Assembly (NCBI RefSeq): GCF_014850955.1
Contig: NZ_JACXSS010000001.1
Span: forward strand, 372,001 to 436,000
Source of the DNA: Methylomonas albis
GTDB taxonomy: Bacteria; Pseudomonadota; Gammaproteobacteria; Methylococcales; Methylomonadaceae
DNA length: 64,000 nt
Direction: 5' to 3'
This document shows positions 1-64,000 of the stretch, in pieces. The notes beneath the pieces are model-generated. The model was not told the DNA's origin. It made no database searches and saw only the letters and a list, made by a program, of their open reading frames with translations. Position numbers and translations under genes: made by a program. Positions within the stretch are counted from its first letter, which is position 1. Every line of letters begins with the position of its first letter.

Positions 1-305
1 TGGATTCCCCAGGCGCCAATCATCATAAGCACCGGCAGAAAGTCGCGGCCGGCGGCCGTTAACACATACTCCTCGCGCGGCGGACGCTCCGAATAGAGCC
101 GCTTTTCCAATATTCCTTCCTCAGTTAACGTCGCCAAGCGCCGGGTCAGAATCGTCGGCGCGATGCCAAGACTTTTCCGAAATTGGTCGAAGCGTGTCAG
201 GCCAATGTGGGCGTCCCTTAGAATCAATAGGCTCCAGGTGTCGCCAAGAAAAGCCAGGCAACGAGCAATCGGACAAGGGTCGGCGCAATTATTTTTCTCG
301 TTCAT
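1..305 (-). CDS. HxlR-family transcriptional regulator (3' end outside window)
   Basis: Reading the minus strand from an ATG at 305 gives about 101 residues with no stop before the left edge. The N-terminus has closely spaced cysteines (NNCADPCPIARC), then a winged-helix core with the segments LGDTWSLLILRDA, FDQFRKSLGIAPTILTRRL and YVLTAAG, which are typical of HxlR/MarR-like winged helix proteins. HxlR members are often repressors responding to quinones, aldehydes or redox stress. It is divergent from the SDR/RND efflux genes and is probably their local regulator; that role is inferred from position and from the repeated motif in the shared intergenic region. The C-terminal end is cut off by the window. 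Confidence 0.85.
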   Translation of the reverse strand, partial: MNEKNNCADPCPIARCLAFLGDTWSLLILRDAHIGLTRFDQFRKSLGIAPTILTRRLATLTEEGILEKRLYSERPPREEYVLTAAGRDFLPVLMMIGAWGI

Positions 306-334
306 ACGTTTTTAGTAGTGACTAAGTTTCATTT

Positions 335-368
335 TGATAGTAACATTGCTTTCGAAATGATAGTAACA
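335..368. promoter_or_regulatory. Paired 11-bp direct repeat, probable HxlR operator
   Basis: The motif tgatagtaaca occurs twice in direct orientation, at 335-345 and 358-368, 23 bp apart start to start (about two helical turns), between the divergent HxlR-type gene and the SDR gene. This is the kind of spacing expected for a dimeric winged-helix regulator bound on one DNA face. Regulator identity is inferred. Confidence 0.5.
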
Positions 369-406
369 CTTAAGCGATAGACAATCCACCCCATGGGAGA
401 CTTGAT

Positions 407-1222
407 ATGAACAGTAAAGAACATGCCGTAGCGTTGATCACCGGTGCATCCTCGGGCATAGGCCTGGTAACGGCCAAGGCCCTGCAACAAGCGGGTTACC
501 GCGTATTCGGCACCAGCCGTAAGACGGCTGCATGCGCCGACGGCATCACGATGCTGAACTGCGACGTGACCGACGAGGCGTCGGTAAACAACATGGTTAC
601 CGAGGTCTTGCAACAGACCGGCCGCATCGATCTGCTGGTCAATAATGCCGGCGTCGGCTTGCTCGGCGGCGCGGAAGAGTCGTCCACCGCGCAGGCTCAA
701 GCCTTGTTCGACGTCAACGTGTTCGGCATCACGCGAGTGACCAATGCCGTACTGCCGACCATGCGCAACCAAGGAAAAGGCAGAATCGTCAATATCAGCT
801 CAGCCCTTGGTTTTATCCCGGCTCCTTACAACGCGCTGTATGCCGCGACCAAGCATGCGGTCGAGGGCTATTCCGAATCGCTGGACCACGAGCTGCGCAG
901 CTTCGGCATCCGGGTGGTACTGGTTGAACCGGGATATACCCGCACCGCGTTCGAAGCCAGTCTAACCAAGCCCGATCAGCCGCTGGAAGTCTACGACTCA
1001 GTGCGTGCCGGCATGGAAGTGGTCATGCGCAATGGCGTGAATGCGGGGGACGCAGCGGACGTGGTCGCCGACGCGGTGTTGAAAGCAGCGACTGCCACGG
1101 TTCCCAAAAGGCGCTATACCGCCGGAAAACAAGCAAGCCAAGTACGTTTTCTACGCCGTTTCCTCCCGGAAGCACTGGTCGACAAGAGCTTGCGCAAGTT
1201 TAACCAGCTGCCAATAGCCTGA
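407..1222 (+). CDS. Short-chain dehydrogenase/reductase (SDR)
   Basis: 271 residues, a normal length for classical SDRs. The cofactor motif TGASSGIG is near residue 14, the NNAG motif follows (LLVNNAGVG), and the catalytic pair YAATK lies near residue 145 with an upstream Ser in ISSALG. NAD(P)-dependent oxidoreductase of unknown substrate, cytoplasmic. It is the first gene after the divergent HxlR regulator and only about 20 bp upstream of the RND adaptor gene, so it is probably co-transcribed with the efflux pump and may detoxify the same aldehyde, quinone or ketone-like inducer. The substrate cannot be read from sequence. Confidence 0.88.
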   Translation: MNSKEHAVALITGASSGIGLVTAKALQQAGYRVFGTSRKTAACADGITMLNCDVTDEASVNNMVTEVLQQTGRIDLLVNNAGVGLLGGAEESSTAQAQALFDVNVFGITRVTNAVLPTMRNQGKGRIVNISSALGFIPAPYNALYAATKHAVEGYSESLDHELRSFGIRVVLVEPGYTRTAFEASLTKPDQPLEVYDSVRAGMEVVMRNGVNAGDAADVVADAVLKAATATVPKRRYTAGKQASQVRFLRRFLPEALVDKSLRKFNQLPIA

Positions 1223-1241
1223 ATAATGGAAGGATAACGAC

Positions 1242-2390
1242 ATGAGTCATTTATCGCAGAATTCCATGACGACTAAGGGCCGGCTTCTGGCCGGATTGTT
1301 GCTACCGCTGATGATAAGCGCCGGATGCAGTGATCAAGATAAACAAACACAAGTGGTTTCCAGACCGGTAAAGGTGTTTCGAATCGACGACACCGCTGCG
1401 GTCGGTGTTATGAGCTTTGCCGGGGAAGTTCGGGCCAGAATCGAGACCGCCTTATCCTTCCGGGTGGCCGGTAAACTGCTGGAACGGAAAGTGGATGTTG
1501 GCGACTCCGTGCGTAAAGGCCAACTGCTGGCGACTTTGGATGGCAACGATTACCGCCTCGCCGTGCAGGGCCTTAAGGCTCAACTGGCTGCCGCCCAGGC
1601 CGACAGCAATTTCCTGCGCGACGATCTGACGAGATACCGCGAACTGTTGGCTCAACAAGTCATCAGCCCGCCGGAGTTCGAACGGCACGAAACCGCCTAT
1701 ACCACCGCGCGGGAGCGGACCGCGGCGTTGGCAGCGCAATTGGCTGAAGCGAATAATCAGCTGAGCTATACCGAATTGCATGCCGACCGCGACGGCGTGG
1801 TCACGGCCTTGGCTGTCGAGGCAGGACAGGTGTTGGCGGCAGGCCAGGCCGTGGTGACGCTGGCCCAGCTCGACGAAAAGGAAATCCATCTCGACGTGCC
1901 CGAGCATCGGCTATCGGAAATCAAGAACCAACAAGCCGTTAATGTCTCGTTGTGGGCCGGCGACGAACGGCCGCTCAAGGCCAGAATCCGCGAGATCGCC
2001 TCGGCCGCCGACCCGGCCAGCCGTACTTACCGGGTCAAAGCCAGCTTGCTGGAAGGCCTGGATGCCGCACAACTGGGGATGACGGCAACCGTTCATATCG
2101 CAGCAAACACCGCTTCCGGCATCGCCATCCCGCTGTCCGCCGTCTATACCCCGCAAAACCAGCCCGATCATCCCGCCGTGTGGCTGATCGACGAGCAGGC
2201 TGCCACGGTCAAAGCCGTGCCGGTTCGCTTGGGCGAAACGCAGCCTGGCGAACGCATTGTCGTCGATGGCGTAACCCCCGGCCAATTGCTGGTCAGCGCC
2301 GGCGTGCAACGTCTGGCCGAGGGTCAGGCTGTCCGCTTGCCGGAAGAAAATGCCTTGGCTAAGCATGGTGCAAAAGAGGGACAACTATGA
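1242..2390 (+). CDS. RND efflux periplasmic adaptor (membrane fusion protein), lipoprotein
   Basis: 382 residues. The N-terminus has a hydrophobic signal ending in a lipobox (MISAGC), so it is likely a lipid-anchored periplasmic adaptor. The lipoyl half-motifs (GKLLERKVDVGDSVRKGQLLATLD and the later DRDGVVTALAVEAGQVL region) flank an alpha-helical hairpin rich in Ala, Gln and Glu, followed by the beta-barrel and membrane-proximal domains. It links the inner-membrane RND pump to the outer-membrane channel. Its stop overlaps the start of the RND permease gene by 4 bases, so the two are translationally coupled. Substrates unknown. Confidence 0.92.
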   Translation: MSHLSQNSMTTKGRLLAGLLLPLMISAGCSDQDKQTQVVSRPVKVFRIDDTAAVGVMSFAGEVRARIETALSFRVAGKLLERKVDVGDSVRKGQLLATLDGNDYRLAVQGLKAQLAAAQADSNFLRDDLTRYRELLAQQVISPPEFERHETAYTTARERTAALAAQLAEANNQLSYTELHADRDGVVTALAVEAGQVLAAGQAVVTLAQLDEKEIHLDVPEHRLSEIKNQQAVNVSLWAGDERPLKARIREIASAADPASRTYRVKASLLEGLDAAQLGMTATVHIAANTASGIAIPLSAVYTPQNQPDHPAVWLIDEQAATVKAVPVRLGETQPGERIVVDGVTPGQLLVSAGVQRLAEGQAVRLPEENALAKHGAKEGQL

Positions 2391-5300
2391 AAGCATTCAA
2401 CCTCAGCGAATGGGTGCTAAACCATCGCTCTTTCACCGGTTTCATGCTGGCATTGGTGGTGCTCGGCGGGGTGTTCGCCTATCACATGCTGGGCCAGCAG
2501 GAAGATCCGCCGTTTACGTTCCGGATCATGGTCGTTAAAACCCTCTATCCCGGCGCCACCGCTTTGGAAGTCGAGCAGCAGTTGACCGACAGGCTGGAAA
2601 AGAAAATCCAGGAGCTGCCCGACCTGGATTATCTGCGCAGCTATTCTAAACCCGGCGAATCGGTGATTTTCATCACGCCGCGCGAAGATACGCCGCCCAA
2701 GGAGATTCCCGAGCTTTGGTATCAGGTGCGCAAGAAGGTCGACGATATCCGCATGACGCTGCCGCCCGGCAGCATAGGGCCGTTTTTCAACGACGAATTC
2801 GGCGATACCTATAGCCTGATTTACGCCTTCTCCGGCGAAGGCTTTAATTATACCGATCTGAAATTGGCGGCCGATTCGGTGCGCCAACAGCTGTTGCGGG
2901 TCAAGGATGTCGAGAAGGTCGATCTGATCGGCGTGCAGGACGAAAAGATTTTCGTCGAGTTTTCCGATAAAAAGCTGGCCGAACTAGGCCTGGATACGGC
3001 GGCGGTTGCCCATGCCTTGCAGGCGCAGAATGCCATGGCGCCGGCCGGCACGGTATATTCCCCGCAGCGCAATCTGCCGATACGCCTGACCGGCTCGTTC
3101 GACTCGGAAGACAGCGTCGCCAATATGGCGGTGCGCATCGCTAATCGCACCTTCAAGGTCAAGGATTTCGCCCAGGTGATGCGCGGCTACGTCGATCCCG
3201 CCGAATTCAAGATGCGTTTCAACGGCAAACCGGCGCTCGGCCTCGGCGTGACGATGAACAAGAAAGGCAACGTGATCGCCCTGGGAAAAAACTTGGACGA
3301 CACGTTGGCCGGCATCAAAAATGAGTTGCCGTTAGGCATGGACGTGGAGCAAGTCGCCAATCAAGCGCGTGTGGTGAAAAACCAGATGGCGGAATTCGGC
3401 CAAACCTTTTTTGAGGCGCTGGCGACCGTGTTGGTGGTCAGCTTTTTGAGCCTGGGCTGGCGCACCGGGTCCGTGGTCGCGCTGACCGTGCCGCTGGTGC
3501 TCGCCGCGACCTTATTGGTCATGCTGCTTTGCGGCATCGATTTGCAACGGATTTCCTTGGGCGCTTTGATTCTGGCGCTAGGCCTGCTGGTGGACGATGC
3601 GATGATCGCCGTCGAGATGATGGCCCGCAAGCTGGAAGAAGGTTGGGACCGGATGCGCGCCGCGACCTATGCTTATACTGCCACTGCCTTTCCAATGCTG
3701 ACCGGTACCTTGATCACCATCGCCGGCTTCCTGCCGGTTGGTCTGGCGCAATCCTCGGCCGGTGAATATACCGTGGCGATTTTTCAGGTAGTTGGCATTT
3801 CGCTGATACTGTCTTGGATAGGCGCGGTGGTGTTCACCCCGTATCTGGGATTCTTGATCCTCAAAGTGCATGCCAACGCCGACGGCCCGATCCACGATTT
3901 GTTCGATACGCCGTTCTACAATCGTTTGCGGCGTTGGGTTGATGCCTGTGTCGCGCACCGTAAGAAAGTGATCGTCGCCACGCTGGCCTTGTTCGGTCTC
4001 GGCGTCGTGGCTTTAACTCATGTCCCCGAACAGTTTTTCCCGCTGTCCAACCGGCCGGAAGTCATCGTCAATCTTTGGCTGCCGGAAGGCAGTGCCTTCG
4101 AGCAAACCGAAGCCGCCGCCAAACGCATGGAAGAGCTGTTAGCCAAGGACGAGGACGTCGAACACGTCGCCAGCTATGTTGGCAGCGGCACACCGAGGTT
4201 TTTCATGTTGATCGTGCAGCAATTGGCGAATACCAATCTGGCCGAATTGGTGGTGATGACCAAGGATAACCAGGCGCGCGAACGGGTGATGCAGCGCGTC
4301 CGGCAGATTCTGGAGACGGATTTCCCGAATGTCAGGGGCCGGGTCAAGCGCCTGAATGTCGGGCCGCCGATGGATTATCCGTTGGCGTTCAGGGTGCTCG
4401 GCGAAAATCCCAACATCGTGCGCGGCATTGCCGAGCGGGTGGCCGAGGTCGTGCGAAACCATCCCGGCACCGTCGACGTCAACGACGACTGGCATGACCG
4501 CATGCCGTCGTTCCGACTGATGCTGGATCAGGACAAGGCGCGGGCCCTGGGTGTGTCGACGGCCAGCCTGTCGCAAGCCTTACAGGCGCATTACAGCGGC
4601 ATCCCGGTCGGGCAATTGCGCGAACAGGATAAATTGATAGACATCGTCTGGCGGGCCAGTCCCGAATTGCGTAGCGCCGCCGACGAATTGCCGGATGTCG
4701 CGGTGCGCACCGCCAATGGCAAGTCGGTAGCGCTGTCCCAGTTCGTCAAGTTCGAGACCGTATTCGAGGACGGCGTGCGCTGGCGGCGTAACCGCTTTCC
4801 AACCATCTCGGTGCGCGCCGACGTGGCCGACGGCAAGATGGCCCCAGACGTGGCGGCGGAAATCGTCCCGAAACTTAAACCGATACAGGACAGCCTGCCG
4901 GCCGGTTATTTCATCGAAACCGGCGGCTCCAAGGAAGACGCGGTGAACGCGCAGAAGTCGATTCTGGTTTGGATTCCATTGGTGCTGATCGTCACGCTGA
5001 TTTTGTTGATGATGCAGTTGCAGAATCTGTCCAGGACGTTCATGGTGTTCAGCACCGCGCCGCTGGGCGTGATCGGCGCGGCCTTCGGCTTGCTGTTGTT
5101 TAGGGCGCCGTTCGGTTTTGTGGCCTTGCTGGGCATTCTGGCGCTGGCCGGCATGATCATGCGCAACTCGGTGATTCTGGTGGATCAGATCGATCAGGAT
5201 GAAAAATCGGGACTCGACACCTGGTCGGCCATCGTCGAATCGACGGTGCGGCGCTTCCGGCCAATCATGCTGACCGCGGCGGCGGCGATTCTGGCGATGA

Positions 5301-5458
5301 TCCCGTTGTCGCGCAACGATTTCTTCGGCCCACAGGCTATTGCGATCATGGGCGGGCTGACGGTGGCAACCGTGTTGACGGTGTTCTTCCTGCCGGCGTT
5401 GTATGCGGCGTGGTTCAGGGTGGAGCGTGCGAACGGAGGTTGTAAAGCCCTCACCTAA
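2387..5458 (+). CDS. RND-family efflux permease (AcrB/HAE1-like)
   Basis: 1023 residues, the usual size for hydrophobe/amphiphile RND pumps. The N-terminal TM1 (about residues 15-33) is followed by a large periplasmic loop, then the TM2-TM6 block. The proton-relay pair of TM4 is present as Asp403-Asp404 in GLLVDDAMI. The second half repeats the topology (periplasmic loop, then TM8-12 near residues 860-1015). It exports small lipophilic compounds using the proton gradient, in complex with the preceding adaptor and following outer-membrane factor. The start overlaps the adaptor stop by 4 bases. Confidence 0.93.
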   Translation: MKAFNLSEWVLNHRSFTGFMLALVVLGGVFAYHMLGQQEDPPFTFRIMVVKTLYPGATALEVEQQLTDRLEKKIQELPDLDYLRSYSKPGESVIFITPREDTPPKEIPELWYQVRKKVDDIRMTLPPGSIGPFFNDEFGDTYSLIYAFSGEGFNYTDLKLAADSVRQQLLRVKDVEKVDLIGVQDEKIFVEFSDKKLAELGLDTAAVAHALQAQNAMAPAGTVYSPQRNLPIRLTGSFDSEDSVANMAVRIANRTFKVKDFAQVMRGYVDPAEFKMRFNGKPALGLGVTMNKKGNVIALGKNLDDTLAGIKNELPLGMDVEQVANQARVVKNQMAEFGQTFFEALATVLVVSFLSLGWRTGSVVALTVPLVLAATLLVMLLCGIDLQRISLGALILALGLLVDDAMIAVEMMARKLEEGWDRMRAATYAYTATAFPMLTGTLITIAGFLPVGLAQSSAGEYTVAIFQVVGISLILSWIGAVVFTPYLGFLILKVHANADGPIHDLFDTPFYNRLRRWVDACVAHRKKVIVATLALFGLGVVALTHVPEQFFPLSNRPEVIVNLWLPEGSAFEQTEAAAKRMEELLAKDEDVEHVASYVGSGTPRFFMLIVQQLANTNLAELVVMTKDNQARERVMQRVRQILETDFPNVRGRVKRLNVGPPMDYPLAFRVLGENPNIVRGIAERVAEVVRNHPGTVDVNDDWHDRMPSFRLMLDQDKARALGVSTASLSQALQAHYSGIPVGQLREQDKLIDIVWRASPELRSAADELPDVAVRTANGKSVALSQFVKFETVFEDGVRWRRNRFPTISVRADVADGKMAPDVAAEIVPKLKPIQDSLPAGYFIETGGSKEDAVNAQKSILVWIPLVLIVTLILLMMQLQNLSRTFMVFSTAPLGVIGAAFGLLLFRAPFGFVALLGILALAGMIMRNSVILVDQIDQDEKSGLDTWSAIVESTVRRFRPIMLTAAAAILAMIPLSRNDFFGPQAIAIMGGLTVATVLTVFFLPALYAAWFRVERANGGCKALT

Positions 5459-5485
5459 TGGCTTTCCATCTCGTCAACGATTCTT

Positions 5486-5560
5486 CCTCCTTTGAAAAAG
5501 GGGATCGAGGGGGATTTATTAGAAAAATCTCCCCCAGCCCCTCTTTTCCAAAGAGGGGAG
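5486..5560. repeat. Imperfect inverted repeat between RND permease and outer-membrane factor genes
   Basis: The left arm (about 5486-5517, cctcctttgaaaaaggggat then cgagggggattt) is matched by a reverse-complementary right arm (about 5525-5560) with small bulges, giving a long hairpin of C/G runs. It lies inside an otherwise tight efflux operon. It resembles the short palindromic dispersed repeats that are common in methanotroph genomes, but only one copy was recognised in this window. Confidence 0.6.
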
Positions 5561-5570
5561 TAGGAATAGC

Positions 5571-5650
5571 GGTAGGGTACGGAATGCGTACCTTTTTAAA
5601 GCCTCAGCAATTATTTAGCCCAAGGAGAGTACGCGGTGCGTACCCTACGC
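5571..5650. repeat. Inverted pair of GTAGGGTACG-type short repeats
   Basis: The element ggtagggtacggaatgcgta at 5571-5590 reappears in inverted orientation at about 5629-5648 (gtacgcggtgcgtaccctac). A third, diverged copy is at 9019-9040. The pair sits directly before the outer-membrane factor start codon, so it is transcribed with the operon and can fold as a stem. Confidence 0.6.
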
Positions 5651-5670
5651 GGCGCCCACGGAGTTTTACA

Positions 5671-7122
5671 ATGAAAAATAGTTCCTTAACACTGCTAACC
5701 CTGCTGTCCCTGACCAATCTAATTGCCTGTACGCCGACCCGCGTCGGCGACCAAGTTGCAATCAACAGCCCGGCACAATGGCAACACGCGCCCAACGCCC
5801 AAGTCACCGAAGCGGTTGACCTGAAGACTTGGTGGCAAGGTTTCAACGATCCCTTGCTGAACGAGTTGATAGACAAGGCCTTGGCCGCGAACCACGATCT
5901 AAAGATCGCTACCGCTCGGGTTCGCGAAGCCAACGCGATGGTCACCGTCGCCGAAGCGGCGCTGTATCCCAGCCTCGATTTCTCGCTCTCCGGCGGCCGG
6001 GAAAAACGCATCGACCGCATCGTCGGCGTGCCGAGCGGGCAAGGCATCAAATTGATTACGCCCACGGCCGATGCCGTCAGCGGCGGACTGGCGGCGCGCT
6101 GGGAAATCGACTTGTTCGGCGGCCGGCATTTGGAGGCGGAAGCCGCCGCCGCGCAAGCTAAAGGCAGCAAGGAAGGCTTGCATGCGGCGCAAGTCGGCCT
6201 GTTGGCCCAGGTCGCGACCAATTATCTGGAACTGCGCGGCGTGCAGCAACGCACCAGCATTTTGCAAGAAAACATAGCCTTGCAACGTGAGCGATTGCGG
6301 ACATTGCAGGCCTTTGTTAAAGCCGGGCTGGCTAACGAGGCGGACCTTGCCCGCCAGCAAACCTTGTTACAGAGCACCGAAGCGACGCTGCCGACATTGG
6401 CCAACGCCGAGCAAAACCTGATCCATCGTTTGGGTGTGTTGCTGGGCGAGCCGCCGGAAAACCTAGAACACAGCTTCGCCGATGCCGATGCCGATGCCGG
6501 TCCGTTGCCGAAACAAGCGCCGGCCCTGCCCAATTTGCTTCCTGCTGATTTACTGGCACAGAGGCCCGATTTGCGCCTGGCGCAAACCGAAGTCAGCGTG
6601 GCGGCGGCCAGCCTGGGTTCGGCACGGGCCGATCTTTATCCCAAGATAGTTTTGTCGGCCAGCGGCGGTCTCGGCGCGCTGGCGGTCGGCGGATTTCCGA
6701 GTCTGGCCGATAGCGTTTATGCCCTGGGTTCCGGCATTTCCGCGCCCATCTTCAACGCCGGCCGTATCCGCGCTCATATTGCCGCCGCCGATGCGCGGCT
6801 GGATCAGGTCGCGGCAAATTACGAAAAAACCTTTTTACTGACCCTGGAAGATGTGGAAAATGCCTTCGTCGCCCATCGTTCCGCCACCGATAGCTTCAGC
6901 CGTTTAACCGAAGCGGAAGCCTCCGCGGAAAAAGCCTACCGGTTGGTAGATGCGTTGTATAGTCGCGGCGCAGGGAATTATTTGGCTGTTCTGGATGCCG
7001 AACGCAGCAAGCTGGCTGTCAGCGACGAACGCGCCAAAGCGCAAACCGCGGTTAGCGTAGCAATGGTGTCGCTGTACCGGGCTTTTGGTGGCGGCTGGAG
7101 GGTTGATGCACGGGAGAGCTAA
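5671..7122 (+). CDS. RND outer-membrane factor, NodT-like lipoprotein
   Basis: Start chosen at ATG 5671 because it opens a signal peptide with lipobox ([10 protein letters not shown]) and has a GGAG just upstream; the frame is open back to 5458, but that stretch is repeat DNA. The 483-residue product has the two OMF repeats: the first begins near [18 protein letters not shown], and each contains long coiled helices rich in Ala, Leu and Glu. The motif [20 protein letters not shown] is typical of NodT-type channels. It forms the trimeric outer-membrane duct for the upstream adaptor and pump. Confidence 0.9.
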
Positions 7123-7265
7123 ACAAATCAGAATTCGAATTCGTAATTGTTGTCAACCAGGATGCCCAGGGCATCCTGCCAGCAAATACCATGAAAACCA
7201 CGCCGTCCCAAAGAGGAAATCCAAATGACGAAACCTTATCTCCAACCCCTAAACTCGAATTGTCC

Positions 7266-8210
7266 ATGAATAGCGACCCCATTATTTCCATTCGCGGGGT
7301 CAACAAGACCTATGCCGGCGGTTTCCAAGCGCTGAAGAACATCAACCTGGACATAAAGCGCGGTGAGATCTTTGCTTTGCTCGGTGCCAATGGTGCGGGT
7401 AAAACCACCTTGATCGGGATCGTTTGCGGTATCGTCAACGCCAGTGCCGGCAACATCATCGCTGACGGCTACGACACACGCCGAGACTACCGCGCCGTGC
7501 GCGCCGCCATCGGTTTGGTGCCACAGGAATTGCACACCGACGCCTTCGAGTCGGTTTGGGCCACGGTCAATTTTAGTCGCGGACTGTTCGGCAAGCCGCC
7601 CAATCCTGCCTACGTGGAAAAAGTGCTGCGCGATTTATCGTTGTGGGACAAGCGCGATGCGAAAATCATGTCGCTATCCGGCGGTATGAAACGCCGGGTG
7701 CTGATCGCCAAGGCGCTGGCGCATGAGCCGACGATATTGTTTTTGGATGAGCCGAGCGCCGGCGTGGATGTGGAGTTGCGTCACGACATGTGGCGCATGG
7801 TCCGCGAACTGCGCGCCAACGGCACCACCATCATTCTGACTACCCATTACATCGAAGAAGCCGAAGACATGGCGGACCGTATTGGCGTCATCAATAAAGG
7901 CGAATTGATCATCGTGGAAGACAAAGCCGTGCTGATGCGTAAGCTCGGCAAGAAGCAACTGACGCTGACTTTGCGCCAGTCCATGACCGAGATTCCGGCC
8001 GAGCTTGACGCTTGGGCCTTAACGCTGACAGCAGACGGCGAACGCTTGGTCTATAGCTTCGACACCCAGGAGGAAGAGACAGGGATTGCCGAGCTGCTGC
8101 GCCGGCTAAACGAACACGGTATCGATTTCAAAGATCTTAGCTCCAACGAAAGCTCGCTGGAAGACATTTTCGTCAGTCTGGTTCATCAATCCCAAGGGAC
8201 GCAATCATGA
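7266..8210 (+). CDS. ABC-2 type exporter ATP-binding subunit
   Basis: Start placed at ATG 7266 because the ABC domain begins immediately after ([13 protein letters not shown]); an in-frame ATG at 7191 would add 25 unconserved residues. Walker A is GANGAGKTT, the signature is [15 protein letters not shown], and Walker B is [10 protein letters not shown] followed by an H-loop in [15 protein letters not shown]. About 314 residues, normal for the family, with a C-terminal accessory region. It drives the membrane subunit encoded next, whose start overlaps this stop (ATGA). The pair resembles the YadG/YadH exporters of unknown substrate. Confidence 0.9.
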
Positions 8211-8968
8211 ATATCTACGGCATTCGCGCCATTTACCGCTTTGAAATGGCCCGCACCTTTCGGACTTTGGCGCAAAGCATCGCCGCGCCGGTGCTGACCA
8301 CCTCGCTGTACTTCATCGTCTTCGGCAAAGCCATCGGTTCGCGGATGGGCGACATTGACAGCGTTAGCTACGGTGCCTTCATCATCCCCGGCTTGGTGAT
8401 GCTAAATCTGCTGAACGAAAGCATCTCCAACGCTTCTTTCGGCATTTACATGCCCAAATGGGCCGGCACGATTTACGAACTGCTGTCGGCGCCGGTGTCT
8501 TGGATCGAAGTGCTGCTGGGTTATGTGGGGGCGGCGGCGACCAAGTCGGTGCTGTTGGGCTTGCTTATCTTGGGCACGGCTCGACTATTTGTGCCTTACG
8601 AGATCGCCCATCCGCTTTGGATGATCGGCTTTTTACTGCTGACAGCCGTTACCTTCAGCCTGTTCGGCTTCATTATCGGCCTGTGGGCCGACAGTTTTCA
8701 GAAGCTGCAGGTGGTGCCGATGTTGGTTGTGACGCCGCTGACTTTCCTGGGCGGCGCCTTCTATTCGATCAATATGCTGCCGCCTTTGTGGCAGAAGATC
8801 ACCTTGTTCAATCCGGTGGTGTATTTGATCAGCGGCTTTCGTTGGAGCTTTTACGGCATTGCCGATGTGGATGTCGCCATGAGCATAGGCATGACCTTCG
8901 GCTTTCTGACCGTCTGTTTGATCTTTGTCTGGTGGGTGTTTAAGACCGGGTACAAGATTAGAAATTAA
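8207..8968 (+). CDS. ABC-2 type exporter membrane subunit
   Basis: 253 residues with six predicted hydrophobic segments and the ABC-2 membrane family signature ([20 protein letters not shown], and [16 protein letters not shown] near the last helices). It is the permease partner of the preceding ATPase, with a 4-base ATGA overlap. Similar to YadH-type permeases; the transported substrate is not evident. Confidence 0.88.
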
Positions 8969-9018
8969 GACGGAATCAACGTAGCCGATACTTCATCACT
9001 CCACCAAGTAAATAGCTT

Positions 9019-9040
9019 GGTAGGGTAAGCAACGCGCACC
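9019..9040. repeat. Third copy of the GTAGGGTACG-type repeat
   Basis: The sequence ggtagggtaagcaacgcgca, followed by cc, is a diverged copy of the 5571 element. It lies in the short gap between the convergent ABC permease and pyrD genes, a typical location for small dispersed repeats. Confidence 0.5.
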
Positions 9041-9050
9041 TTTTGGCTTA

Positions 9051-10064
9051 TCAGCTAGCACTCAATATCTCTTCGATCAATGCCGGGCCTCTATAAATCA
9101 AGCCGCTGTAGATTTGCACCAGGCTGGCTCCGGCTGCGAGTTTTTCCTCGGCGTCCGCGCGGCTGAGAATGCCGCCGGCCGCGATAATCGGCAGTTTGCC
9201 GTTCAATTCCGCCGCCAAACCTTTCACGACGCGAGTCGCACTGTCTTTTACAGGTGCGCCGCTCAAGCCGCCGGCTTCGTTGGCGTGGATATGGCCCTGG
9301 ATTTTATCGCGGGCGATGGTGGTGTTGGTGGCGATGACGCCATCCATGGCAAACTCCACCAGCAATGCCGCGATGTGGCTAATTTCTTCATCCGTTAAAT
9401 CCGGGGCGATTTTTACCGCGATGGGCGTGTATTTGCCCTGCGCTGCTTGCAACTTAAGTTGTTCTTCCTTCAAAGCGCTTAATAATTGTTTGATCTCGTC
9501 GCCTTGCTGCAGCTGGCGTAAATTCTTGGTGTTGGGCGAAGAGATGTTAATGGTGATATAGCTCGCCGCCGCATAGCTTTTGCGCAAGCCAATCAAATAA
9601 TCGCCGGTCGCGTTTTCCAGCGGCGTATCTGCGTTCTTGCCGATATTAATGCCCAGTACCCCGCGATATTGGCATTTGCCGACTTGTTCCAGCAAATGAT
9701 CGACACCCAGATTATTAAAGCCCATCCGGTTGATGATGGCCTGGTGTTCCGGCAGGCGGAATAGGCGCGGCTTGGGGTTGCCGGGTTGCGGGCGCGGGGT
9801 GACGGTACCGATTTCGATAAAGCCAAAACCTAGCTCGGCCAAGGCGTCTATATAGTCGCCGTTTTTATCCAGGCCGGCTGCCAGTCCCAGCGGGTTTTTA
9901 AAATTCAAACCCATCACCTCGACCGGTTTGTCGCTGGCTTTGGGTTTGCTCAAGACCGACAAGCCACTGCGCTGGGCCAGCTTTAACAAATCCAGCGTGA
10001 CGTGATGCGCGGTTTCCGGATCCAGGGAGAACAGTAGGGGGCGTAGCAAAGGATAAAGGTTCAT
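9051..10064 (-). CDS. pyrD: Dihydroorotate dehydrogenase (quinone), class 2
   Basis: 337 residues. The N-terminal membrane-associating helix ([20 protein letters not shown]) marks the class 2, quinone-dependent enzyme. The FMN/substrate motifs [32 protein letters not shown] and NRMGFNN are intact, and the catalytic Ser is in [11 protein letters not shown]. It oxidises dihydroorotate to orotate in pyrimidine synthesis at the inner membrane. The start overlaps the stop of the upstream thiO gene by 4 bases, so the two are co-translated although they act in different pathways. Confidence 0.97.
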
Positions 10065-11164
10065 GGCGCGGTTGCTCGAGTTAGCGAATATGGGGTCGGG
10101 TCTATTTCGGTGGGGCGCTGCAATATCAGATCAGCCAACAGTTTTGCGGATGCCGGGCCCATCACCAAACCATTTCTAAAATGGCCGGCATTGATGCTGA
10201 GATTTTCAATGTCCGGGTGTTGGCCGATAGTCGGGATGCCTTGCGGGCTGCCCGGCCGCAAACCGGCCCAATGATGGCAAACCGGATAGTTTTTCAAGGT
10301 CGGCAGTAATTCCGTGGCGAATTGGTAAAGCTGCTGTTTGGCCTCTGCGGTGGTGATCTTGTTAAAGCCCGCCTGCTCCACGGTGCTGCCAGCGAGGATT
10401 TTGCCGTCGCGGCGCGGAATCAAATATTGATCGCCGCCCAATACCATATAAGACAAGGTGCTAGGGGTGGCGTCAAACAACAGCATCTGGCCTCTGACCG
10501 GCTGGATTTGCAAGTCTACCGGCCAGTCCGGCAATAAGTCCTGCATCAAATCGGTAGTCCAGGCGCCGGCGCTAATGATCAGATGTTGCGCGGAATAGCT
10601 CTTGTCGGCGGTTTCAATGTGCTCAACCTGGCGATTGGCAATGCTGATCTTGCGGACTTCGGTTGTATCCAGAAATTGTACGCCTGCTTGTATTAAATAA
10701 GCGTGGAGCGATTTTAATAGTCTTGGATTGCGGGCTTGGGCAATTTCCGGTAGCCATAACGCTTGGTCGTAATGGCTGGTAAACGGCGCTGTCAAGCTCG
10801 GCGCTGCCGGCTGGTAGTCGATGCCGTAGTGTTCGCACCATTGTATGGCTTGTTCATGGTCCGGATTTTGACAGATCAGCATGCCGCAGTCATACCACTC
10901 CGGATCAATGCCGGTAGCGGTGAGCAGTTCCTGGCTTAAGGCAGGGTATTTTTTTAAGCTGTTGACGGCTAATTCGGAGATGGCTGCGGCTTGTCGCCAG
11001 GGATAAATCGGCAGCAAAATACCGCCGCCAGCCCATGAGGATTCCAGGCCGGGTTTGGATTTGTCGAGGATGGTAACCTCACGGCCGGCAAGACGCAGTT
11101 CTCGGGCCGTTAGCAGGCCGCTGATGCCGCCGCCGATGATCAGAATATCCAGGTGTGTGGTCAT
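10061..11164 (-). CDS. thiO: Glycine oxidase ThiO (FAD-dependent)
   Basis: 367 residues. The FAD dinucleotide fold is at the N-terminus ([22 protein letters not shown]), followed by the family segment [16 protein letters not shown]. The C-terminal part has [18 protein letters not shown] and [20 protein letters not shown], characteristic of ThiO/DAO oxidases. It converts glycine to dehydroglycine for the thiazole half of thiamine. No other thiamine genes are adjacent; it shares a transcript with pyrD (ATGA overlap). Confidence 0.92.
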
Positions 11165-11286
11165 GCAAATGCTGAGGAAAACGGGTGTAAAAAGGCTTTT
11201 TTAAGGTAACACGAAGCCGGCTTATTTAGATAGGGTTTGCCGATTGTCCTTGGATGTGTAAAAAAACAAATGGCTGTTGTTTATTT

Positions 11287-11314
11287 TTGACAAATATTGA
11301 TTATAGATTATAAA
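11287..11314 (+). promoter_or_regulatory. Sigma-70-type promoter for the outer-membrane protein gene
   Basis: In the 314-base gap 11165-11478, a perfect TTGACA at 11287-11292 is followed after 16 bases by TATAAA at 11309-11314. This predicts a leader of about 155 nt ahead of the start at 11479. The surrounding DNA is A/T rich. No terminator hairpin was recognised in the leader. Confidence 0.6.
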
Positions 11315-11478
11315 GTTTAGGTATCTTATTGATATAGAACAATGTTTTTAATCAAAAAAAATAGACTTAAAACTTGTAAGGCTGGTGGTTTGCTGCTATT
11401 ATTGCCCACGTGAAGAAATCCTGTGTTGCTATAAAGCTAATTCAGTCTAAACAATAACTACCCTTGGGGGGAACAACA

Positions 11479-12393
11479 ATGAGTTTTACTAAAACCAAAT
11501 TAGCGCTGGGCGTTGCCGCAGCGACTTTGACAATGGCCGGCGCAATGGTTGCCCCACAAGTTCAAGCAGCAGATTCCAAAGCTGAGCGTATAGCTGATTC
11601 TGCCGCTAGAAAAACCGAAGCGTTGGAAGCGCAAATGCAACAAATGGCTGATCAAATGCAAGCCATGCAAGCCGAATTGAGCCGCGTTAAATCTTCTTCT
11701 GCTAATGCTTCAACCGCCAATGCGAAAGTTCAAGAGCTGGACCAATGGATGGCGTCTGTTAAATCAACACCTGCTCAAGCGTCTGCAAAAGACAACTTGG
11801 TCGCGGTTCGTGGTGGTTGGTCGGCACTGGATCATGCTAGAGGTAATACCACTCTTTTAACAGACGGCAATTTGTTGTCAAATAACCGTAATAACGAAGG
11901 TTTTTACTTCGGTGGTGCGTTCGACTTCAATGTGAATAACGACTTGTTCGGCTTGATGGATGATACATCGTTCGCTATCGAATTGGGTGTTGAATATGCT
12001 CAATACGGTACAGGTACTAACGCATTGACAGACGGCACGCTTACTGCTTTGCAAACTGCCAACGGCAACACAATCGTTCTCAATGGTAAGTCTCCAAGAG
12101 CAACAGACGCTCGCTTGAGAATCAACGCATCTCCAAAAATTAAATTCATGCACGACAGCAAATTGCGTCCATGGATTATCCCGGTCGGTCTTGACATCAA
12201 CATCCTGGGTGTTCCGTCCAACGCGGTTTCTGTGTTGAATGCCGGTTTAAACTTCGGCGCCGGTGCTGAATACGATCTGTACAGAGGCATCGTGTTGGGT
12301 ACTGACGTGCGTTACCACTATTCAACCAGCAAACTGGACGGTACACCTACCGACGGTTTCAATGCTGGCGGCTACGTAGGTTTCAAATTCTAA
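11479..12393 (+). CDS. Outer-membrane beta-barrel protein with N-terminal coiled coil
   Basis: Start taken at ATG 11479, preceded by a GGGGGG purine run with good spacing (an upstream in-frame ATG at 11464 is less well placed). 304 residues: signal peptide ending near QVQAADS, then a Gln/Met/Glu-rich coiled coil (about residues 45-75), a Ser/Ala linker, and a C-terminal beta-barrel with alternating hydrophobic strands ending in Phe (GGYVGFKF), the usual outer-membrane insertion signal. Lower G+C, A/T-ending codons and its own strong promoter and terminator suggest high expression. Probably a porin or surface protein; exact function unknown. Confidence 0.75.
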   Translation: MSFTKTKLALGVAAATLTMAGAMVAPQVQAADSKAERIADSAARKTEALEAQMQQMADQMQAMQAELSRVKSSSANASTANAKVQELDQWMASVKSTPAQASAKDNLVAVRGGWSALDHARGNTTLLTDGNLLSNNRNNEGFYFGGAFDFNVNNDLFGLMDDTSFAIELGVEYAQYGTGTNALTDGTLTALQTANGNTIVLNGKSPRATDARLRINASPKIKFMHDSKLRPWIIPVGLDINILGVPSNAVSVLNAGLNFGAGAEYDLYRGIVLGTDVRYHYSTSKLDGTPTDGFNAGGYVGFKF

Positions 12394-12415
12394 TTTGACG
12401 CTTAGTTAGCACTCA

Positions 12416-12448
12416 AAAAGGGAAGGTGTTACAGCCTTCCCTTTTTTT
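12416..12448 (+). terminator. Rho-independent terminator
   Basis: An 11-bp perfect stem (aaaagggaagg / ccttccctttt) with an 8-base loop and a T tract lies just after the outer-membrane protein gene. Confidence 0.9.
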
Positions 12449-12462
12449 ATGGACAAAAAACA

Positions 12463-13407
12463 ATGAAAATCCTTTATCCGGACATTTCGCCGTATCACAC
12501 TTTTTTTCTTGAAACCGGCAGTGATCACCGGGTATATGTAGAGCAATCCGGTAATCCGGCCGGTATTCCCGCGATATTTTTGCACGGTGGGCCGTGTTCC
12601 GGCACCAAGCCGGATCACCGTCGATTTTTCGACCCCGAGCGCTACCGTGTCATTCTGATGGATCAGCGCGGATGCGGCTTGTCGGAGCCGTTTGGCGAAT
12701 TGCAAGGTAATACCACTCAGGATTTGCTGGCGGATATGGAGCGCATCCGCATTCAATTACGGATTGAAAAATGGTTGTTATTCGGCGGTTCCTGGGGCGG
12801 GACCTTGGCTTTGCTTTATGCTCAGCAGCATCCGAGTCAGGTGTTGGCAATGATCTTGCGCGGTGTGTTTTTGGCACGGCAGGCTGATATGGAATGGTTT
12901 CTGGGGAATGGCGTCAATAAAATCTACCCAGAGCGCTGGCAGATATTGTTGGATAATCTGCCCAATTTGCCGGACGCCAACGTCTTGGAGCGGTTTGTGG
13001 AGGCAATTTTCGGTGCCGATCAGGAAGCTGCTAAATGCGCTGCTCAACAATGGCAGGCCTGGAGCGGGCAAGTGGCTTTAGGGAATGACTATTTGGAGAG
13101 TATGGAGTCGGTTAACGAGCAGATGTTGCGGCAAGTGAAAATGGAATTGTCTTATGCCATTCATGATTATTTCATCCCCGAAAATCAAATCCTGGAACAC
13201 TGTGCGGCGTTACAGTCGATACCGGCTATCATCATTCATGGTCGAAACGATTTGACCTGTCCTGCGGAAGCCGGCTGGCGTCTGCATCAGACCTTACCAC
13301 AATCGCGTTACACAGTGTTGCCGAACGCCGGCCACATTGCGCGGGGCGAGGAAATGATCGACGCGTTGGTGTCGGCGACCGATGAAATGGCTAAACTTTT
13401 GGCGTAG
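12463..13407 (+). CDS. pip: Proline iminopeptidase (alpha/beta hydrolase)
   Basis: 314 residues, normal for bacterial Pip. The HGGP oxyanion motif (LHGGPCSG), DQRGCGLSEP and the nucleophile elbow GGSWGGT are the family hallmarks. Asp (HGRNDLTCP) and His (NAGHIARGEE) complete the catalytic triad. It removes N-terminal proline from peptides in the cytoplasm. It is the first gene after the terminator at 12416-12448 and is followed within 11 bases by ubiX, so they may be co-transcribed. Confidence 0.93.
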   Translation: MKILYPDISPYHTFFLETGSDHRVYVEQSGNPAGIPAIFLHGGPCSGTKPDHRRFFDPERYRVILMDQRGCGLSEPFGELQGNTTQDLLADMERIRIQLRIEKWLLFGGSWGGTLALLYAQQHPSQVLAMILRGVFLARQADMEWFLGNGVNKIYPERWQILLDNLPNLPDANVLERFVEAIFGADQEAAKCAAQQWQAWSGQVALGNDYLESMESVNEQMLRQVKMELSYAIHDYFIPENQILEHCAALQSIPAIIIHGRNDLTCPAEAGWRLHQTLPQSRYTVLPNAGHIARGEEMIDALVSATDEMAKLLA

Positions 13408-13418
13408 ACAAAGGCATT

Positions 13419-14000
13419 ATGAGCGACAAAAAACGACTGGTGATTGCGATGACCGGCGCTACCGGGGCCATTTATGGCATCAGGATGCTGCAAGTGTTGC
13501 GGGAGCGAGACGAATGGGAAACGCATCTGGTGATATCGTCCGCAGGTTTGGTCAATCTGAAATACGAGCTGGATATGGATAAGGCGGCGTTGTACGAGTT
13601 GGCGGATGTTACGCATGGCATAAACGACATTGCTTCTTGCATTGCCAGTGGTTCGTTCAAGACCGAGGGCGTGGTGATTGCGCCGTGCTCGATGAAAACG
13701 CTGGCAGCAGTGGCGCATGGGTTTGGCGATAACTTGATTTCCCGAGCGGCGGATGTGGCCTTAAAAGAGCGCCGTAAAACGGTGCTGGTGCCCCGCGAAA
13801 CGCCGTTAAATTTGGCGCATATTCGCAATATGGCCAGCGTGACTGAAATGGGCGGGATTATCTTTCCGCCGATGCCGGCCTTTTACAACAAGACCGATTC
13901 CGTGCGGGCGATGGTTGACGAGGGCGTAGGCCGAATCCTGGATATGTTTGGGGTTGATGCGGCGGGTCTCTACAAGCCTTGGGTCGGCTTGGGCGGTTAA
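13419..14000 (+). CDS. ubiX: Flavin prenyltransferase UbiX
   Basis: 193 residues, the usual length. The flavin-binding N-terminus (AMTGATGAIYGIRML), the PCSMKTLAA segment, and the C-terminal motif VLVPRETPLNLAHIRNM followed by GGIIFPPMPAFY are diagnostic of UbiX/Pad1. It makes prenylated FMN, the cofactor of UbiD-type decarboxylases in ubiquinone synthesis. No ubiD is in the window. Confidence 0.95.
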   Translation: MSDKKRLVIAMTGATGAIYGIRMLQVLRERDEWETHLVISSAGLVNLKYELDMDKAALYELADVTHGINDIASCIASGSFKTEGVVIAPCSMKTLAAVAHGFGDNLISRAADVALKERRKTVLVPRETPLNLAHIRNMASVTEMGGIIFPPMPAFYNKTDSVRAMVDEGVGRILDMFGVDAAGLYKPWVGLGG

Positions 14001-14058
14001 GATTTTATCGATCCTGGGTAAATACAGGGTTTTTGCCAAGTAAATAGTCGGTCTTCAA

Positions 14059-14087
14059 TTGACAGGGTGCCTTATTCTGATTTAGAG
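14059..14087 (+). promoter_or_regulatory. Possible promoter upstream of hps
   Basis: In the 222-base gap before hps, TTGACA at 14059-14064 is the best -35 match; the -10 element 16-17 bases further (tttaga/ttagag) is poor. Such a highly expressed gene must have a promoter here, but the match is not convincing on its own. Confidence 0.3.
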
Positions 14088-14222
14088 TTGCCGCACTCGC
14101 GAAAACTGCCCATCGACAAAGGCTTGCGGCGCTCTCGATTTAAAGACCAAAAAATGGGGCTTTGTTCGGGGGGTGGGTCTTAAAAACAATAACTGTAACT
14201 ATAACAATCGGAGCACATTAGT

Positions 14223-14870
14223 ATGGCAAGACCATTAATTCAAATGGCGTTGGACTCACTGGATTTCAACCAAACCGTTGCATTGGCTGATCAAGTAGCG
14301 CCTTATGTTGATATTTTTGAAATTGGTACACCTTGCATCAAGTACAACGGTATCAATCTGGTTAAAGAACTGAGACAACGTTTCCCAGATAAACTGTTGT
14401 TGGTTGACCTGAAAACTATGGACGCTGGCGAATACGAAGCGGGTGCTTTTTATGCTGCTGGCGCGGATATCTGCACCGTATTGGGCGTATCCGGTTTGGC
14501 TACTATCGCTGGTGTTATCAAAGCCGCGAAAAAACACGGTGCAGAAACTCAAATCGACTTGATCAACGTTGCCGACAAAGCAGATTGCGCTAGAGAGTCT
14601 GTCAAATTAGGCGCGCAAATCGTCGGTATTCACACCGGTCTGGATGCACAAGCAGCTGGACACACTCCATTTACCGATCTGAACGACATTGCTCGTTTGG
14701 GTCTGGGCGTCCGCATCTCTGTTGCTGGCGGTATCAAACAAGCCACTGTGCAACAAGTGGTTGAAGCTGGTGCAAACATCATCGTTGTTGGTGCTGCTAT
14801 CTACGGTGCACCGTCACCTGCTGAATCAGCCCGCGAAATTCGCGAATTGGTTGACGCTGCTGCAGTATAA
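14223..14870 (+). CDS. hps: 3-hexulose-6-phosphate synthase
   Basis: 215 residues, the family's normal length. The (beta/alpha)8 barrel shows the orotidine-decarboxylase-superfamily active-site signature DLKTMDAG (Asp-x-Lys-x-x-Asp) and the phosphate-binding VAGGIK and VVGAAIYG loops. It condenses formaldehyde with ribulose 5-phosphate, the entry step of the RuMP cycle and the main carbon-assimilation route of type I methanotrophs. An SD-like ggag precedes the ATG. Its own terminator-like hairpin separates it from tkt. The usual partner hexulose-phosphate isomerase (phi) is not next to it. Confidence 0.96.
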   Translation: MARPLIQMALDSLDFNQTVALADQVAPYVDIFEIGTPCIKYNGINLVKELRQRFPDKLLLVDLKTMDAGEYEAGAFYAAGADICTVLGVSGLATIAGVIKAAKKHGAETQIDLINVADKADCARESVKLGAQIVGIHTGLDAQAAGHTPFTDLNDIARLGLGVRISVAGGIKQATVQQVVEAGANIIVVGAAIYGAPSPAESAREIRELVDAAAV

Positions 14871-14905
14871 GCCAGCTTTGGCAATACCTATTATTAGGAA
14901 ATACT

Positions 14906-14938
14906 AAGGACGGGTGGTTAACGCCACTCGTCCTTTCG
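14906..14938 (+). terminator. Terminator-like hairpin between hps and tkt
   Basis: The arms aaggacgggtgg and ccactcgtcctt form a 12-bp stem (one G-T pair) around a ttaacg loop, followed by a short T-rich run. The weak T tract suggests partial termination, which would allow hps mRNA to exceed tkt mRNA. Confidence 0.7.
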
Positions 14939-15021
14939 TTCGTTATAACCCCCAGTTTTTACCGGGCACGGCCGATACTGAGCCGGCTCGCACAACAAGA
15001 TATTACAAAGGAGAATTAAAC

Positions 15022-17037
15022 ATGCCTTCGCGCCGAGACTTAGCGAACGCCATCCGCGCACTTAGCATGGACGCCGTACAGAAAGCCAACTCCGGGCACC
15101 CTGGTGCGCCGATGGGGATGGCTGACATCGCAGAAGTATTGTGGAACGATTTTCTGCAACACAACCCCAGCAACCCTAAATGGCCCAACCGCGACCGCTT
15201 CATCCTGTCCAACGGTCATGGTTCCATGCTGATTTATTCCTTGCTGCATTTGGCCGGCTACAATCTGCCTATTGAAGAACTGCAACAGTTCCGCCAACTG
15301 CACTCGCAAACCCCAGGCCACCCTGAATACGGCTACACCGACGGTGTCGAAACCACCACCGGTCCCCTGGGACAAGGCATCACCAATGCCGTGGGTTTCG
15401 CCTTGGCGGAACGTACTCTGGCCGGCCAATTCAACCGTCCCGGCCACGACATCGTCGACCACCATACCTACGTCTTCCTGGGTGACGGTTGCTTGATGGA
15501 AGGTATTTCTCACGAAGCCTGCTCATTGGCCGGCTCCATGAAACTGGGCAAACTGATCGCCTTCTACGACGACAACAACATCTCTATCGATGGTGAAGTG
15601 CGTGGTCACGGCAATGTCAGTGGTTGGTTCCTGGACGACACCCCAAAACGTTTCGAAGCCTATGGCTGGCACGTCATCCCTAAAGTCGACGGTCACGATG
15701 CCGAGGCAGTGAAAGCCGCCATCGAAGCCGCTAAAAAAGTCACCGACAAACCGACCATCATCTGCTGCCAAACCACCATCGGCTTCGGTTCGCCGAACAA
15801 ACAAGGCAAAGAAGAATGCCACGGTGCCGCCTTGGGCGAAGCGGAAATTGCACTCACCCGTGAAAACCTGGGTTGGCCGCATGCCCCGTTCGAGATTCCT
15901 GCCGACATCAAAGCCGGTTGGGATGGCAATGCCAAAGGTGCCAAACTCGAAAGCGACTGGAACGCCAAATTCGCGGCTTACCAGGCTGCACATCCGGCAC
16001 TGGCTGCCGAATTTGACCGTCGCGTCGTCAAAGGCCAACTGCCTGCCGACTGGGCCGAAAAATCCAACGCCTTCATCGCAGAGGTCAATGCCAAAGGCGA
16101 AACCATCGCCAGCCGCAAAGCCTCACAAAACACCCTGAACGGCTTTGGCCCCTTGCTGCCGGAACTGCTGGGCGGCTCCGCCGACTTGGCTGGCTCCAAC
16201 CTGACCCTGTGGTCCGGTTGCAAAGACGTCAACGCCGCCGGACACGATGGCAACTACATCTACTACGGTGTGCGTGAATTCGGCATGTCCGCCATCATGA
16301 ACGGCCTTGTTTTGCACGGCGGCTTCAAACCCTACGGCGCCACCTTCCTGATGTTCAGCGAATACGCCCGTAACGCCCTGCGCATGGCCGCATTGATGAA
16401 AATCCCGACCATCTTCGTCTACACCCACGACTCAATCGGCCTAGGCGAAGACGGCCCGACCCACCAACCCGTCGAACAAACCGCCACCCTGCGCATGATC
16501 CCCAACATGCAAGTCTGGCGTCCGTGCGATGCAGTGGAATCGGCCGTGAGCTGGAAAGCTGCCATCGAACGTCAAGACGGCCCCAGCACCCTGATCTTCT
16601 CCCGTCAAAACCTGCCGCACGTGGCTCGCAGCCAAGCGCAGATTGACGCGATCAGCCGAGGTGGCTACATCCTGAAAGACAGTGACGGCGCACCGGAAGC
16701 GATCATCATCGCCACCGGCTCCGAAGTCGAATTGGCGATCAAAGCTGCCGAAGCGCTCACCGCGAAAGGCAAAAAAATCCGCGTGGTTTCCCTGCCGTCC
16801 ACCAACGTCTTCGAAGCCCAAGAGCAAGCCTACAAAGACAGCGTGTTGCCGCCTAGCGTGACCAAACGTGTCGTGGTAGAAGCGGGTGTGACCGACAGCT
16901 GGTGGAAATATGCCGGCAGCGCGGGTAGAGTCATAGGATTGGACCGTTTCGGCGAATCGGCCCCGGCAGGTCAACTCTTCAAAGAGTTCGGCTTTACCGT
17001 GGACAATGTCGTCGCTAATGTGGAAGCTGTGCTTTAA
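15022..17037 (+). CDS. tkt: Transketolase
   Basis: Start set at ATG 15022, which has an excellent AAAGGAG ribosome site and opens the conserved [16 protein letters not shown]; the frame is open upstream to 14914 through the terminator hairpin. The 671-residue product has the TPP-binding GDGCLMEG motif, [11 protein letters not shown], and the pyrimidine-domain segment [19 protein letters not shown]. It rearranges sugar phosphates to regenerate ribulose 5-phosphate, matching its position after hps. Cytoplasmic, two-domain plus C-terminal transketolase domain of normal size. Confidence 0.97.
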
Positions 17038-17052
17038 TAGGCGCTAAGTAAA

Positions 17053-17090
17053 AGGCTTGCCGGTACCGATGGTGCCGGCAAGCCTGTCTT
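17053..17090 (+). terminator. Rho-independent terminator after tkt
   Basis: The stem aggcttgccggtacc / ggtgccggcaagcct has 15 pairs (one G-T) with a 3-base loop, followed by tgtcttt. Confidence 0.85.
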
Positions 17091-17114
17091 TAATCAATAG
17101 AGTAAGGTGGAATT

Positions 17115-17393
17115 ATGATAAACACGCAATTGATTAAGAAGTTTTTAACGGGCTTGCTGTTGACCGTATCGGCTGTTGCCAGTGCCCAGGAATATCCTGC
17201 CGCGGATTTTCAACCCAAGGTTCTCTACAGAGATCCTGCTATTGCGGAAGTAGCAAAGGCAAGTTCGCCTACCGCTGCTACGAGTACCAGCAATATGCCT
17301 TGTGTCCAGCAGCAAGAAGCTCCCGAGGTTGATGCAAAATATCCGGCAGCCAGTTTTCAGCCTAAAGTAGTATTCAGCGCAGCGGGTTCCTAG
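17115..17393 (+). CDS. Small secreted protein with two YPAA-FQPKV motifs
   Basis: 92 residues. A signal peptide (about 1-25, ending SAVASAQ) is followed by the motif YPAADFQPKVLY (27-38). After a Ser/Thr/Ala-rich linker the motif returns as YPAASFQPKVVF (76-87). There is one Cys in the mature part. The ribosome site AAGGTGG precedes the ATG. The family is not recognised. It lies 80 bases upstream of the TGVAKYL-repeat gene with no terminator between, so the two may be functionally linked. Confidence 0.7.
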   Translation: MINTQLIKKFLTGLLLTVSAVASAQEYPAADFQPKVLYRDPAIAEVAKASSPTAATSTSNMPCVQQQEAPEVDAKYPAASFQPKVVFSAAGS

Positions 17394-17472
17394 TATTTTT
17401 AGGCCATACCGTGAATTTGATGAACTCGTCGTCTAGACACATAACAATTATTACATTCAGGAGTATTCTCAA

Positions 17473-18855
17473 ATGGCAACAAACAGTTTGATGAATAGCT
17501 TATTCGGCTTTTTGTTCGGCAATTCGAGCAGTAGTGATAGTCGGTCGGAAGCTTATTCTCGTGTCGACAGCGAAGAAGCGCAATTGACCGGTGTAGCCCG
17601 TTATCTGCAAAAACTTGAGCCGCCCAAGCCGGAATTGGACGAAAACGGTCAGCCTTTGACAGGTGTGGCGAAATATCTGGCTTTACAAGCGCAATTGGAA
17701 AAAGCCCGGCAAGCGGCCGAAGAGATAGTGGTTGCTGAGCCGGTTGTTGAGGAAATTGAAGAAGAAATTGACGAGGTTGAAGAAATTATCGAAGAACTGG
17801 CTGAGAGCGAGCCGGTTGTTACCGGTGTTGATAAGTATTTGACTCAGCAGCAGGCGAATCCGGTTACTCGGGTAGCGAAATATCTGATTAAACAGTCGAT
17901 TTTGTCCAAAGAGGCGCCGGTAACCGGTGTTTCCAAATACATCACCAAAAATGATCGCGAAGATCATATGGTTACCAACGTTGCTAAATATGTGATTCGG
18001 CAAAATCTGCAGTCAGGCTCAACGCCGCTGGTTACAGGGGTTGCTAAGTACGTATTGAAGCAAGACGTGTTGGCAAAAGACGTACCAATCGCAACAGGTG
18101 TAAGCAAATACGTCACCAAGCAAGCCTTATTGGCAAAGGATGCACCGTTAGTAACGGGTGTTGCTAAATATGTCGCGCAACAGGAACGCTTATTGAAAGA
18201 GCAAGCACCTTTGACTGGTGTTGCGAAATTTCTAGCTGAGCAGGCGACGGCGGACAGAAAAGCGGCGGCGGCGGCTTTAATTGCTCGATATGTCGCGGCG
18301 GACCTTATAGCTCAACAGGAAAAAGCGGAGGCACAGTTGAATCATGAACAAAATATTCAGCAAGAATTGGCCGAGGAATTGGCCTTTGAGGGTTCTGCAG
18401 TAGAACGTTATCTTGCTAGACAGGCTGCGTCTGCTCAGCAAGCGCCAAAACCCACCGGGGTGGCGAAATACTTGGCTAAACAGTTGCAACTGCAAAGTCA
18501 GGTCGAGCCCTTAACCGGCGTTGCCCGTTATCTTGCCAAGCAAGCAATATTGGCGAGACAGTTGCCGCCGCTGACCGGTGTCAGCAAGTATTTAGCTAAG
18601 CAAATATTGTCGCAAAAGCCTGCTGCCGAATTGAGCTCAGTTAGTCGATATGTCACTAAACACGAGTTGCAAGATAAGGATTCGAAAGAACTGACCGGTG
18701 TTGCTAGATATATGTCAAGACAGGATACATTGGCAAAAGATGCGCCGGGTGTGTCTGGCGTGGCGCGTTACATGGCCAAGCAGGCCTTGCAATCCAAAGA
18801 TGCAGTTGTGGCTAGAACCACCGGTGTTGAGAAATACTTACGTAAACAAGCGTAG
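17473..18855 (+). CDS. Repeat protein made of about 18 TGVAKYL-type units
   Basis: 460 residues of no recognised family. After a short N-terminus (MNSLFGFLFGNSSSSDSR) nearly the whole chain is tandem units of about 19-21 residues with the core [LV]TGV[AS][KR]Y[LVIM]xKQ followed by a charged, Ala/Leu-rich spacer often ending KDAP. An acidic stretch near residues 88-115 (VEEIEEEIDEVEEIIEEL) and a helical, diverged stretch near 265-310 interrupt the array. No signal peptide is obvious, so it is likely cytoplasmic. The units look like amphipathic helices with a basic and aromatic face, which suggests scaffold or membrane binding; function unknown. AGGAG precedes the start. Confidence 0.8.
   Translation: MATNSLMNSLFGFLFGNSSSSDSRSEAYSRVDSEEAQLTGVARYLQKLEPPKPELDENGQPLTGVAKYLALQAQLEKARQAAEEIVVAEPVVEEIEEEIDEVEEIIEELAESEPVVTGVDKYLTQQQANPVTRVAKYLIKQSILSKEAPVTGVSKYITKNDREDHMVTNVAKYVIRQNLQSGSTPLVTGVAKYVLKQDVLAKDVPIATGVSKYVTKQALLAKDAPLVTGVAKYVAQQERLLKEQAPLTGVAKFLAEQATADRKAAAAALIARYVAADLIAQQEKAEAQLNHEQNIQQELAEELAFEGSAVERYLARQAASAQQAPKPTGVAKYLAKQLQLQSQVEPLTGVARYLAKQAILARQLPPLTGVSKYLAKQILSQKPAAELSSVSRYVTKHELQDKDSKELTGVARYMSRQDTLAKDAPGVSGVARYMAKQALQSKDAVVARTTGVEKYLRKQA
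17584..18852 (+). repeat. Protein-level tandem repeats (about 18 units of about 60 bp)
   Basis: The repeats are visible mainly at the amino-acid level; codons for the core TGVAKY differ between units, so the array is old and under selection for protein sequence rather than a recent DNA expansion. Unit cores occur roughly every 57-66 bases, with one longer diverged section near 18250-18400. Confidence 0.85.
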
Positions 18856-18864
18856 CTGTAGCTG

Positions 18865-18903
18865 AAAAAGCCGGCGTCTCTTAGTTGAGGTGCCGGCTTT
18901 TTT
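18865..18903 (+). terminator. Rho-independent terminator
   Basis: The stem aaaagccggcgtctc / gaggtgccggctttt with loop ttagtt and a T tract follows the repeat-protein gene. Confidence 0.9.
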
Positions 18904-19037
18904 ATGTGTGTTAGTTTCATGGCGCTGTGCTTGTGATTTGAGGATGAAAGGCGCTGCCGGTAGGCGATGGATTTATGCGGTGCTCCTAAATCTGTATTAT
19001 CATGACTTCCTACAATTAAATTTTTGCAGGGATTTTA

Positions 19038-19391
19038 ATGTGTCGATTATTGGGTTTTAACTTGATGCTGTTTTTGTCGGCCTTTGCTTTTGCCGCAGAC
19101 CCGGCGTCCAATGAATTGGCGCCTGTACCGGAGCCGCCCGATCTGCCTGCGCCGGTGCAGTCCGGAGAAGAGATGGAGCCGGACATTACCATCATTCGTA
19201 AAGGCAAAGACACCATTCAAGAGTTTCGCCGTGGCGGTAAGCTATACATGGTGAAAATCCAGCCCCAGGTAGGGCCGGCTTACTATATGCTGGATACTAA
19301 CGGCGACGAACAGATGGACGTGAAAAAAAACGACTTGGATGAAAACACCAATATCAATAAATGGACTCTGTTCGAATGGGATTTTAACTAA
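19038..19391 (+). CDS. DUF2782 family protein, exported
   Basis: 117 residues. The N-terminal signal peptide (about 1-20, ending AFAADP) and Pro-rich linker are followed by the conserved DUF2782 core EPDITIIRKGKDTIQEFRRG, then YMVKIQP and a DTNGDEQMD turn. Members are small periplasmic proteins found in gammaproteobacteria with no assigned role. The gene stands alone after the terminator at 18865-18903. Confidence 0.8.
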   Translation: MCRLLGFNLMLFLSAFAFAADPASNELAPVPEPPDLPAPVQSGEEMEPDITIIRKGKDTIQEFRRGGKLYMVKIQPQVGPAYYMLDTNGDEQMDVKKNDLDENTNINKWTLFEWDFN

Positions 19392-19449
19392 GCGGGTGCT
19401 CGAAGCCGATTCAGCGAATTGGATGCGTGTTGCGGTATCGTCTGTAGAT

Positions 19450-19860
19450 CTACTCTGATACCTTTAACAACCAGCCGCCGTCTGCATCGCATTTACTGAC
19501 TTTTGCTTTGGCTTTTACCGAGACTCTAACCACAGTGTTTCTTAAGTCATCAGGTAGTTTGCCTTTTACCAAATAGAATGTGCTCTTGTCTTCAACCTGA
19601 ATCACGACAGGTTCTTGTTTAATGCTGACGTGAATGTGGCCGGGGCCATTGCTGCCGGAAACCGCGAACGAAAACTCCGATCCCGGTTTGACCGTGGCTA
19701 AATGTTCAGGCGTGTAACGGCTGATTTTAGCGTTCAGGCATCCGCCATCATCTCCACCGCCCATTCCGCCGTGACCACCGTGACCCTGCGTAGATTGCGA
19801 CCAGGCAGGATTGCAGAAACCAATAGTCAATAATGCGGCGACAAAAAAGCGAGCGTGCAT
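19450..19860 (-). CDS. Hypothetical periplasmic protein, Gly/His-rich N-terminus
   Basis: 136 residues. A clear signal peptide (ending NPAWSQS) precedes a Gly/His/Met-rich segment (HGGHGGMGGGDDGG), which could bind metal, and a beta-rich domain with two Cys residues (GGCLNAK and VSKCDADGG) that could form a disulfide. The family is not recognised. It is monocistronic and convergent with the DUF2782 gene. Confidence 0.65.
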   Translation of the reverse strand: MHARFFVAALLTIGFCNPAWSQSTQGHGGHGGMGGGDDGGCLNAKISRYTPEHLATVKPGSEFSFAVSGSNGPGHIHVSIKQEPVVIQVEDKSTFYLVKGKLPDDLRNTVVRVSVKAKAKVSKCDADGGWLLKVSE

Positions 19861-20037
19861 GAGTGTTCCGGATGTTCTTGTTTTAGGATGGCTGCGATTA
19901 TATGTCCTAAGTCCTCAAGATTGAAGTACAAGCTATAAGCAATCAGGCTTTATTGATTTGATATTTTTGCTGGGTTTGGTTTACATTGGGCCCACGTTCT
20001 GGCTTGCGTATTCACAACAATAAGAAAGGGGAAGAGG

Positions 20038-20325
20038 ATGTTATTTCTGGCTAAATTGTGCGGTATTTTAACCTTGGTCTGGTTTTATATGACGGCAAAA
20101 AATCACGGCGGTCCTTTAATTAATTGGTCCGTGATCGGGCTGATAGGTTATTGGTTGACTTGGTGGTTATCCAAGATGTTGATTGTGGTACCTTTGGCTG
20201 GCATGGTGACCCAGCATTCGGTGACTGAGTTTTTAATTACGCAATTGCCGGTGCTCGTTGGCCTGGCCGCCTGTTATCTGATCAGAAAAAAATTGATCGC
20301 CAGTTTGCCTGCTGCTGAGCAATAA
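20038..20325 (+). CDS. Small integral membrane protein
   Basis: 95 residues with three hydrophobic segments (about residues 3-20, 28-55 and 68-84) and a basic C-terminal tail (RKKLIAS), which suggests a cytoplasmic C-terminus. No family recognised. It starts with a purine-rich ribosome site (GGGGAAGAGG) and ends 10 bases before the pteridine-reductase-like gene, so the two are probably co-transcribed. Confidence 0.65.
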   Translation: MLFLAKLCGILTLVWFYMTAKNHGGPLINWSVIGLIGYWLTWWLSKMLIVVPLAGMVTQHSVTEFLITQLPVLVGLAACYLIRKKLIASLPAAEQ

Positions 20326-20335
20326 GCCAGCGAAT

Positions 20336-21067
20336 ATGCCTAAAAATGTCCTGATTACCGGGGCGGCAAGACGTCTCGGTGCGGCTTGCGCTCGGTTGCT
20401 GCATGCCGAGGGGTGTAATGTAATTTTGCATTACAAAAGTTCTGAAGAGGATGCTTTGTATCTGGCGGCCGAGTTGAATGCGGTGCGTAAGGATACGGTA
20501 AGGCTGTTAAAGGCCGATTTGTCGCTACTCGATGGAGTTCAGAGGTTGGCCGAAGCAGCGCTAGCTCAATGGGACGGTGTCGATGTTTTGGTCAACAATG
20601 CTTCCTTGTTTCAGTCGGTACCCATTGGGCAAGTGACGGTACAGGATTGGGACTTGGCGATGGGTGGTAATCTGAAAGCGCCGTTCTTTTTATCGCAAGC
20701 ATTGTGGCCGTCACTGAAAAATAAGCAGGGATGTATTGTCAATATTGCCGATATTCACGCTGAAACCGGCTTGCCGGGCTATCCGGTGTACAGTATGGCT
20801 AAAGCCGGTTTAGTGGCGATGACGCGAATATTGGCACGGGAAATGGCGCCCCATGTGCGTGTTAATGCGGTGGCGCCAGGCGCCATTTTATGGCCTGAGC
20901 AAGACGTTGAGGAGGCGGGGCGCTTGGAAATCTTAAAAAAAATAGCATTGCAACGTTGTGGCGAAGCTGAGGATATTGCCAAAGCAGTGGCGTTTTTGGT
21001 TGGAAATGCCGATTACATTACCGGCCAAGTGTTGACTGTGGATGGTGGGCGGACGTTGTTTCGGTGA
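20336..21067 (+). CDS. folM: Pteridine reductase / FolM-like short-chain dehydrogenase
   Basis: 243 residues. The cofactor motif is TGAARRLG, where the Arg-rich glycine loop is typical of pteridine reductases rather than general SDRs. NNAS replaces NNAG, the catalytic YSMAK is near residue 160, and the chain ends with ITGQVLTVDGGRTL. It probably reduces dihydrofolate or dihydromonapterin to the tetrahydro form. It lies tail-to-tail with folK and folB, which supports a folate or pterin role. Confidence 0.8.
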   Translation: MPKNVLITGAARRLGAACARLLHAEGCNVILHYKSSEEDALYLAAELNAVRKDTVRLLKADLSLLDGVQRLAEAALAQWDGVDVLVNNASLFQSVPIGQVTVQDWDLAMGGNLKAPFFLSQALWPSLKNKQGCIVNIADIHAETGLPGYPVYSMAKAGLVAMTRILAREMAPHVRVNAVAPGAILWPEQDVEEAGRLEILKKIALQRCGEAEDIAKAVAFLVGNADYITGQVLTVDGGRTLFR

Positions 21068-21071
21068 AGGT

Positions 21072-21563
21072 TTAGGATGTTGGTTTCTCGATTTTGGTTT
21101 GGCGCAAATCGTGTTTGTCGAAATCGCGCCACAGGTCTTTGTAGCTACATTTGCTGATCGGGTGTGTTGCGTTTGGCGCAATTTCTGCCAAGGGTTCCAA
21201 TACGAAGGCGTAGCGTTCTATTTCATCGCGCGGAATTTGCAATCTGCCGTCACTGATAATTTGTTCGCCGTATAAAATCAAATCCAGGTCCAGTGTTCTG
21301 GCTGAGAATTTTTGACTCTCCCTGCTGCGGCCATGATCTAGTTCGATTTGTTTGAGCAATTTGGCAACTTCTTTCGCGGACAAATCCGATTCGAATTGTA
21401 CGACTAAATTGTGAAAGCTATCGCCGACAAAGCCTACCGGTTCGCTTTCGAAAATGCTGGAAATTGTCAGTTCTCCGAAAAGGTCGCGCAGTGCTGTCAG
21501 GCTGGAAGGAATATGGATTTCCTTGTCTATATTGCTGCCGATGCTGATAAATCCGGTAGGCAT
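21072..21563 (-). CDS. folK: HPPK, 6-hydroxymethyl-dihydropterin pyrophosphokinase
   Basis: 163 residues. The N-terminal ISIGSNIDKE, the substrate segment FHNLVVQFES and the catalytic motif ARTLDLDLILYG are diagnostic. It transfers pyrophosphate from ATP to the pterin in folate synthesis. Its start lies 2 bases after the folB stop, so folB and folK form one unit with consecutive or near-consecutive pathway steps. Confidence 0.95.
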   Translation of the reverse strand: MPTGFISIGSNIDKEIHIPSSLTALRDLFGELTISSIFESEPVGFVGDSFHNLVVQFESDLSAKEVAKLLKQIELDHGRSRESQKFSARTLDLDLILYGEQIISDGRLQIPRDEIERYAFVLEPLAEIAPNATHPISKCSYKDLWRDFDKHDLRQTKIEKPTS

Positions 21564-21565
21564 GG

Positions 21566-21919
21566 CTATCTTTCGCCGCGTTCTATGATAATGCCGACGT
21601 CTTGAGCGCGACTGATCGCGCCCTTTTTATTGAGGGTGATCTTTACCCACGGAATCGCAAATTCGCTGCGTAAGATTCCGGCAATTTCTTCAATCAATCT
21701 TTCCACCAAATAGAATTCGCTGTGTTCAACAAAGTCGACAATGCGGTCCGAAACGGCTTTGTAGTCCAGCGTGTGGGTAATATCGTCACTGGCGGCGGCT
21801 TTTTTGATGTCAAAACCCATTTCGATGTCCAGGATGATTTTTTGTTTGATTTTCCTTTCCCAGTCGTAAATACCTATTACGGTATCGATTTCAAGTCCGC
21901 CTAAAAAGATGATGTCCAT
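21566..21919 (-). CDS. folB: Dihydroneopterin aldolase
   Basis: 117 residues, the normal length. The N-terminus MDIIFLGGLEIDTVIGIYDWERK and the later FYLVERLIEEIAG are the classical FolB signatures, including the active-site Glu and Tyr. It cleaves dihydroneopterin to hydroxymethyl-dihydropterin, the substrate for FolK encoded just downstream. Divergent from plsY. Confidence 0.95.
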   Translation of the reverse strand: MDIIFLGGLEIDTVIGIYDWERKIKQKIILDIEMGFDIKKAAASDDITHTLDYKAVSDRIVDFVEHSEFYLVERLIEEIAGILRSEFAIPWVKITLNKKGAISRAQDVGIIIERGER

Positions 21920-22008
21920 CGTTGCTTTCCGGTTATTATATTTCTTGAAGAGGCGGCAGTATCGAGTAAATAGCGCCGCTGTACAAGTATTGACGAGAGG
22001 TTGATTAA

Positions 22009-22581
22009 ATGATGGATTGGTTGTTGGTGCCCTTGGCCTATTTAACCGGCTCGGTGTCGAGCGCGATTATCGTATGTAAGCTGATGGGCTTGGCGGATCC
22101 TCGGGAAAGTGGTTCCGGCAATCCGGGGGCAACCAATGTTATGCGTATCGGTGGCAAAAAAGCCGCAGCGATTACATTGCTGGGTGACGCTTTGAAAGGT
22201 TTGTTGCCGGTGTTATTGGCGAAGGCTTTGGGTGTCGACAGCCTGGTTTTGTCCTTGGTGGTGTTCGCCGCATTTGTCGGACACCTTTATCCAGTTTTTT
22301 TTGAGTTTAAGGGTGGCAAAGGCGTGGCGACATCGCTGGGTGTGACGCTGGGTGTCGCTTGGTTGCTGGGTTTGGTGGTTTCCGGTACCTGGTTTGTTGT
22401 CTACAAATTGGGCAAGATTTCGTCATTGGCCGCTTTGGTTGCCGCGACGTTAACGCCGCTCTACGTTTGGCTGATAGTCGGCGATGTCAATTTGACCCTT
22501 ACCTTTACGGTTATTTCCTTGCTTTTACTTTGGCGGCATAAAAGTAATATTCAGCGGCTGTTGGCTGGGCAAGAGTCTTGA
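22009..22581 (+). CDS. plsY: Glycerol-3-phosphate acyltransferase PlsY
   Basis: 190 residues, five membrane segments. The three PlsY motifs are present: YLTGSVSSAIIV, GSGNPGATNVMR and the GHLYPVFFEFKGGKGVAT loop. It acylates glycerol 3-phosphate from acyl-phosphate at the inner membrane. Two adjacent ATGs (22009, 22012) are possible starts. It is convergent with tsaD with no gap between stop codons, and divergent from folB, a common gammaproteobacterial arrangement. Confidence 0.96.
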   Translation: MMDWLLVPLAYLTGSVSSAIIVCKLMGLADPRESGSGNPGATNVMRIGGKKAAAITLLGDALKGLLPVLLAKALGVDSLVLSLVVFAAFVGHLYPVFFEFKGGKGVATSLGVTLGVAWLLGLVVSGTWFVVYKLGKISSLAALVAATLTPLYVWLIVGDVNLTLTFTVISLLLLWRHKSNIQRLLAGQES

Positions 22582-23592
22582 TCAAAGGCTGATTAACTGT
22601 TCCATCGGCCAGCGTGGGCGGGCAAAAATTTCCAGGTTTTGGGTTTGTCCCGCCATTAAGCGCTGGCAGCCGGCATAGGCAATCATGGCGCCGTTATCGG
22701 TGCAAAACTCCGGGCGGGGGAAGCGTATTTCGGTGCCTTCTTTTGCGGCCATTTGTTGCAAGTGTCGACGAATTTCCTGGTTGGCGCTAACGCCGCCAGC
22801 TACCACCAGTGTTTTCAACTGCGTCTGCTGTAAAGCCCGTTTGCATTTGATGCTAAGCGTTTCCGCGAGGGCTTGCTGAAATGCGAAGGCTATGTCCGCT
22901 TTATCTTGAGCAGTTTGCGCTGTGGCATGTAGTGCATTCATCGTGAAGGTTTTTAGGCCGCTAAAGCTAAACTCCAGCCCGGGCCTGTCGGTCATTGGGC
23001 GGGGGAATTTGAATCGATTTTCGCCGTTGCGAGCGAGCTCTGCCAATTTGGGGCCGCCGGGATAGTCTAGGCCCAACATCTTGGCGGTTTTGTCGAAGGC
23101 TTCGCCCGCAGCATCGTCCAGCGATTCGCCAAGTAAGCGGTATTCACCAATCGCGCGCACTTCTATGAGCATTGTGTGTCCGCCGGAAATCAGCAGGGCG
23201 ACGAATGGGAAGGTTGGTGGATTATCTTCCAGCATCGGTGCTAATAAATGGCCTTCCATATGGTGCACTGCGATAGCCGGTATTTGCCAGGTCCAGGCCA
23301 GGCTTTGGGCTGTGGCGGCTCCGACAAGTAGTGATCCCATCAAGCCGGGGCCGGCGGTATAAGCAATGCCTTCGATGTCGCCGGTTTTTAATTCGGCTTG
23401 TTTCAATACTGTCTTGATCAGCGGCACCAGTTTGCGGATATGATCCCGCGAAGCTAGTTCAGGAACGACGCCACCGTACTCGGCATGTGTAGCGACTTGG
23501 CTGTATAAGGTGTGCGCAATCAAACCCTTGCTGGCATGGTAAACGGCGACAGCCGTTTCGTCGCAAGAGCTTTCTATGCCTAAAACATACAT
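22582..23592 (-). CDS. tsaD: tRNA t6A threonylcarbamoyltransferase TsaD
   Basis: 336 residues. The ASKHA metal-binding motif HHMEGHL, the N-terminal [14 protein letters not shown] and the C-terminal [12 protein letters not shown] are intact. It transfers threonylcarbamoyl to A37 of ANN-decoding tRNAs together with TsaB/TsaE. It is divergent from rpsU, the classical gammaproteobacterial neighbour; the two genes share the 104-base promoter region. Confidence 0.97.
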
Positions 23593-23598
23593 TAGTTT

Positions 23599-23626
23599 TT
23601 GAATAAAAGAATTTTATGGGTATAAT
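23599..23626 (+). promoter_or_regulatory. Sigma-70 promoter of rpsU-yqeY-dnaG
   Basis: TTGAAT at 23599-23604 and a perfect TATAAT at 23621-23626 are 16 bases apart, pointing to a start of transcription near 23633 and a leader of about 65 nt before rpsU. Confidence 0.7.
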
Positions 23627-23696
23627 CGGCCGTTTTCGGCGGGCTTACTATCGCCGATAGCGTCATAAGATACTAACATAAATCGGATTATTGATA

Positions 23697-23930
23697 ATGC
23701 CATCAGTTAAAGTTAAAGAGAACGAACATTTTGACATCGCGATTCGTCGCTTTAAACGTGCGTGCGAAAAAGCCGGTGTATTGGCTGAAGTGCGTCGCCG
23801 CGAATTTTATGAAAAGCCAACGACCGAACGTAAGCGCAAAGGCGCGGCGGCGGTTAAGCGACATTTGAAAAAATTGGCGCGCGAACGTTATGCGCTGAAA
23901 AACCTGCGTCGCGGCCGCCCACAAATTTAA
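23697..23930 (+). CDS. rpsU: 30S ribosomal protein bS21
   Basis: 77 residues. The sequence [20 protein letters not shown], followed by RACEKAG and the very basic C-terminus, is typical of S21, although slightly longer than the 71-residue E. coli form. The start was placed at ATG 23697; an in-frame ATG two codons upstream is less likely. It is the first gene of the macromolecular-synthesis operon. Confidence 0.96.
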
Positions 23931-23938
23931 GGTATACA

Positions 23939-24388
23939 ATGGATGCGTTAAGCGAACGTATCAGGGAAGATATGAAAGCCGCGATGAAAAGCGGCCAGAA
24001 AGTTAGGCTAGGCGTGATCCGTCTGATTTTGGCCGCTATCAAGCAGGTTGAAGTCGATGAGCGTATAGAGCTCAGCGATGAGCGAGTCATCGTTGTGCTC
24101 GACAAAATGTTGAAGCAGCGGCGTGAGTCCATCAAGCAATTCCGCGACGCCAATCGCAACGATCTGGCGGAAATCGAGGAGGCTGAAGTGTTGGTTATTC
24201 AAGATTTTCTACCTCAACCACTTAGCGATGCTGAAATCGATGGCATGGTTGCCGATGCTATAGCTGAAGTGGGCGCTACATCGGTAAAAGACATGGGTGG
24301 CGTGATGGCTTTGCTCAAGCCGCAAATGCAAGGTAGAGCTGACATGGCGAATGTCAGTGCGAGAATCAAGGCCTGTTTTATCGCTTAA
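23939..24388 (+). CDS. yqeY: GatB/YqeY domain protein
   Basis: 149 residues. Helical protein with the YqeY pattern (LSERIREDMKAAMKSGQK at the N-terminus and a C-terminal KDMGGVMALLKPQMQGRADM tail). It resembles the tRNA-binding tail of amidotransferase subunit GatB; its precise role is unknown. Placed 8 bases after rpsU and 15 before dnaG, as in many proteobacteria. Confidence 0.92.
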   Translation: MDALSERIREDMKAAMKSGQKVRLGVIRLILAAIKQVEVDERIELSDERVIVVLDKMLKQRRESIKQFRDANRNDLAEIEEAEVLVIQDFLPQPLSDAEIDGMVADAIAEVGATSVKDMGGVMALLKPQMQGRADMANVSARIKACFIA

Positions 24389-24403
24389 TATCTTGTCGGT
24401 AAC

Positions 24404-26140
24404 ATGTCCGGCAGGATACCTCGTCAGTTTATAGATGATCTTTTGGTGCGGGTCGATATTGTCGATCTAATCGATTCGCGCGTCCCTCTCAAGAAAAAGG
24501 GTAGTGAATTTGCCGCCTGCTGTCCTTTTCATAACGAAAAAACCCCCAGTTTTAACGTAAATCGCCAAAAGCAGGTTTATCTGTGTCGTGGTTGTGGAGA
24601 GAGTGGGAACGCTATTAGTTTCTTGATGGCTTTCAATAATCTTAGCTTTGTTGAAGCGGTTGAAGATTTGGCTGCTTTTGCTGGCGTGGATGTGCCAAGG
24701 GAGTCAGCTGATAGCGATGTAGATTTGCCGGATAAAAAAACTGTCTCACATGTTTACGATGTCCTGGCGGGTGTTGCAAGTTATTACACCGAGCAATTGC
24801 GTGGAAATTCGGAAGGTCGGCAGGCTGTAGAGTATTTGAAAGCCAGGGGGGTTAGCGGCGAGGTGGCGCGAGATTTTTCTCTGGGCTATGCGCCGAATAA
24901 GTGGGATGCCCTGGTGGCGCGTTTCGATCAGGCGGATTTGATCGAGGCTGGTATGTTGGTGGTCAGAGATGATGGCAAGGTTTACGACCGCTTTCGTGGG
25001 CGGTTGATGTTTCCGATCCGGGATAAACGGAAGCGGGTGGTGGGTTTCGGTGGGCGGGTTTTGGACGATTCTTTGCCCAAATACCTTAATTCGCCGGAGA
25101 CTGCGGTTTTTTCTAAAAGCAAGGAGCTTTATGGGCTTTGTGAGCTTTTGGAGGGGAATAATAAGCCTGAGCGGATATTGGTGGTAGAGGGCTACATGGA
25201 TGTAATCGCGTTGGCTCAGTTTGGTATTTCCAATGCTGTGGCTACGTTGGGTACCGCTACTTCGAAAGCTCAAATCGATTTATTGTTTCGGTTTACCTCC
25301 GAATTGGTGTTTTGTTTCGACGGTGATAACGCTGGCAGGCAGGCGGCCTGGAAGGCTACCGATGCTGCTTTGCCTTGTTTGCGTGATGGCAGGCAAATCA
25401 AAATAATGTTGCTACCCCAGGGGCAAGATCCCGATTCCCTGTTGCGTGCTGAAAATTCATCCGCTTTTATGGAACGAATTCGTAATGCGCAGGTCTTGTC
25501 GGATTACTTTTTCGAGAATATTGCCGGCCAATTGGAGTTAGCAACCGTCGAGGGGCGCTCTCAATTGCTAGCTGCGGCGACGCCGTCGCTGGAGAAGGTG
25601 CCAGCCGGCTTTTTTCGGGAGATGATGTTTGCCCGGTTGCAAGAGTTAGCTGCTACCCGGCTTGCGGTGGATGTTGGTGAAAAACAGGCTAGACTTAAGT
25701 CGAAATTTAATGCTGGTAAATCCATACCATCGCCAAGAGTGAGTTTGGCGCGCAAGGTCATAGGGCTATTGCTGCAGCACCCGCATTTTGCGAGTTTGGT
25801 TGAGCGCGAAGGGGTGATGCTTGATGAGCTGAATTTTGCGGGCGTTGAGTTGTTAATGGATGTTTTACAGAGGGTTGCCCTTGAAAAGCCTGGAAATAGC
25901 GCCATCTTGTTGGAATCTTTCCGGGGAACGCCACAGGAAAAGGCCGTGAAGGTTTTGGCGAGTTTGGAATTGGATGTGCCGATTGGTGGCGAAGAGGCCG
26001 AGTTTTGTGGAGCCTTGCGCCAGCTTTGTAAGCAAGCCAAGGAAGCCACCCTGACCCGCTTGATCGAGAAGGAGAGTCGAGAGGGGTTGATGTTTGAAGA
26101 AAAAGAGGTGCTGCGGAAGCTTTTAAGGGAGAAGACCTAG
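24404..26140 (+). CDS. dnaG: DNA primase
   Basis: 578 residues. The N-terminal CHC2 zinc-binding domain is visible (CCPFHNEKTPSF and YLCRGCGESG), followed by the primase core, the TOPRIM Glu in VVEGYMDVIAL and the DGDNAG metal site, and a helicase-binding C-terminal domain. It makes RNA primers for replication. It is the second essential gene of the rpsU-dnaG-rpoD block. The ATG at 24404 opens the conserved GRIPRQFIDDLL. Confidence 0.97.
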   Translation: MSGRIPRQFIDDLLVRVDIVDLIDSRVPLKKKGSEFAACCPFHNEKTPSFNVNRQKQVYLCRGCGESGNAISFLMAFNNLSFVEAVEDLAAFAGVDVPRESADSDVDLPDKKTVSHVYDVLAGVASYYTEQLRGNSEGRQAVEYLKARGVSGEVARDFSLGYAPNKWDALVARFDQADLIEAGMLVVRDDGKVYDRFRGRLMFPIRDKRKRVVGFGGRVLDDSLPKYLNSPETAVFSKSKELYGLCELLEGNNKPERILVVEGYMDVIALAQFGISNAVATLGTATSKAQIDLLFRFTSELVFCFDGDNAGRQAAWKATDAALPCLRDGRQIKIMLLPQGQDPDSLLRAENSSAFMERIRNAQVLSDYFFENIAGQLELATVEGRSQLLAAATPSLEKVPAGFFREMMFARLQELAATRLAVDVGEKQARLKSKFNAGKSIPSPRVSLARKVIGLLLQHPHFASLVEREGVMLDELNFAGVELLMDVLQRVALEKPGNSAILLESFRGTPQEKAVKVLASLELDVPIGGEEAEFCGALRQLCKQAKEATLTRLIEKESREGLMFEEKEVLRKLLREKT

Positions 26141-26169
26141 GTGACCGCATTAATTTTTGCCGTTATAAT
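26141..26169 (+). promoter_or_regulatory. Internal promoter for rpoD
   Basis: GTGACC at 26141-26146 and TATAAT at 26164-26169 are spaced by exactly 17 bases in the 76-base gap before rpoD. A separate promoter would uncouple sigma factor supply from dnaG, as known in E. coli. Confidence 0.55.
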
Positions 26170-26216
26170 TTCCTGTTCTGCGGCGCTTGGTGCTGAAAAC
26201 GTATTGTGAGTAAAGA

Positions 26217-28028
26217 ATGAATCAAGAACAACAGCAATCCCAACTTAAACAACTGATAGCAAAAGGTAAAGCGCAGGGTTATTTAACTTATGCGGAAGTT
26301 AACGACCATTTGCCTAGCGATATTATCGATCCTGAGCAAATCGACGATATTATCAGCATGATCAATGATATGGGGATTCAGGTTTATGAGGTGGCGCCGG
26401 ATGATGACGATTCACTGATCACCTCCGATGCGGTAGTAACTGCTGATGATGATGAAGAAGTGGCTGAAGTCGCAGCGTTGGCCTCTGTCGATAGCGAATT
26501 TGGGCGAACCACCGATCCAGTGCGGTTGTATATGCGCGAAATGGGATCTGTGGAATTGTTGACTCGCGAGGAAGAATTAAAAATTGCGAAACGGATTGAA
26601 GAGGGGCAGCGGCAAGTAGTTGGCGCTATTGCTCGGTCCGGATTCATTGTCGAGTCTTTTATCGATGCTTTTGATTCCGTGCAGGTTGAAGATTCAGGGG
26701 TCCGGCTCAACGATTTGGTGTTGGGTTTTGTCGATCTCACTGAAGTCGAGGATATTGACGTTAGCGGCATCGAGATTGAAGAGCCTGCCGAAGATGCTGA
26801 GGAAGAGAGCAAAACAATTGATTACGAAGAGGTTAAGCAGAAGGTCGACCTTCTCAGGAAGGCGTTAAAAACTGCGACAGCCTCGGTCAAAAAGAATGGT
26901 TACGGCCATGATAAGACTGAAAAACTGTTCGATACGATTGACGAGATATTTAGTGAATTTAAATGGACGCCGCAGTATTTAAAGAAAATGGTCTCCGTTT
27001 CCGAAGAGTTGATTACTGCTATTCGTGAAGAAGAACGTTTCATATTGGACGTTTGCGTTAAAAAAGCAAAAATGCCGCGTAAGGACTTTATTAATGCCTT
27101 TGCGGAGAACGAGGCTAATCTCGATTGGTTGGATCAGTTCATCGCTACGAAGCCGAATTTCGCCGAGGTCTTCAGTGGTCATCGCGAGCGCATTAGGGCG
27201 GCACAACTGCGATTAGCGGATATCGAGTCTCGCTTCGGCTTAAGTATTGCGGTGTTGAAAAGTATTTGCCGCAGTATCTCCTTGGGCGAAGCCAAGGCTA
27301 GACGTGCTAAAAAGGAAATGATCGAAGCGAATTTGCGTTTGGTTATTTCTATAGCCAAAAAATACACCAATCGCGGTTTGCAGTTCTTGGATCTGATTCA
27401 GGAAGGTAATATTGGCTTGATGAAAGCGGTCGATAAGTTCGAATATCGGCGCGGCTACAAATTTTCTACCTATGCAACCTGGTGGATCCGTCAGGCTATT
27501 ACCCGCTCGATAGCCGATCAGGCCAGGACAATTCGTATACCTGTGCATATGATCGAAACCATTAACAAGCTGAACCGTGTTTCCAGGCAGATTCTGCAAG
27601 AGCTGGGGCGCGAGGCAACGCCCGAAGAATTGGCTGAGCGCATGGAAATGCCCGAGGATAAAATTCGCAAAGTGCTGAAGATTGCCAAAGAGCCGATTTC
27701 GATGGAAACGCCGATTGGCGATGATGAAGATTCGCATTTGGGGGATTTTATCGAAGACTCCAAGATGCTATCGCCTGTCGAATCTGCTACAATCGCCGGC
27801 CTTCGCGAGTCCACTCAGAATGTATTGGCGGGATTGACGGCCAGAGAAGCTAAAGTGCTGAGAATGCGTTTTGGCATCAACATGAATACCGATCATACGC
27901 TGGAAGAAGTGGGTAAGCAGTTTGATGTAACCCGTGAACGGATCCGTCAGATCGAAGCCAAAGCCTTACGGAAATTAAGACACCCATCCAGGTCTGAGCA
28001 GTTGAGATGTTTTCTTGATGGCGAATAA
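26217..28028 (+). CDS. rpoD: RNA polymerase primary sigma factor (sigma-70)
   Basis: 603 residues. Region 1.1 is at the N-terminus ([25 protein letters not shown]), then region 1.2 ([22 protein letters not shown]), the non-conserved region, region 2 ([22 protein letters not shown]), region 3 and region 4 with the helix-turn-helix ([21 protein letters not shown]). The acidic insert near residues 180-200 is within the variable region. The main housekeeping sigma factor, with the classical dnaG-rpoD order. Confidence 0.98.
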
Positions 28029-28062
28029 GGCGTTTGCATCGTATGCAGGCTAGATAAATTGA

Positions 28063-28139
28063 GGGCCCTTAGCTCAGTTGGTTAGAGCTTCCGACTCATA
28101 ATCGGCAGGTCGTAGGTTCAAGTCCTACAGGGCCCACCA
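28063..28139 (+). tRNA. tRNA with CAU anticodon, most likely tRNA-Ile2 (lysidine type)
   Basis: A 77-nt cloverleaf with encoded CCA: acceptor GGGCCCT/AGGGCCC, D-arm with AGCTCAGTTGG, anticodon loop CTCATAA, T-arm GTAGGTTCAAGTCCTAC. The CAU anticodon could mean Met, but the body resembles the ileX-type tRNA-Ile2 (TTAGCTCAG, CGACTCATAATCG), and this gene lies right after rpoD, as ileX does near rpoD in enterobacteria. Reading AUA would require TilS modification. Confidence 0.88.
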
Positions 28140-28147
28140 CAAATACC

Positions 28148-28172
28148 AGGCCGTTTGCGCGGCCTTTTTTTT
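28148..28172 (+). terminator. Rho-independent terminator after the tRNA
   Basis: The stem aggccg / cggcct with a 6-base loop and eight T residues starts 9 bases after the tRNA CCA end. It separates the rpoD/tRNA unit from metK, whose start lies only 37 bases further. Confidence 0.85.
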
Positions 28173-28208
28173 ATATGCGCAAGTTTTCAATTTGGCGAGG
28201 TTGTAACC

Positions 28209-29369
28209 GTGAATAAAAACTATCTTTTTACTTCAGAGTCTGTTTCGGAAGGGCATCCGGACAAAGTCGCTGACCAAATTTCCGATGCCATTGTTGATGC
28301 ATTGCTGGCTCAAGACCCGCGCTCGAGGGTGGCTTGCGAAACATTGGTGAAGACCGGTATGGTGGTTTTGGCTGGTGAAATTACTACCAACGCTTGGGTG
28401 GACACCGAAGAGCTTGTTAGGAAGGTCGTTTGCGAAATTGGTTACGATAACGGCGATATCGGTTTCGATGGCAATAGCTGTGCGGTATTAAATGCCATCG
28501 GTAAACAATCGTCCGACATTGCTATGGGTGTCGACGAGTCGGAAGACCACGAACAAGGCGCCGGCGACCAAGGTTTAATGTTTGGCTATGCCAGCAACGA
28601 AACTGATGTATTGATGCCTGCCCCAATCACCTATGCGCATCGTCTGGTTGAGAGACAAGCGCTGGTGCGTAAGAATAAAACCCTGACGTGGTTACGCCCG
28701 GATGCAAAAAGTCAGGTGACTTTTCGCTACGAAAACAACAAGCCGGTCGCTATTGACGCAGTGGTTCTGTCTACTCAGCATTCCCCGGAAATAGGCGGCA
28801 AACAGCTTGAAGAAGCGGTAATGGATGAAATCATCCTGCCAACCTTGCCGAAAGAATGGCTGCACAAAGACACCAAATATTTCATCAATCCTACTGGTCA
28901 GTTCATCATTGGCGGGCCTGTTGGCGACTGCGGCTTGACCGGTCGTAAAATTATCGTCGATACCTACGGCGGTATGGCACGTCACGGTGGCGGTGCGTTT
29001 TCCGGTAAAGATCCGTCAAAAGTGGATAGATCGGCTGCCTATATGGGCCGCTATGTTGCAAAAAATATCGTTGCGGCTGGTCTTGCGGAACGTTGCGAGA
29101 TCCAGATTTCTTATGCCATCGGAGTTGCAGAACCGACTTCCATCAGCATTGAAACGTTTGGTACCGGCAAAATCGAGGAAGAGCGTTTGGTGCAAATCGT
29201 GCGCGAGCACTTCGATTTGCGGCCGAAAGGTTTAATCGCTCAGTTGGATTTGTTGAAACCAATATATCGTCCAACTGCCTCTTATGGCCATTTCGGTCGC
29301 AACGAAGCCAGCTTCAGCTGGGAAAAAACCGACAAAGCCGAAGCATTAAAAGATGCCGCCGGCATTTAA
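28209..29369 (+). CDS. metK: S-adenosylmethionine synthetase
   Basis: The start is set at GTG 28209: it opens the conserved [21 protein letters not shown] and has GAGG about 9 bases upstream; an ATG at 28155 lies inside the preceding terminator and would add unconserved residues. The product is about 386 residues. ATP-binding [12 protein letters not shown] and the [17 protein letters not shown]-loop are intact. It makes SAM from methionine and ATP. Followed after 19 bases by ahcY, so SAM production and SAH recycling are co-transcribed. Confidence 0.97.
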
Positions 29370-29388
29370 CCAGGATCAGGAAAACATT

Positions 29389-30681
29389 ATGAGCCAAGCC
29401 GATTACAAAGTTGCCGATTTAGCCCTGGCTGAATGGGGGCGTAAAGAAATCAATATTGCCGAAACCGAAATGCCCGGTTTGATGGCCTTGCGCGCCGAGT
29501 TCGGCGCTCAACAGCCATTGAAAGGCGCGCGTATCGCCGGATGTCTGCATATGACCATCCAGACTGCGGTATTGATCGAAACCTTGACTGCATTGGGTGC
29601 GGAAGTCCGCTGGTCGTCTTGTAATATTTTCTCTACTCAGGATCATGCCGCTGCCGCCATTGCCGCCGCTGGTATTCCTGTTTTTGCCTGGAAAGGTGAA
29701 ACCGAGGCGGAAGCCGAATGGTGCATCGAGCAAACCGTTATCGGCCCCAACGATTGGCGCCCTAATATGATTCTGGACGATGGCGGCGACCTGACAACCA
29801 TGATGCACAATAACTTCCCCGAATTGATGGCGGATGTTAAAGGCTTGTCCGAAGAAACAACTACGGGTGTGTTGCGTCTGACAGAAATGGTTACCAAAGG
29901 TACTCTGAAAGTGCCGGCATTTAATGTCAACGATTCGGTTACTAAATCCAAATTCGACAACTTGTACGGTTGCCGCGAGTCTTTGGTCGACGGTATCAAA
30001 CGCGCTACTGACGTGATGGTCGCCGGCAAAATTGCCGTGGTCTGCGGCTATGGCGATGTCGGTAAAGGTTGCGCGCAATCCCTGCGTGGTTTAGGCGCCA
30101 CGGTTTTGATCACTGAAATTGATCCGATCTGCGCATTGCAGGCGGCGATGGAAGGCTACCGCGTGGTGACAATGGACGAAGCGGCTGCAATTGCAAACAT
30201 CTTCGTGACGGCCACCGGCAATGTTGGCGTAATTACCCACGATCACATGAAAGCGATGCGCGATCAGGCTATCGTCTGCAATATCGGTCATTTCGATTCG
30301 GAGATCGACATTGCGTCTCTGCGTCATTACACCTGGGAAAACATCAAGCCGCAGGTCGATCATGTGATCTTCCCTGATGGCAAGCGCATTATCGTGTTGG
30401 CTGAAGGTCGCCTGGTCAATTTGGGCTGCGCTACCGGTCATCCTAGTTTCGTGATGTCCAACTCGTTTTGCAACCAGGTATTGGCGCAGATGGAGCTTTG
30501 GAGCAACTCGGCTAGCTATGAAAACAAAGTCTATGTACTGCCGAAAAAACTCGACGAAAAAGTGGCGCGCTCGCATTTGGCGCAAATCGGCGTAAAACTG
30601 ACAGAGTTGACGAAAGAGCAGGCTGCGTATATCAATGTACCGGTTGAAGGTCCGTACAAACCGGATCATTATCGTTACTAA
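29389..30681 (+). CDS. ahcY: Adenosylhomocysteinase (SAH hydrolase)
   Basis: The start is set at ATG 29389, which opens [19 protein letters not shown] and has an AGGA site; the frame also runs upstream into metK. 430 residues. The NAD-binding [15 protein letters not shown], the substrate segment [13 protein letters not shown] and the C-terminal YKPDHYRY are classical. It splits S-adenosylhomocysteine to adenosine and homocysteine. The gap to metK is only 19 bases, so there is no room for an SAH riboswitch in front of ahcY. Confidence 0.97.
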
Positions 30682-30699
30682 GGATTTGATCAATCCGAC

Positions 30700-30725
30700 A
30701 AAAAAGGGGCGCAAGCCCCTTTTTT
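30700..30725 (+). terminator. Rho-independent terminator after ahcY
   Basis: The stem aaaaaggggc / gccccttttt with a gcaa tetraloop is followed directly by the bioA start region; the T tract reaches the first ATG at 30726. Confidence 0.9.
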
Positions 30726-30734
30726 ATGCCACCC

Positions 30735-32105
30735 ATGAATAATCAATCTATCGTTCAGCGCGATCTCGCCGTGCTCTGGCACCCCTGTAGTCAGATGAAG
30801 GATTACGATCCTCGGGCATCCCGGCGGGATGCGTTGCCTTTGATCCCCATCAAATCAGGGCAGGGCGTCTGGCTGGAAGATTTCGACGGTAACCGTTATC
30901 TGGATGCGATTAGTTCCTGGTGGGTAAATCTGTTTGGTCATGCCAATCCAATTATCAATCAGGCGCTTAGAGATCAGCTTGACTCGCTAGAGCATGTAAT
31001 CCTTGGCGGATTTACCCATGAAGCCGCGCTAACACTGGCGGAAAAACTGGTGGAAATTACGCCGCCGGGTTTGGATAAATGTTTTTACGCGGACAACGGT
31101 TCATCAGCAGTCGAAATCGCGCTGAAGATGAGTTTTCATTATTGGCGTAATCTCGGACAGACTCAAAAAACTAAATTCATTACGTTGGAAAACAGCTATC
31201 ACGGCGAAACGCTGGGAGCTTTGGCGGTTGGCAATGTCGCCTTGTACAAGGAAACCTACGCGCCCTTATTGATGGATGTAATTACGGTAGCCAGCCCGGA
31301 TTGCTATCATCGCGAAGCCGGCGAGAGCTGGGAAGCCTACTCAATCCGTCGCTTCGCTTACATGGAGCAGGCCTTGATGCAGCATGCTGACGAAGTTTGC
31401 GCTGTGATTGTCGAACCGTTGGTGCAGTGCGCCGGCAGTATGCGCATGTATCATCCGGTATACCTAAAATTGCTGCGCGAAGCGTGCGATAAATACCATG
31501 TGCATTTAATCGCTGACGAGATTGCCGTGGGTTTTGGCCGCACCGGCACCTTGTTTGCCTGCGAGCAAGCGGCAATCAGTCCGGATTTTATTTGCCTATC
31601 CAAAGGGCTGACCGGCGGCTATTTGCCGTTGTCTGCGGTATTGACCAGCAATAAGGTATATCAAGCCTTTTATGATGACTATCAGAATCTCACCGCGTTT
31701 TTACACTCGCATAGCTACACCGGGAATGCATTGGGTTGCCGAGCGGCGTTGGCCACGCTGGGGATATTTCAGCAGCAAAATGTGATTGCCAACAATCGGC
31801 AATTGGCGACGGTTATGGCTAAAGCGGTAGAGCGTTTTAAGGGGCACCCCAACGTTGCGGAAGTTAGGCAAACCGGCATGATCGTCGCCATTGAGATGGT
31901 CAAAAATAAGCAGACGCACGAAGCGTACCCTTGGCAGCAGCGGCGCGGTCTGTCGGTTTATCGCTATGCTTTGAGTCGTGGCGTGCTGTTGCGGCCATTG
32001 GGGAATGTGATTTATTTCATGCCGCCTTATGTTATCAACGAGCAGGAGATACAACTGATGGCAGACGTCGCCTGGCAAGGCATCCAACTGGCGGTGCAGG
32101 ACTGA
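30735..32105 (+). CDS. bioA: Adenosylmethionine-8-amino-7-oxononanoate aminotransferase
   Basis: About 456 residues from ATG 30735 (an in-frame ATG at 30726 overlaps the terminator T tract). The sequence begins with LWHPCSQMKDY, and has GFTHEAALTLAEKL, the PLP-lysine region CLSKGLTGGYLPLS and HSHSYTGNALGCRAA, all typical of BioA. It uses SAM as amino donor in biotin synthesis, a fitting neighbour to metK. Overlaps rsmE (TGATG). No other bio genes are in the window. Confidence 0.94.
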   Translation: MNNQSIVQRDLAVLWHPCSQMKDYDPRASRRDALPLIPIKSGQGVWLEDFDGNRYLDAISSWWVNLFGHANPIINQALRDQLDSLEHVILGGFTHEAALTLAEKLVEITPPGLDKCFYADNGSSAVEIALKMSFHYWRNLGQTQKTKFITLENSYHGETLGALAVGNVALYKETYAPLLMDVITVASPDCYHREAGESWEAYSIRRFAYMEQALMQHADEVCAVIVEPLVQCAGSMRMYHPVYLKLLREACDKYHVHLIADEIAVGFGRTGTLFACEQAAISPDFICLSKGLTGGYLPLSAVLTSNKVYQAFYDDYQNLTAFLHSHSYTGNALGCRAALATLGIFQQQNVIANNRQLATVMAKAVERFKGHPNVAEVRQTGMIVAIEMVKNKQTHEAYPWQQRRGLSVYRYALSRGVLLRPLGNVIYFMPPYVINEQEIQLMADVAWQGIQLAVQD

Positions 32106-32833
32106 TGCGTGTTTCTCGTTTATATGTCGCCGCGCCGCTAAATGTCGGCGGTCGCATTGACTTAGACGACGATGCGGCCCATTACGTGCGTAGTGTGCTG
32201 CGGTTGAAGCCAGAGCAGAGCATCGTACTGTTTAACGGTCAGGGCGGGGAATATCTGGGGCGTTTCAGCGAAGTCAGCCGTAAGAGCGTTCGGGTCGAAA
32301 TCGAGCAATTCGTTGATCGTAACGTCGAATCCCCGCTGACGATCACTCTGGGTTTGGGTATTTCTCGCGGTGACCGGATGGACTGGGCGGTGCAAAAAGC
32401 CGTTGAACTAGGCGTAACGCAGTTGACGCCGTTGGTAACCGAACGTTGCGTGATTAAATTCAACGACGATAAAAAGCAGCAGCGCCTGCAGCATTGGCAG
32501 CATATTGCCCAGCACGCTGCCGAACAATCCGGACGAACCTATTGCCCCGCGCTGGGCGAGATAGCGAATTTAACGGATTGGGCGGCCGAGCAGCAAGGCT
32601 TGAGAGTGTTTCTCGATCCCTATGCCGAACAATCCCTAGCTGACTTAAAGCCGGAAAACAATAGCGTCACCCTGCTCTCAGGGCCGGAAGGCGGCTTTAG
32701 CGAGCAAGAGCGACAAGCTGCCAAAGCAGCGGGATTTGTAGCGGTGCGGATGGGTGCCCGGATTTTGCGCACCGAAACGGCGGTTTTATCGGCATTGACC
32801 GCCGTGCAAACCTTGTGGGGAGATTTCCGCTGA
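32105..32833 (+). CDS. rsmE: 16S rRNA (uracil1498-N3)-methyltransferase
   Basis: The start is at ATG 32105, overlapping the bioA stop. 242 residues: an N-terminal PUA-like domain (HYVRSVLRLKPEQSIVLFNGQGGEY) and a C-terminal SPOUT trefoil-knot domain with LLSGPEGGFSEQE and RMGARILRTETAVLSAL. It methylates U1498 of 16S rRNA using SAM. Its stop overlaps the CPBP gene start (TGATG). Confidence 0.95.
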   Translation: MRVSRLYVAAPLNVGGRIDLDDDAAHYVRSVLRLKPEQSIVLFNGQGGEYLGRFSEVSRKSVRVEIEQFVDRNVESPLTITLGLGISRGDRMDWAVQKAVELGVTQLTPLVTERCVIKFNDDKKQQRLQHWQHIAQHAAEQSGRTYCPALGEIANLTDWAAEQQGLRVFLDPYAEQSLADLKPENNSVTLLSGPEGGFSEQERQAAKAAGFVAVRMGARILRTETAVLSALTAVQTLWGDFR

Positions 32834-33723
32834 TGCGCTGGTTCGCCTATGCCTTGGCGCCGTTGGTTGTTTTGGTGATTGCGGCCACTATTGCGAGCAT
32901 GTTGGGTTACGGTTTATTGTGGATTGCTGGCGACATTTTGCCATTGGCAAAAGTCATTAGCAAAATTACGCTGATTCTGTTGTTGCTGAGTATTTTTCCG
33001 TTAAAGAAATATCTGCAATTCAGCTGGGCGGATTTTGGGTTTGCGCCGAAAGCGATATTTTACAAACAATTTGGCCAAGGTCTGGCACTGGGAGTGCTGA
33101 CATTGCTGCCGGTATTATTGTTGCTGTATTGGCTGGATATTCATGTCTGGGACGATACCCGGCAGTGGACAGCCGCTAAGATCGCGGAAAAAGTCGGATT
33201 GGGTTTGTTTTTTGCCGTGCTGATTGCCCTTGGCGAAGAAATACTCTTTCGCGGTCTGTTGCTGAGCGGGTTACGCCGGAAAATGCCGATTGTTGTTGCC
33301 GTGACAATCAGCTCTATCTACTATGCGGCGTTGCATTTTCTAAAAAGTAAGTCGCAAATTGATTACGCTAATTTAACGCCGAGCAGCGGTTTAACATTGA
33401 TGGCTGAAGCGTTTACAAACTGGTTGAATCCGGCGATATTCAGTGCCTTGCTGGCTTTAGTTGTGGTGGGGGTGTTTTTAGCAATTCTCAGGACTCGGGT
33501 GCCACAAAGCCTAGGTTTATGCATCGGTTGTCACGCCGGTTGGGTTTGGCAAATTAAGGTGAGCAGAGACTTGTTCAACGTTAATTTGCAGGCCGATTCC
33601 TTATTCCTGGTTAATACGTATTACGATGGCGTATTGGGACCTTTAGTAAGTATCTGGTTGGTGGCATTAATCGTTTATTGCTTGTGGTCCAAGTTGCAGA
33701 GTAACGCTTGCTACGGTGATTAG
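32833..33723 (+). CDS. CPBP-family intramembrane glutamic endopeptidase
   Basis: 296 residues with about eight hydrophobic segments. CPBP motif 1 is GEEILFRG with paired Glu near residue 135, motif 2 is YYAALHFL, and a further conserved His lies in CIGCHAGW. Family members process prenylated or membrane peptides, or confer bacteriocin immunity; the substrate here is unknown. The start overlaps the rsmE stop by one base, so it is translated from the bioA-rsmE transcript. Confidence 0.88.
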   Translation: MRWFAYALAPLVVLVIAATIASMLGYGLLWIAGDILPLAKVISKITLILLLLSIFPLKKYLQFSWADFGFAPKAIFYKQFGQGLALGVLTLLPVLLLLYWLDIHVWDDTRQWTAAKIAEKVGLGLFFAVLIALGEEILFRGLLLSGLRRKMPIVVAVTISSIYYAALHFLKSKSQIDYANLTPSSGLTLMAEAFTNWLNPAIFSALLALVVVGVFLAILRTRVPQSLGLCIGCHAGWVWQIKVSRDLFNVNLQADSLFLVNTYYDGVLGPLVSIWLVALIVYCLWSKLQSNACYGD

Positions 33724-33823
33724 GCCAAGACGCAGAACCCGCTTAAAAAATGGTTGCCAGATGCCGTGGTGTTTTGCAATATTTCTCCCCATCATTTCCA
33801 GTGCATCATAAGAGGACATATTT

Positions 33824-34132
33824 ATGCGCAGACTCAGACTGAATACTTCCGTAATTCTCTTAACTTTAATGGTGGCCGGTTGCGCCGGCGAGCCAGTCGC
33901 ACCGACTAAGCCGGCGGCGGACAAAATTCTGTCCGGTGAGCAGATGTTGCGGGACAGTCAGGGCATTGCACAGTTGGGCAGTCGTTGGCAGGAGGGTAAG
34001 CAAATGGTCGAGCGCGGGCAAACGATGCAGCGTGAAGGTCAGGTAAAGATCGACGAAGGCCGCAATCTGGTCGAAGAAGGCCAAAAAGTCATGCGTGAGA
34101 GCGAAGAAGGTTATAAAAATATAAAGCAGTAA
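33824..34132 (+). CDS. Small lipoprotein with Glu/Gly/Gln-rich helical repeats
   Basis: 102 residues. A lipoprotein signal with lipobox MVAGC (Cys near residue 20) precedes a charged helical segment with repeated EGxxMVExG-like phrases (QEGKQMVERGQTMQREGQ, VEEGQKVMRESEEG), about 7-11 residues apart. No family was recognised with confidence; such periodicity suits a coiled coil in the periplasm. Preceded by GAGG about 10 bases before the ATG. Confidence 0.7.
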   Translation: MRRLRLNTSVILLTLMVAGCAGEPVAPTKPAADKILSGEQMLRDSQGIAQLGSRWQEGKQMVERGQTMQREGQVKIDEGRNLVEEGQKVMRESEEGYKNIKQ

Positions 34133-34241
34133 CGACACGCCGGCGGAAGTTGCCGGATCGTTTTCAAGGTATATCGGTGATTATGTAGTTCAGCCCGGTG
34201 GCTGCGAGCGTTTAGGGGGCGTCGCTACCGGTCTGAAACGA

Positions 34242-34460
34242 TTACGCTGCGGTGCCGCCGCGAATCTTTGTGCGGTGCGGGACTAAGCTTAAGATCGGTT
34301 TGGACCTGTTGATGCTAGCGTTGTAGATCTCCAAGCATTCCAGCTGCGTGTTGTAACATAAGGCACACAGCGAAGTGTTTTGCAAAAATTGCAACTCGTC
34401 CGGCGGAATTTCGTCCCCGCACCTTGAGCAATGGCTTAACTGCGTTGCCTTTGGTTTCAT
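34242..34460 (-). CDS. Small zinc-ribbon-like protein
   Basis: 72 residues from ATG 34460, opening MKPKATQLSHCSRCGDEIPP. Two CxxC pairs (CSRCG and CALC) about 20 residues apart look like a zinc ribbon, followed by a basic tail. The frame continues upstream to 34628 but the extra residues look unstructured. The family is not recognised; DNA or RNA binding is only a guess. Confidence 0.5.
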   Translation of the reverse strand: MKPKATQLSHCSRCGDEIPPDELQFLQNTSLCALCYNTQLECLEIYNASINRSKPILSLVPHRTKIRGGTAA

Positions 34461-36547
<2,087 letters not shown>

Positions 36548-36549
36548 CC

Positions 36550-36825
36550 ATGAGTTTTCGCGACAAACTAATCGAACACACCCGCCGCGATTTACGGCGT
36601 TTGGAAGATAAAACCCGCCGTCCGGCAACCTGGGTAGGTATGTTGTTTTACGGCGGCACCCTGGGTTTACTGTTTGTGGTGCCTATTGTCGCCGGTGCTT
36701 ATCTGGGGCGCTGGCTGGATACTTTGGCCGCTGGTTATTCGGTGCGCTGGACTGTGAGTTTGATCGTGTTGGGTATTGTGGTTGGCGCTTATAACGTTTT
36801 TCGATTTTTGCAGGAAAAAAGCTAA
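36550..36825 (+). CDS. atpQ: N-type ATPase accessory membrane protein AtpQ
   Basis: 91 residues. A basic N-terminus (MSFRDKLIEHTRRDLRRLEDKTRR) is followed by two transmembrane helices (about residues 31-52 and 66-86). It matches the AtpQ/AtpI-like protein expected after atpC in the N-ATPase operon order atpDCQRBEFAG. AtpI-like proteins assist c-ring assembly or ion supply. The next gene expected, atpR, is missing here. Confidence 0.85.
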   Translation: MSFRDKLIEHTRRDLRRLEDKTRRPATWVGMLFYGGTLGLLFVVPIVAGAYLGRWLDTLAAGYSVRWTVSLIVLGIVVGAYNVFRFLQEKS

Positions 36826-36961
36826 TTTTTTTCGGATTTATTCTTCACGAAAATTCGAAATGAGCGCTATTATTTATTGAAATTACACGGGGAATTTTTT
36901 ATCGCTCCTTGGTGTAGGAAACGTTACATCTATCAACGTCGCACCCAATAACCAGACCAAA

Positions 36962-38041
36962 ATGAAACCACCTCTGCTGCGTTTACCTCTTCCCTTATTA
37001 GCCTTATTGTTGCTGAATGCTTGTAGCAGTAGTTCGCCGGTAAAACGCGAGAAAATTGCCTCAGTTAGACCGAATATCTCTCAACAACGACCGGCTTATC
37101 AACCTCAGCCGGCTCCGTACAAACCGGTGTTTTATACGGGGACTTTTCCAAAACCTGCGGCGTTGGAGCCGGCGGTGGATTTTTGGCGAAAAACTTATGC
37201 TATCTGGCAACGCTCCGAAGTAGCTTTTCACGATGACCGTTATCTGGATGTAGTCTACGAAGTGATGACCTTGCCTGGCTACGTCGCCGAAGGTTTAACG
37301 CCGGAGCAAAAAGACATGGTTAGTCAGCGCCGCGAATATTGGAAAGCCCAATTAGCGGAATTGGAAAGTAAAGTGCGTTACGGCGCGGCGTTGAACGCCA
37401 ACGACCGGCAATTGATCGCCAAGCTGGAAAGTAACGGCAGATCGCTAAACAGCGTATTGCCGGGCCTTAGCGACAGACTGCGTTCGCAACGCGGCACTCG
37501 TGAGCGTTTTAAACGCGGTTTGGAGATCAGCGGTCGCTATGATTTACAGTTTAGAAAAACCTTCCGCGATGCCGGCTTGCCGGAAGACTTGGCTTATCTG
37601 CCGCATGTAGAATCCTCGTTTCAACCGTCCGCCAAATCCTCTGCCGGCGCGGTCGGCATGTGGCAATTTACCAAAGCTGCCGCCAAAACCTTTATGCCTG
37701 GTGGTGATCGCGTGGATCAACGCTACGATCCTTTTGTGTCCGCCAACGGCGCGGCCCGGTATCTGAGTTACGCTTACGGTAAGCTCGGCGATTGGCCTGC
37801 GGCAGTGACCTCGTATAACCATGGTATCGGTGGCATGAAGCGTGCGAAAAATCAAGTCGGTAGCGACTTCGTGCGCATCGTCGATAGCTACGACGGCCCG
37901 GCCTTCGGGTTTGCGTCTCGCAACTACTATGCGCAATTCCTGGCCGCCCGCGAAATTGCCTCCAACCCCGAACAGTTTTTCCGGGAAGGCATACGCTACG
38001 AAAGTCCGTTGGCTCCCGGTCAATACCTGGCTGTCGAATAA
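36962..38041 (+). CDS. Lytic transglycosylase lipoprotein (MltD/SLT-like) inside the ATPase operon
   Basis: 359 residues. Signal peptide with lipobox LLNACSSS, Pro/Gln-rich linker, then a helical domain and a C-terminal SLT lysozyme-like domain: AGLPEDLAYLPHVESSF with catalytic Glu217, SSAGAVGMWQF, DPFVSANGAARYLS and TSYNHG. No LysM repeats are present, unlike E. coli MltD. It cleaves peptidoglycan in the periplasm. It occupies the place of atpR between atpQ and atpB, with 136- and 142-base gaps on its two sides, so it is likely an insertion into or reorganisation of the operon. Confidence 0.88.
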   Translation: MKPPLLRLPLPLLALLLLNACSSSSPVKREKIASVRPNISQQRPAYQPQPAPYKPVFYTGTFPKPAALEPAVDFWRKTYAIWQRSEVAFHDDRYLDVVYEVMTLPGYVAEGLTPEQKDMVSQRREYWKAQLAELESKVRYGAALNANDRQLIAKLESNGRSLNSVLPGLSDRLRSQRGTRERFKRGLEISGRYDLQFRKTFRDAGLPEDLAYLPHVESSFQPSAKSSAGAVGMWQFTKAAAKTFMPGGDRVDQRYDPFVSANGAARYLSYAYGKLGDWPAAVTSYNHGIGGMKRAKNQVGSDFVRIVDSYDGPAFGFASRNYYAQFLAAREIASNPEQFFREGIRYESPLAPGQYLAVE

Positions 38042-38183
38042 TTAGCTTTACTGCATGGGCCGTTTTTTGGTAGCGCGTATAACGCCTTCTCCAACGGACG
38101 CGGGTTAGCTAAGAGGCGTCGGCTGATGTGGTGGCTAAGTTGGGTTTCAGCTAAGCTCTTTTCGTTGAATACGAGGTGAGGAC

Positions 38184-38864
38184 ATGAATAACACCGAGTC
38201 GGCAGCCGATACCCTTTTTCAACTCGGTCCGCTTGCGATCAGTAACACGGTCGTCACTACCTGGGGCGTGATGCTGGGCTTTGTGCTGTTAACCCTGTTG
38301 CTACGTTTGAGTCGGCAGCCCTCCCAATTGCAAAACTTGCTCGAAGCGGTGGTCGTGGCGATAGAAGGCGCCATTGCCGAAGTCTTGCCGGCGGTCTCGG
38401 TGCGCCGGGTTTTACCGTTCGTGGCGACCTTGTGGCTGTTTGTGCTGGTCGCCAATCTGGTGGGTTTAATTCCCGAGCTGCACGCGCCCACTCGCGACTT
38501 GTCCGCCACGGCCGCTTTGGCGGTGCTGGTGTTCGGTTCCACCCACTGGTTCGGCATCCGTGATCGCGGCTGGCGACGGCATTTTCGCCATTACGCAGAA
38601 CCTAGCATCATCCTGCTACCGTTTCACATCATCAGCGAATTTACCCGTACATTGGCTTTGGCCATCCGTTTGTTCGGCAACATCATGAGTCTGGAAATGG
38701 CCGCTTTGTTGGTGCTGCTGATCGCCGGCTTCCTGGTGCCGGTGCCGTTATTAATGCTGCACGTGATCGAAGCCGTGGTGCAAGCCTACATCTTTGGTAT
38801 GTTGGCGTTGATATACATAGCCGGCGCGCTGGAGCCGACCGAATCCGAAATGTCTGAGGAATAG
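38184..38864 (+). CDS. atpB: N-type ATPase subunit a
   Basis: 226 residues with five or six membrane helices. The key channel Arg162 is in the helix [12 protein letters not shown], with the upstream FTRTLALA and the C-terminal [20 protein letters not shown] that face the c-ring. It conducts the coupling ion. Only 2 bases separate it from atpE. Confidence 0.93.
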
Positions 38865-38866
38865 TC

Positions 38867-39133
38867 ATGAACGACATCCATTTATTTAGCATGATTTCTA
38901 CCGGCGTGGCCGGCCTGGTGATTGCCCTCGGTACGATGCTGCCCGCCCTGGCGATGGGCAAGGCTATCGCCGCTGCGCTGGAAGCCTTGGCCCGCCAGCC
39001 GGAAGCCGAGAAAACCATCACCCGTACCTTGTTCATCGGCTTGGCGATGATAGAGTCCTTGGCGATTTACTGCTTGGTGGTGGCGTTGATCGTGTTGTTT
39101 AGGAATCCGTTATTAGAGTATTTTTTGAAGTAG
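38867..39133 (+). CDS. atpE: N-type ATPase subunit c
   Basis: 88 residues, two helices joined by a polar loop ARQPEAEK. The ion-binding carboxylate is Glu63, followed by Ser64 (IES), the pair used by sodium-binding c-subunits. However, the residue aligned with the sodium ligand Gln in helix 1 is Met30 here (ALAMGKAI). The ion specificity is therefore uncertain; H+ coupling is possible. It forms the membrane rotor ring. Confidence 0.92.
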
Positions 39134-39241
39134 GTTTTTAATTTTTACCGGCTGACAGCTTTTTGCTTGGGAAAAGATAGCTGGAATTCAAACCGTTCGT
39201 GGTGAGATTGTCGAACCATGACCGGCTTGACTGATCAGTGT

Positions 39242-39261
39242 GTCGCTGTTGCGACAGCGAC
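39242..39261 (+). other. Perfect hairpin in the atpE-atpF gap
   Basis: The sequence gtcgctgt-tgcg-acagcgac forms an 8-bp perfect stem with a tetraloop 30 bases before the atpF start, in the only long gap (157 bases) in the second half of the operon. There is no T tract, so it is more likely an mRNA stability or processing element than a terminator; it would suit the need for many c-subunits. Confidence 0.55.
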
Positions 39262-39290
39262 ATCACGTCCAACCTAACGGTAACTGCAAC

Positions 39291-40046
39291 ATGATGCAAT
39301 TCGACTGGACAACCTTCATCCTGGAAATCCTCAACTTCCTGGTTTTGGTGTGGATACTGCAACGCTTCTTGTACCGGCCGGTACTGGCGATGCTTGATGC
39401 CCGGCAACAAGGTATTAAAGAAGAAACCGAGCGTGCCACACAATTACGCAATGCAGCGGAAGCCTTGCGCCAACAATACGAGCAACGATTAGCGGATTGG
39501 AATCAACAGCAAGAAACCAGCCGTCGCCAGCTAGATGAAGAGCTGGCTCAGTTGCGTAGTACTGCCACAGAGAATCTGAAGCAAACCCTAGCCGATGAAG
39601 AGGCTAAACTGCGGGTTCGCAACCAGACGCTAATCGCGGCAGGGGAAGCAGCATTAATAAGGGAAGCGGCTGGCGCGGCTTACGGACAGGCGGCGGCGAT
39701 GTTGCAAAGACTGGCTTCTCCGCCATTGACGCAGCGTATTGTCGAGGTATTTCTGCAGGATCTGCTCAATATGCCGGATAGCGAACAAACCGCGCTACGC
39801 AAAGCGGCGTCGATGCTGATTGCCGCCTCCGCCGTCGAAGTGCTTAGTGCGCATCCGTTGAGTGAAGCAGACCAATCGCGAGTACAGGAAGCGCTGTCTA
39901 CTGTTGCCGGGCAAGCTTTGCAACTCAGGTTCAAGGAAGATCCGGCCTTGATCGCCGGGTTGCGCGCAGTGGTCGGCGAGTGCCAATTACACGCTAATCT
40001 GGCCGATGAGCTGGCGTTTTTTCGGCGGCAGGCCAATCATGGCTAA
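39291..40046 (+). CDS. atpF: N-type ATPase subunit b/delta fusion
   Basis: 251 residues from ATG 39291 (ATG 39294 is also possible). An N-terminal membrane helix ([24 protein letters not shown]) is followed by a long coiled coil (residues about 40-150) typical of subunit b, then a C-terminal domain with [17 protein letters not shown] resembling the delta/OSCP end. Thus b and delta functions seem joined, as expected for N-ATPases, which have no separate atpH. It forms the peripheral stalk. It overlaps atpA by 8 bases. Confidence 0.87.
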
Positions 40047-41475
40047 AACAGACCAGGCTTATCGCTTTGGCTTGCGCTTATCCGAGCGCGGCTGCGTGGC
40101 CGGCATAGGTGACGGCATCGCCTGGATACGCGGCTTACCCACTGCGCGCCTCGACGAACTGATCGGTTTCGACGACGGCAGCACCGGCTTGGTGTTTCAG
40201 CTGGGCAAAGATGTACTGGGCGCAATCTTGTTGTCGCAGAGTCGTGGCGTCACCGCTGGCATGGCGGTGCAACATATCGGCCGCAAGCTGGAAATAGGTG
40301 TCGGCGATGCTTTATTGGGGCGGGTGGTCGATCCGCTCGGCAGTCCGCTGGACGGTTTGCCATCGCCGGAATCGCGCCAGCTTCGCTCGCTGGAAGCCGC
40401 CGCGCCGCCCATCATCGAGCGCGATTTCGTGTCCGAGCCTTTGTATACCGGTTGTAAAATCGTCGATAGTTTGATTCCGATCGGCAAGGGCCAGCGCCAG
40501 CTGATCATTGGCGACGACGGTATAGGCAAAAGCGCACTGGCTCTGGACGCCGTGCTCAACCAACGCGGTCGCAACGTATTGTGCGTAATGGTGTTGATCG
40601 GGCAGCCGCGTTCTTCCGTCGCCGGTACCATAGAGGCGCTGCACCAGGCCGACGCATTGGCCTACACCGTGGTGGTGGTGGCCGAAGCCAACGCCTTGCC
40701 GGGCTTTCGTTATCTGGCGCCGTTTGCCGGTTGTGCGATTGCCGAGCACTGGATGCGCATGGGCCGCGACACGCTGGTGGTCTACGACGATCTGACTCGT
40801 CACGCCCAATCCTATCGCGAGCTGTCTTTACTGCTGCAGAGGCCGCCGGGCCGCGAAGCGTATCCGGGCGATATTTTTTATCTGCATTCCCGGCTGTTGG
40901 AGCGTTCCACCGTGTTGTCGTCGGCATACGGCGGCGGTAGTATGACCGCCTTGCCCATCATTGAAACTCGCCAAGGTGAGTTGTCGGCTTACATTCCCAC
41001 CAATTTGATTTCGATTACCGACGGCCAGATTTATTTGGAAAGTAAATTGTTTGCGGCCGGCATGCTGCCGGCCATCGACATCGGCCGTTCGGTGTCGCGC
41101 ATCGGCGGCAAAGCGCAGCATCCGGCGATCAAAAACGCTTCCGCACACATTCGTTTGGATTATTTGCAATTCCTGGAACTGGAGTTGTTTGCCCGCTTTG
41201 GTACCCGCCTGGAAGCCGGTGTCGAGGAAAAGCTGCAGCGCGGCCGCTTGCTGCGGGAGCTTTTGAAACAGGATCGCTTGCAGCCTTTGTCCGAGCAAGC
41301 TCATCTGGCCTGGCTGTTAGCTTACGGCGAGGGTTTGCTGGAAAACATTAAACCGGAACAGGCGACCGGCGTATTGGCGAGTATGCTAGCCCGATTGCCG
41401 GATACTCTGAAACTGGATACACCGAAAAAGCACTGGTTGCAGGTGTTGCGGCAATTATTGGCGGATAAAACATGA
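40039..41475 (+). CDS. atpA: N-type ATPase alpha subunit
   Basis: About 478 residues from ATG 40039, within the atpF end. The N-terminal barrel is followed by the nucleotide domain with an unusual Walker [10 protein letters not shown] (usually GDRQTGKTA), and [23 protein letters not shown]-like alpha landmarks. [13 protein letters not shown] matches the conserved Arg finger region. It is the non-catalytic nucleotide-binding subunit. The stop overlaps atpG (ATGA). Confidence 0.93.
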
Positions 41476-42260
41476 GTCAGCGCCGGGAAGTCGAAGCGCG
41501 TTTAGCCTTGTTCGACGATTTGTCAGGCATCCTCGGTGCGATGCGCAGCTTTGCCTTGGCCGAATTGCGTAAGGTCGGCAAGCGTGAAGCCGCGCAACAA
41601 CAAGTGGTGCAATCGTTGGAAACGGCCTTGGCCGATTTGGCTGACAGCCTGCCGGAGCCAGTTTTAAGCTCGCCCGCCGAGGATATTTGGTTGCTATTCG
41701 GTTCAGTGCGCGGCTTTTGCGGCAGTTTTAACGAAGACGTGATGCGCTATTGGCGAAAAAAATCCTCTCAGCAAGGCCCGCTGATTTTGCTTGGCGAGCG
41801 CCTGCACCAAATGGTGGATGAACGCGCCGCGCTGCAAAGGCTAAGCGGGGCAGACGGCGGTTTGGATGCGCCGGCAGCCATAGATAGAATTTTGGCGGCA
41901 GTCGCAGAACTGCGCGGCGGCGAGTTCGGGCTGATAGCTTGTATCCGCGATGAACAAGGCGCGCGTAGCCAACGCCTTTGGCCCTTGTCGCACGTTGCCG
42001 GCAAAGCCGGACAAAATCCACCTCTGACTTTCGCGCCGGCAGCGGAAGTTGCCGCTGGCGTTGCCGAACATTATCTGTTTCATACCTTGCTGGCTTTATT
42101 GTTGCGCTCAATTCGGGTAGAAAACCACATGCGCTTGATGCAGATGGAAACCGCATTGCGGCATCTGGAACGCGGCGGCGAAGAATTGCAGCGGCAACGC
42201 AACCGGCTGCGTCAGGAAGAAATTGTAGAGGAAATCGAGTTGATGGTGGGGCGGCGTTGA
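41472..42260 (+). CDS. atpG: N-type ATPase gamma subunit
   Basis: 262 residues, long N- and C-terminal helices with a central Rossmann-like part. [16 protein letters not shown] resembles the conserved gamma segment (SDRGLCGGFN), and the C-terminal [29 protein letters not shown] is the shaft helix. It is the rotating stalk. Last gene of the operon; starts inside the atpA stop. Confidence 0.9.
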
Positions 42261-42438
42261 CGCGCCACCGGCTCATCCTCGCATGCTGTGCGGCCTGTTC
42301 CTGATTGTCCGCACAACTTCCAGGGCTAACCCTGTGCAGCAGGCGCATCGCTTTCGGACCTGCCTAATTATGGTGGCTTGCGGTTTTACCATTTATCTCG
42401 AACAAGCCGTGTTGGCTGAATAAAAAAGGAAGACGACT

Positions 42439-42948
42439 ATGAATAAAACACTCTTTTTAGCCATGCTGACATTGTCGGTCTCCGCCGTCCAGGCTATTCC
42501 GCCGGTCGATCCGGCCCGACTCGACGAAGTGCAGGAGCGCGGCAGCCATGTGATGCCGTTTGATCTGGAAAAAACCCTGCATATCTTCGATAAGACCGAA
42601 ACCGGCGGACTTCAACAAGTGATAGCCAAGGATGCCGCTGACAGCGAACAAATTGGCTTGGCGCGCAGCCATCTGTCGCAACTGGCTACGCATTTTGCCG
42701 CTGGCGATTTTTCCGGGCCGCGCCGTATCCATGGTGACGATATGCCTGGGGTTAAGGCGCTGGCGTCGGCGGCCGGAAAAATACGTTTCGTTTATCGGGA
42801 GTTGCCGAACGGCGCGGAAATCGAATATGCGACGGCAGATAAGGCGTTGATCGAGGCTATACATAGTTATTTCGACGCTCAGCTCAGCGACCACGCCCGT
42901 CATGCGGTGCCCGGCGGACATGGCATGCATCACGGTCATCAGCCATAA
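42439..42948 (+). CDS. Exported protein with His-rich C-terminus
   Basis: 169 residues. A clear signal peptide (ending SAVQAIPP) precedes a soluble domain with LSQLATHFAAGDFSGPRRIHG and YFDAQLSDHARHA, a recurring pattern in proteobacterial exported proteins of unknown function that are sometimes mislabelled aspartate carbamoyltransferase. It ends in a His/Gly-rich tail (PGGHGMHHGHQP), which could bind metals. The AGGAAG ribosome site is well placed. Stands alone after the ATPase operon. Confidence 0.65.
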   Translation: MNKTLFLAMLTLSVSAVQAIPPVDPARLDEVQERGSHVMPFDLEKTLHIFDKTETGGLQQVIAKDAADSEQIGLARSHLSQLATHFAAGDFSGPRRIHGDDMPGVKALASAAGKIRFVYRELPNGAEIEYATADKALIEAIHSYFDAQLSDHARHAVPGGHGMHHGHQP

Positions 42949-43355
42949 CTTTGTCCGCAAGACCATCATGTTCGATGATGAAACTATCCGTCTTATCTGG
43001 CGGGTATTTATTGAGGGTTGTCGGCCTTGCTTTTGCGTTAACCGAGGGTTTTGATGTTGGGGCAGCAACTTGCTGCCTTCCGTCGGCAGAACAGATGTCG
43101 AGCGTCCGGTGATCATCAACTCCGTTGGGGCCACCTGGGAAGGCGATCCGGATAGTTAAGCACCGCACCAATCACGCTTGCGATAGCTTGCGTGTGTTCT
43201 GTAGAGACTCAAGATATTGTAAATGACCAGCCGCGCGCACTGTCGGTTCAAGCTATGGCGCTCAAGGCATGTGAAATAGTGCCATTCGATTTGCCTTTCC
43301 TTGACACGATTTTGTTGTTAAAAAGTCGTTAGGCAAAAGACGTCAAGGGGGCGAC
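42949..43355. other. 407-base intergenic region with a possible gene remnant
   Basis: No complete gene. On the plus strand a short open stretch (about 43060-43159) ends with the phrase VIINSVGATWEGDPDS and a stop, which reads like a real C-terminus but has a stop only about 32 codons upstream and no start. It may be a remnant of a decayed gene. The last 150 bases should carry the promoter for the KAP gene; a GGGGG site is near its start. Confidence 0.35.
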
Positions 43356-46300
43356 ATGTCCGTAAGGAAGACCAAGCATGCAGCTGGCGCCAAAGCTGCG
43401 CCTACAATAGTCGCTTCCGGTGATTGGTATCGTCGTCCTGGATTTTGGTTGGGTTTAGCTTTGACGCTGGCCTTACTGTCCACTGTAGGTGCCTTTCGCC
43501 AGGCGTCGCATCCCAATGCCTATCGCCCGTTAGCCGCTTTTCCAAGCTGGGATTTCTTTCGCTATCCTGTCGAGCGCAACGCCTTTCGGCGGCTGCCGGC
43601 GATTGCCGGTAATCTCAATGATCTTGCGGTTGCCGATGATGGTCAACGTATCTGGGAGGTGGGTAGCGGTGGTCTGATTGTCTATAGCCAGGATGGTGGA
43701 GTGAGTTGGCGGCAAGGCCAAATCGGTCCGCCCCCCGCCGAATCGGTGGTGCAGGACAGCAGCTTCTGGATTAACGATGCTCAAGCCGGGATGCCTCCGG
43801 AACCTCAACAACAGTACCTGCCACCAGTCGATGTCGGTAACTCGGCGTCTAATGTTCTGAAAGCCAACTCCGACTATGCCAATGCACCGGCGCGCCAGGA
43901 GCTGCCAGCAGATCCTAATACGCAAACGACGCAAAGCGTTGGGCAAGCCATTGATTTGTCGACTATAAGACGCAACGCTCTAGAGAAACAGACTTTAGCC
44001 AATCCAGTATCTGAACGCGGTCTTGACAAAAAAGCGCCCGTAAATGTCGCCCAGCCTCCGGCAGTGAAGCAGAAAGTAGCGGAGATTGATCCAAAAGCAA
44101 CGGACTTGACAGCGGTTTCGTTTATCGACTCCCTTCGTGGCTGGGCGGTCGGTAACGGCGGGATAATCTTGGCTACGACAGATGGGGGCAGGAGTTGGCA
44201 AAATCAGCGTAGCGGCACTGACGGAGCGCTTAGCAGCGTGTATTTCGCTGACAGCGTCCACGGCTGGGCGGTGGGTTCGGGCGGTATCATCCTGGCGACC
44301 AGCGATGGCGGTAAAAATTGGCAAAGCCAAGCTAGCGGGACTGCGCAGTGGCTGGGTTGCGTGAAATTTACCGATAATTTGAATGGCTGGGCGTTAGGCG
44401 GCAACGGCCTTATCGTTGCTACTAAGAATGGCGGTGAAACCTGGCAAGTGCAGGCTGGCAATGTCGCGCGCACCCTTAATAGTGTGGCTTTTATCGATGA
44501 TTTGCGTGGCTGGGCGGTAGGCGAAGCGGGGGCGATTGTTGCTACCAATGATGGCGGGAAGGCTTGGCAAGTCCAGACCAGCGGCAGCTCGGAACACCTG
44601 AACAGCGTCCGGTTTTTAAAAGACGGTTTGCACGGTTGGGCGACGGGCGATAACGGCCTTATAGTCGCGACGATGGACGGTGGCCGTAGTTGGCAAACTC
44701 AAAGCAGCGGCACCTCGTCCAACCTACGTAGTCTGGGTTTTCTAAGCGATGGCTCGCGGGGATGGGCGGTGGGTGGTGACGGCACCCTACTCACTACCAG
44801 CGATGGCGGGAACACTTGGCAAGTTGCCAGCCAGAAGTCGTTGACCCGTGTGCAATTCCTAAGCAATCTGCAGCAGGGCTGGGTTGTGGGCGCTGACGGT
44901 TTAATTTTGACCACAAATAACGGCGGGCAAACTTGGCAAGTTCAGCTTAGCCATACGGCTCAACATCTGTTTGGTTTGCATTTTCTTGCCGACGGTAGTC
45001 GCGGTTGGGTAGCCGGACATGGCGGTACGGTACTGAATACGCTCGATGGCGGTCAGAATTGGCGAGTTCAAGCCAGCGGTGTCGATAGCCGACTATATCG
45101 AATACAGTTTCTCGAAGACGGTTTACGCGGCTGGGCGGTGGGGGATTCTACACTCATCACTAGCCGCGACGGCGGACAGAATTGGCAACAAAAAACAGGG
45201 GTGAGGCCGGAGACTTTCGCGCTTGCTTTACATTTTCAAGCTGATGGTCTGCGCGGATGGATCGCTGGCGATATGGATAGAGTCTATTTCACCGCTGATA
45301 GTGGTGGGACTTGGCAATCTCAAGTTATCGGCTCCGGGAAAGTTATTGCCGACATTCATTTCCAAGCCGATGGGCAGCGTGGTTGGGCTGTAGGTCGATA
45401 CGGCACGATTTTAGCCACCCGCGATGGCGGAAAAAATTGGCAGGCTCAGACCAGTTTGACCAAGCAGGACCTATGGGGACTGGCGGTTGCCAGCGACGGT
45501 AGTCGCGGCTGGGCAGTCGGTAGCGGCGGCACGGTGCTCGCGACGAAGAACGGCGGCGAAAATTGGCAATTACAAACCAGCAACACATCGGCATTCTTGA
45601 CGGATATTCATGGCGACGATGCCGGCCGTCACGCCTGGATCGTCGGTGCAGCAGGCACCATACTCGCTACCAGCGACGGCGGCGAGCTGTGGCAAGATCC
45701 GGTGTTGCCTTATCAACGCTATCCAGCACCCTGGTATTACCTGAGCTGGTTGCCAATATTGCTGTTGTTCAGCCGTGGCTTGCGCTTGCAGTTGCTTGAA
45801 TTGCGCGAACCGGAAGCCAACGATTCCAACTTAGGCATTAATCCGACCGCAGCTTCCGACAAGCCCACCGGTCCAGGCAGTCGTGATTATCTAGGCAGTT
45901 TGCAGCTGGCAAGGGATTTGTCCACCTTTCTGCGCAATGAAAATACCTTGCCGCCGTTGACGTTGGCGATTACTGGGGATTGGGGCAGCGGGAAAAGTTC
46001 GGTGATGAATTATTTGCATGCCGAGTTACGCCGCGAGGGTTTACGGCCGGTGTGGTACAACGCCTGGCACCATCAGGAAGAGCAACAGGTACTGGGCTCG
46101 ATTCTGGAATGTGTGCGGCAGCAGGCCACGCCGCCGCTGTGGCCTTGGATAGTACCAGGTTTATGGTTCAGATTACGCTTGCTGACTCATCGGCGTTTTT
46201 GGTTGCAACTGTTGGCGGCCTTGCTATTGACCGGTGTTTGCTGGTTGGCGGTGTTTGCGTATTTTCATGAAGAGTCGGAAGAGAATCAGGTCTGGCATTT

Positions 46301-48068
46301 CGCTTCTAATCTAGCCGGGCTGGAACAGCCGGCGGTGTTGACTGCGCAAGGCTATACTCGCTTATGCGCCAACGCGGAAGGGACTGCCAATCCAGGCAAA
46401 CCGCAGATCGAAAATCTGTTTGGTGCGGCCGATTGTCAGAATTTGCACTGTTTGGTGAATGCGGAAGCCTCCGGCGAAGCAAATCAACCGGCGAATTGCA
46501 AAGATACCTTAAGCCGTTTCGCCAGCGACGATAACTTGCTAGCACATGCCGGTGCATTACTGGGCCACGAACTAACCCAGGAGCGCAAACAGGCTATCGT
46601 TAAACAATTGGAACACAGTCCGGGCAAAGCACCCTTTGCTTTGCCTGCCTGGTTGACGGCATTGTTGACGGTGTTGACTACCGTGGCCGGGGTCGTTGTG
46701 ATTAAGGGCGCTTCATTGTTTGGTTTGGCCAGCACCGATCTACTGAAGACCGCTATCAGTAAGTCGGGCGTTATAGAAGCCACCGAGTCGGTCGGTACCC
46801 GGCAAATTTGGGAACGGCGTTTCGAACGTCTGACCCGTTTGTTGGGGCGACGCCGGTTGGTGTTGTTTATAGACGATCTTGATCGTTGTAGCCGAGATCA
46901 TGCGCTGCGGGTGCTGGAAACTTGTAATTTTTTGGTCAGTAGCGGCGAGTTGTTCATCGTGATGGGTATTGCCCCCAAATATGTGCTGGCCAATGTGAAA
47001 CTGCATTTCAAGGAACTCGCCGAGGCCTTGCATGAATTTGACGATAATGGCCTGGACAAAGCCGCGACCGGTGCTGCTGATCAGGCTGCACCCGTTCAGA
47101 AACCTCGCAGTCTGGCGCGTTTTTACCTGCAAAAACTGATCAATATCGAAGTGCCGGTGCCCACCGCCGGTAGTGAAGCGATGCTGAACATGTTAACCGG
47201 GAGCGGCGGCGAGGAGGATAGGCGTGGTCAACGCGAGCAGTGGTTGCAAACCTTTAGCAACGGTCTGGTATTGACGTTGCAGATTCTAGCCCTGCTGTCC
47301 GCGATGGGCTGGGCGGCTTTTCATGCCAGTCAGCCGATACTCATCACGTCGAAACCGCCTGTTTCGATGCAGCAAACGCTGCCGGAAGCAGTAAGTAAGT
47401 CTGCAGAGAGCAGCGTAGAGCCTGAGGTCGAGACACCTGACAAACTTAAAACCGAGTCGGGCATCGCCTCGTTGCGCGCCGATTTCAAGCCCGAGCAATT
47501 GACACCCTGGCCGCAACGCATCGGTTATGGCTTGTTGCTATTGTTTATGTTGTTCGTTGCAGGCTTGGTGTGGGTTGGCGTCAACGAAAAAGCCCGGAAT
47601 TGGTTAGTCGATTATCTGGAAATGGCTTACAAAGCTTTTGGTCGAGATTGGTTCGGGCCGCGGCAAATCCAGGATACTCCGGAGTTTGCTGCGGCTTTGC
47701 GGATCTGGTATCCGCTGATCCACAAAACCCAAGCGCAACCGCCGGAGTTCAATTCGCCACGCACCGTCAAAGCCTTTTTAAATCGCTTACGCTGTTTCGC
47801 CAGTCGCTGGCCGAAAACCACTGGTGTACACGGCGAAGCGCAATTGGTCGCGTTGGCGGCTTTGCATTTTTATTTGGGGGAGGACGGCTTTGAAAAAGCC
47901 GCTAACGATTTAAAACTGGACGAGCCTCCCGGTGTTTATTTGAGTGCGTATCCAAATTCTGCGCAATCCATTGTGCAACATTTGCAAACATTTGGCCCAC
48001 CCAGCGACGACGATTGCCAGTTGTTTAAATATTTCATCGAGAATCTGGAAATCCACAAACCGCAATAG
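43356..48068 (+). CDS. Transmembrane Ycf48-like beta-propeller fused to KAP P-loop NTPase
   Basis: 1570 residues. A first membrane helix (about 29-47) is followed by a Gln/Pro/Ala-rich linker (120-245) and an array of about 41-residue blades with the core GWAVGxxGxIxATxDGGxxWQ (degenerate one near 99, then thirteen from about 262 to 775). A second helix is near 792-810. Then a KAP-type NTPase: Walker A GDWGSGKSS (about 874) and WYNAWHHQEE, with membrane segments inserted near 948-970 and 1096-1118, and Walker B LFIDDLDRC (about 1170). Two more helices lie near 1303-1323 and 1390-1410. The propeller should be periplasmic and the ATPase cytoplasmic. KAP proteins organise membrane complexes or act in phage exclusion; the role here is unknown. 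Confidence 0.85.
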   Translation: MSVRKTKHAAGAKAAPTIVASGDWYRRPGFWLGLALTLALLSTVGAFRQASHPNAYRPLAAFPSWDFFRYPVERNAFRRLPAIAGNLNDLAVADDGQRIWEVGSGGLIVYSQDGGVSWRQGQIGPPPAESVVQDSSFWINDAQAGMPPEPQQQYLPPVDVGNSASNVLKANSDYANAPARQELPADPNTQTTQSVGQAIDLSTIRRNALEKQTLANPVSERGLDKKAPVNVAQPPAVKQKVAEIDPKATDLTAVSFIDSLRGWAVGNGGIILATTDGGRSWQNQRSGTDGALSSVYFADSVHGWAVGSGGIILATSDGGKNWQSQASGTAQWLGCVKFTDNLNGWALGGNGLIVATKNGGETWQVQAGNVARTLNSVAFIDDLRGWAVGEAGAIVATNDGGKAWQVQTSGSSEHLNSVRFLKDGLHGWATGDNGLIVATMDGGRSWQTQSSGTSSNLRSLGFLSDGSRGWAVGGDGTLLTTSDGGNTWQVASQKSLTRVQFLSNLQQGWVVGADGLILTTNNGGQTWQVQLSHTAQHLFGLHFLADGSRGWVAGHGGTVLNTLDGGQNWRVQASGVDSRLYRIQFLEDGLRGWAVGDSTLITSRDGGQNWQQKTGVRPETFALALHFQADGLRGWIAGDMDRVYFTADSGGTWQSQVIGSGKVIADIHFQADGQRGWAVGRYGTILATRDGGKNWQAQTSLTKQDLWGLAVASDGSRGWAVGSGGTVLATKNGGENWQLQTSNTSAFLTDIHGDDAGRHAWIVGAAGTILATSDGGELWQDPVLPYQRYPAPWYYLSWLPILLLFSRGLRLQLLELREPEANDSNLGINPTAASDKPTGPGSRDYLGSLQLARDLSTFLRNENTLPPLTLAITGDWGSGKSSVMNYLHAELRREGLRPVWYNAWHHQEEQQVLGSILECVRQQATPPLWPWIVPGLWFRLRLLTHRRFWLQLLAALLLTGVCWLAVFAYFHEESEENQVWHFASNLAGLEQPAVLTAQGYTRLCANAEGTANPGKPQIENLFGAADCQNLHCLVNAEASGEANQPANCKDTLSRFASDDNLLAHAGALLGHELTQERKQAIVKQLEHSPGKAPFALPAWLTALLTVLTTVAGVVVIKGASLFGLASTDLLKTAISKSGVIEATESVGTRQIWERRFERLTRLLGRRRLVLFIDDLDRCSRDHALRVLETCNFLVSSGELFIVMGIAPKYVLANVKLHFKELAEALHEFDDNGLDKAATGAADQAAPVQKPRSLARFYLQKLINIEVPVPTAGSEAMLNMLTGSGGEEDRRGQREQWLQTFSNGLVLTLQILALLSAMGWAAFHASQPILITSKPPVSMQQTLPEAVSKSAESSVEPEVETPDKLKTESGIASLRADFKPEQLTPWPQRIGYGLLLLFMLFVAGLVWVGVNEKARNWLVDYLEMAYKAFGRDWFGPRQIQDTPEFAAALRIWYPLIHKTQAQPPEFNSPRTVKAFLNRLRCFASRWPKTTGVHGEAQLVALAALHFYLGEDGFEKAANDLKLDEPPGVYLSAYPNSAQSIVQHLQTFGPPSDDDCQLFKYFIENLEIHKPQ
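44104..45695 (+). repeat. Thirteen tandem propeller-blade repeats (about 123-126 bp each)
   Basis: Blade cores recur at intervals of 118-128 bases (for example near 44138, 44261, 44384, 44507, 44633 and 44759). With the degenerate blade at about 43650 there are fourteen, which would suit two seven-bladed propellers. DNA identity between blades is moderate, so expansion is not very recent. Confidence 0.8.
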
Positions 48069-48137
48069 GTCCGAACAAACAACAGCCCAACAAATAAACG
48101 TTTTAGCAAGGTCATTCACGCCGGCCCTCCCGGAAGG

Positions 48138-50246
48138 TTAGGGACAGTCTGATTTTTTTAACCATTCCTCGTTAGGTAGCCAGTTATCTATCCAGGCATG
48201 TAAGTCCCCGGCCGGCATTGGCCGGGCGATGCCGTAGCCCTGGGCGTTATCGCAGCCCAATTTCAGCAATAGCAAGCCGTGTTCCTCGGTTTCGACGCCT
48301 TCGGCTATCACTTGTCGATGGAAGGCGGCCGTGAGATTGATGATGCCGGCGACGATGGCCAGATCTTCCGGGTCGCCGAGGATGTCGTGGATGAACGATT
48401 GGTCGATCTTTAAGGTTTCGGCCGGCAGGGCTTTCAGGTAGGTCAATGATGAATAGCCGGTGCCGAAATCGTCCAGCGCAAAGCCGACGCCCAGCTTTTG
48501 GCATTCCTTCATTACGGCCGTGACGCGGCCAATATCTTCCAGCGCGGCAGTTTCCAGTATCTCCAGTTCCAGGCAGTGGGGGCGCAATTGCGGATGGGCG
48601 GCAAAGCCGGATTTCAGGGTTTCGACAAAGTCATGGTGCAGTAAATGCCGAGGGGCGATATTGATACTAATGACAATGTTCAAGCCCATGTTCTGCCAGT
48701 GTTGCAGATGGTCTAGGGCGCGGGCCAATACCCAGTTGCCCAGGGCTATCACCAGATCGGTACCTTCTATATCGGGCAAAAACGCGGCAGGCGACAATAA
48801 GCCTCGCTCGGGATGCTGCCAGCGTATTAAAGCTTCTGCGCCCAGTACTTTACCCATGCGCATATTAACTTTGGGTTGGAAGTACAGCACGAATTGGTTG
48901 TTGAGTAGCGCGGTCTCGATTTGCGTCAAGGTTTCGCCGCGTATTAGCGCGATCCGATCCAGTTCCTGATCAAACAGGTGGTAGCGATTTTTACCGCGTT
49001 GTTTGGCGATATACATGGCCTGGTCGGCATGCCGTAACAGGGTGTCGGCATTTGCCTGATCGTTGGGGTACAGCGTAAAGCCAAGGCTGGCGGATACGCA
49101 GACCAGATTGTCTTCAATCGACGTTGGTTCCGCGACCGCGCAGAGCATGCGCTCCAATACGGCTTCGCATTCGCGGCTATCGCTAAAATCCAGTAATAGC
49201 AGCACAAACTCGTCGCCGCCGATGCGGGCCACGGTATCGCCGGCTCTTAGGCAGTCGCGGATGCGTACCGAAATTTCTATCAGCAATTGATCGCCGACAT
49301 CGTGACCGAATTGGTCGTTCACCGGCTTAAAGCCGTCCAGATCCAGATAACATATCGCCATGTGATTGCCGGCACGATGGGTGTGGGCTAACGCTTGCGC
49401 AAGCCGGTCGGCCAGTAATACCCGATTGGGAATGCCGGTTAACGGATCGAAATGTGCTATGCGTTCCAGATCGTATTCATGGTTTTTCAGCGGAGTGATG
49501 TCTGCCGACAAGCTGATGTAATGATGAATCTGGTTATTGTCGTCTCGCACCGCCGAAATTGAAGTCAGCGCGGCAAATACCTCGCCCTTCCTATTACGGT
49601 TCCAGAGTTCGCCGCTCCAATGATCGTGTGCGTTTAGCGATTGCCACATGGCTTTGTAAAATTCTGTTGATTGCCGACCGGATTTGAGCATGCTGGGGTT
49701 TTTGCCCAGTACTTCTTCGCGTGAGTAACCGGTAATTCGGCTAAAAGCCGCATTGACATCGATGATGCGATTCTCGCTGTCGGTAATTACCACACAGTCG
49801 TGGGTGTGAGCGAATACGCTGGCTGCCAAGCGTTGCTCCGCTTCTCGGCGTTGCAGTTCTTGGCGAAATTGCTCGCGCTCCAGCAAGTTGCGAATGCGTA
49901 GGCGGGCAATTTCGATGCTGATGGGTTTGGTTAGATAGTCAGCGGCGCCCAAGGAAAAACCTAGTGTCTCGGCTTGAGTTTCGTTTAAAGCCGTAATGAA
50001 CACAATCGGAATGTCTTTCAGGCGCGGATTGGCCTTGATCCGGCGGCAGGTTTCATAGCCATCCATATCCGGCATCATGATGTCGAGCAGGATCAGGTCT
50101 GGCGGGGCATCGAGCGCCAATTCCAGGCCTTTGCCGCCGGAGGTGGCGATTTGAATTTGATAGTCGTCTTGCAATGCCAAACCTAACAAGGCCAGGTTGG
50201 AGGGCGTGTCGTCTATGGCAAGAATTTTCAGCTGTTTGCTGTTCAC
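48138..50246 (-). CDS. Response regulator with PAS, GGDEF and EAL domains (c-di-GMP turnover)
   Basis: The start is best placed at GTG 50246, which overlaps the histidine-kinase stop (GTGA) and opens [14 protein letters not shown]; an ATG 7 codons upstream lies inside the kinase gene. 702 residues: REC (phosphoacceptor Asp55 in [13 protein letters not shown]), PAS (about 145-265), GGDEF (RIGGDEF near 342, intact) and EAL (AEALIRW near 470, with [10 protein letters not shown]). Both catalytic signatures are intact, so it could make and degrade cyclic-di-GMP. It should receive phosphate from the kinase encoded immediately upstream. It is the last gene of the six-gene corrinoid operon. Confidence 0.92.
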
Positions 50247-51880
50247 TGGACTTGCGCTCCATCCCAACCCAATACGGCATAAAGTCGCCGTAATTGTTGG
50301 CGTGCCGGGTCAAATTTCATTTCGATAACCAACTGGGTTATTACGGCAAAACACGGCTCTATCGGGCTGCCGTGTAGTTGGTTCTGTAATGCCTTGGCTT
50401 GATTAATGGCATGGAACATGTTTTTGGCAAGTAATTTGTCGAGTTCGTCCAGTAGTGGCCGTAACTCCGGGTTATGTTGAATCGAGGCTATTTCTGCCGC
50501 GCTGATTGTCGGGTCGGACAACGCAACGGGAGGCGGCTCCATGTAGCTTTGAGAGATGTCCGGCGTATCTGCATGCAGTTCCGCGCCTAACATGGGTAGG
50601 GGCTCTTGTTGGTAATTGTTATTGTGCAAATGACAATCAACGATTTCGCAACGGATTCTGAACCAGAAGCGGGCGCCTGCGCCGGAGCTACTTTCCACGC
50701 CGGCCTCGCCCTGCATCAGTCCGGCAAAACGTTGCACGATCGATAAGCCCAGGCCGGTGCCGGCGTACCGCCGTGTTGAACTGGCGTCAAGCTGGGTAAA
50801 AGGTTTGAATAACAGGTGTTGTTGCTCAGGAGCAATGCCTATGCCGTGATCGGTGACTGAAAATTCTAATTGAGCTTGCGAACCTTGCCGCCGCAGTTCG
50901 GTTACGTGGATTTGGATGACACCCTGACTGGTAAATTTAATGGCATTGCTAACCAGGTTTGAGAGCATTTGTCTGACTCTGATTTGATCCAGTAAATAGC
51001 ATTGCTCGGCGGGGCCTAACCAGGCGCTTTCAATCTGCAGATGTCTCTGATGCGCACTTTCACCAAACAGCGATTGAACTTCGGCAATGATTTGGCGCGG
51101 TTGCGTGGCCGATAACACTAGCTCCAGGCGATTCGCCTCGATTTTGGACAAATCCAACACATCATTTAGCAGGGTTAGCAAGATTTGCCCGGATGTCAGG
51201 ATGGTACGGGCGCATTCTTGATGCTTGCTTGGGTCGCAATCCGGCATGTTGAGTAATTGCGCCATCCCCAAGATACCGTTCAACGGGGTGCGGATTTCGT
51301 GTGACATGGTGGCCAGGAAGTTACTTTTGGCCTGATTCGCGGTTTCAGCGATACGGGTTTTGATTTCATTGCTCAAAATCAGCGCCATGTGCGAGAAAAA
51401 CGGCGATAGGTAATCGCGCATTTGCGCGGAGCCCAGCATGTCGGTCATTTTGATGGCGCCGAGTAACTCTTTGCCGATTTGCAAGGGCATGACCCAGGTG
51501 CAGGCGACGGCCGGGGTGATGCCGCGGAGTAGCGTGCGCTGAGAATCCGTTGCTTGTTCGACAAAGCGACGGTGTTGAAAAACTTCACTGATCAATGGGT
51601 CGTCGATATGATCGAGAATTTGGCGTTCGCCGGCTAAGTTGGCGAAATGAATCTCGCCCTCGTCCAGATAATAAATTTCGACATTACTGCCGCCTAAACT
51701 GCCGCACAACGCGGTCATCAGGCTCTCCAGCAGTCCCTCGACGCCAGCGATGGGGTTTAGCAACTCCACCATGTGCAAGATTAGATATAGATTCGCCTTT
51801 TCTTCCGAAAGCTTGCGGGCGCGGGTCTCCAATTGCTTGACCCGTTCCTGCAGTTCTCGATAAGAAGGCGCTTGATTCAT
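50243..51880 (-). CDS. Histidine kinase with GAF domain
   Basis: The start is ATG 51880, overlapping the DUF1638 stop (ATGA); the frame runs further upstream without conserved sequence. 545 residues: coiled coil (5-30), GAF-like sensor (about 35-175), HisKA with His194 ([15 protein letters not shown]), HATPase with N-box LVSNAIKFT and the [10 protein letters not shown]-box, then about 110 residues with no receiver or Hpt motif seen. No membrane segments, so it senses a cytoplasmic signal. Its position inside the corrinoid operon suggests that signal relates to the methyl-transfer or redox state of the corrinoid module. Confidence 0.9.
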
Positions 51881-52497
51881 TGATCCGCGGCAAGCCGGCG
51901 TTGAATGGCATCGGCCAATACCGACTCCAAATGCTCCAGGTTGACATCCCTCCACTCCAGCGGCAGATCGACGAACCGGGCGGCGGCTTCCGCCGCGGAA
52001 CTAAAATCGCCGTTACACGGCGTGCGGAGGGCCAGAATATATTTGTGGCTGCTGTGGAATATCTCTCGAATCACCGTCATGTTCGCGCCGAAGCACGCGG
52101 TGATCATCGGCTCCCAGGTCAAGGCCCAATCTTCCAGTAAAAAATACGCGCCTTTTTCCAGTTCCTGCATGAACAGCTCGTAGCCCAATAACATCACGAT
52201 ACAGTTTTGGCCGTGGGTGCGGCAGGTGTGGTGGCCTTCCAGATATTTTTCCATCAGGGGGTGACAGCCGCCGTAAAACACCACGGTTTTTTCACCGAGT
52301 TTCTCGCGCTCTTCCAGTGCCTGATTCAGCTCGGTGGATAAACGATTCAGGTAGTTGTGTAGGGCCGAATCCAGATAATGGGTATGGACGTTCCACCGAT
52401 TTTTCTCGATTAATCGATCCACTTCCTTGCGCAAGATGCCGCAGCCTATCATCGTCAGCGGCGGTTGATTTTCCGGTTGGATTACGAAGGTTTTCAT
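51877..52497 (-). CDS. DUF1638 protein of the corrinoid operon
   Basis: 206 residues. It has the DUF1638 pattern: [38 protein letters not shown] and a central [10 protein letters not shown]. Cysteines near residues 20, 78, 92 and 99 could bind a metal or corrin. The family is often encoded beside corrinoid methyltransferases, with no proven function. Both ends overlap neighbours (ATGA with the methyltransferase and ATGA with the kinase). Confidence 0.8.
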
Positions 52498-53522
52498 TCC
52501 AGTCTCCCATATTCGAAAGCGGCATCGACCATAGCCAGAATGTTGGCCTCGGGCACTGCCAATGGCATTACGCCGTTACCGAACAGAAAGTGGCCGCCGG
52601 TTTTGCCTATTTCAATAATACGTTTTACTTCGGCGCGGGTTTGTTCCGCGCTCCAATGAATCATTTTAATATCGTCGATGACGCCGCAGGTCAGGCCGCG
52701 GGTATTAATCAGGCGTTTGGCTTCGGCGATGTCGGCAAGCGGGCTAATGTGGTGGCTTTTGATGTGAAGTTCATCGAAAACCAAATCGATTACATCGTTA
52801 AAAGGGGCCATGCCACAGTAATAGACCACGCCTTCGCTGCCGCCCGGCAGTAAGTCCCGTTGCATCCAGGGCATTACGATGTGCTCGATTTGTTTGCGGC
52901 TGACGAAATATGGCGAGCCGAATGGCGAGGAATAAATTAGGACATTTGCCCCTAAGGCACGCAAGGCGGCGATTTCTTGTTGGAAAAAGTCCGAGCATTT
53001 GCGTAGTAGTTCGTCGCGTATGTCGAAAGGGCCGAGCAGGAATAGCTCCATCCATTTGTCCATGCCCATCAAAATGGCCGGCAAAGTGGTTGAGGCCGTG
53101 ATGTACGCGCAAATTGGATGTGTAGCGCCGACTTCAGTGCGCAAAATCCGCATACAGTCGGCGATGGGTTGCCACGCTGGATGTTGGGTAATGTCGGCCG
53201 GAATGTCGAATTTAGCGATGTCGTCCAAGTTTTTAATGACAAAGTCGGCGACATTCGGGACGCCGTCGTCGGCAAACAGAATTTCCCGGCAACCCAGCAA
53301 TTCCGCCTCTTTGCCGACGTAATGCAGGCTCCATATGTTGTCGTATCCGTAACGCCGCAGCATGCGCAATTGGGCGTCGGCGACATATTCACCCATGCTG
53401 AAGTATTCCTTGGCAGGCATCCCCAATTCCCTGGCGCCGTGATCGGGGAGATTGCAAAAAATTGGAATACGCGGTGCTGGTGCGCCGCTTGTCGCGGCGT
53501 TAAGAATTTCGAGAGGTGTCAT
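52494..53522 (-). CDS. UroD-family corrinoid methyltransferase (MtaA/MtbA-like)
   Basis: 342 residues, (beta/alpha)8 UroD fold. Family methyltransferases carry a zinc site His-x-Cys...Cys; here the aligned positions are Tyr234, Cys236 (VVYYCGMAP) and Asn316 (FGNGVMP), so two of three ligands are changed. This may mean altered metal use, or a sensing rather than a catalytic role. It would exchange methyl groups with the corrinoid protein encoded upstream (ATGA overlap). No substrate-specific MtxB partner (MtaB, MttB or MtrH type) is in the cluster. Confidence 0.85.
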   Translation of the reverse strand: MTPLEILNAATSGAPAPRIPIFCNLPDHGARELGMPAKEYFSMGEYVADAQLRMLRRYGYDNIWSLHYVGKEAELLGCREILFADDGVPNVADFVIKNLDDIAKFDIPADITQHPAWQPIADCMRILRTEVGATHPICAYITASTTLPAILMGMDKWMELFLLGPFDIRDELLRKCSDFFQQEIAALRALGANVLIYSSPFGSPYFVSRKQIEHIVMPWMQRDLLPGGSEGVVYYCGMAPFNDVIDLVFDELHIKSHHISPLADIAEAKRLINTRGLTCGVIDDIKMIHWSAEQTRAEVKRIIEIGKTGGHFLFGNGVMPLAVPEANILAMVDAAFEYGRLE

Positions 53523-54184
53523 GGTTTGACTCCGCGAATCAAATCGACGATGACTTTGGCGGCGGTGACGCCATCAGGTGCCCAGGCATCCGCGCCGACC
53601 TTGGTGTACAGCTCGGGATCGAATCGGTAGGGGGCACCGCCTACCACTAGTTTGATTTGTTGTTCCAAGCCGCGCTGTTGTAACAACGTCCGCACACCCA
53701 AACTGCCTTTTTCACTGGTGGCCGTATGTACCATCATCGCAGACACGGCAATGACCTGAGCGTTTTCGCTGATCGCGGCATCGACGAACTTGTCGGCGCT
53801 GACATTGGTGCCTAGATCAATCACATCCACCATCAACGATTTCAAACAGCCGCTGACGATACGTTTGCCCAAGGAATGCAGGTCGCCGTGGGCTGCACCG
53901 ATGACGACCCGGCCGATCATTTCCGGGGGCTTGCTGAATTTTTCCAGCATCTTTTCTGTGACGTCGGCGGCTATTTGCGCGGTCATGAAATGCTGGGCCA
54001 GATTGGCGTCAGGGTCTTTTTCAATCAAGGCCATCATTAATTCGACTGCCGGGATAACCAAGTTGAAAACTATGTTCTCCGGACTAAAGCCGTCGAGCAA
54101 AGCCTGATTGACGACATCCAGCGCCGCTTGCTTATCGGTTTCGAATACCGCCTGATTGTAGGATTGAATATAAGCATCAAGCAT
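53519..54184 (-). CDS. Corrinoid (B12-binding) methyl-carrier protein
   Basis: The start is ATG 54184, overlapping the RACo stop in TAATG; the frame runs 52 codons further into RACo but without family similarity. 221 residues: N-terminal four-helix B12-binding cap (about 1-85) then the cobalamin domain with the lower-ligand motif Asp101-x-His103-x-x-Gly106 (GDLHSLGK), VSAMMV and VGGAPY. It holds cobalamin in the base-off/His-on form and carries a methyl group between methyltransferases, as in MtaC/MtbC. Belongs to the six-gene operon. Confidence 0.93.
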   Translation of the reverse strand: MLDAYIQSYNQAVFETDKQAALDVVNQALLDGFSPENIVFNLVIPAVELMMALIEKDPDANLAQHFMTAQIAADVTEKMLEKFSKPPEMIGRVVIGAAHGDLHSLGKRIVSGCLKSLMVDVIDLGTNVSADKFVDAAISENAQVIAVSAMMVHTATSEKGSLGVRTLLQQRGLEQQIKLVVGGAPYRFDPELYTKVGADAWAPDGVTAAKVIVDLIRGVKP

Positions 54185-55833
54185 TATTCGTACTCCGCGA
54201 TGGGCATGGGTTGTAAGCGTAAATGGTCGATAAAGCGATTTTCGTATTCGAAAACTCCGCCAAGATTGACTACGCGAGCCCTTTGGACAATAGCATTCAA
54301 TCGAGTTTGCCCTGTTGGGTTCAACAACAGCTGTTCGCAACCGGCCAAGCTGGCGTTGGCCAGTAGGCTCACTCGGTCAGAGGAGATTGCCGGCAGTAAG
54401 CCGACACGGAACGCGCTGTTCAGATCCAAATGCTGGCCAAAACTGCCGCAAATCCATAGCCTGTCTAAATCCTTTGCGGTCAAGCCTGCCATGACTAGCA
54501 ATTGTGCCATGGCTGCCGCTGTTGATGCCTTGGCACGCTGAAAAATATCGATGTCGCTCGCAAAAATGGCACTTCGTGGTGTGTTTTCCTGCAATAAAAA
54601 ACCCTGCTCGGTTTGGGGCTCGGCGAAACGTCCGGACGGTTTCAGTTGCTTTTCATCCAACAGCAGCGCAATCGCATCGATGAAACCGCTGGCGCAATAG
54701 CCGCGCGCCGGCGCGTCCCCTATGGTGTGCAAGCGTCGTGTGCCTGCACTTGTCGACACTTTACAAATCGCACCGGACTCGGCAGTTAAACCGTTACGCA
54801 TACCCACACCTTCAAATGCCGGTCCGCCTGGAACGGAGCTAGCCCAAAGGTTTATGCCATCCCACAGCGCGATTTCGGTATTGGTGCCGAAGTCTGCCAA
54901 TAGCATTGGTTGCGTCTGTGTAGTAACGCCGGTAGCGAGCAAGTCGGCCAGCAAGTCGGAGCCGATAAAACCGGCCAGGGGTTGGGCGATGTCTATTTTG
55001 GCATGCGGGGTTCGCCAGGCGTGGCGCCAGGCCTCGGTATCGACCGGCTGGCAGGCAATGGGGCTTTGCCAGTTTTCCGGTTGGTAAAGACTGTCGCCAC
55101 TATTGCCGCAGATTAGCGAGAGCATCGCGGTATTGCCGACTATCAGTACCTTGCCCAGCTCGGCAAGAATAGGCGTGATTTCACCCATGTCCCGACTGAG
55201 AATATCGCGAATGCCATCCATGATAGCATCGCGGGCTTGTTGACCTATCCTCAGGCAATCTTCGACGTCCAGGCGTTCGGCATCCAGACGAGTCAACACG
55301 TCGGCACCATGCGCTACCTGCGGGTTGATGCTGTAGCGCGTGCCGATTCGGCGTCCGGATTGCCGATTCCATAAGGACAGGCGAATATGCGTGGTGCCCA
55401 GATCGACCGCGACGCCGTAAACGTATGCGGTGACGGCTGGGTCGCCGTCGGCCCGATAAAGTTGAGAGGTATCCAGACTTTTCCAGTCCGAGTGCGGCGC
55501 GGGGTTTTCCAGATAAAGTTCGCAGTCGCTACGCACGCGTAATTGGCAGGCCAAGCGCACGCCGCTGGCCAGATCTTCCGGTAGCAGTTTTTGCCGTTCC
55601 GCCAGTGTCGGCGGATTGAAGTCGCCGCTGATGGTTTGAATCAGACACGCGCCGCAGGTACCCAAGCCGCCACAGGCTGCCCGCACGCGCAAGTCGGTGG
55701 TGTCCAGCGCTTGCCGCACCGACATAGTGGAGTTTATCGGTAAACATAGCGTCTGCGTTTCGCTACGGATAGTCGCCAGCGGGGCTCTATCCGGGGAAGA
55801 GGGGCGCTCGGTATTCAATGCGGTCTCAGTCAT
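54184..55833 (-). CDS. RACo-type reductive activator of corrinoid protein
   Basis: 549 residues. An N-terminal 2Fe-2S ferredoxin domain (Cys54, Cys60, Cys63, Cys96: ACGGLGTCGAC and RLACQ), a linker, then an ASKHA ATPase domain (GVAVDLGTTHIRLSLWN, LIVGNTAMLSL, LADFGTNTEIALWDG). RACo proteins use ATP to drive re-reduction of inactive Co(II) corrinoid to Co(I). Such activators are best known from anaerobic methyl-transfer systems, so finding one in what looks like an aerobic methanotroph is notable. First gene of the operon; its start has no clear ribosome site. Confidence 0.92.
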   Translation of the reverse strand: MTETALNTERPSSPDRAPLATIRSETQTLCLPINSTMSVRQALDTTDLRVRAACGGLGTCGACLIQTISGDFNPPTLAERQKLLPEDLASGVRLACQLRVRSDCELYLENPAPHSDWKSLDTSQLYRADGDPAVTAYVYGVAVDLGTTHIRLSLWNRQSGRRIGTRYSINPQVAHGADVLTRLDAERLDVEDCLRIGQQARDAIMDGIRDILSRDMGEITPILAELGKVLIVGNTAMLSLICGNSGDSLYQPENWQSPIACQPVDTEAWRHAWRTPHAKIDIAQPLAGFIGSDLLADLLATGVTTQTQPMLLADFGTNTEIALWDGINLWASSVPGGPAFEGVGMRNGLTAESGAICKVSTSAGTRRLHTIGDAPARGYCASGFIDAIALLLDEKQLKPSGRFAEPQTEQGFLLQENTPRSAIFASDIDIFQRAKASTAAAMAQLLVMAGLTAKDLDRLWICGSFGQHLDLNSAFRVGLLPAISSDRVSLLANASLAGCEQLLLNPTGQTRLNAIVQRARVVNLGGVFEYENRFIDHLRLQPMPIAEYE

Positions 55834-56291
55834 TGTCGTGGGCAGCGGGCAAGCGAGGCTTCGAATTTGCCGAGCCGGAGTTTGTGCCCGAGAGCGTTGC
55901 CGGGCAGTGTGCTGGTTTGAAAACGGATGACATAATCGCGTGAAAAGGCAGGTTAAGAAGAAAGCAATTAACGGGCTTGAATGCCAAAAATAGCGAAGTC
56001 CTTTCCCGTATTATTTTAGTGTGTATCTTAAGATTCGCACTTGGGATTACATCGCCAAAATTATTGGCACTTTGTTGGGTGCAGTGTCGCGGCATAAACT
56101 ATTCTTACGTTTGCGGAAGCAAAGTTTGGCCTAAGCGCGCAGGATCAAGTCTGGCGGAGTTACAGGCCATGCGCCCGCGCTTAAAGTTTGTTATCTTCGT
56201 TCTGGAGCGCCGGATCAAGCTTGGGTTCGCCATTTCTCGAGGCGCTGGGTTTTCCGGTATTTATGGTTTTTCCGAATTAGACAGGAATTGG
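55834..56291. other. Divergent promoter region, 458 bases
   Basis: Lies between the corrinoid operon (minus) and the REC-histidine-kinase gene (plus). The plus-strand frame stays open from 55977, but the 105 residues it would add have no recognisable domain and the true start is better at 56292 (AGGA site nearby). No clear sigma-70 pair; both transcription units must start here. Confidence 0.5.
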
Positions 56292-57581
56292 ATGGAACTC
56301 GACAAACAATCGGCCGAGCACCAGGCTACCATTTTGTTAGTGGATGACGAGTCTATCAATCTGTCGATTTTCGGGCAGTTTCTCACTCCGCACTATCAGG
56401 TTTTGGTGGCTACCAACGGCGAGCGGGCTTTGCAGTTAGCTGGCAGCAGGCCCAAGCCGGATTTGATCTTGTTGGACGTGATGATGCCTGGCATGGATGG
56501 CTATCAAGTTATCGGTCATTTAAAAGCCGATCCGAATACCCTCGATATTCCGGTGATATTTGTCACCGCCCTGAGCTCCGATCTTGAGGAAGAACGTGGC
56601 TTGTTGCTGGGCGCAGTGGATTACATTTACAAGCCTTGCCATTTATCCATTCTATTAGCCAGAATCAAAACCCAGCTGGAGTTGAAGAATGCCCGCGATT
56701 GGTTGAAAGACCAAAATGCTTATTTGGAAACTGAGGTGCAACGTCGGTATCTGGAAAATCAGGCTGTGCATTTGCAATTATTGCAATCGGAAAAATTGGC
56801 GGCGATAGGGCAACTGGCGGCCGGCATCGCTCACGAAATTAATAATCCCATTGGTTTTGTTAATTCCAATCTGAATACCCTGAGCGGCTATTTGCGCGAT
56901 ATTTTTTGCGTGCTGGATGCCTGGGGCGCGGCTTTAAACGAAAACCCCATTTCGATTGAAACTCAGCAAAACTTACGCGAGCTAAAACAAACCAAGCAGC
57001 TCGACTATTTACGCGGCGATATTCCGGAATTAATCGCCGAGTCCAGGGAAGGTTTGTCGCGGGTGCGCGATATTATTCAGGATTTGAAGGATTTTGCGCA
57101 TGTCGACAAAAACGATTGGGAGTTGGGCGATTTACATAAAGGTCTGGATTCCACGTTGAATATTATCAGTAACGAGCTGAAATACCATTGCACCGTACAC
57201 AGGCAATACGGCGAGATTCCGCAGATTTCTTGCATTCTCTCGCAATTAAATCAGGTGTTTATGAATTTGCTGATCAATGCTGCGCACGCTATCGAGACCA
57301 AGGGCGATATTCATATTCGCACCGGTTGCACTGAGCAGGAGGTTTGGGTGGAAATCAGCGATAACGGCAAAGGTATTGCCCCGGAAAACCTGTCGCGTTT
57401 GTTTGAACCGTTCTTTACCACTAAACCGGTGGGCAAGGGCACCGGCTTGGGGCTGTCGATTTCGCAAAACATCGTTCGCAAACACGGCGGCAGAATCGAA
57501 GTGGCTAGCGAACTCGGTCAGGGCAGCCGGTTTCGAGTTTGGCTGCCGATACAAGCACCGAACTTGAGTAGTTCCGAATAG
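56292..57581 (+). CDS. REC-domain histidine kinase
   Basis: 429 residues from ATG 56292. REC domain (Asp near 61 in LILLDVMMPGMDG), coiled coil (about 125-165, DWLKDQNAYLETEVQRRYLE), HisKA-like dimerisation domain with His near 180 (AAGIAHEINNPIGFV) and HATPase (LINAAHAIE, GIAPENLSRLFEPFFTTKPVGKG region, GLGLSIS). This REC-first architecture is common in kinases that act downstream of another kinase. Divergent from the corrinoid operon and followed by a REC-only gene, so the three may form one signalling pathway (inferred). Confidence 0.9.
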   Translation: MELDKQSAEHQATILLVDDESINLSIFGQFLTPHYQVLVATNGERALQLAGSRPKPDLILLDVMMPGMDGYQVIGHLKADPNTLDIPVIFVTALSSDLEEERGLLLGAVDYIYKPCHLSILLARIKTQLELKNARDWLKDQNAYLETEVQRRYLENQAVHLQLLQSEKLAAIGQLAAGIAHEINNPIGFVNSNLNTLSGYLRDIFCVLDAWGAALNENPISIETQQNLRELKQTKQLDYLRGDIPELIAESREGLSRVRDIIQDLKDFAHVDKNDWELGDLHKGLDSTLNIISNELKYHCTVHRQYGEIPQISCILSQLNQVFMNLLINAAHAIETKGDIHIRTGCTEQEVWVEISDNGKGIAPENLSRLFEPFFTTKPVGKGTGLGLSISQNIVRKHGGRIEVASELGQGSRFRVWLPIQAPNLSSSE

Positions 57582-57674
57582 TCCGGCGCTACTTGGCGTT
57601 TATAAAACCAAATTTGCAGAAGGGGCTTTACGTGCCAGACTATGTAATGAATAGACCATTGTTATGGCAAAACC

Positions 57675-58214
57675 ATGAACCAGGCAGACATTAAAATACT
57701 GATCGTCGACGACGAGCCAAACGTGCTGAAAGCGCTAACGCGTTTGCTGAAACAATACGAGCCTGTCACCGCTATTAATGGCGAGGAAGCTTTATTGTTA
57801 GCCAAGGAACATAGCTTCGATCTGGTGATTTCCGACTACCGGATGCCGGGTATTAACGGTATCGACTTTTTGATTTTGTTCAAGCGCATGCAGCCGGACG
57901 CGATACGCATCGTGTTGACGGGGTTCGCCGACCTGGAAGGCGCGCAGCATGCCATCAATGAAGCGCAAGTGTATCGTTTTATCAACAAGCCCTGGAGCAA
58001 TCTGGAAATCGTCAATGTCGTGGAAAACGGTTTGGCCCACAAACGCATGCTGATGGAAAACCGGGCCTTGGCTGATCAAGTGCGCGCCCAGCAAAAGCTC
58101 CTTGATGAAAAAGAAGCGATCATCAAGGCGCTGGAAGCCGAGGAGCCGGGTATTACTAAGGTCAATTGGGCGCAGGATGGTTCGATTATTCTTGATGACG
58201 AAGACTTGAAATAG
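57675..58214 (+). CDS. REC-domain response regulator with coiled-coil tail
   Basis: 179 residues. The REC domain (Asp54 in LVISDYRMPG, TGFAD, NKPWSNLEI) is similar to the receivers found in HD-GYP/RpfG-type regulators. After it come only a coiled coil (about 120-155) and an acidic tail ending WAQDGSIILDDEDLK; no output domain is visible. It could be a phosphate relay or adaptor for the preceding kinase. GAACC/AACC before the ATG is a weak ribosome site. Confidence 0.85.
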   Translation: MNQADIKILIVDDEPNVLKALTRLLKQYEPVTAINGEEALLLAKEHSFDLVISDYRMPGINGIDFLILFKRMQPDAIRIVLTGFADLEGAQHAINEAQVYRFINKPWSNLEIVNVVENGLAHKRMLMENRALADQVRAQQKLLDEKEAIIKALEAEEPGITKVNWAQDGSIILDDEDLK

Positions 58215-58217
58215 TCC

Positions 58218-58994
58218 TTACCATTGCTCGGTACGCTCATCGTTACTGAAAGCGTTAAAAAATTGTTTCGCGGTTCGGCCGTTTTTCGCGGCATTCTGAT
58301 GGGCGAAGTCCAGCGCGGCCTTGTGTAAAGTCTCCCGGTTGCCGGGGTGATCGACGAAATAGCTATCGATAATATCCAGATAAGTCTGGGTATGTTGCGG
58401 ATAAAACGCCAGACGTAAACCGAAACGGTCGGACAGCGAGATTTTTTCCTCGATGGTGTCGGAATAATGCACCTCGCCGTCTATCAGCAAAGTGTCCAAA
58501 TTGTCGCGCATATGCTCCGGCAGCAGATGGCGGCGATTGGAGGTGGCGTAAAACAACACGTTCTCCGGCGGTAGTTCGATGGAGCCTTCCAAAACGCTCT
58601 TCAGCGGTTTGTATAAAGCGTCGCCGTTTTCGAAGGATAAGTCGTCGCAATAGATAATGAAACGTTGGTTGTGTTCGCGGATGTCGTCGACGATTTCCGG
58701 CAAATACAGCAAATCTTGTTTATCTACTTCGATAATTCTTAAGCCTTCGTGCAAATACTCGTTCAATAAGGCTTTCACCAGCGAGGATTTACCGGTCCCG
58801 CGCGCCCCCCATAGCAAGGCGTTATTGGCCGGCAGCCCGGCTAGAAAGCGTTGGGTATTGTCGATCATTTGCTGCTTTTGCGGCTCTATGCCCAGCAGTT
58901 GATCCAATCGAATCGGATCGATTTGCCGAACGGGGCGCAGAAACTCCTGGCGTTGGCGCCAGATAGCGGCATAGGTGTGGTTCCAATCTATCAT
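58218..58994 (-). CDS. DUF815 AAA+ ATPase
   Basis: 258 residues. Walker A is GARGTGKSS (about 63-71), Walker B IIYCDDLSF, sensor 1 in YATSNRRHL and an Arg-rich second region (DRFGLRLAFYPQ). DUF815 proteins are soluble AAA+ ATPases of unknown role. The gene is convergent with the REC gene and only 3 bases away from its stop. Confidence 0.9.
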   Translation of the reverse strand: MIDWNHTYAAIWRQRQEFLRPVRQIDPIRLDQLLGIEPQKQQMIDNTQRFLAGLPANNALLWGARGTGKSSLVKALLNEYLHEGLRIIEVDKQDLLYLPEIVDDIREHNQRFIIYCDDLSFENGDALYKPLKSVLEGSIELPPENVLFYATSNRRHLLPEHMRDNLDTLLIDGEVHYSDTIEEKISLSDRFGLRLAFYPQHTQTYLDIIDSYFVDHPGNRETLHKAALDFAHQNAAKNGRTAKQFFNAFSNDERTEQW

Positions 58995-59289
58995 CTGTGA
59001 TCCTTTGCTGAGACCGGTCGAGGCACCGGTTTGTATAAAGAAAAGAAAATTGTATAAATTTTGGACAATTTAACACCACTGTAAGCACAGCAACAACTTA
59101 GCGCGGCTTTTAACGGGTTGTTAACAGAGTTATCCACAGATTTTGTGGGAAAGTCGAGCGGGCTGTGGAAATATGTCGATCCAATATGCTCAGTATATTC
59201 CGATTGTGCTGGCAGCCAATAAATCGGAAAATTTTATTATCAGGTCGCTAAAGGCCGAGGTGAGCTTTTGTCAGTCTAAATGCCGGCGC
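58995..59289. other. Intergenic region with DnaA-box-like sequences
   Basis: About 295 bases without a gene. It contains one perfect DnaA box TTATCCACA at 59130-59138, and weaker inverted matches TGTGGGAAA (about 59145) and TGTGGAAAT (about 59163), next to TTAACAGAG. No replication genes are near. It could be a regulatory or DnaA-titrating site, or a chance match. Confidence 0.35.
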
Positions 59290-59526
59290 TTATAACCAGC
59301 CTTGCAGCCAGCGGCTGGTATCGGTAAGTTCTCGCCAGGGAATGGTCTGGGTGCGACGGCTAAAAACCGCCTCTAATTCGATTAATTCCAGCGGAAGTTC
59401 CGGGTGTTCCGGAAACAGTAGTTTGCTAACTAGAAAGTGTTTTTCCTTATGTTGTGGCGCGATTGCGGTCCATTTACTGAGTAATAGCTTTTTCGGATTA
59501 AGCCTGCGCTGTGCGGTTTTCAACAT
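59290..59526 (-). CDS. Small Trp-rich protein (TIGR02450-like)
   Basis: 78 residues. The sequence NPKKLLLSKWTAIAPQHKEKHFLVSKL, and the C-terminal TIPWRELTDTSRWLQGWL with its three Trp, match the TIGR02450 Trp-rich family. Function unknown. Stands alone on the minus strand. Confidence 0.85.
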   Translation of the reverse strand: MLKTAQRRLNPKKLLLSKWTAIAPQHKEKHFLVSKLLFPEHPELPLELIELEAVFSRRTQTIPWRELTDTSRWLQGWL

Positions 59527-59602
59527 TGTTGGTATCGGCGTTATTTTGAAGGCATCCGGATTAATGCCATTACAAGCGCATAGTTCAAGCTTTTCCCGTG
59601 GT

Positions 59603-60145
59603 TCAACGCAAACTTGCCAGCTGTTTGATGATGCTTACCACCCGGCTCAAACCTTGCGCTTGCGCCAAACTGGCGGCACTATTGCCTTGCAGGTCTTGTA
59701 TATCCGCGCGAGCACCGTGTTTCATCAGCAATTGAATAATCGCCTCGCGGCCGAATAACGATGCCATCATCAAAGCGGTTTGTCCGGCCCGGTTTTGGTG
59801 ATTGACATCGCAGCCGCCGTTGTCCAAAAACCAGCGCGCGGTGGGCATATCGCCTTTGAATGCCACGCCCATCAAGGCGTTGTTGCCTTTGCTGTCCTCG
59901 CTGCAGGCTAGGGCGCCGGCAACATGCAAGGCTTGCACCGCCGTGAGCCGACCGTGATAGGCGGCTAAAATTAAAGGCGTGTAACCGTCTTCGTTGGCGA
60001 CATTCACCTCGCCGCCTTGTTTGACATATTCAGTAATTGCCTTGGCGCTGCCGTTGCGGGCCAGATCGAAAATGTCGGCAGCATGGGCGAAATTAAACGT
60101 TAAGGCTAAGACAATGCCGGCGAAGGTTTTAAGGTTTTTGTTCAT
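59603..60145 (-). CDS. ankB: Ankyrin-repeat periplasmic protein, catalase partner (AnkB-like)
   Basis: 180 residues from ATG 60145 (the frame is open to 60217 but the signal peptide begins here: MNKNLKTFAGIVLALTFNFAHAADIF). About four ankyrin repeats follow (ANEDGYTPLILAAYHGRLTAVQ, NALMGVAFKGD, NRAGQTALMMASLFGREAIIQLL, LQGNSAASLAQAQG). In Pseudomonas aeruginosa a similar AnkB is needed for full KatB catalase activity in the periplasm. The gene follows the catalase with about 70 bases between, as in katB-ankB. Confidence 0.88.
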   Translation of the reverse strand: MNKNLKTFAGIVLALTFNFAHAADIFDLARNGSAKAITEYVKQGGEVNVANEDGYTPLILAAYHGRLTAVQALHVAGALACSEDSKGNNALMGVAFKGDMPTARWFLDNGGCDVNHQNRAGQTALMMASLFGREAIIQLLMKHGARADIQDLQGNSAASLAQAQGLSRVVSIIKQLASLR

Positions 60146-60217
60146 GATGTTCTCCACGTTTTCATAGGGGCGCGCGAGTAGAAACGCAAGGTTTTGCGCT
60201 GCTACTCGCGCGACCAA

Positions 60218-61765
60218 TTAGTCGGTATAACCTGCAGCCAAGGTTTTGACTTGCGCTAAATCTGCGCCGGCGAGTTTGGCGACCCGTGTGCCGTATTCCG
60301 TGTCGGCTTTGTACAGATAGCTGACGACGGTGTTACGGACGCTTTCATTACTGACCGTTTTCAAATCCCCAGCAAAAGCGGCAACCAATTCGGTTTGATC
60401 CGCTACGGAAAATGAGCGGTACAACTCGCCCGCCTGCTGGAAATTTTGGGTTTTCTGAAACGGTATTTGTTGAGTGCTGCCTTGCAATGGAGTTGGGCAG
60501 GCCTTGTAGCTGACGTTATCCACATAACTGCCGGTAGCTTCGCTGGGTTGGTAGTTAACCGAAGCGGATTTGGGCGCCGAGTAGCCGGCGCCATTCTGGT
60601 TATAGGAGTGCACAGCGGTTTTCGGCGCGTTGATCGGCAGGCTAAAGTGGTTGATGCCCAAACGATAGCGCTGGGTATCGGCATATGAGAATAAACGGCC
60701 TTGCAGCATCCTATCTTCGGATGGCTCGATGCCGGGAATCATGTTACTAGGCGCGAATGCGGCTTGTTCGGTGGCCTGGAAGAAGTTGTCCGGCACTCGG
60801 TTCAAGGTTAGTTCGCCAACTTTTTGTGCCGGGATCAAGTCTTCCGGCCAGGTTTTGGTGGTATCCAGTGGATTGAAATCAAAGCTATCGACTTGTGCCG
60901 GATCGAGCACTTGCACATACAAATCCCAAACCGGGTAATCACCGTCAGCGATATGTTTGTACAAGTCGTCAGTCATATGATTGAAATTGCTGGCCTGGAT
61001 TTCGGCGGCTTGCGCGCGAGTCAAGCCATGATTGCCTTGCCGGGACTTCCAGGTAAATTTCACGTAATGTTGTTGGCAGGCCGCGTTGACGAACTTAAAG
61101 GCGTGCACGCCGGAGCCGTTCATTTCCCGGTAATTGGTCGGAATGCCCAATGGCGAATACAGCAAAGTCAACATCTGCGTGCTTTCCGGTACATGCGAGA
61201 AAAAGTCCATTATTCGCGCCGCGTCCTGAATATTGGTTTTCGGATCAGGTTTTAAGGAATGCACCATATCCGGAAATTTCATCGCGTCGCGGATGAAGAA
61301 CACCGGGAAATTGTTGCCGACCAAATCCCAATTGCCTTGCTCGGTATAAAATTTGACGGCAAAGCCGCGCGGATCTCGCAAAGTTTCCGGCGAATGGTTA
61401 CCGTGAATTACCGACGAGAAGCGCACGAATACCGGCGTTTCTTTGCCCTCATCCTGGAATGGCGCGGCATGAGTCAGGTCGGTCAAGTCAGCAGTGGCCT
61501 TAAAAACACCAAAGGCGCCGGTGCCACGCGCATGCACCACTCGCTCCGGAATCCGCTCGCGGTCGAAGTGCGCGAGTTTTTCGATTAAATGATGGTCCTG
61601 CAATAAGGTCGGTCCCAAGGGTCCTGCGGTTTGCGAGTTTTGATTGTCGCCGACCGGCGCGCCGGTGGCGCGGGTCAGTGTGTTATCGTCGGCTTGCGCC
61701 GCGTTTAAAATCAAGCTGATGGCAATGCTCAATCCGATGTTTTTGATGGAAGATGATGCGTTCAT
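60218..61765 (-). CDS. katB: Catalase with signal peptide (KatB-like)
   Basis: 515 residues. Signal peptide (about 1-25, ending LNAAQADD). The catalytic His is in RVVHARGTGAFG, Asn in WDLVGNNFPVFF, and the proximal Tyr ligand in RLFSYADTQRYRLG. A small-subunit monofunctional haem catalase that destroys hydrogen peroxide, here probably exported. It is divergent from oxyR with an OxyR-type site between, and followed by an ankyrin partner, matching katB-ankB of pseudomonads. Confidence 0.95.
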   Translation of the reverse strand: MNASSSIKNIGLSIAISLILNAAQADDNTLTRATGAPVGDNQNSQTAGPLGPTLLQDHHLIEKLAHFDRERIPERVVHARGTGAFGVFKATADLTDLTHAAPFQDEGKETPVFVRFSSVIHGNHSPETLRDPRGFAVKFYTEQGNWDLVGNNFPVFFIRDAMKFPDMVHSLKPDPKTNIQDAARIMDFFSHVPESTQMLTLLYSPLGIPTNYREMNGSGVHAFKFVNAACQQHYVKFTWKSRQGNHGLTRAQAAEIQASNFNHMTDDLYKHIADGDYPVWDLYVQVLDPAQVDSFDFNPLDTTKTWPEDLIPAQKVGELTLNRVPDNFFQATEQAAFAPSNMIPGIEPSEDRMLQGRLFSYADTQRYRLGINHFSLPINAPKTAVHSYNQNGAGYSAPKSASVNYQPSEATGSYVDNVSYKACPTPLQGSTQQIPFQKTQNFQQAGELYRSFSVADQTELVAAFAGDLKTVSNESVRNTVVSYLYKADTEYGTRVAKLAGADLAQVKTLAAGYTD

Positions 61766-61877
61766 GACTGTGTCCTTATTCTGGTTTTGGGTGAGAGTGG
61801 CCGGCCTGATCGGCTGGCACGGACACAGAATATCGGCAGCAGTAATTAATGTATAATCGATTGTTTTTATTTTAACG

Positions 61878-61892
61878 ATAGCTATTGACTAT
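61878..61892. promoter_or_regulatory. OxyR-type binding site
   Basis: ATAG-N7-CTAT (61878-61892) matches the OxyR half-site core. It lies 14 bases before the oxyR start and 113 bases upstream of the divergent catalase start, so it suits both oxyR autoregulation and catalase activation. Confidence 0.6.
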
Positions 61893-61905
61893 TTATGGGG
61901 TGATT

Positions 61906-62784
61906 ATGAATCTGCGAGATCTGCATTACCTAATCGCCGTTGCCGACCTACGTAGTTTCGTGCAAGCAGCTGACCGTTGCTGTATCAGCCAGCCGACTTT
62001 AAGTACCCAAATCAAGAAATTGGAAGACGAGTTAGGTATCCAGATTTTCGAGCGCACCAACAAAAAGGTGCTGCCCACCGAGTTGGGCGAGCAGATTGTG
62101 GCTTCGGCAAGGCGCATCTTGAAGGAGCAAGACAATATCAAGGAAATGGCGGCTACTGCCCAGGATCCGCTGGCCGGCAACCTGCGTTTTGGTGCGTTTC
62201 CGACCCTGGCGACGTATCTGTTTCCGCAATTGGTGCCGTTGATCAAAAGGGACTTACCGCGCATTCGGCTAATTCTGGTCGAGGAAAAAACCGAGCAATT
62301 GTTACAACAACTTAGAAGCGGGCAGATGGATTGCGCCTTGCTGGCCATGCCGATTTACGAGGATTTTCTGGAAAGTCGGGTCTTGTTCGACGATGAGTTT
62401 TTACTGGCGGTCGCCGACACTCATCCGTTGGCGGCCAAGCCGCAAATCGAACAGCACGACCTGAATGGCGAACATTTATTATTGTTGGACGAAGGCCATT
62501 GCCTGCGCGGCCATGCCTTGCAAATCTGTCAAACGGTCGGCGCCGAGGAAGAACAAGATGTGCGCGCCACCAGTCTGGAAACCCTCAGGCAAATGGTGCT
62601 TGCCGGAACTGGCATCACTTTCATGCCGCGCATTGCGGTGCGCGATGAGCCGGGCATACGCTATCTACCGTTCGCGGCGCCGGCGCCTGGCCGGACCATA
62701 GGTTTGGTTTGGCGCAAGACCAGCGCTAGGGGAGCTTTGATTCAACAATTGATCGGCTTGATTGCGGCTGCAAGCAAGCACTAG
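61906..62784 (+). CDS. oxyR: OxyR, peroxide-sensing LysR-type regulator
   Basis: 292 residues from ATG 61906 (the frame opens earlier at a TTG but GGGG lies before this ATG and MNLRDLHYLIAVADL is the LysR start). The N-terminal helix-turn-helix (FVQAADRCCISQPTLSTQIKKLE) is followed by the effector domain with the two redox cysteines in DEGHCLRGHALQICQ, the OxyR disulfide pair. Under peroxide it activates catalase and other defence genes. Divergent from katB with an OxyR site between. Confidence 0.95.
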   Translation: MNLRDLHYLIAVADLRSFVQAADRCCISQPTLSTQIKKLEDELGIQIFERTNKKVLPTELGEQIVASARRILKEQDNIKEMAATAQDPLAGNLRFGAFPTLATYLFPQLVPLIKRDLPRIRLILVEEKTEQLLQQLRSGQMDCALLAMPIYEDFLESRVLFDDEFLLAVADTHPLAAKPQIEQHDLNGEHLLLLDEGHCLRGHALQICQTVGAEEEQDVRATSLETLRQMVLAGTGITFMPRIAVRDEPGIRYLPFAAPAPGRTIGLVWRKTSARGALIQQLIGLIAAASKH

Positions 62785-62872
62785 TTGGCCTTACATGGCT
62801 GCCTGTTATGTGCCTGGGTAATCTGCTGCTGATAACGAGTTTTTTGGGGGGTATTCAGATTTTTAGCTGGCA

Positions 62873-62907
62873 AAGTCAAGTTGTCAAGGCAAACGGCAAC
62901 TTGACTT
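62873..62907. other. 11-bp perfect hairpin between convergent oxyR and fae-like genes
   Basis: The arms aagtcaagttg and caacttgactt are perfectly complementary around a 13-base loop. There is no T tract, so terminator function in either direction is only a possibility. Confidence 0.45.
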
Positions 62908-62924
62908 ACGGCAAGTTTAAACGC

Positions 62925-63476
62925 TTACCACTGCGACTCGCCCGTCTCCGGGTCGTACATTTCGTGGAAGATTTTGTGGCGGTTGGCGATTAGTTCGTCG
63001 ATGCTCGGCGAGTTGCTCATTGCTCTGGAAATAGCCAGTTTCATGGCTTCGTAGTTGGTGCGGTACAAGTCCTTGCGGTCTAGTTCCGGGTTGTTCGCGC
63101 AGGAGGGATCTATCCAGATCATGGCAATGATGCACAACTCATTGGCTTGCAGGCGGGGAATAACGCCATCGGCGACGCTATCGATCACCGCGTCGGCTAC
63201 CGCAGACTGTACCGGGCCGCCCAACAAGTTAACGTAAGCCGAAGATTTGATAGTGACTTTAGGCACCATGATGGTGGCCGGACGCACTTGTTGGTTGGTG
63301 GCGCGGATCGCGAACATGCGAGTGTGGCCGGCGGTTTGGCCCATCAGGTTGGCGAAAGCGTGACCGGCAGGGCCTTTGACGTCGCCGATCAGAATTTCCG
63401 GCATGGCGTCGGTGCCCTGGCCGTCGCTGGAAAATACGGTGGCTTCGCCGGTTCTAAACCAATACGAGTCTGACAT
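62925..63476 (-). CDS. Formaldehyde-activating enzyme (Fae) homologue lacking catalytic His
   Basis: 183 residues. Fae-fold landmarks are clear: GPAGHAFANLMGQTAGHTRMFAIR, PATIMVPKVTIKSS, GPVQSAVADAVIDSVADGVIP and YRTNYEAMKLAISRAM. True Fae has a catalytic His in a VAHIDLIIG-like segment; here it reads AMPEILIG, so the His is Met25. This puts it in a Fae-paralogue group rather than the enzyme joining formaldehyde to tetrahydromethanopterin. The role is unknown, possibly formaldehyde sensing or binding. An AGAGGA site precedes the ATG by 6 bases. Confidence 0.85.
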   Translation of the reverse strand: MSDSYWFRTGEATVFSSDGQGTDAMPEILIGDVKGPAGHAFANLMGQTAGHTRMFAIRATNQQVRPATIMVPKVTIKSSAYVNLLGGPVQSAVADAVIDSVADGVIPRLQANELCIIAMIWIDPSCANNPELDRKDLYRTNYEAMKLAISRAMSNSPSIDELIANRHKIFHEMYDPETGESQW

Positions 63477-63663
63477 GGTGCGTCCTCTGAGTATGTTAGG
63501 GAAGGCGGCATTCTATGCCCGTGCCGGGATTGCGGCAATAGGCGGGCTGGTCGGTCGCGGGGTTTGAGTTGGCGGTCTGCAGACAATGCTTCTATGACGC
63601 ATGCGATTTCGATACGCCCTCGCCGCAAGGGAGAGGGTGCAATTTAGGTGATAACGTGTTGAG

Positions 63664-64000
63664 TTAAGCTTGCAAAGCTTTTACGGCAGTGCGTAACAGT
63701 TGCAAGCATTGGCGATTGGCGGCCAAATCCAGCGCGCTGAAATCGTCCTGTGTACTGAGTAGCGGATTCGCACCGGCTTCCAGTAATTGTTTTACCGTCG
63801 CATGTCTGCCGCTGGATGAGGCATAGGTCAACGCACTGGCACCGCTCGGGTTTTGATAGTTAATATCGATACCCGCTTTTAGCAACAAGCCGATGCAGTC
63901 GCTAGCCTCCGCATAACAAGCGGCCCAAAGCGCGTTGTTGCCGTAGGCGTCCAGTGCCGTTAAATCGGCACCTTGTTTTAACAGATAGCTCAGTACGTCG
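63664..64000 (-). CDS. Ankyrin-repeat protein (5' end outside window)
   Basis: The minus-strand frame is open from the stop at 63664 to the right edge. Visible residues form about three ankyrin repeats (LSYLLKQGADLTALDAYGNNALWAACY, LLLKAGIDINYQNPSGASALTYASSSG, TVKQLLEAGANPLLSTQDDFSALDLAAN) and the C-terminal end. Protein-protein interaction module; start and full length are not visible. The 187 bases between it and the fae-like gene show only a C/G-rich palindromic fragment near 63612-63640. Confidence 0.8.
   Translation of the reverse strand, partial: DVLSYLLKQGADLTALDAYGNNALWAACYAEASDCIGLLLKAGIDINYQNPSGASALTYASSSGRHATVKQLLEAGANPLLSTQDDFSALDLAANRQCLQLLRTAVKALQA

Follow-up and report, generated by a model that had tools for sequence, protein, structure and literature searches.

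A corrinoid methyl-transfer operon in Methylomonas albis as a possible input sensor for two-component c-di-GMP signalling

Why should a methanotroph keep genes for corrinoid methyl transfer in one operon with a histidine kinase and a c-di-GMP enzyme? Corrinoid methyltransferases are familiar from catabolism and biosynthesis, and signalling through B12 mainly from light receptors and riboswitches. Both kinds of genes stand together in a stretch of 64,000 nucleotides of the Methylomonas albis genome, here called the window, where the six open reading frames of the operon (48138-55833, minus strand) are all intact (Table 1). The gene identities given in the first-pass annotation agree with Pfam except for the GAF domain of the kinase, which is backed instead by a structural model and Foldseek. 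From sequence comparison we consider it probable, though far from assured, that the six genes work as a single signalling unit and that its corrinoid methyl-transfer enzyme has been recruited as the sensor that feeds a two-component c-di-GMP circuit. The idea that the corrinoid module acts as a sensor controlling c-di-GMP had been put forward in the same annotation, and it gains support from fused homologues, from co-occurrence in 22 of 61 genomes and from the contrast between loci with and without the UroD gene.

Table 1. Genes of the operon and its optional neighbours, in positions of the window
Feature	Position	Strand	Length	Basis and remarks
RACo	54184-55833	-	549 aa	Fer2, Raco_middle, RACo_C_ter above Pfam cut-offs
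Corrinoid protein (CorP)	53519-54184	-	221 aa	B12-binding 9.8e-21 (Pfam); base-off/His-on motif GDLHSLG
UroD-family methyltransferase	52494-53522	-	342 aa	URO-D PF01208 4.6e-34
DUF1638 protein	51877-52497	-	206 aa	PF07796 4.6e-29; three conserved cysteines
Cytosolic GAF histidine kinase (HK)	50243-51880	-	545 aa	HisKA + HATPase_c (Pfam); GAF by model + Foldseek
REC-PAS-GGDEF-EAL response regulator (RR)	48138-50246	-	702 aa	Pfam; GTG start
Divergent REC-histidine kinase, optional	56292-57581	+		Pfam; adjoins operon in 14/69 stretches
Stand-alone REC protein after divergent kinase, optional	57675-58214	+		Pfam; near operon in 10/69 stretches

The five junctions overlap by 1, 4, 4, 4 and 4 bases (TAATG, ATGA, ATGA, ATGA and GTGA), just as had been reported. 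Overlaps of this size abound in bacterial operons, and by themselves they are therefore weak proof of a shared function or of equimolar production. Among 21 Methylococcaceae-type loci, in which one contig is counted twice (L026 and L049), such an overlap is possible between UroD and DUF1638 in all 21, between CorP and UroD in 18, between DUF1638 and HK in 16, between RACo and CorP in 12 and between HK and RR in 9. The "strict" translational coupling claimed earlier thus holds in this strain and is only partly conserved across relatives; the conserved feature is the gene order.

The nearest named relatives are Methylomonas, and the record of the laboratory strain LW13 (L025) has the operon. The genes for DUF1638, the N-terminal kinase domain and the corrinoid protein are found in the identical 22 of 61 relative genomes, side by side and in an all-or-none manner. 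The unit is absent from the other 39, even from complete Methylomonas genomes (G007, G013 and G017), and is therefore accessory. The kinase and GGDEF genes are thus linked with the corrinoid genes in relatives too, which speaks for the earlier proposal that they form one unit, as do the homologous modules in which DUF1638 is fused to a kinase or a GGDEF domain.

A contrast between loci comes from family searches that covered Pseudomonadota. UroD is present in 13 of the 58 short DUF1638 loci read beyond the own genome; in 11 of the 13 the 1.5-kb flanks contain a kinase, GAF or linker-domain match, whereas no such match was found in the flanks of the 45 loci without UroD. In longer loci with both UroD and DUF1638 (n=50, 49 distinct) a kinase core or GGDEF domain follows at most 3 kb downstream in 41, compared with 0 of 16 longer loci without UroD. 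The long loci are chosen stretches around 40 of the 87 matches outside the own genome (34 of the 47 left out come from two families, f224 and f228), and all 58 short loci were scanned as a check on this selection bias. Locus genes are longest-ORF calls combined with small home-made HMMs; many of the called genes begin too early, and in GC-rich stretches some were missed, e.g. the UroD of L113, found later by motif table; the home-made DUF1638 HMM overlooks many loci caught by the Pfam model. One locus, L145, has RACo-CorP-UroD-DUF1638 and then no signalling gene, and a non-signalling form may therefore exist.

Elsewhere in Pseudomonadota there is a second version, in which CorP and UroD precede a single protein joining DUF1638 to a kinase or a diguanylate cyclase. 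We found 13 such fusions, with a kinase in 12 (that of L114 has a HATPase match and no HisKA match) and PAS-GGDEF in one (L039). Ten are above the Pfam cut-off for DUF1638 (27 bits), and L110 (25.3), L118 (26.1) and Azoarcus (22.5) are below it. Twelve are preceded by CorP and UroD, and the remaining one, L117, starts at a contig end. In L110 two CorP-UroD pairs stand ahead of one kinase, and a Thiodictyon plasmid has the gene order CorP-UroD-RACo-[GAF-GAF-GGDEF]. No RACo match was found in any of the ten genomes with the second version alone, eight of which are at least 95% complete, and the RACo reactivation step can therefore not be universal. In Azoarcus the second version adjoins C1 genes. 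As a general clue to the ligand this was discarded, for the flanks of the other tested loci (L108, L110, L111, L118 and L119) are of sugar, translation, transposase, HTH, oxidoreductase or amylase type, or unmatched.

On the output side, a HisKA/HATPase kinase is followed by a REC-GGDEF-EAL protein with intact motifs, the layout of a two-component c-di-GMP system. Pfam makes no GAF call in the window kinase, but its first 188 residues (predicted model, mean pLDDT 74) resemble solved GAF domains (Foldseek E ~4e-6), with the GAF domain at about residues 45-175. This domain is weakly alike to the linker domain of the DUF1638 fusion proteins (hhalign 71.5%, E 3.6e-5). Among 21 full or partial relatives of the regulator, GGDEF and the inhibitory-site pattern are present in all, and the REC pattern LLDIxMP is matched in 18 (not in L032, L041 and L046); in L049 the EAL and DDFGTG patterns are missed because the examined stretch, not the contig, ends there.

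On the input side, the RACo has the 2Fe-2S, middle and C-terminal domains and is predicted to be a reductive activase of corrinoid proteins. The corrinoid protein has the B12-binding fold and the DxHxxG motif, which is kept in every aligned row, and is below the cut-offs of the named subfamilies of MtbC/MttC/MtgC type (at best 94.4 of 215.3 bits, TIGR02370). The UroD protein likewise has the URO-D fold, matching structure 4ay7 at 6.8e-11, and falls under the NCBIfam cut-offs for MtaA/CmuA (TIGR01463, 51.8 of 235.4 bits; NF040654, 61.7 of 400). Alignment to 4ay7 and the motif tables place YYC...N where MtaA has HxC...C, so that two of the three positions that we take to be the zinc ligands of MtaA are altered. 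The full set is found in 0 of 50 UroD rows and is present in CmuA, the control, yet each UroD type retains strongly conserved pocket motifs of its own. The available text of PMC9768040 counts substrate-specific methyltransferases, e.g. CmuA, among the UroD-family proteins. For this reason, and because the operon protein is without two of the three MtaA zinc-ligand positions, we doubt the earlier claim that a substrate-specific methyltransferase is missing; the operon UroD may itself be one. What the gene content lacks is an MtrH-type enzyme, a second methyltransferase on the acceptor side. A search of the own genome for MttB, MtaB and MtrH found none, so the metabolic MtxB partner elsewhere that could have spoken against the sensor was not seen as MttB or MtaB. 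The operon could also have been thought of as a helper of methionine synthase, which is ruled out by the activation domain that the own MetH carries (Met_synt_B12, 3.2e-131); this domain and the UroD gene also set the operon apart from split methionine synthase and MtgBCD.

The role of DUF1638 is suggested by other bacteria, where a RACo-type protein and DUF1638 are, in the accessible part of PMC5764234, a genetically supported pair for B12 reactivation. A search for solved structural relatives of DUF1638 gave no credible match. The AlphaFold2 model (13 sequences) was too poor (pLDDT 51) to enter a fold search or to show any contact surface.

These parts could work together as follows. RACo, aided by DUF1638, would hold the cobalt of CorP in the reactive Co(I) state, as the genetics of the homologues suggest. 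UroD would bind a specific small compound, methylated or otherwise of C1 type, and alter the axial state of the corrinoid, in the simplest form by methylating it. The methylated state would persist and so report the compound, since there is no dedicated MtrH-type acceptor-side methyltransferase. DUF1638, which belongs with the kinase because fused homologues exist, would touch CorP and relay the corrinoid state to the GAF domain, presumably in this direction. From its domains and operon position, the kinase would then phosphorylate the GGDEF-EAL protein at its REC domain and so shift the level of c-di-GMP.

Several known systems share parts of this design. A RACo-type activase, a separate corrinoid protein and DUF1638 act together, according to the available accounts, in the split MetH of Phaeobacter inhibens (there a RamA/RACo-like protein, PMC5764234) and in MtgBCD of Ruegeria (PMC12478193), in both for B12 reactivation, but they serve to make methionine or to demethylate betaine. 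The 16 long loci that lack UroD seem to be of this kind and have no kinase or GGDEF match. The mec cassette clusters a kinase (MecA, a PocR kinase), the corrinoid protein MecB, members of the UroD superfamily (MecC/E/I) and the receiver protein MecD. It is however thought catabolic, is found in anaerobes and has a likely MTII (MecF); MecD is given there as a transcriptional regulator, and the accessible text mentions no DUF1638 or c-di-GMP domain (PMC9768040). The MsmS/RdmS proteins of Methanosarcina are GAF/PAS sensor kinases tied to methyl-sulfide metabolism, but as far as the available texts go they are archaeal, read the signal with heme or thiols, are without a phosphorylatable histidine and target regulators without REC (PMC6944256, PMC11784639, PMC11619418). 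In CarH and photocobilins the B12 state governs the output, in some a diguanylate cyclase; these are light sensors with the B12 domain within the same protein, and a methyltransferase partner, RACo or DUF1638 is not mentioned in the part of the source at hand (PMC11796333). The chloromethane methyltransferase CmuA joins the UroD fold to a corrinoid domain in an aerobe, but is catabolic and retains HxC...C.

Other explanations must be weighed against the sensory reading. That independent genes share the operon by chance is highly improbable; short overlaps are indeed common in operons, but the three tested parts lie side by side in the same 22 genomes and the fusions already largely refute a chance grouping. 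It is rather unlikely that the first four genes form an ordinary pathway that catabolises a methylated compound, with the kinase and the c-di-GMP enzyme merely tuning lifestyle to the substrate. Every part is homologous to metabolic systems, the mec dichloromethane cassette has a similar set of parts in the available description (PMC9768040), L145 lacks signalling genes and the Azoarcus module adjoins C1 genes. Against this, the genome is without an MtrH-type acceptor methyltransferase, MttB and MtaB, neither a transporter nor a C1 gene is found in the operon, the regulator is a c-di-GMP enzyme and not a transcription factor, and DUF1638 is fused to kinases and a cyclase.

A corrinoid state sensor without methyl chemistry is the strongest of these competitors, although we still regard it as unlikely. 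Its signal would be the supply of B12, redox or oxygen (Co(I)/Co(II)), or light (alkyl-cobalt photolysis), and UroD would be a docking or binding protein only. The altered zinc-ligand positions fit this; so does the lack of RACo in the second-version genomes (10/10), by which Co(I) cycling is possibly dispensable, and the photocobilins, as far as described in the text at hand, include B12 proteins with diguanylate cyclase domains (PMC11796333). The window type retains RACo, however, and the type-specific pocket motifs of UroD and the double CorP-UroD pairs of L110 fit substrate recognition better.

The methyl-transfer sensor may even represent a new sensor class, which we propose tentatively, at somewhat less than an even chance. 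In it a complete methyl-transfer enzyme (UroD, CorP and DUF1638, RACo being optional) would signal by its methyl-cobalt state and would serve, across Pseudomonadota, as an input unit exchangeable between histidine kinases and diguanylate cyclases; UroD (MtaB in L034) would decide which C1 compound is sensed. We found no description of such a module wired to a kinase or cyclase in the open-licence literature, which was covered mostly at listing or abstract level. If the module is a sensor, aerobic methanotrophs and other Pseudomonadota would sense specific C1 or methylated compounds via B12 chemistry and answer via c-di-GMP. This would make a concrete link between methane and C1 metabolism, attachment and the B12 that partner bacteria supply, and a role could be assigned to "UroD family" and DUF1638 genes now annotated as enzymes or unknown. 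Since the parts are soluble proteins of normal size, the idea can be tested directly.

Riboswitches were looked for in the window and eight loci, where the only Rfam matches at gathering score are tRNAs. Beside the operon, the divergent REC-histidine kinase gene was overlooked in the first-pass annotation; where adjacent and divergent, its relatives have 52-86% identity, and it is possibly a member of the same circuit.

The operon in the window reads as the first-pass annotation had it, with six open reading frames (RACo, the corrinoid protein CorP, UroD, DUF1638, a GAF histidine kinase and a c-di-GMP regulator) and overlaps at all five junctions. Residues 1-188 of the kinase, in a predicted model with a pLDDT of 74, match solved GAF domains. 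The genome of M. albis is 5.4 Mb; among named organisms it is closest to Methylomonas strains, and DUF1638 identity is 93-96% in five named Methylomonas records (L021-L025). The whole order from RACo to the REC/GGDEF/EAL gene is found in the long named loci L021-L028 and L030. Coupling by overlap, as earlier proposed, holds in part: UroD and DUF1638 could overlap by 4 bases in all 21 loci compared, but the remaining junctions vary, and overlap coupling is therefore not the conserved feature.

Features discussed, with their positions and, for the operon genes, Pfam domains
Feature	Sequence	Position	Pfam domains
Operon	window	48138-55833 (-)	
RACo	window		Fer2, Raco_middle, RACo_C_ter
CorP	window		B12-binding
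UroD	window		URO-D
DUF1638	window		DUF1638
Kinase	window		HisKA/HATPase_c
Regulator	window		REC-PAS-GGDEF-EAL
1570-aa protein	window	43356-48068	
Region of low G+C	window	20001-28136	
tRNA gene	window	28063-28136	
Third arrangement	Thiodictyon plasmid pTs417 (L155)	7332-12323	
Fourth arrangement	L034 (G016:C2)	about 7.7-12.6 kb	
Doubled CorP-UroD pairs	L110	3825-7307	
MerR-B12-binding regulator	L160 (G000:C1:1727500-1730000)	495-1466	

Among 61 genomes of the relatives' search, the own genome counted, DUF1638, the N-terminal domain of the operon kinase and an operon-type corrinoid protein (E < 1e-90) were each found in 22, and since it is the identical set of 22, with the matches adjacent on one contig in each, the parts have been gained or lost together. 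All three are missing from the remaining 39 genomes, of which 38 gave weak matches to the corrinoid query, mostly open reading frames of methionine synthase (MetH) length, and one gave no match. Complete genomes within the genus also lack the unit, which is thus accessory.

In 58 short loci outside the own genome, taken without choice and with 1.5-kb flanks where the contig allows, UroD is present in 13, of which 11 have a kinase, GAF or linker-domain match; the two others are L063, from the genome of L145, and L075, at a contig end. None of the 45 short loci lacking UroD has such a match. The longer loci were our own selection (40 stretches around 87 DUF1638 matches, and stretches from other searches), and a kinase core or GGDEF lies at most 3 kb downstream in 41 of the 50 with UroD and DUF1638 (49 distinct, L026 and L049 being one contig). 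Four misses (L029, which retains the first 140 kinase residues, L112, L119 and L120) lie no more than 450 bases from a contig edge, three have a GAF-PAS protein with a hybrid kinase further on (L126, L130 and L131), L111 has a DUF1638-linker-PAS protein without a catalytic domain, and L145 has no signalling gene downstream of the module. Another 16 longer loci lack UroD (L127, L132-L144, L146, L147), and the stretches read there gave no kinase or GGDEF match. An NMT1/THI5-like substrate-binding protein stands between the GAF-PAS protein and the hybrid kinases of L126, L130 and L131 (Pfam matches in L126 and L130).

The unit exists in two main versions. Type 1, as in the window, encodes DUF1638 and the GAF kinase in two genes of their own and includes a RACo gene. 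Its carriers are Methylomonas, further members of the Methylococcaceae and, at a greater distance, several genomes within the same class and phylum. In type 2, CorP and UroD are followed by a single protein joining DUF1638 and a linker domain, with or without PAS, to a kinase or GGDEF. Pfam DUF1638 was found in 13 fused proteins (L036-L039, Azoarcus sp. KH32C, L108-L110 and L114-L118), 10 of which pass the curated cut-off, with L110, L118 and Azoarcus below it; the output is a kinase in 12, that of L114 being an HATPase without a HisKA match, and GGDEF in L039. By hhalign, the DUF1638 of the fused proteins is homologous to the stand-alone form (98%, E 5e-14), and the fused linker bears only a weak resemblance to the kinase GAF domain (71.5%, E 3.6e-5). 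In the UroD tree the two types form separate groups (type 1, 35 rows, support 97/100; type 2, 16 rows, 88/93), with long-branched outgroups whose placement is unsure. On the Thiodictyon plasmid, CorP-UroD-RACo directly precedes a GAF-GAF-GGDEF diguanylate cyclase, without DUF1638. In L034, MtaC-MtaB replace CorP and UroD, and RACo, DUF1638 and a giant Ser/Thr-kinase-AAA-GAF-PocR-PAS-histidine kinase-REC protein follow; it is a methanol-type corrinoid set preceding a kinase, from a 77% complete bin and a contig that is possibly a contaminant. In L110, a single DUF1638-kinase fusion and a REC-GGDEF gene come after two consecutive CorP-UroD pairs.

All aligned corrinoid proteins have the DxHxxG motif, which suggests that the cofactor should be bound base-off/His-on. 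Three DUF1638 cysteines are kept in nearly all rows, and our guess is a metal or thiol role. MtaA (4ay7) and CmuA have HxC...C where the window UroD has YYC...N and type 2 THLASG...DNHGEIP, so an MtaA-like thiol methyltransferase is unlikely; each type has its own conserved pocket. Of the genomes searched for RACo, 10 hold type 2 alone, 8 of these with a completeness of 95% or more, and none gave a match; type 2 thus seems not to need RACo.

A metabolic role would fit an MtxB partner elsewhere in the genome, the alternative raised with the first annotation; this was looked for, and a genome search found no MttB, MtaB or MtrH. The genome encodes four B12-binding proteins (MetH, CorP, a radical SAM protein and a MerR-B12 regulator, which is CarH-like) and two UroD-family proteins, the stronger match being presumably HemE. 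In Phaeobacter inhibens the fitness patterns of a RamA-like protein and DUF1638 resemble those of a split methionine synthase and B12 reactivation is inferred for both, with no specific proposal for DUF1638 in the available text (PMC5764234). In the available text on Ruegeria, a RamA/RACo-like protein and DUF1638 both increase on N-osmolytes (PMC12478193). The MetH of M. albis carries its own activation domain, and the RACo and DUF1638 pair is therefore not needed for it. Given the absence of an MtrH-type acceptor enzyme and the fusion of DUF1638 to kinases and a cyclase, the module is most simply read as sensory.

The regulator was compared with 21 relatives, complete or partial. All 21 show the GGDEF and inhibitory-site patterns; EALIR is present in 18 (missing in L026, L032 and L049), DDFGTG in 19 (missing in L032 and L049) and LLDIxMP, the REC pattern, in 18 (missing in L032, L041 and L046). 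L032 has no EAL domain, and the stretch retrieved for L049 stops within the gene. Both synthesis and breakdown of c-di-GMP are thus possible, judging from these patterns. On the Azoarcus plasmid type 2 adjoins formylmethanofuran/H4MPT and quinoprotein genes, a clue to the ligand; the other type 2 flanks tested gave no comparable C1-gene sign.

Sequence comparison bears out the unit, its conservation, fusions and motifs and the absent partners. In the mechanism that we propose, UroD would perform methyl transfer, the corrinoid state would be the signal, passing from CorP through DUF1638 and GAF to the kinase, and the output may affect biofilm or motility. We tentatively suggest a new class of methyl-corrinoid sensor. 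The available text on DUF1638 has nothing on signalling, and that on corrinoids with a kinase, c-di-GMP or a cyclase holds only known neighbours, i.e. the mec cassette, MsmS/RdmS and cobalamin photoreceptors.

Adjoining the operon, the 1570-aa protein has, by eye, many repeated GWAVG-type units joined to an apparent P-loop NTPase region. Elsewhere in the window, a region with G+C down to 0.484 and strong GC skew, with a tRNA gene immediately to the right, could be an inserted element.
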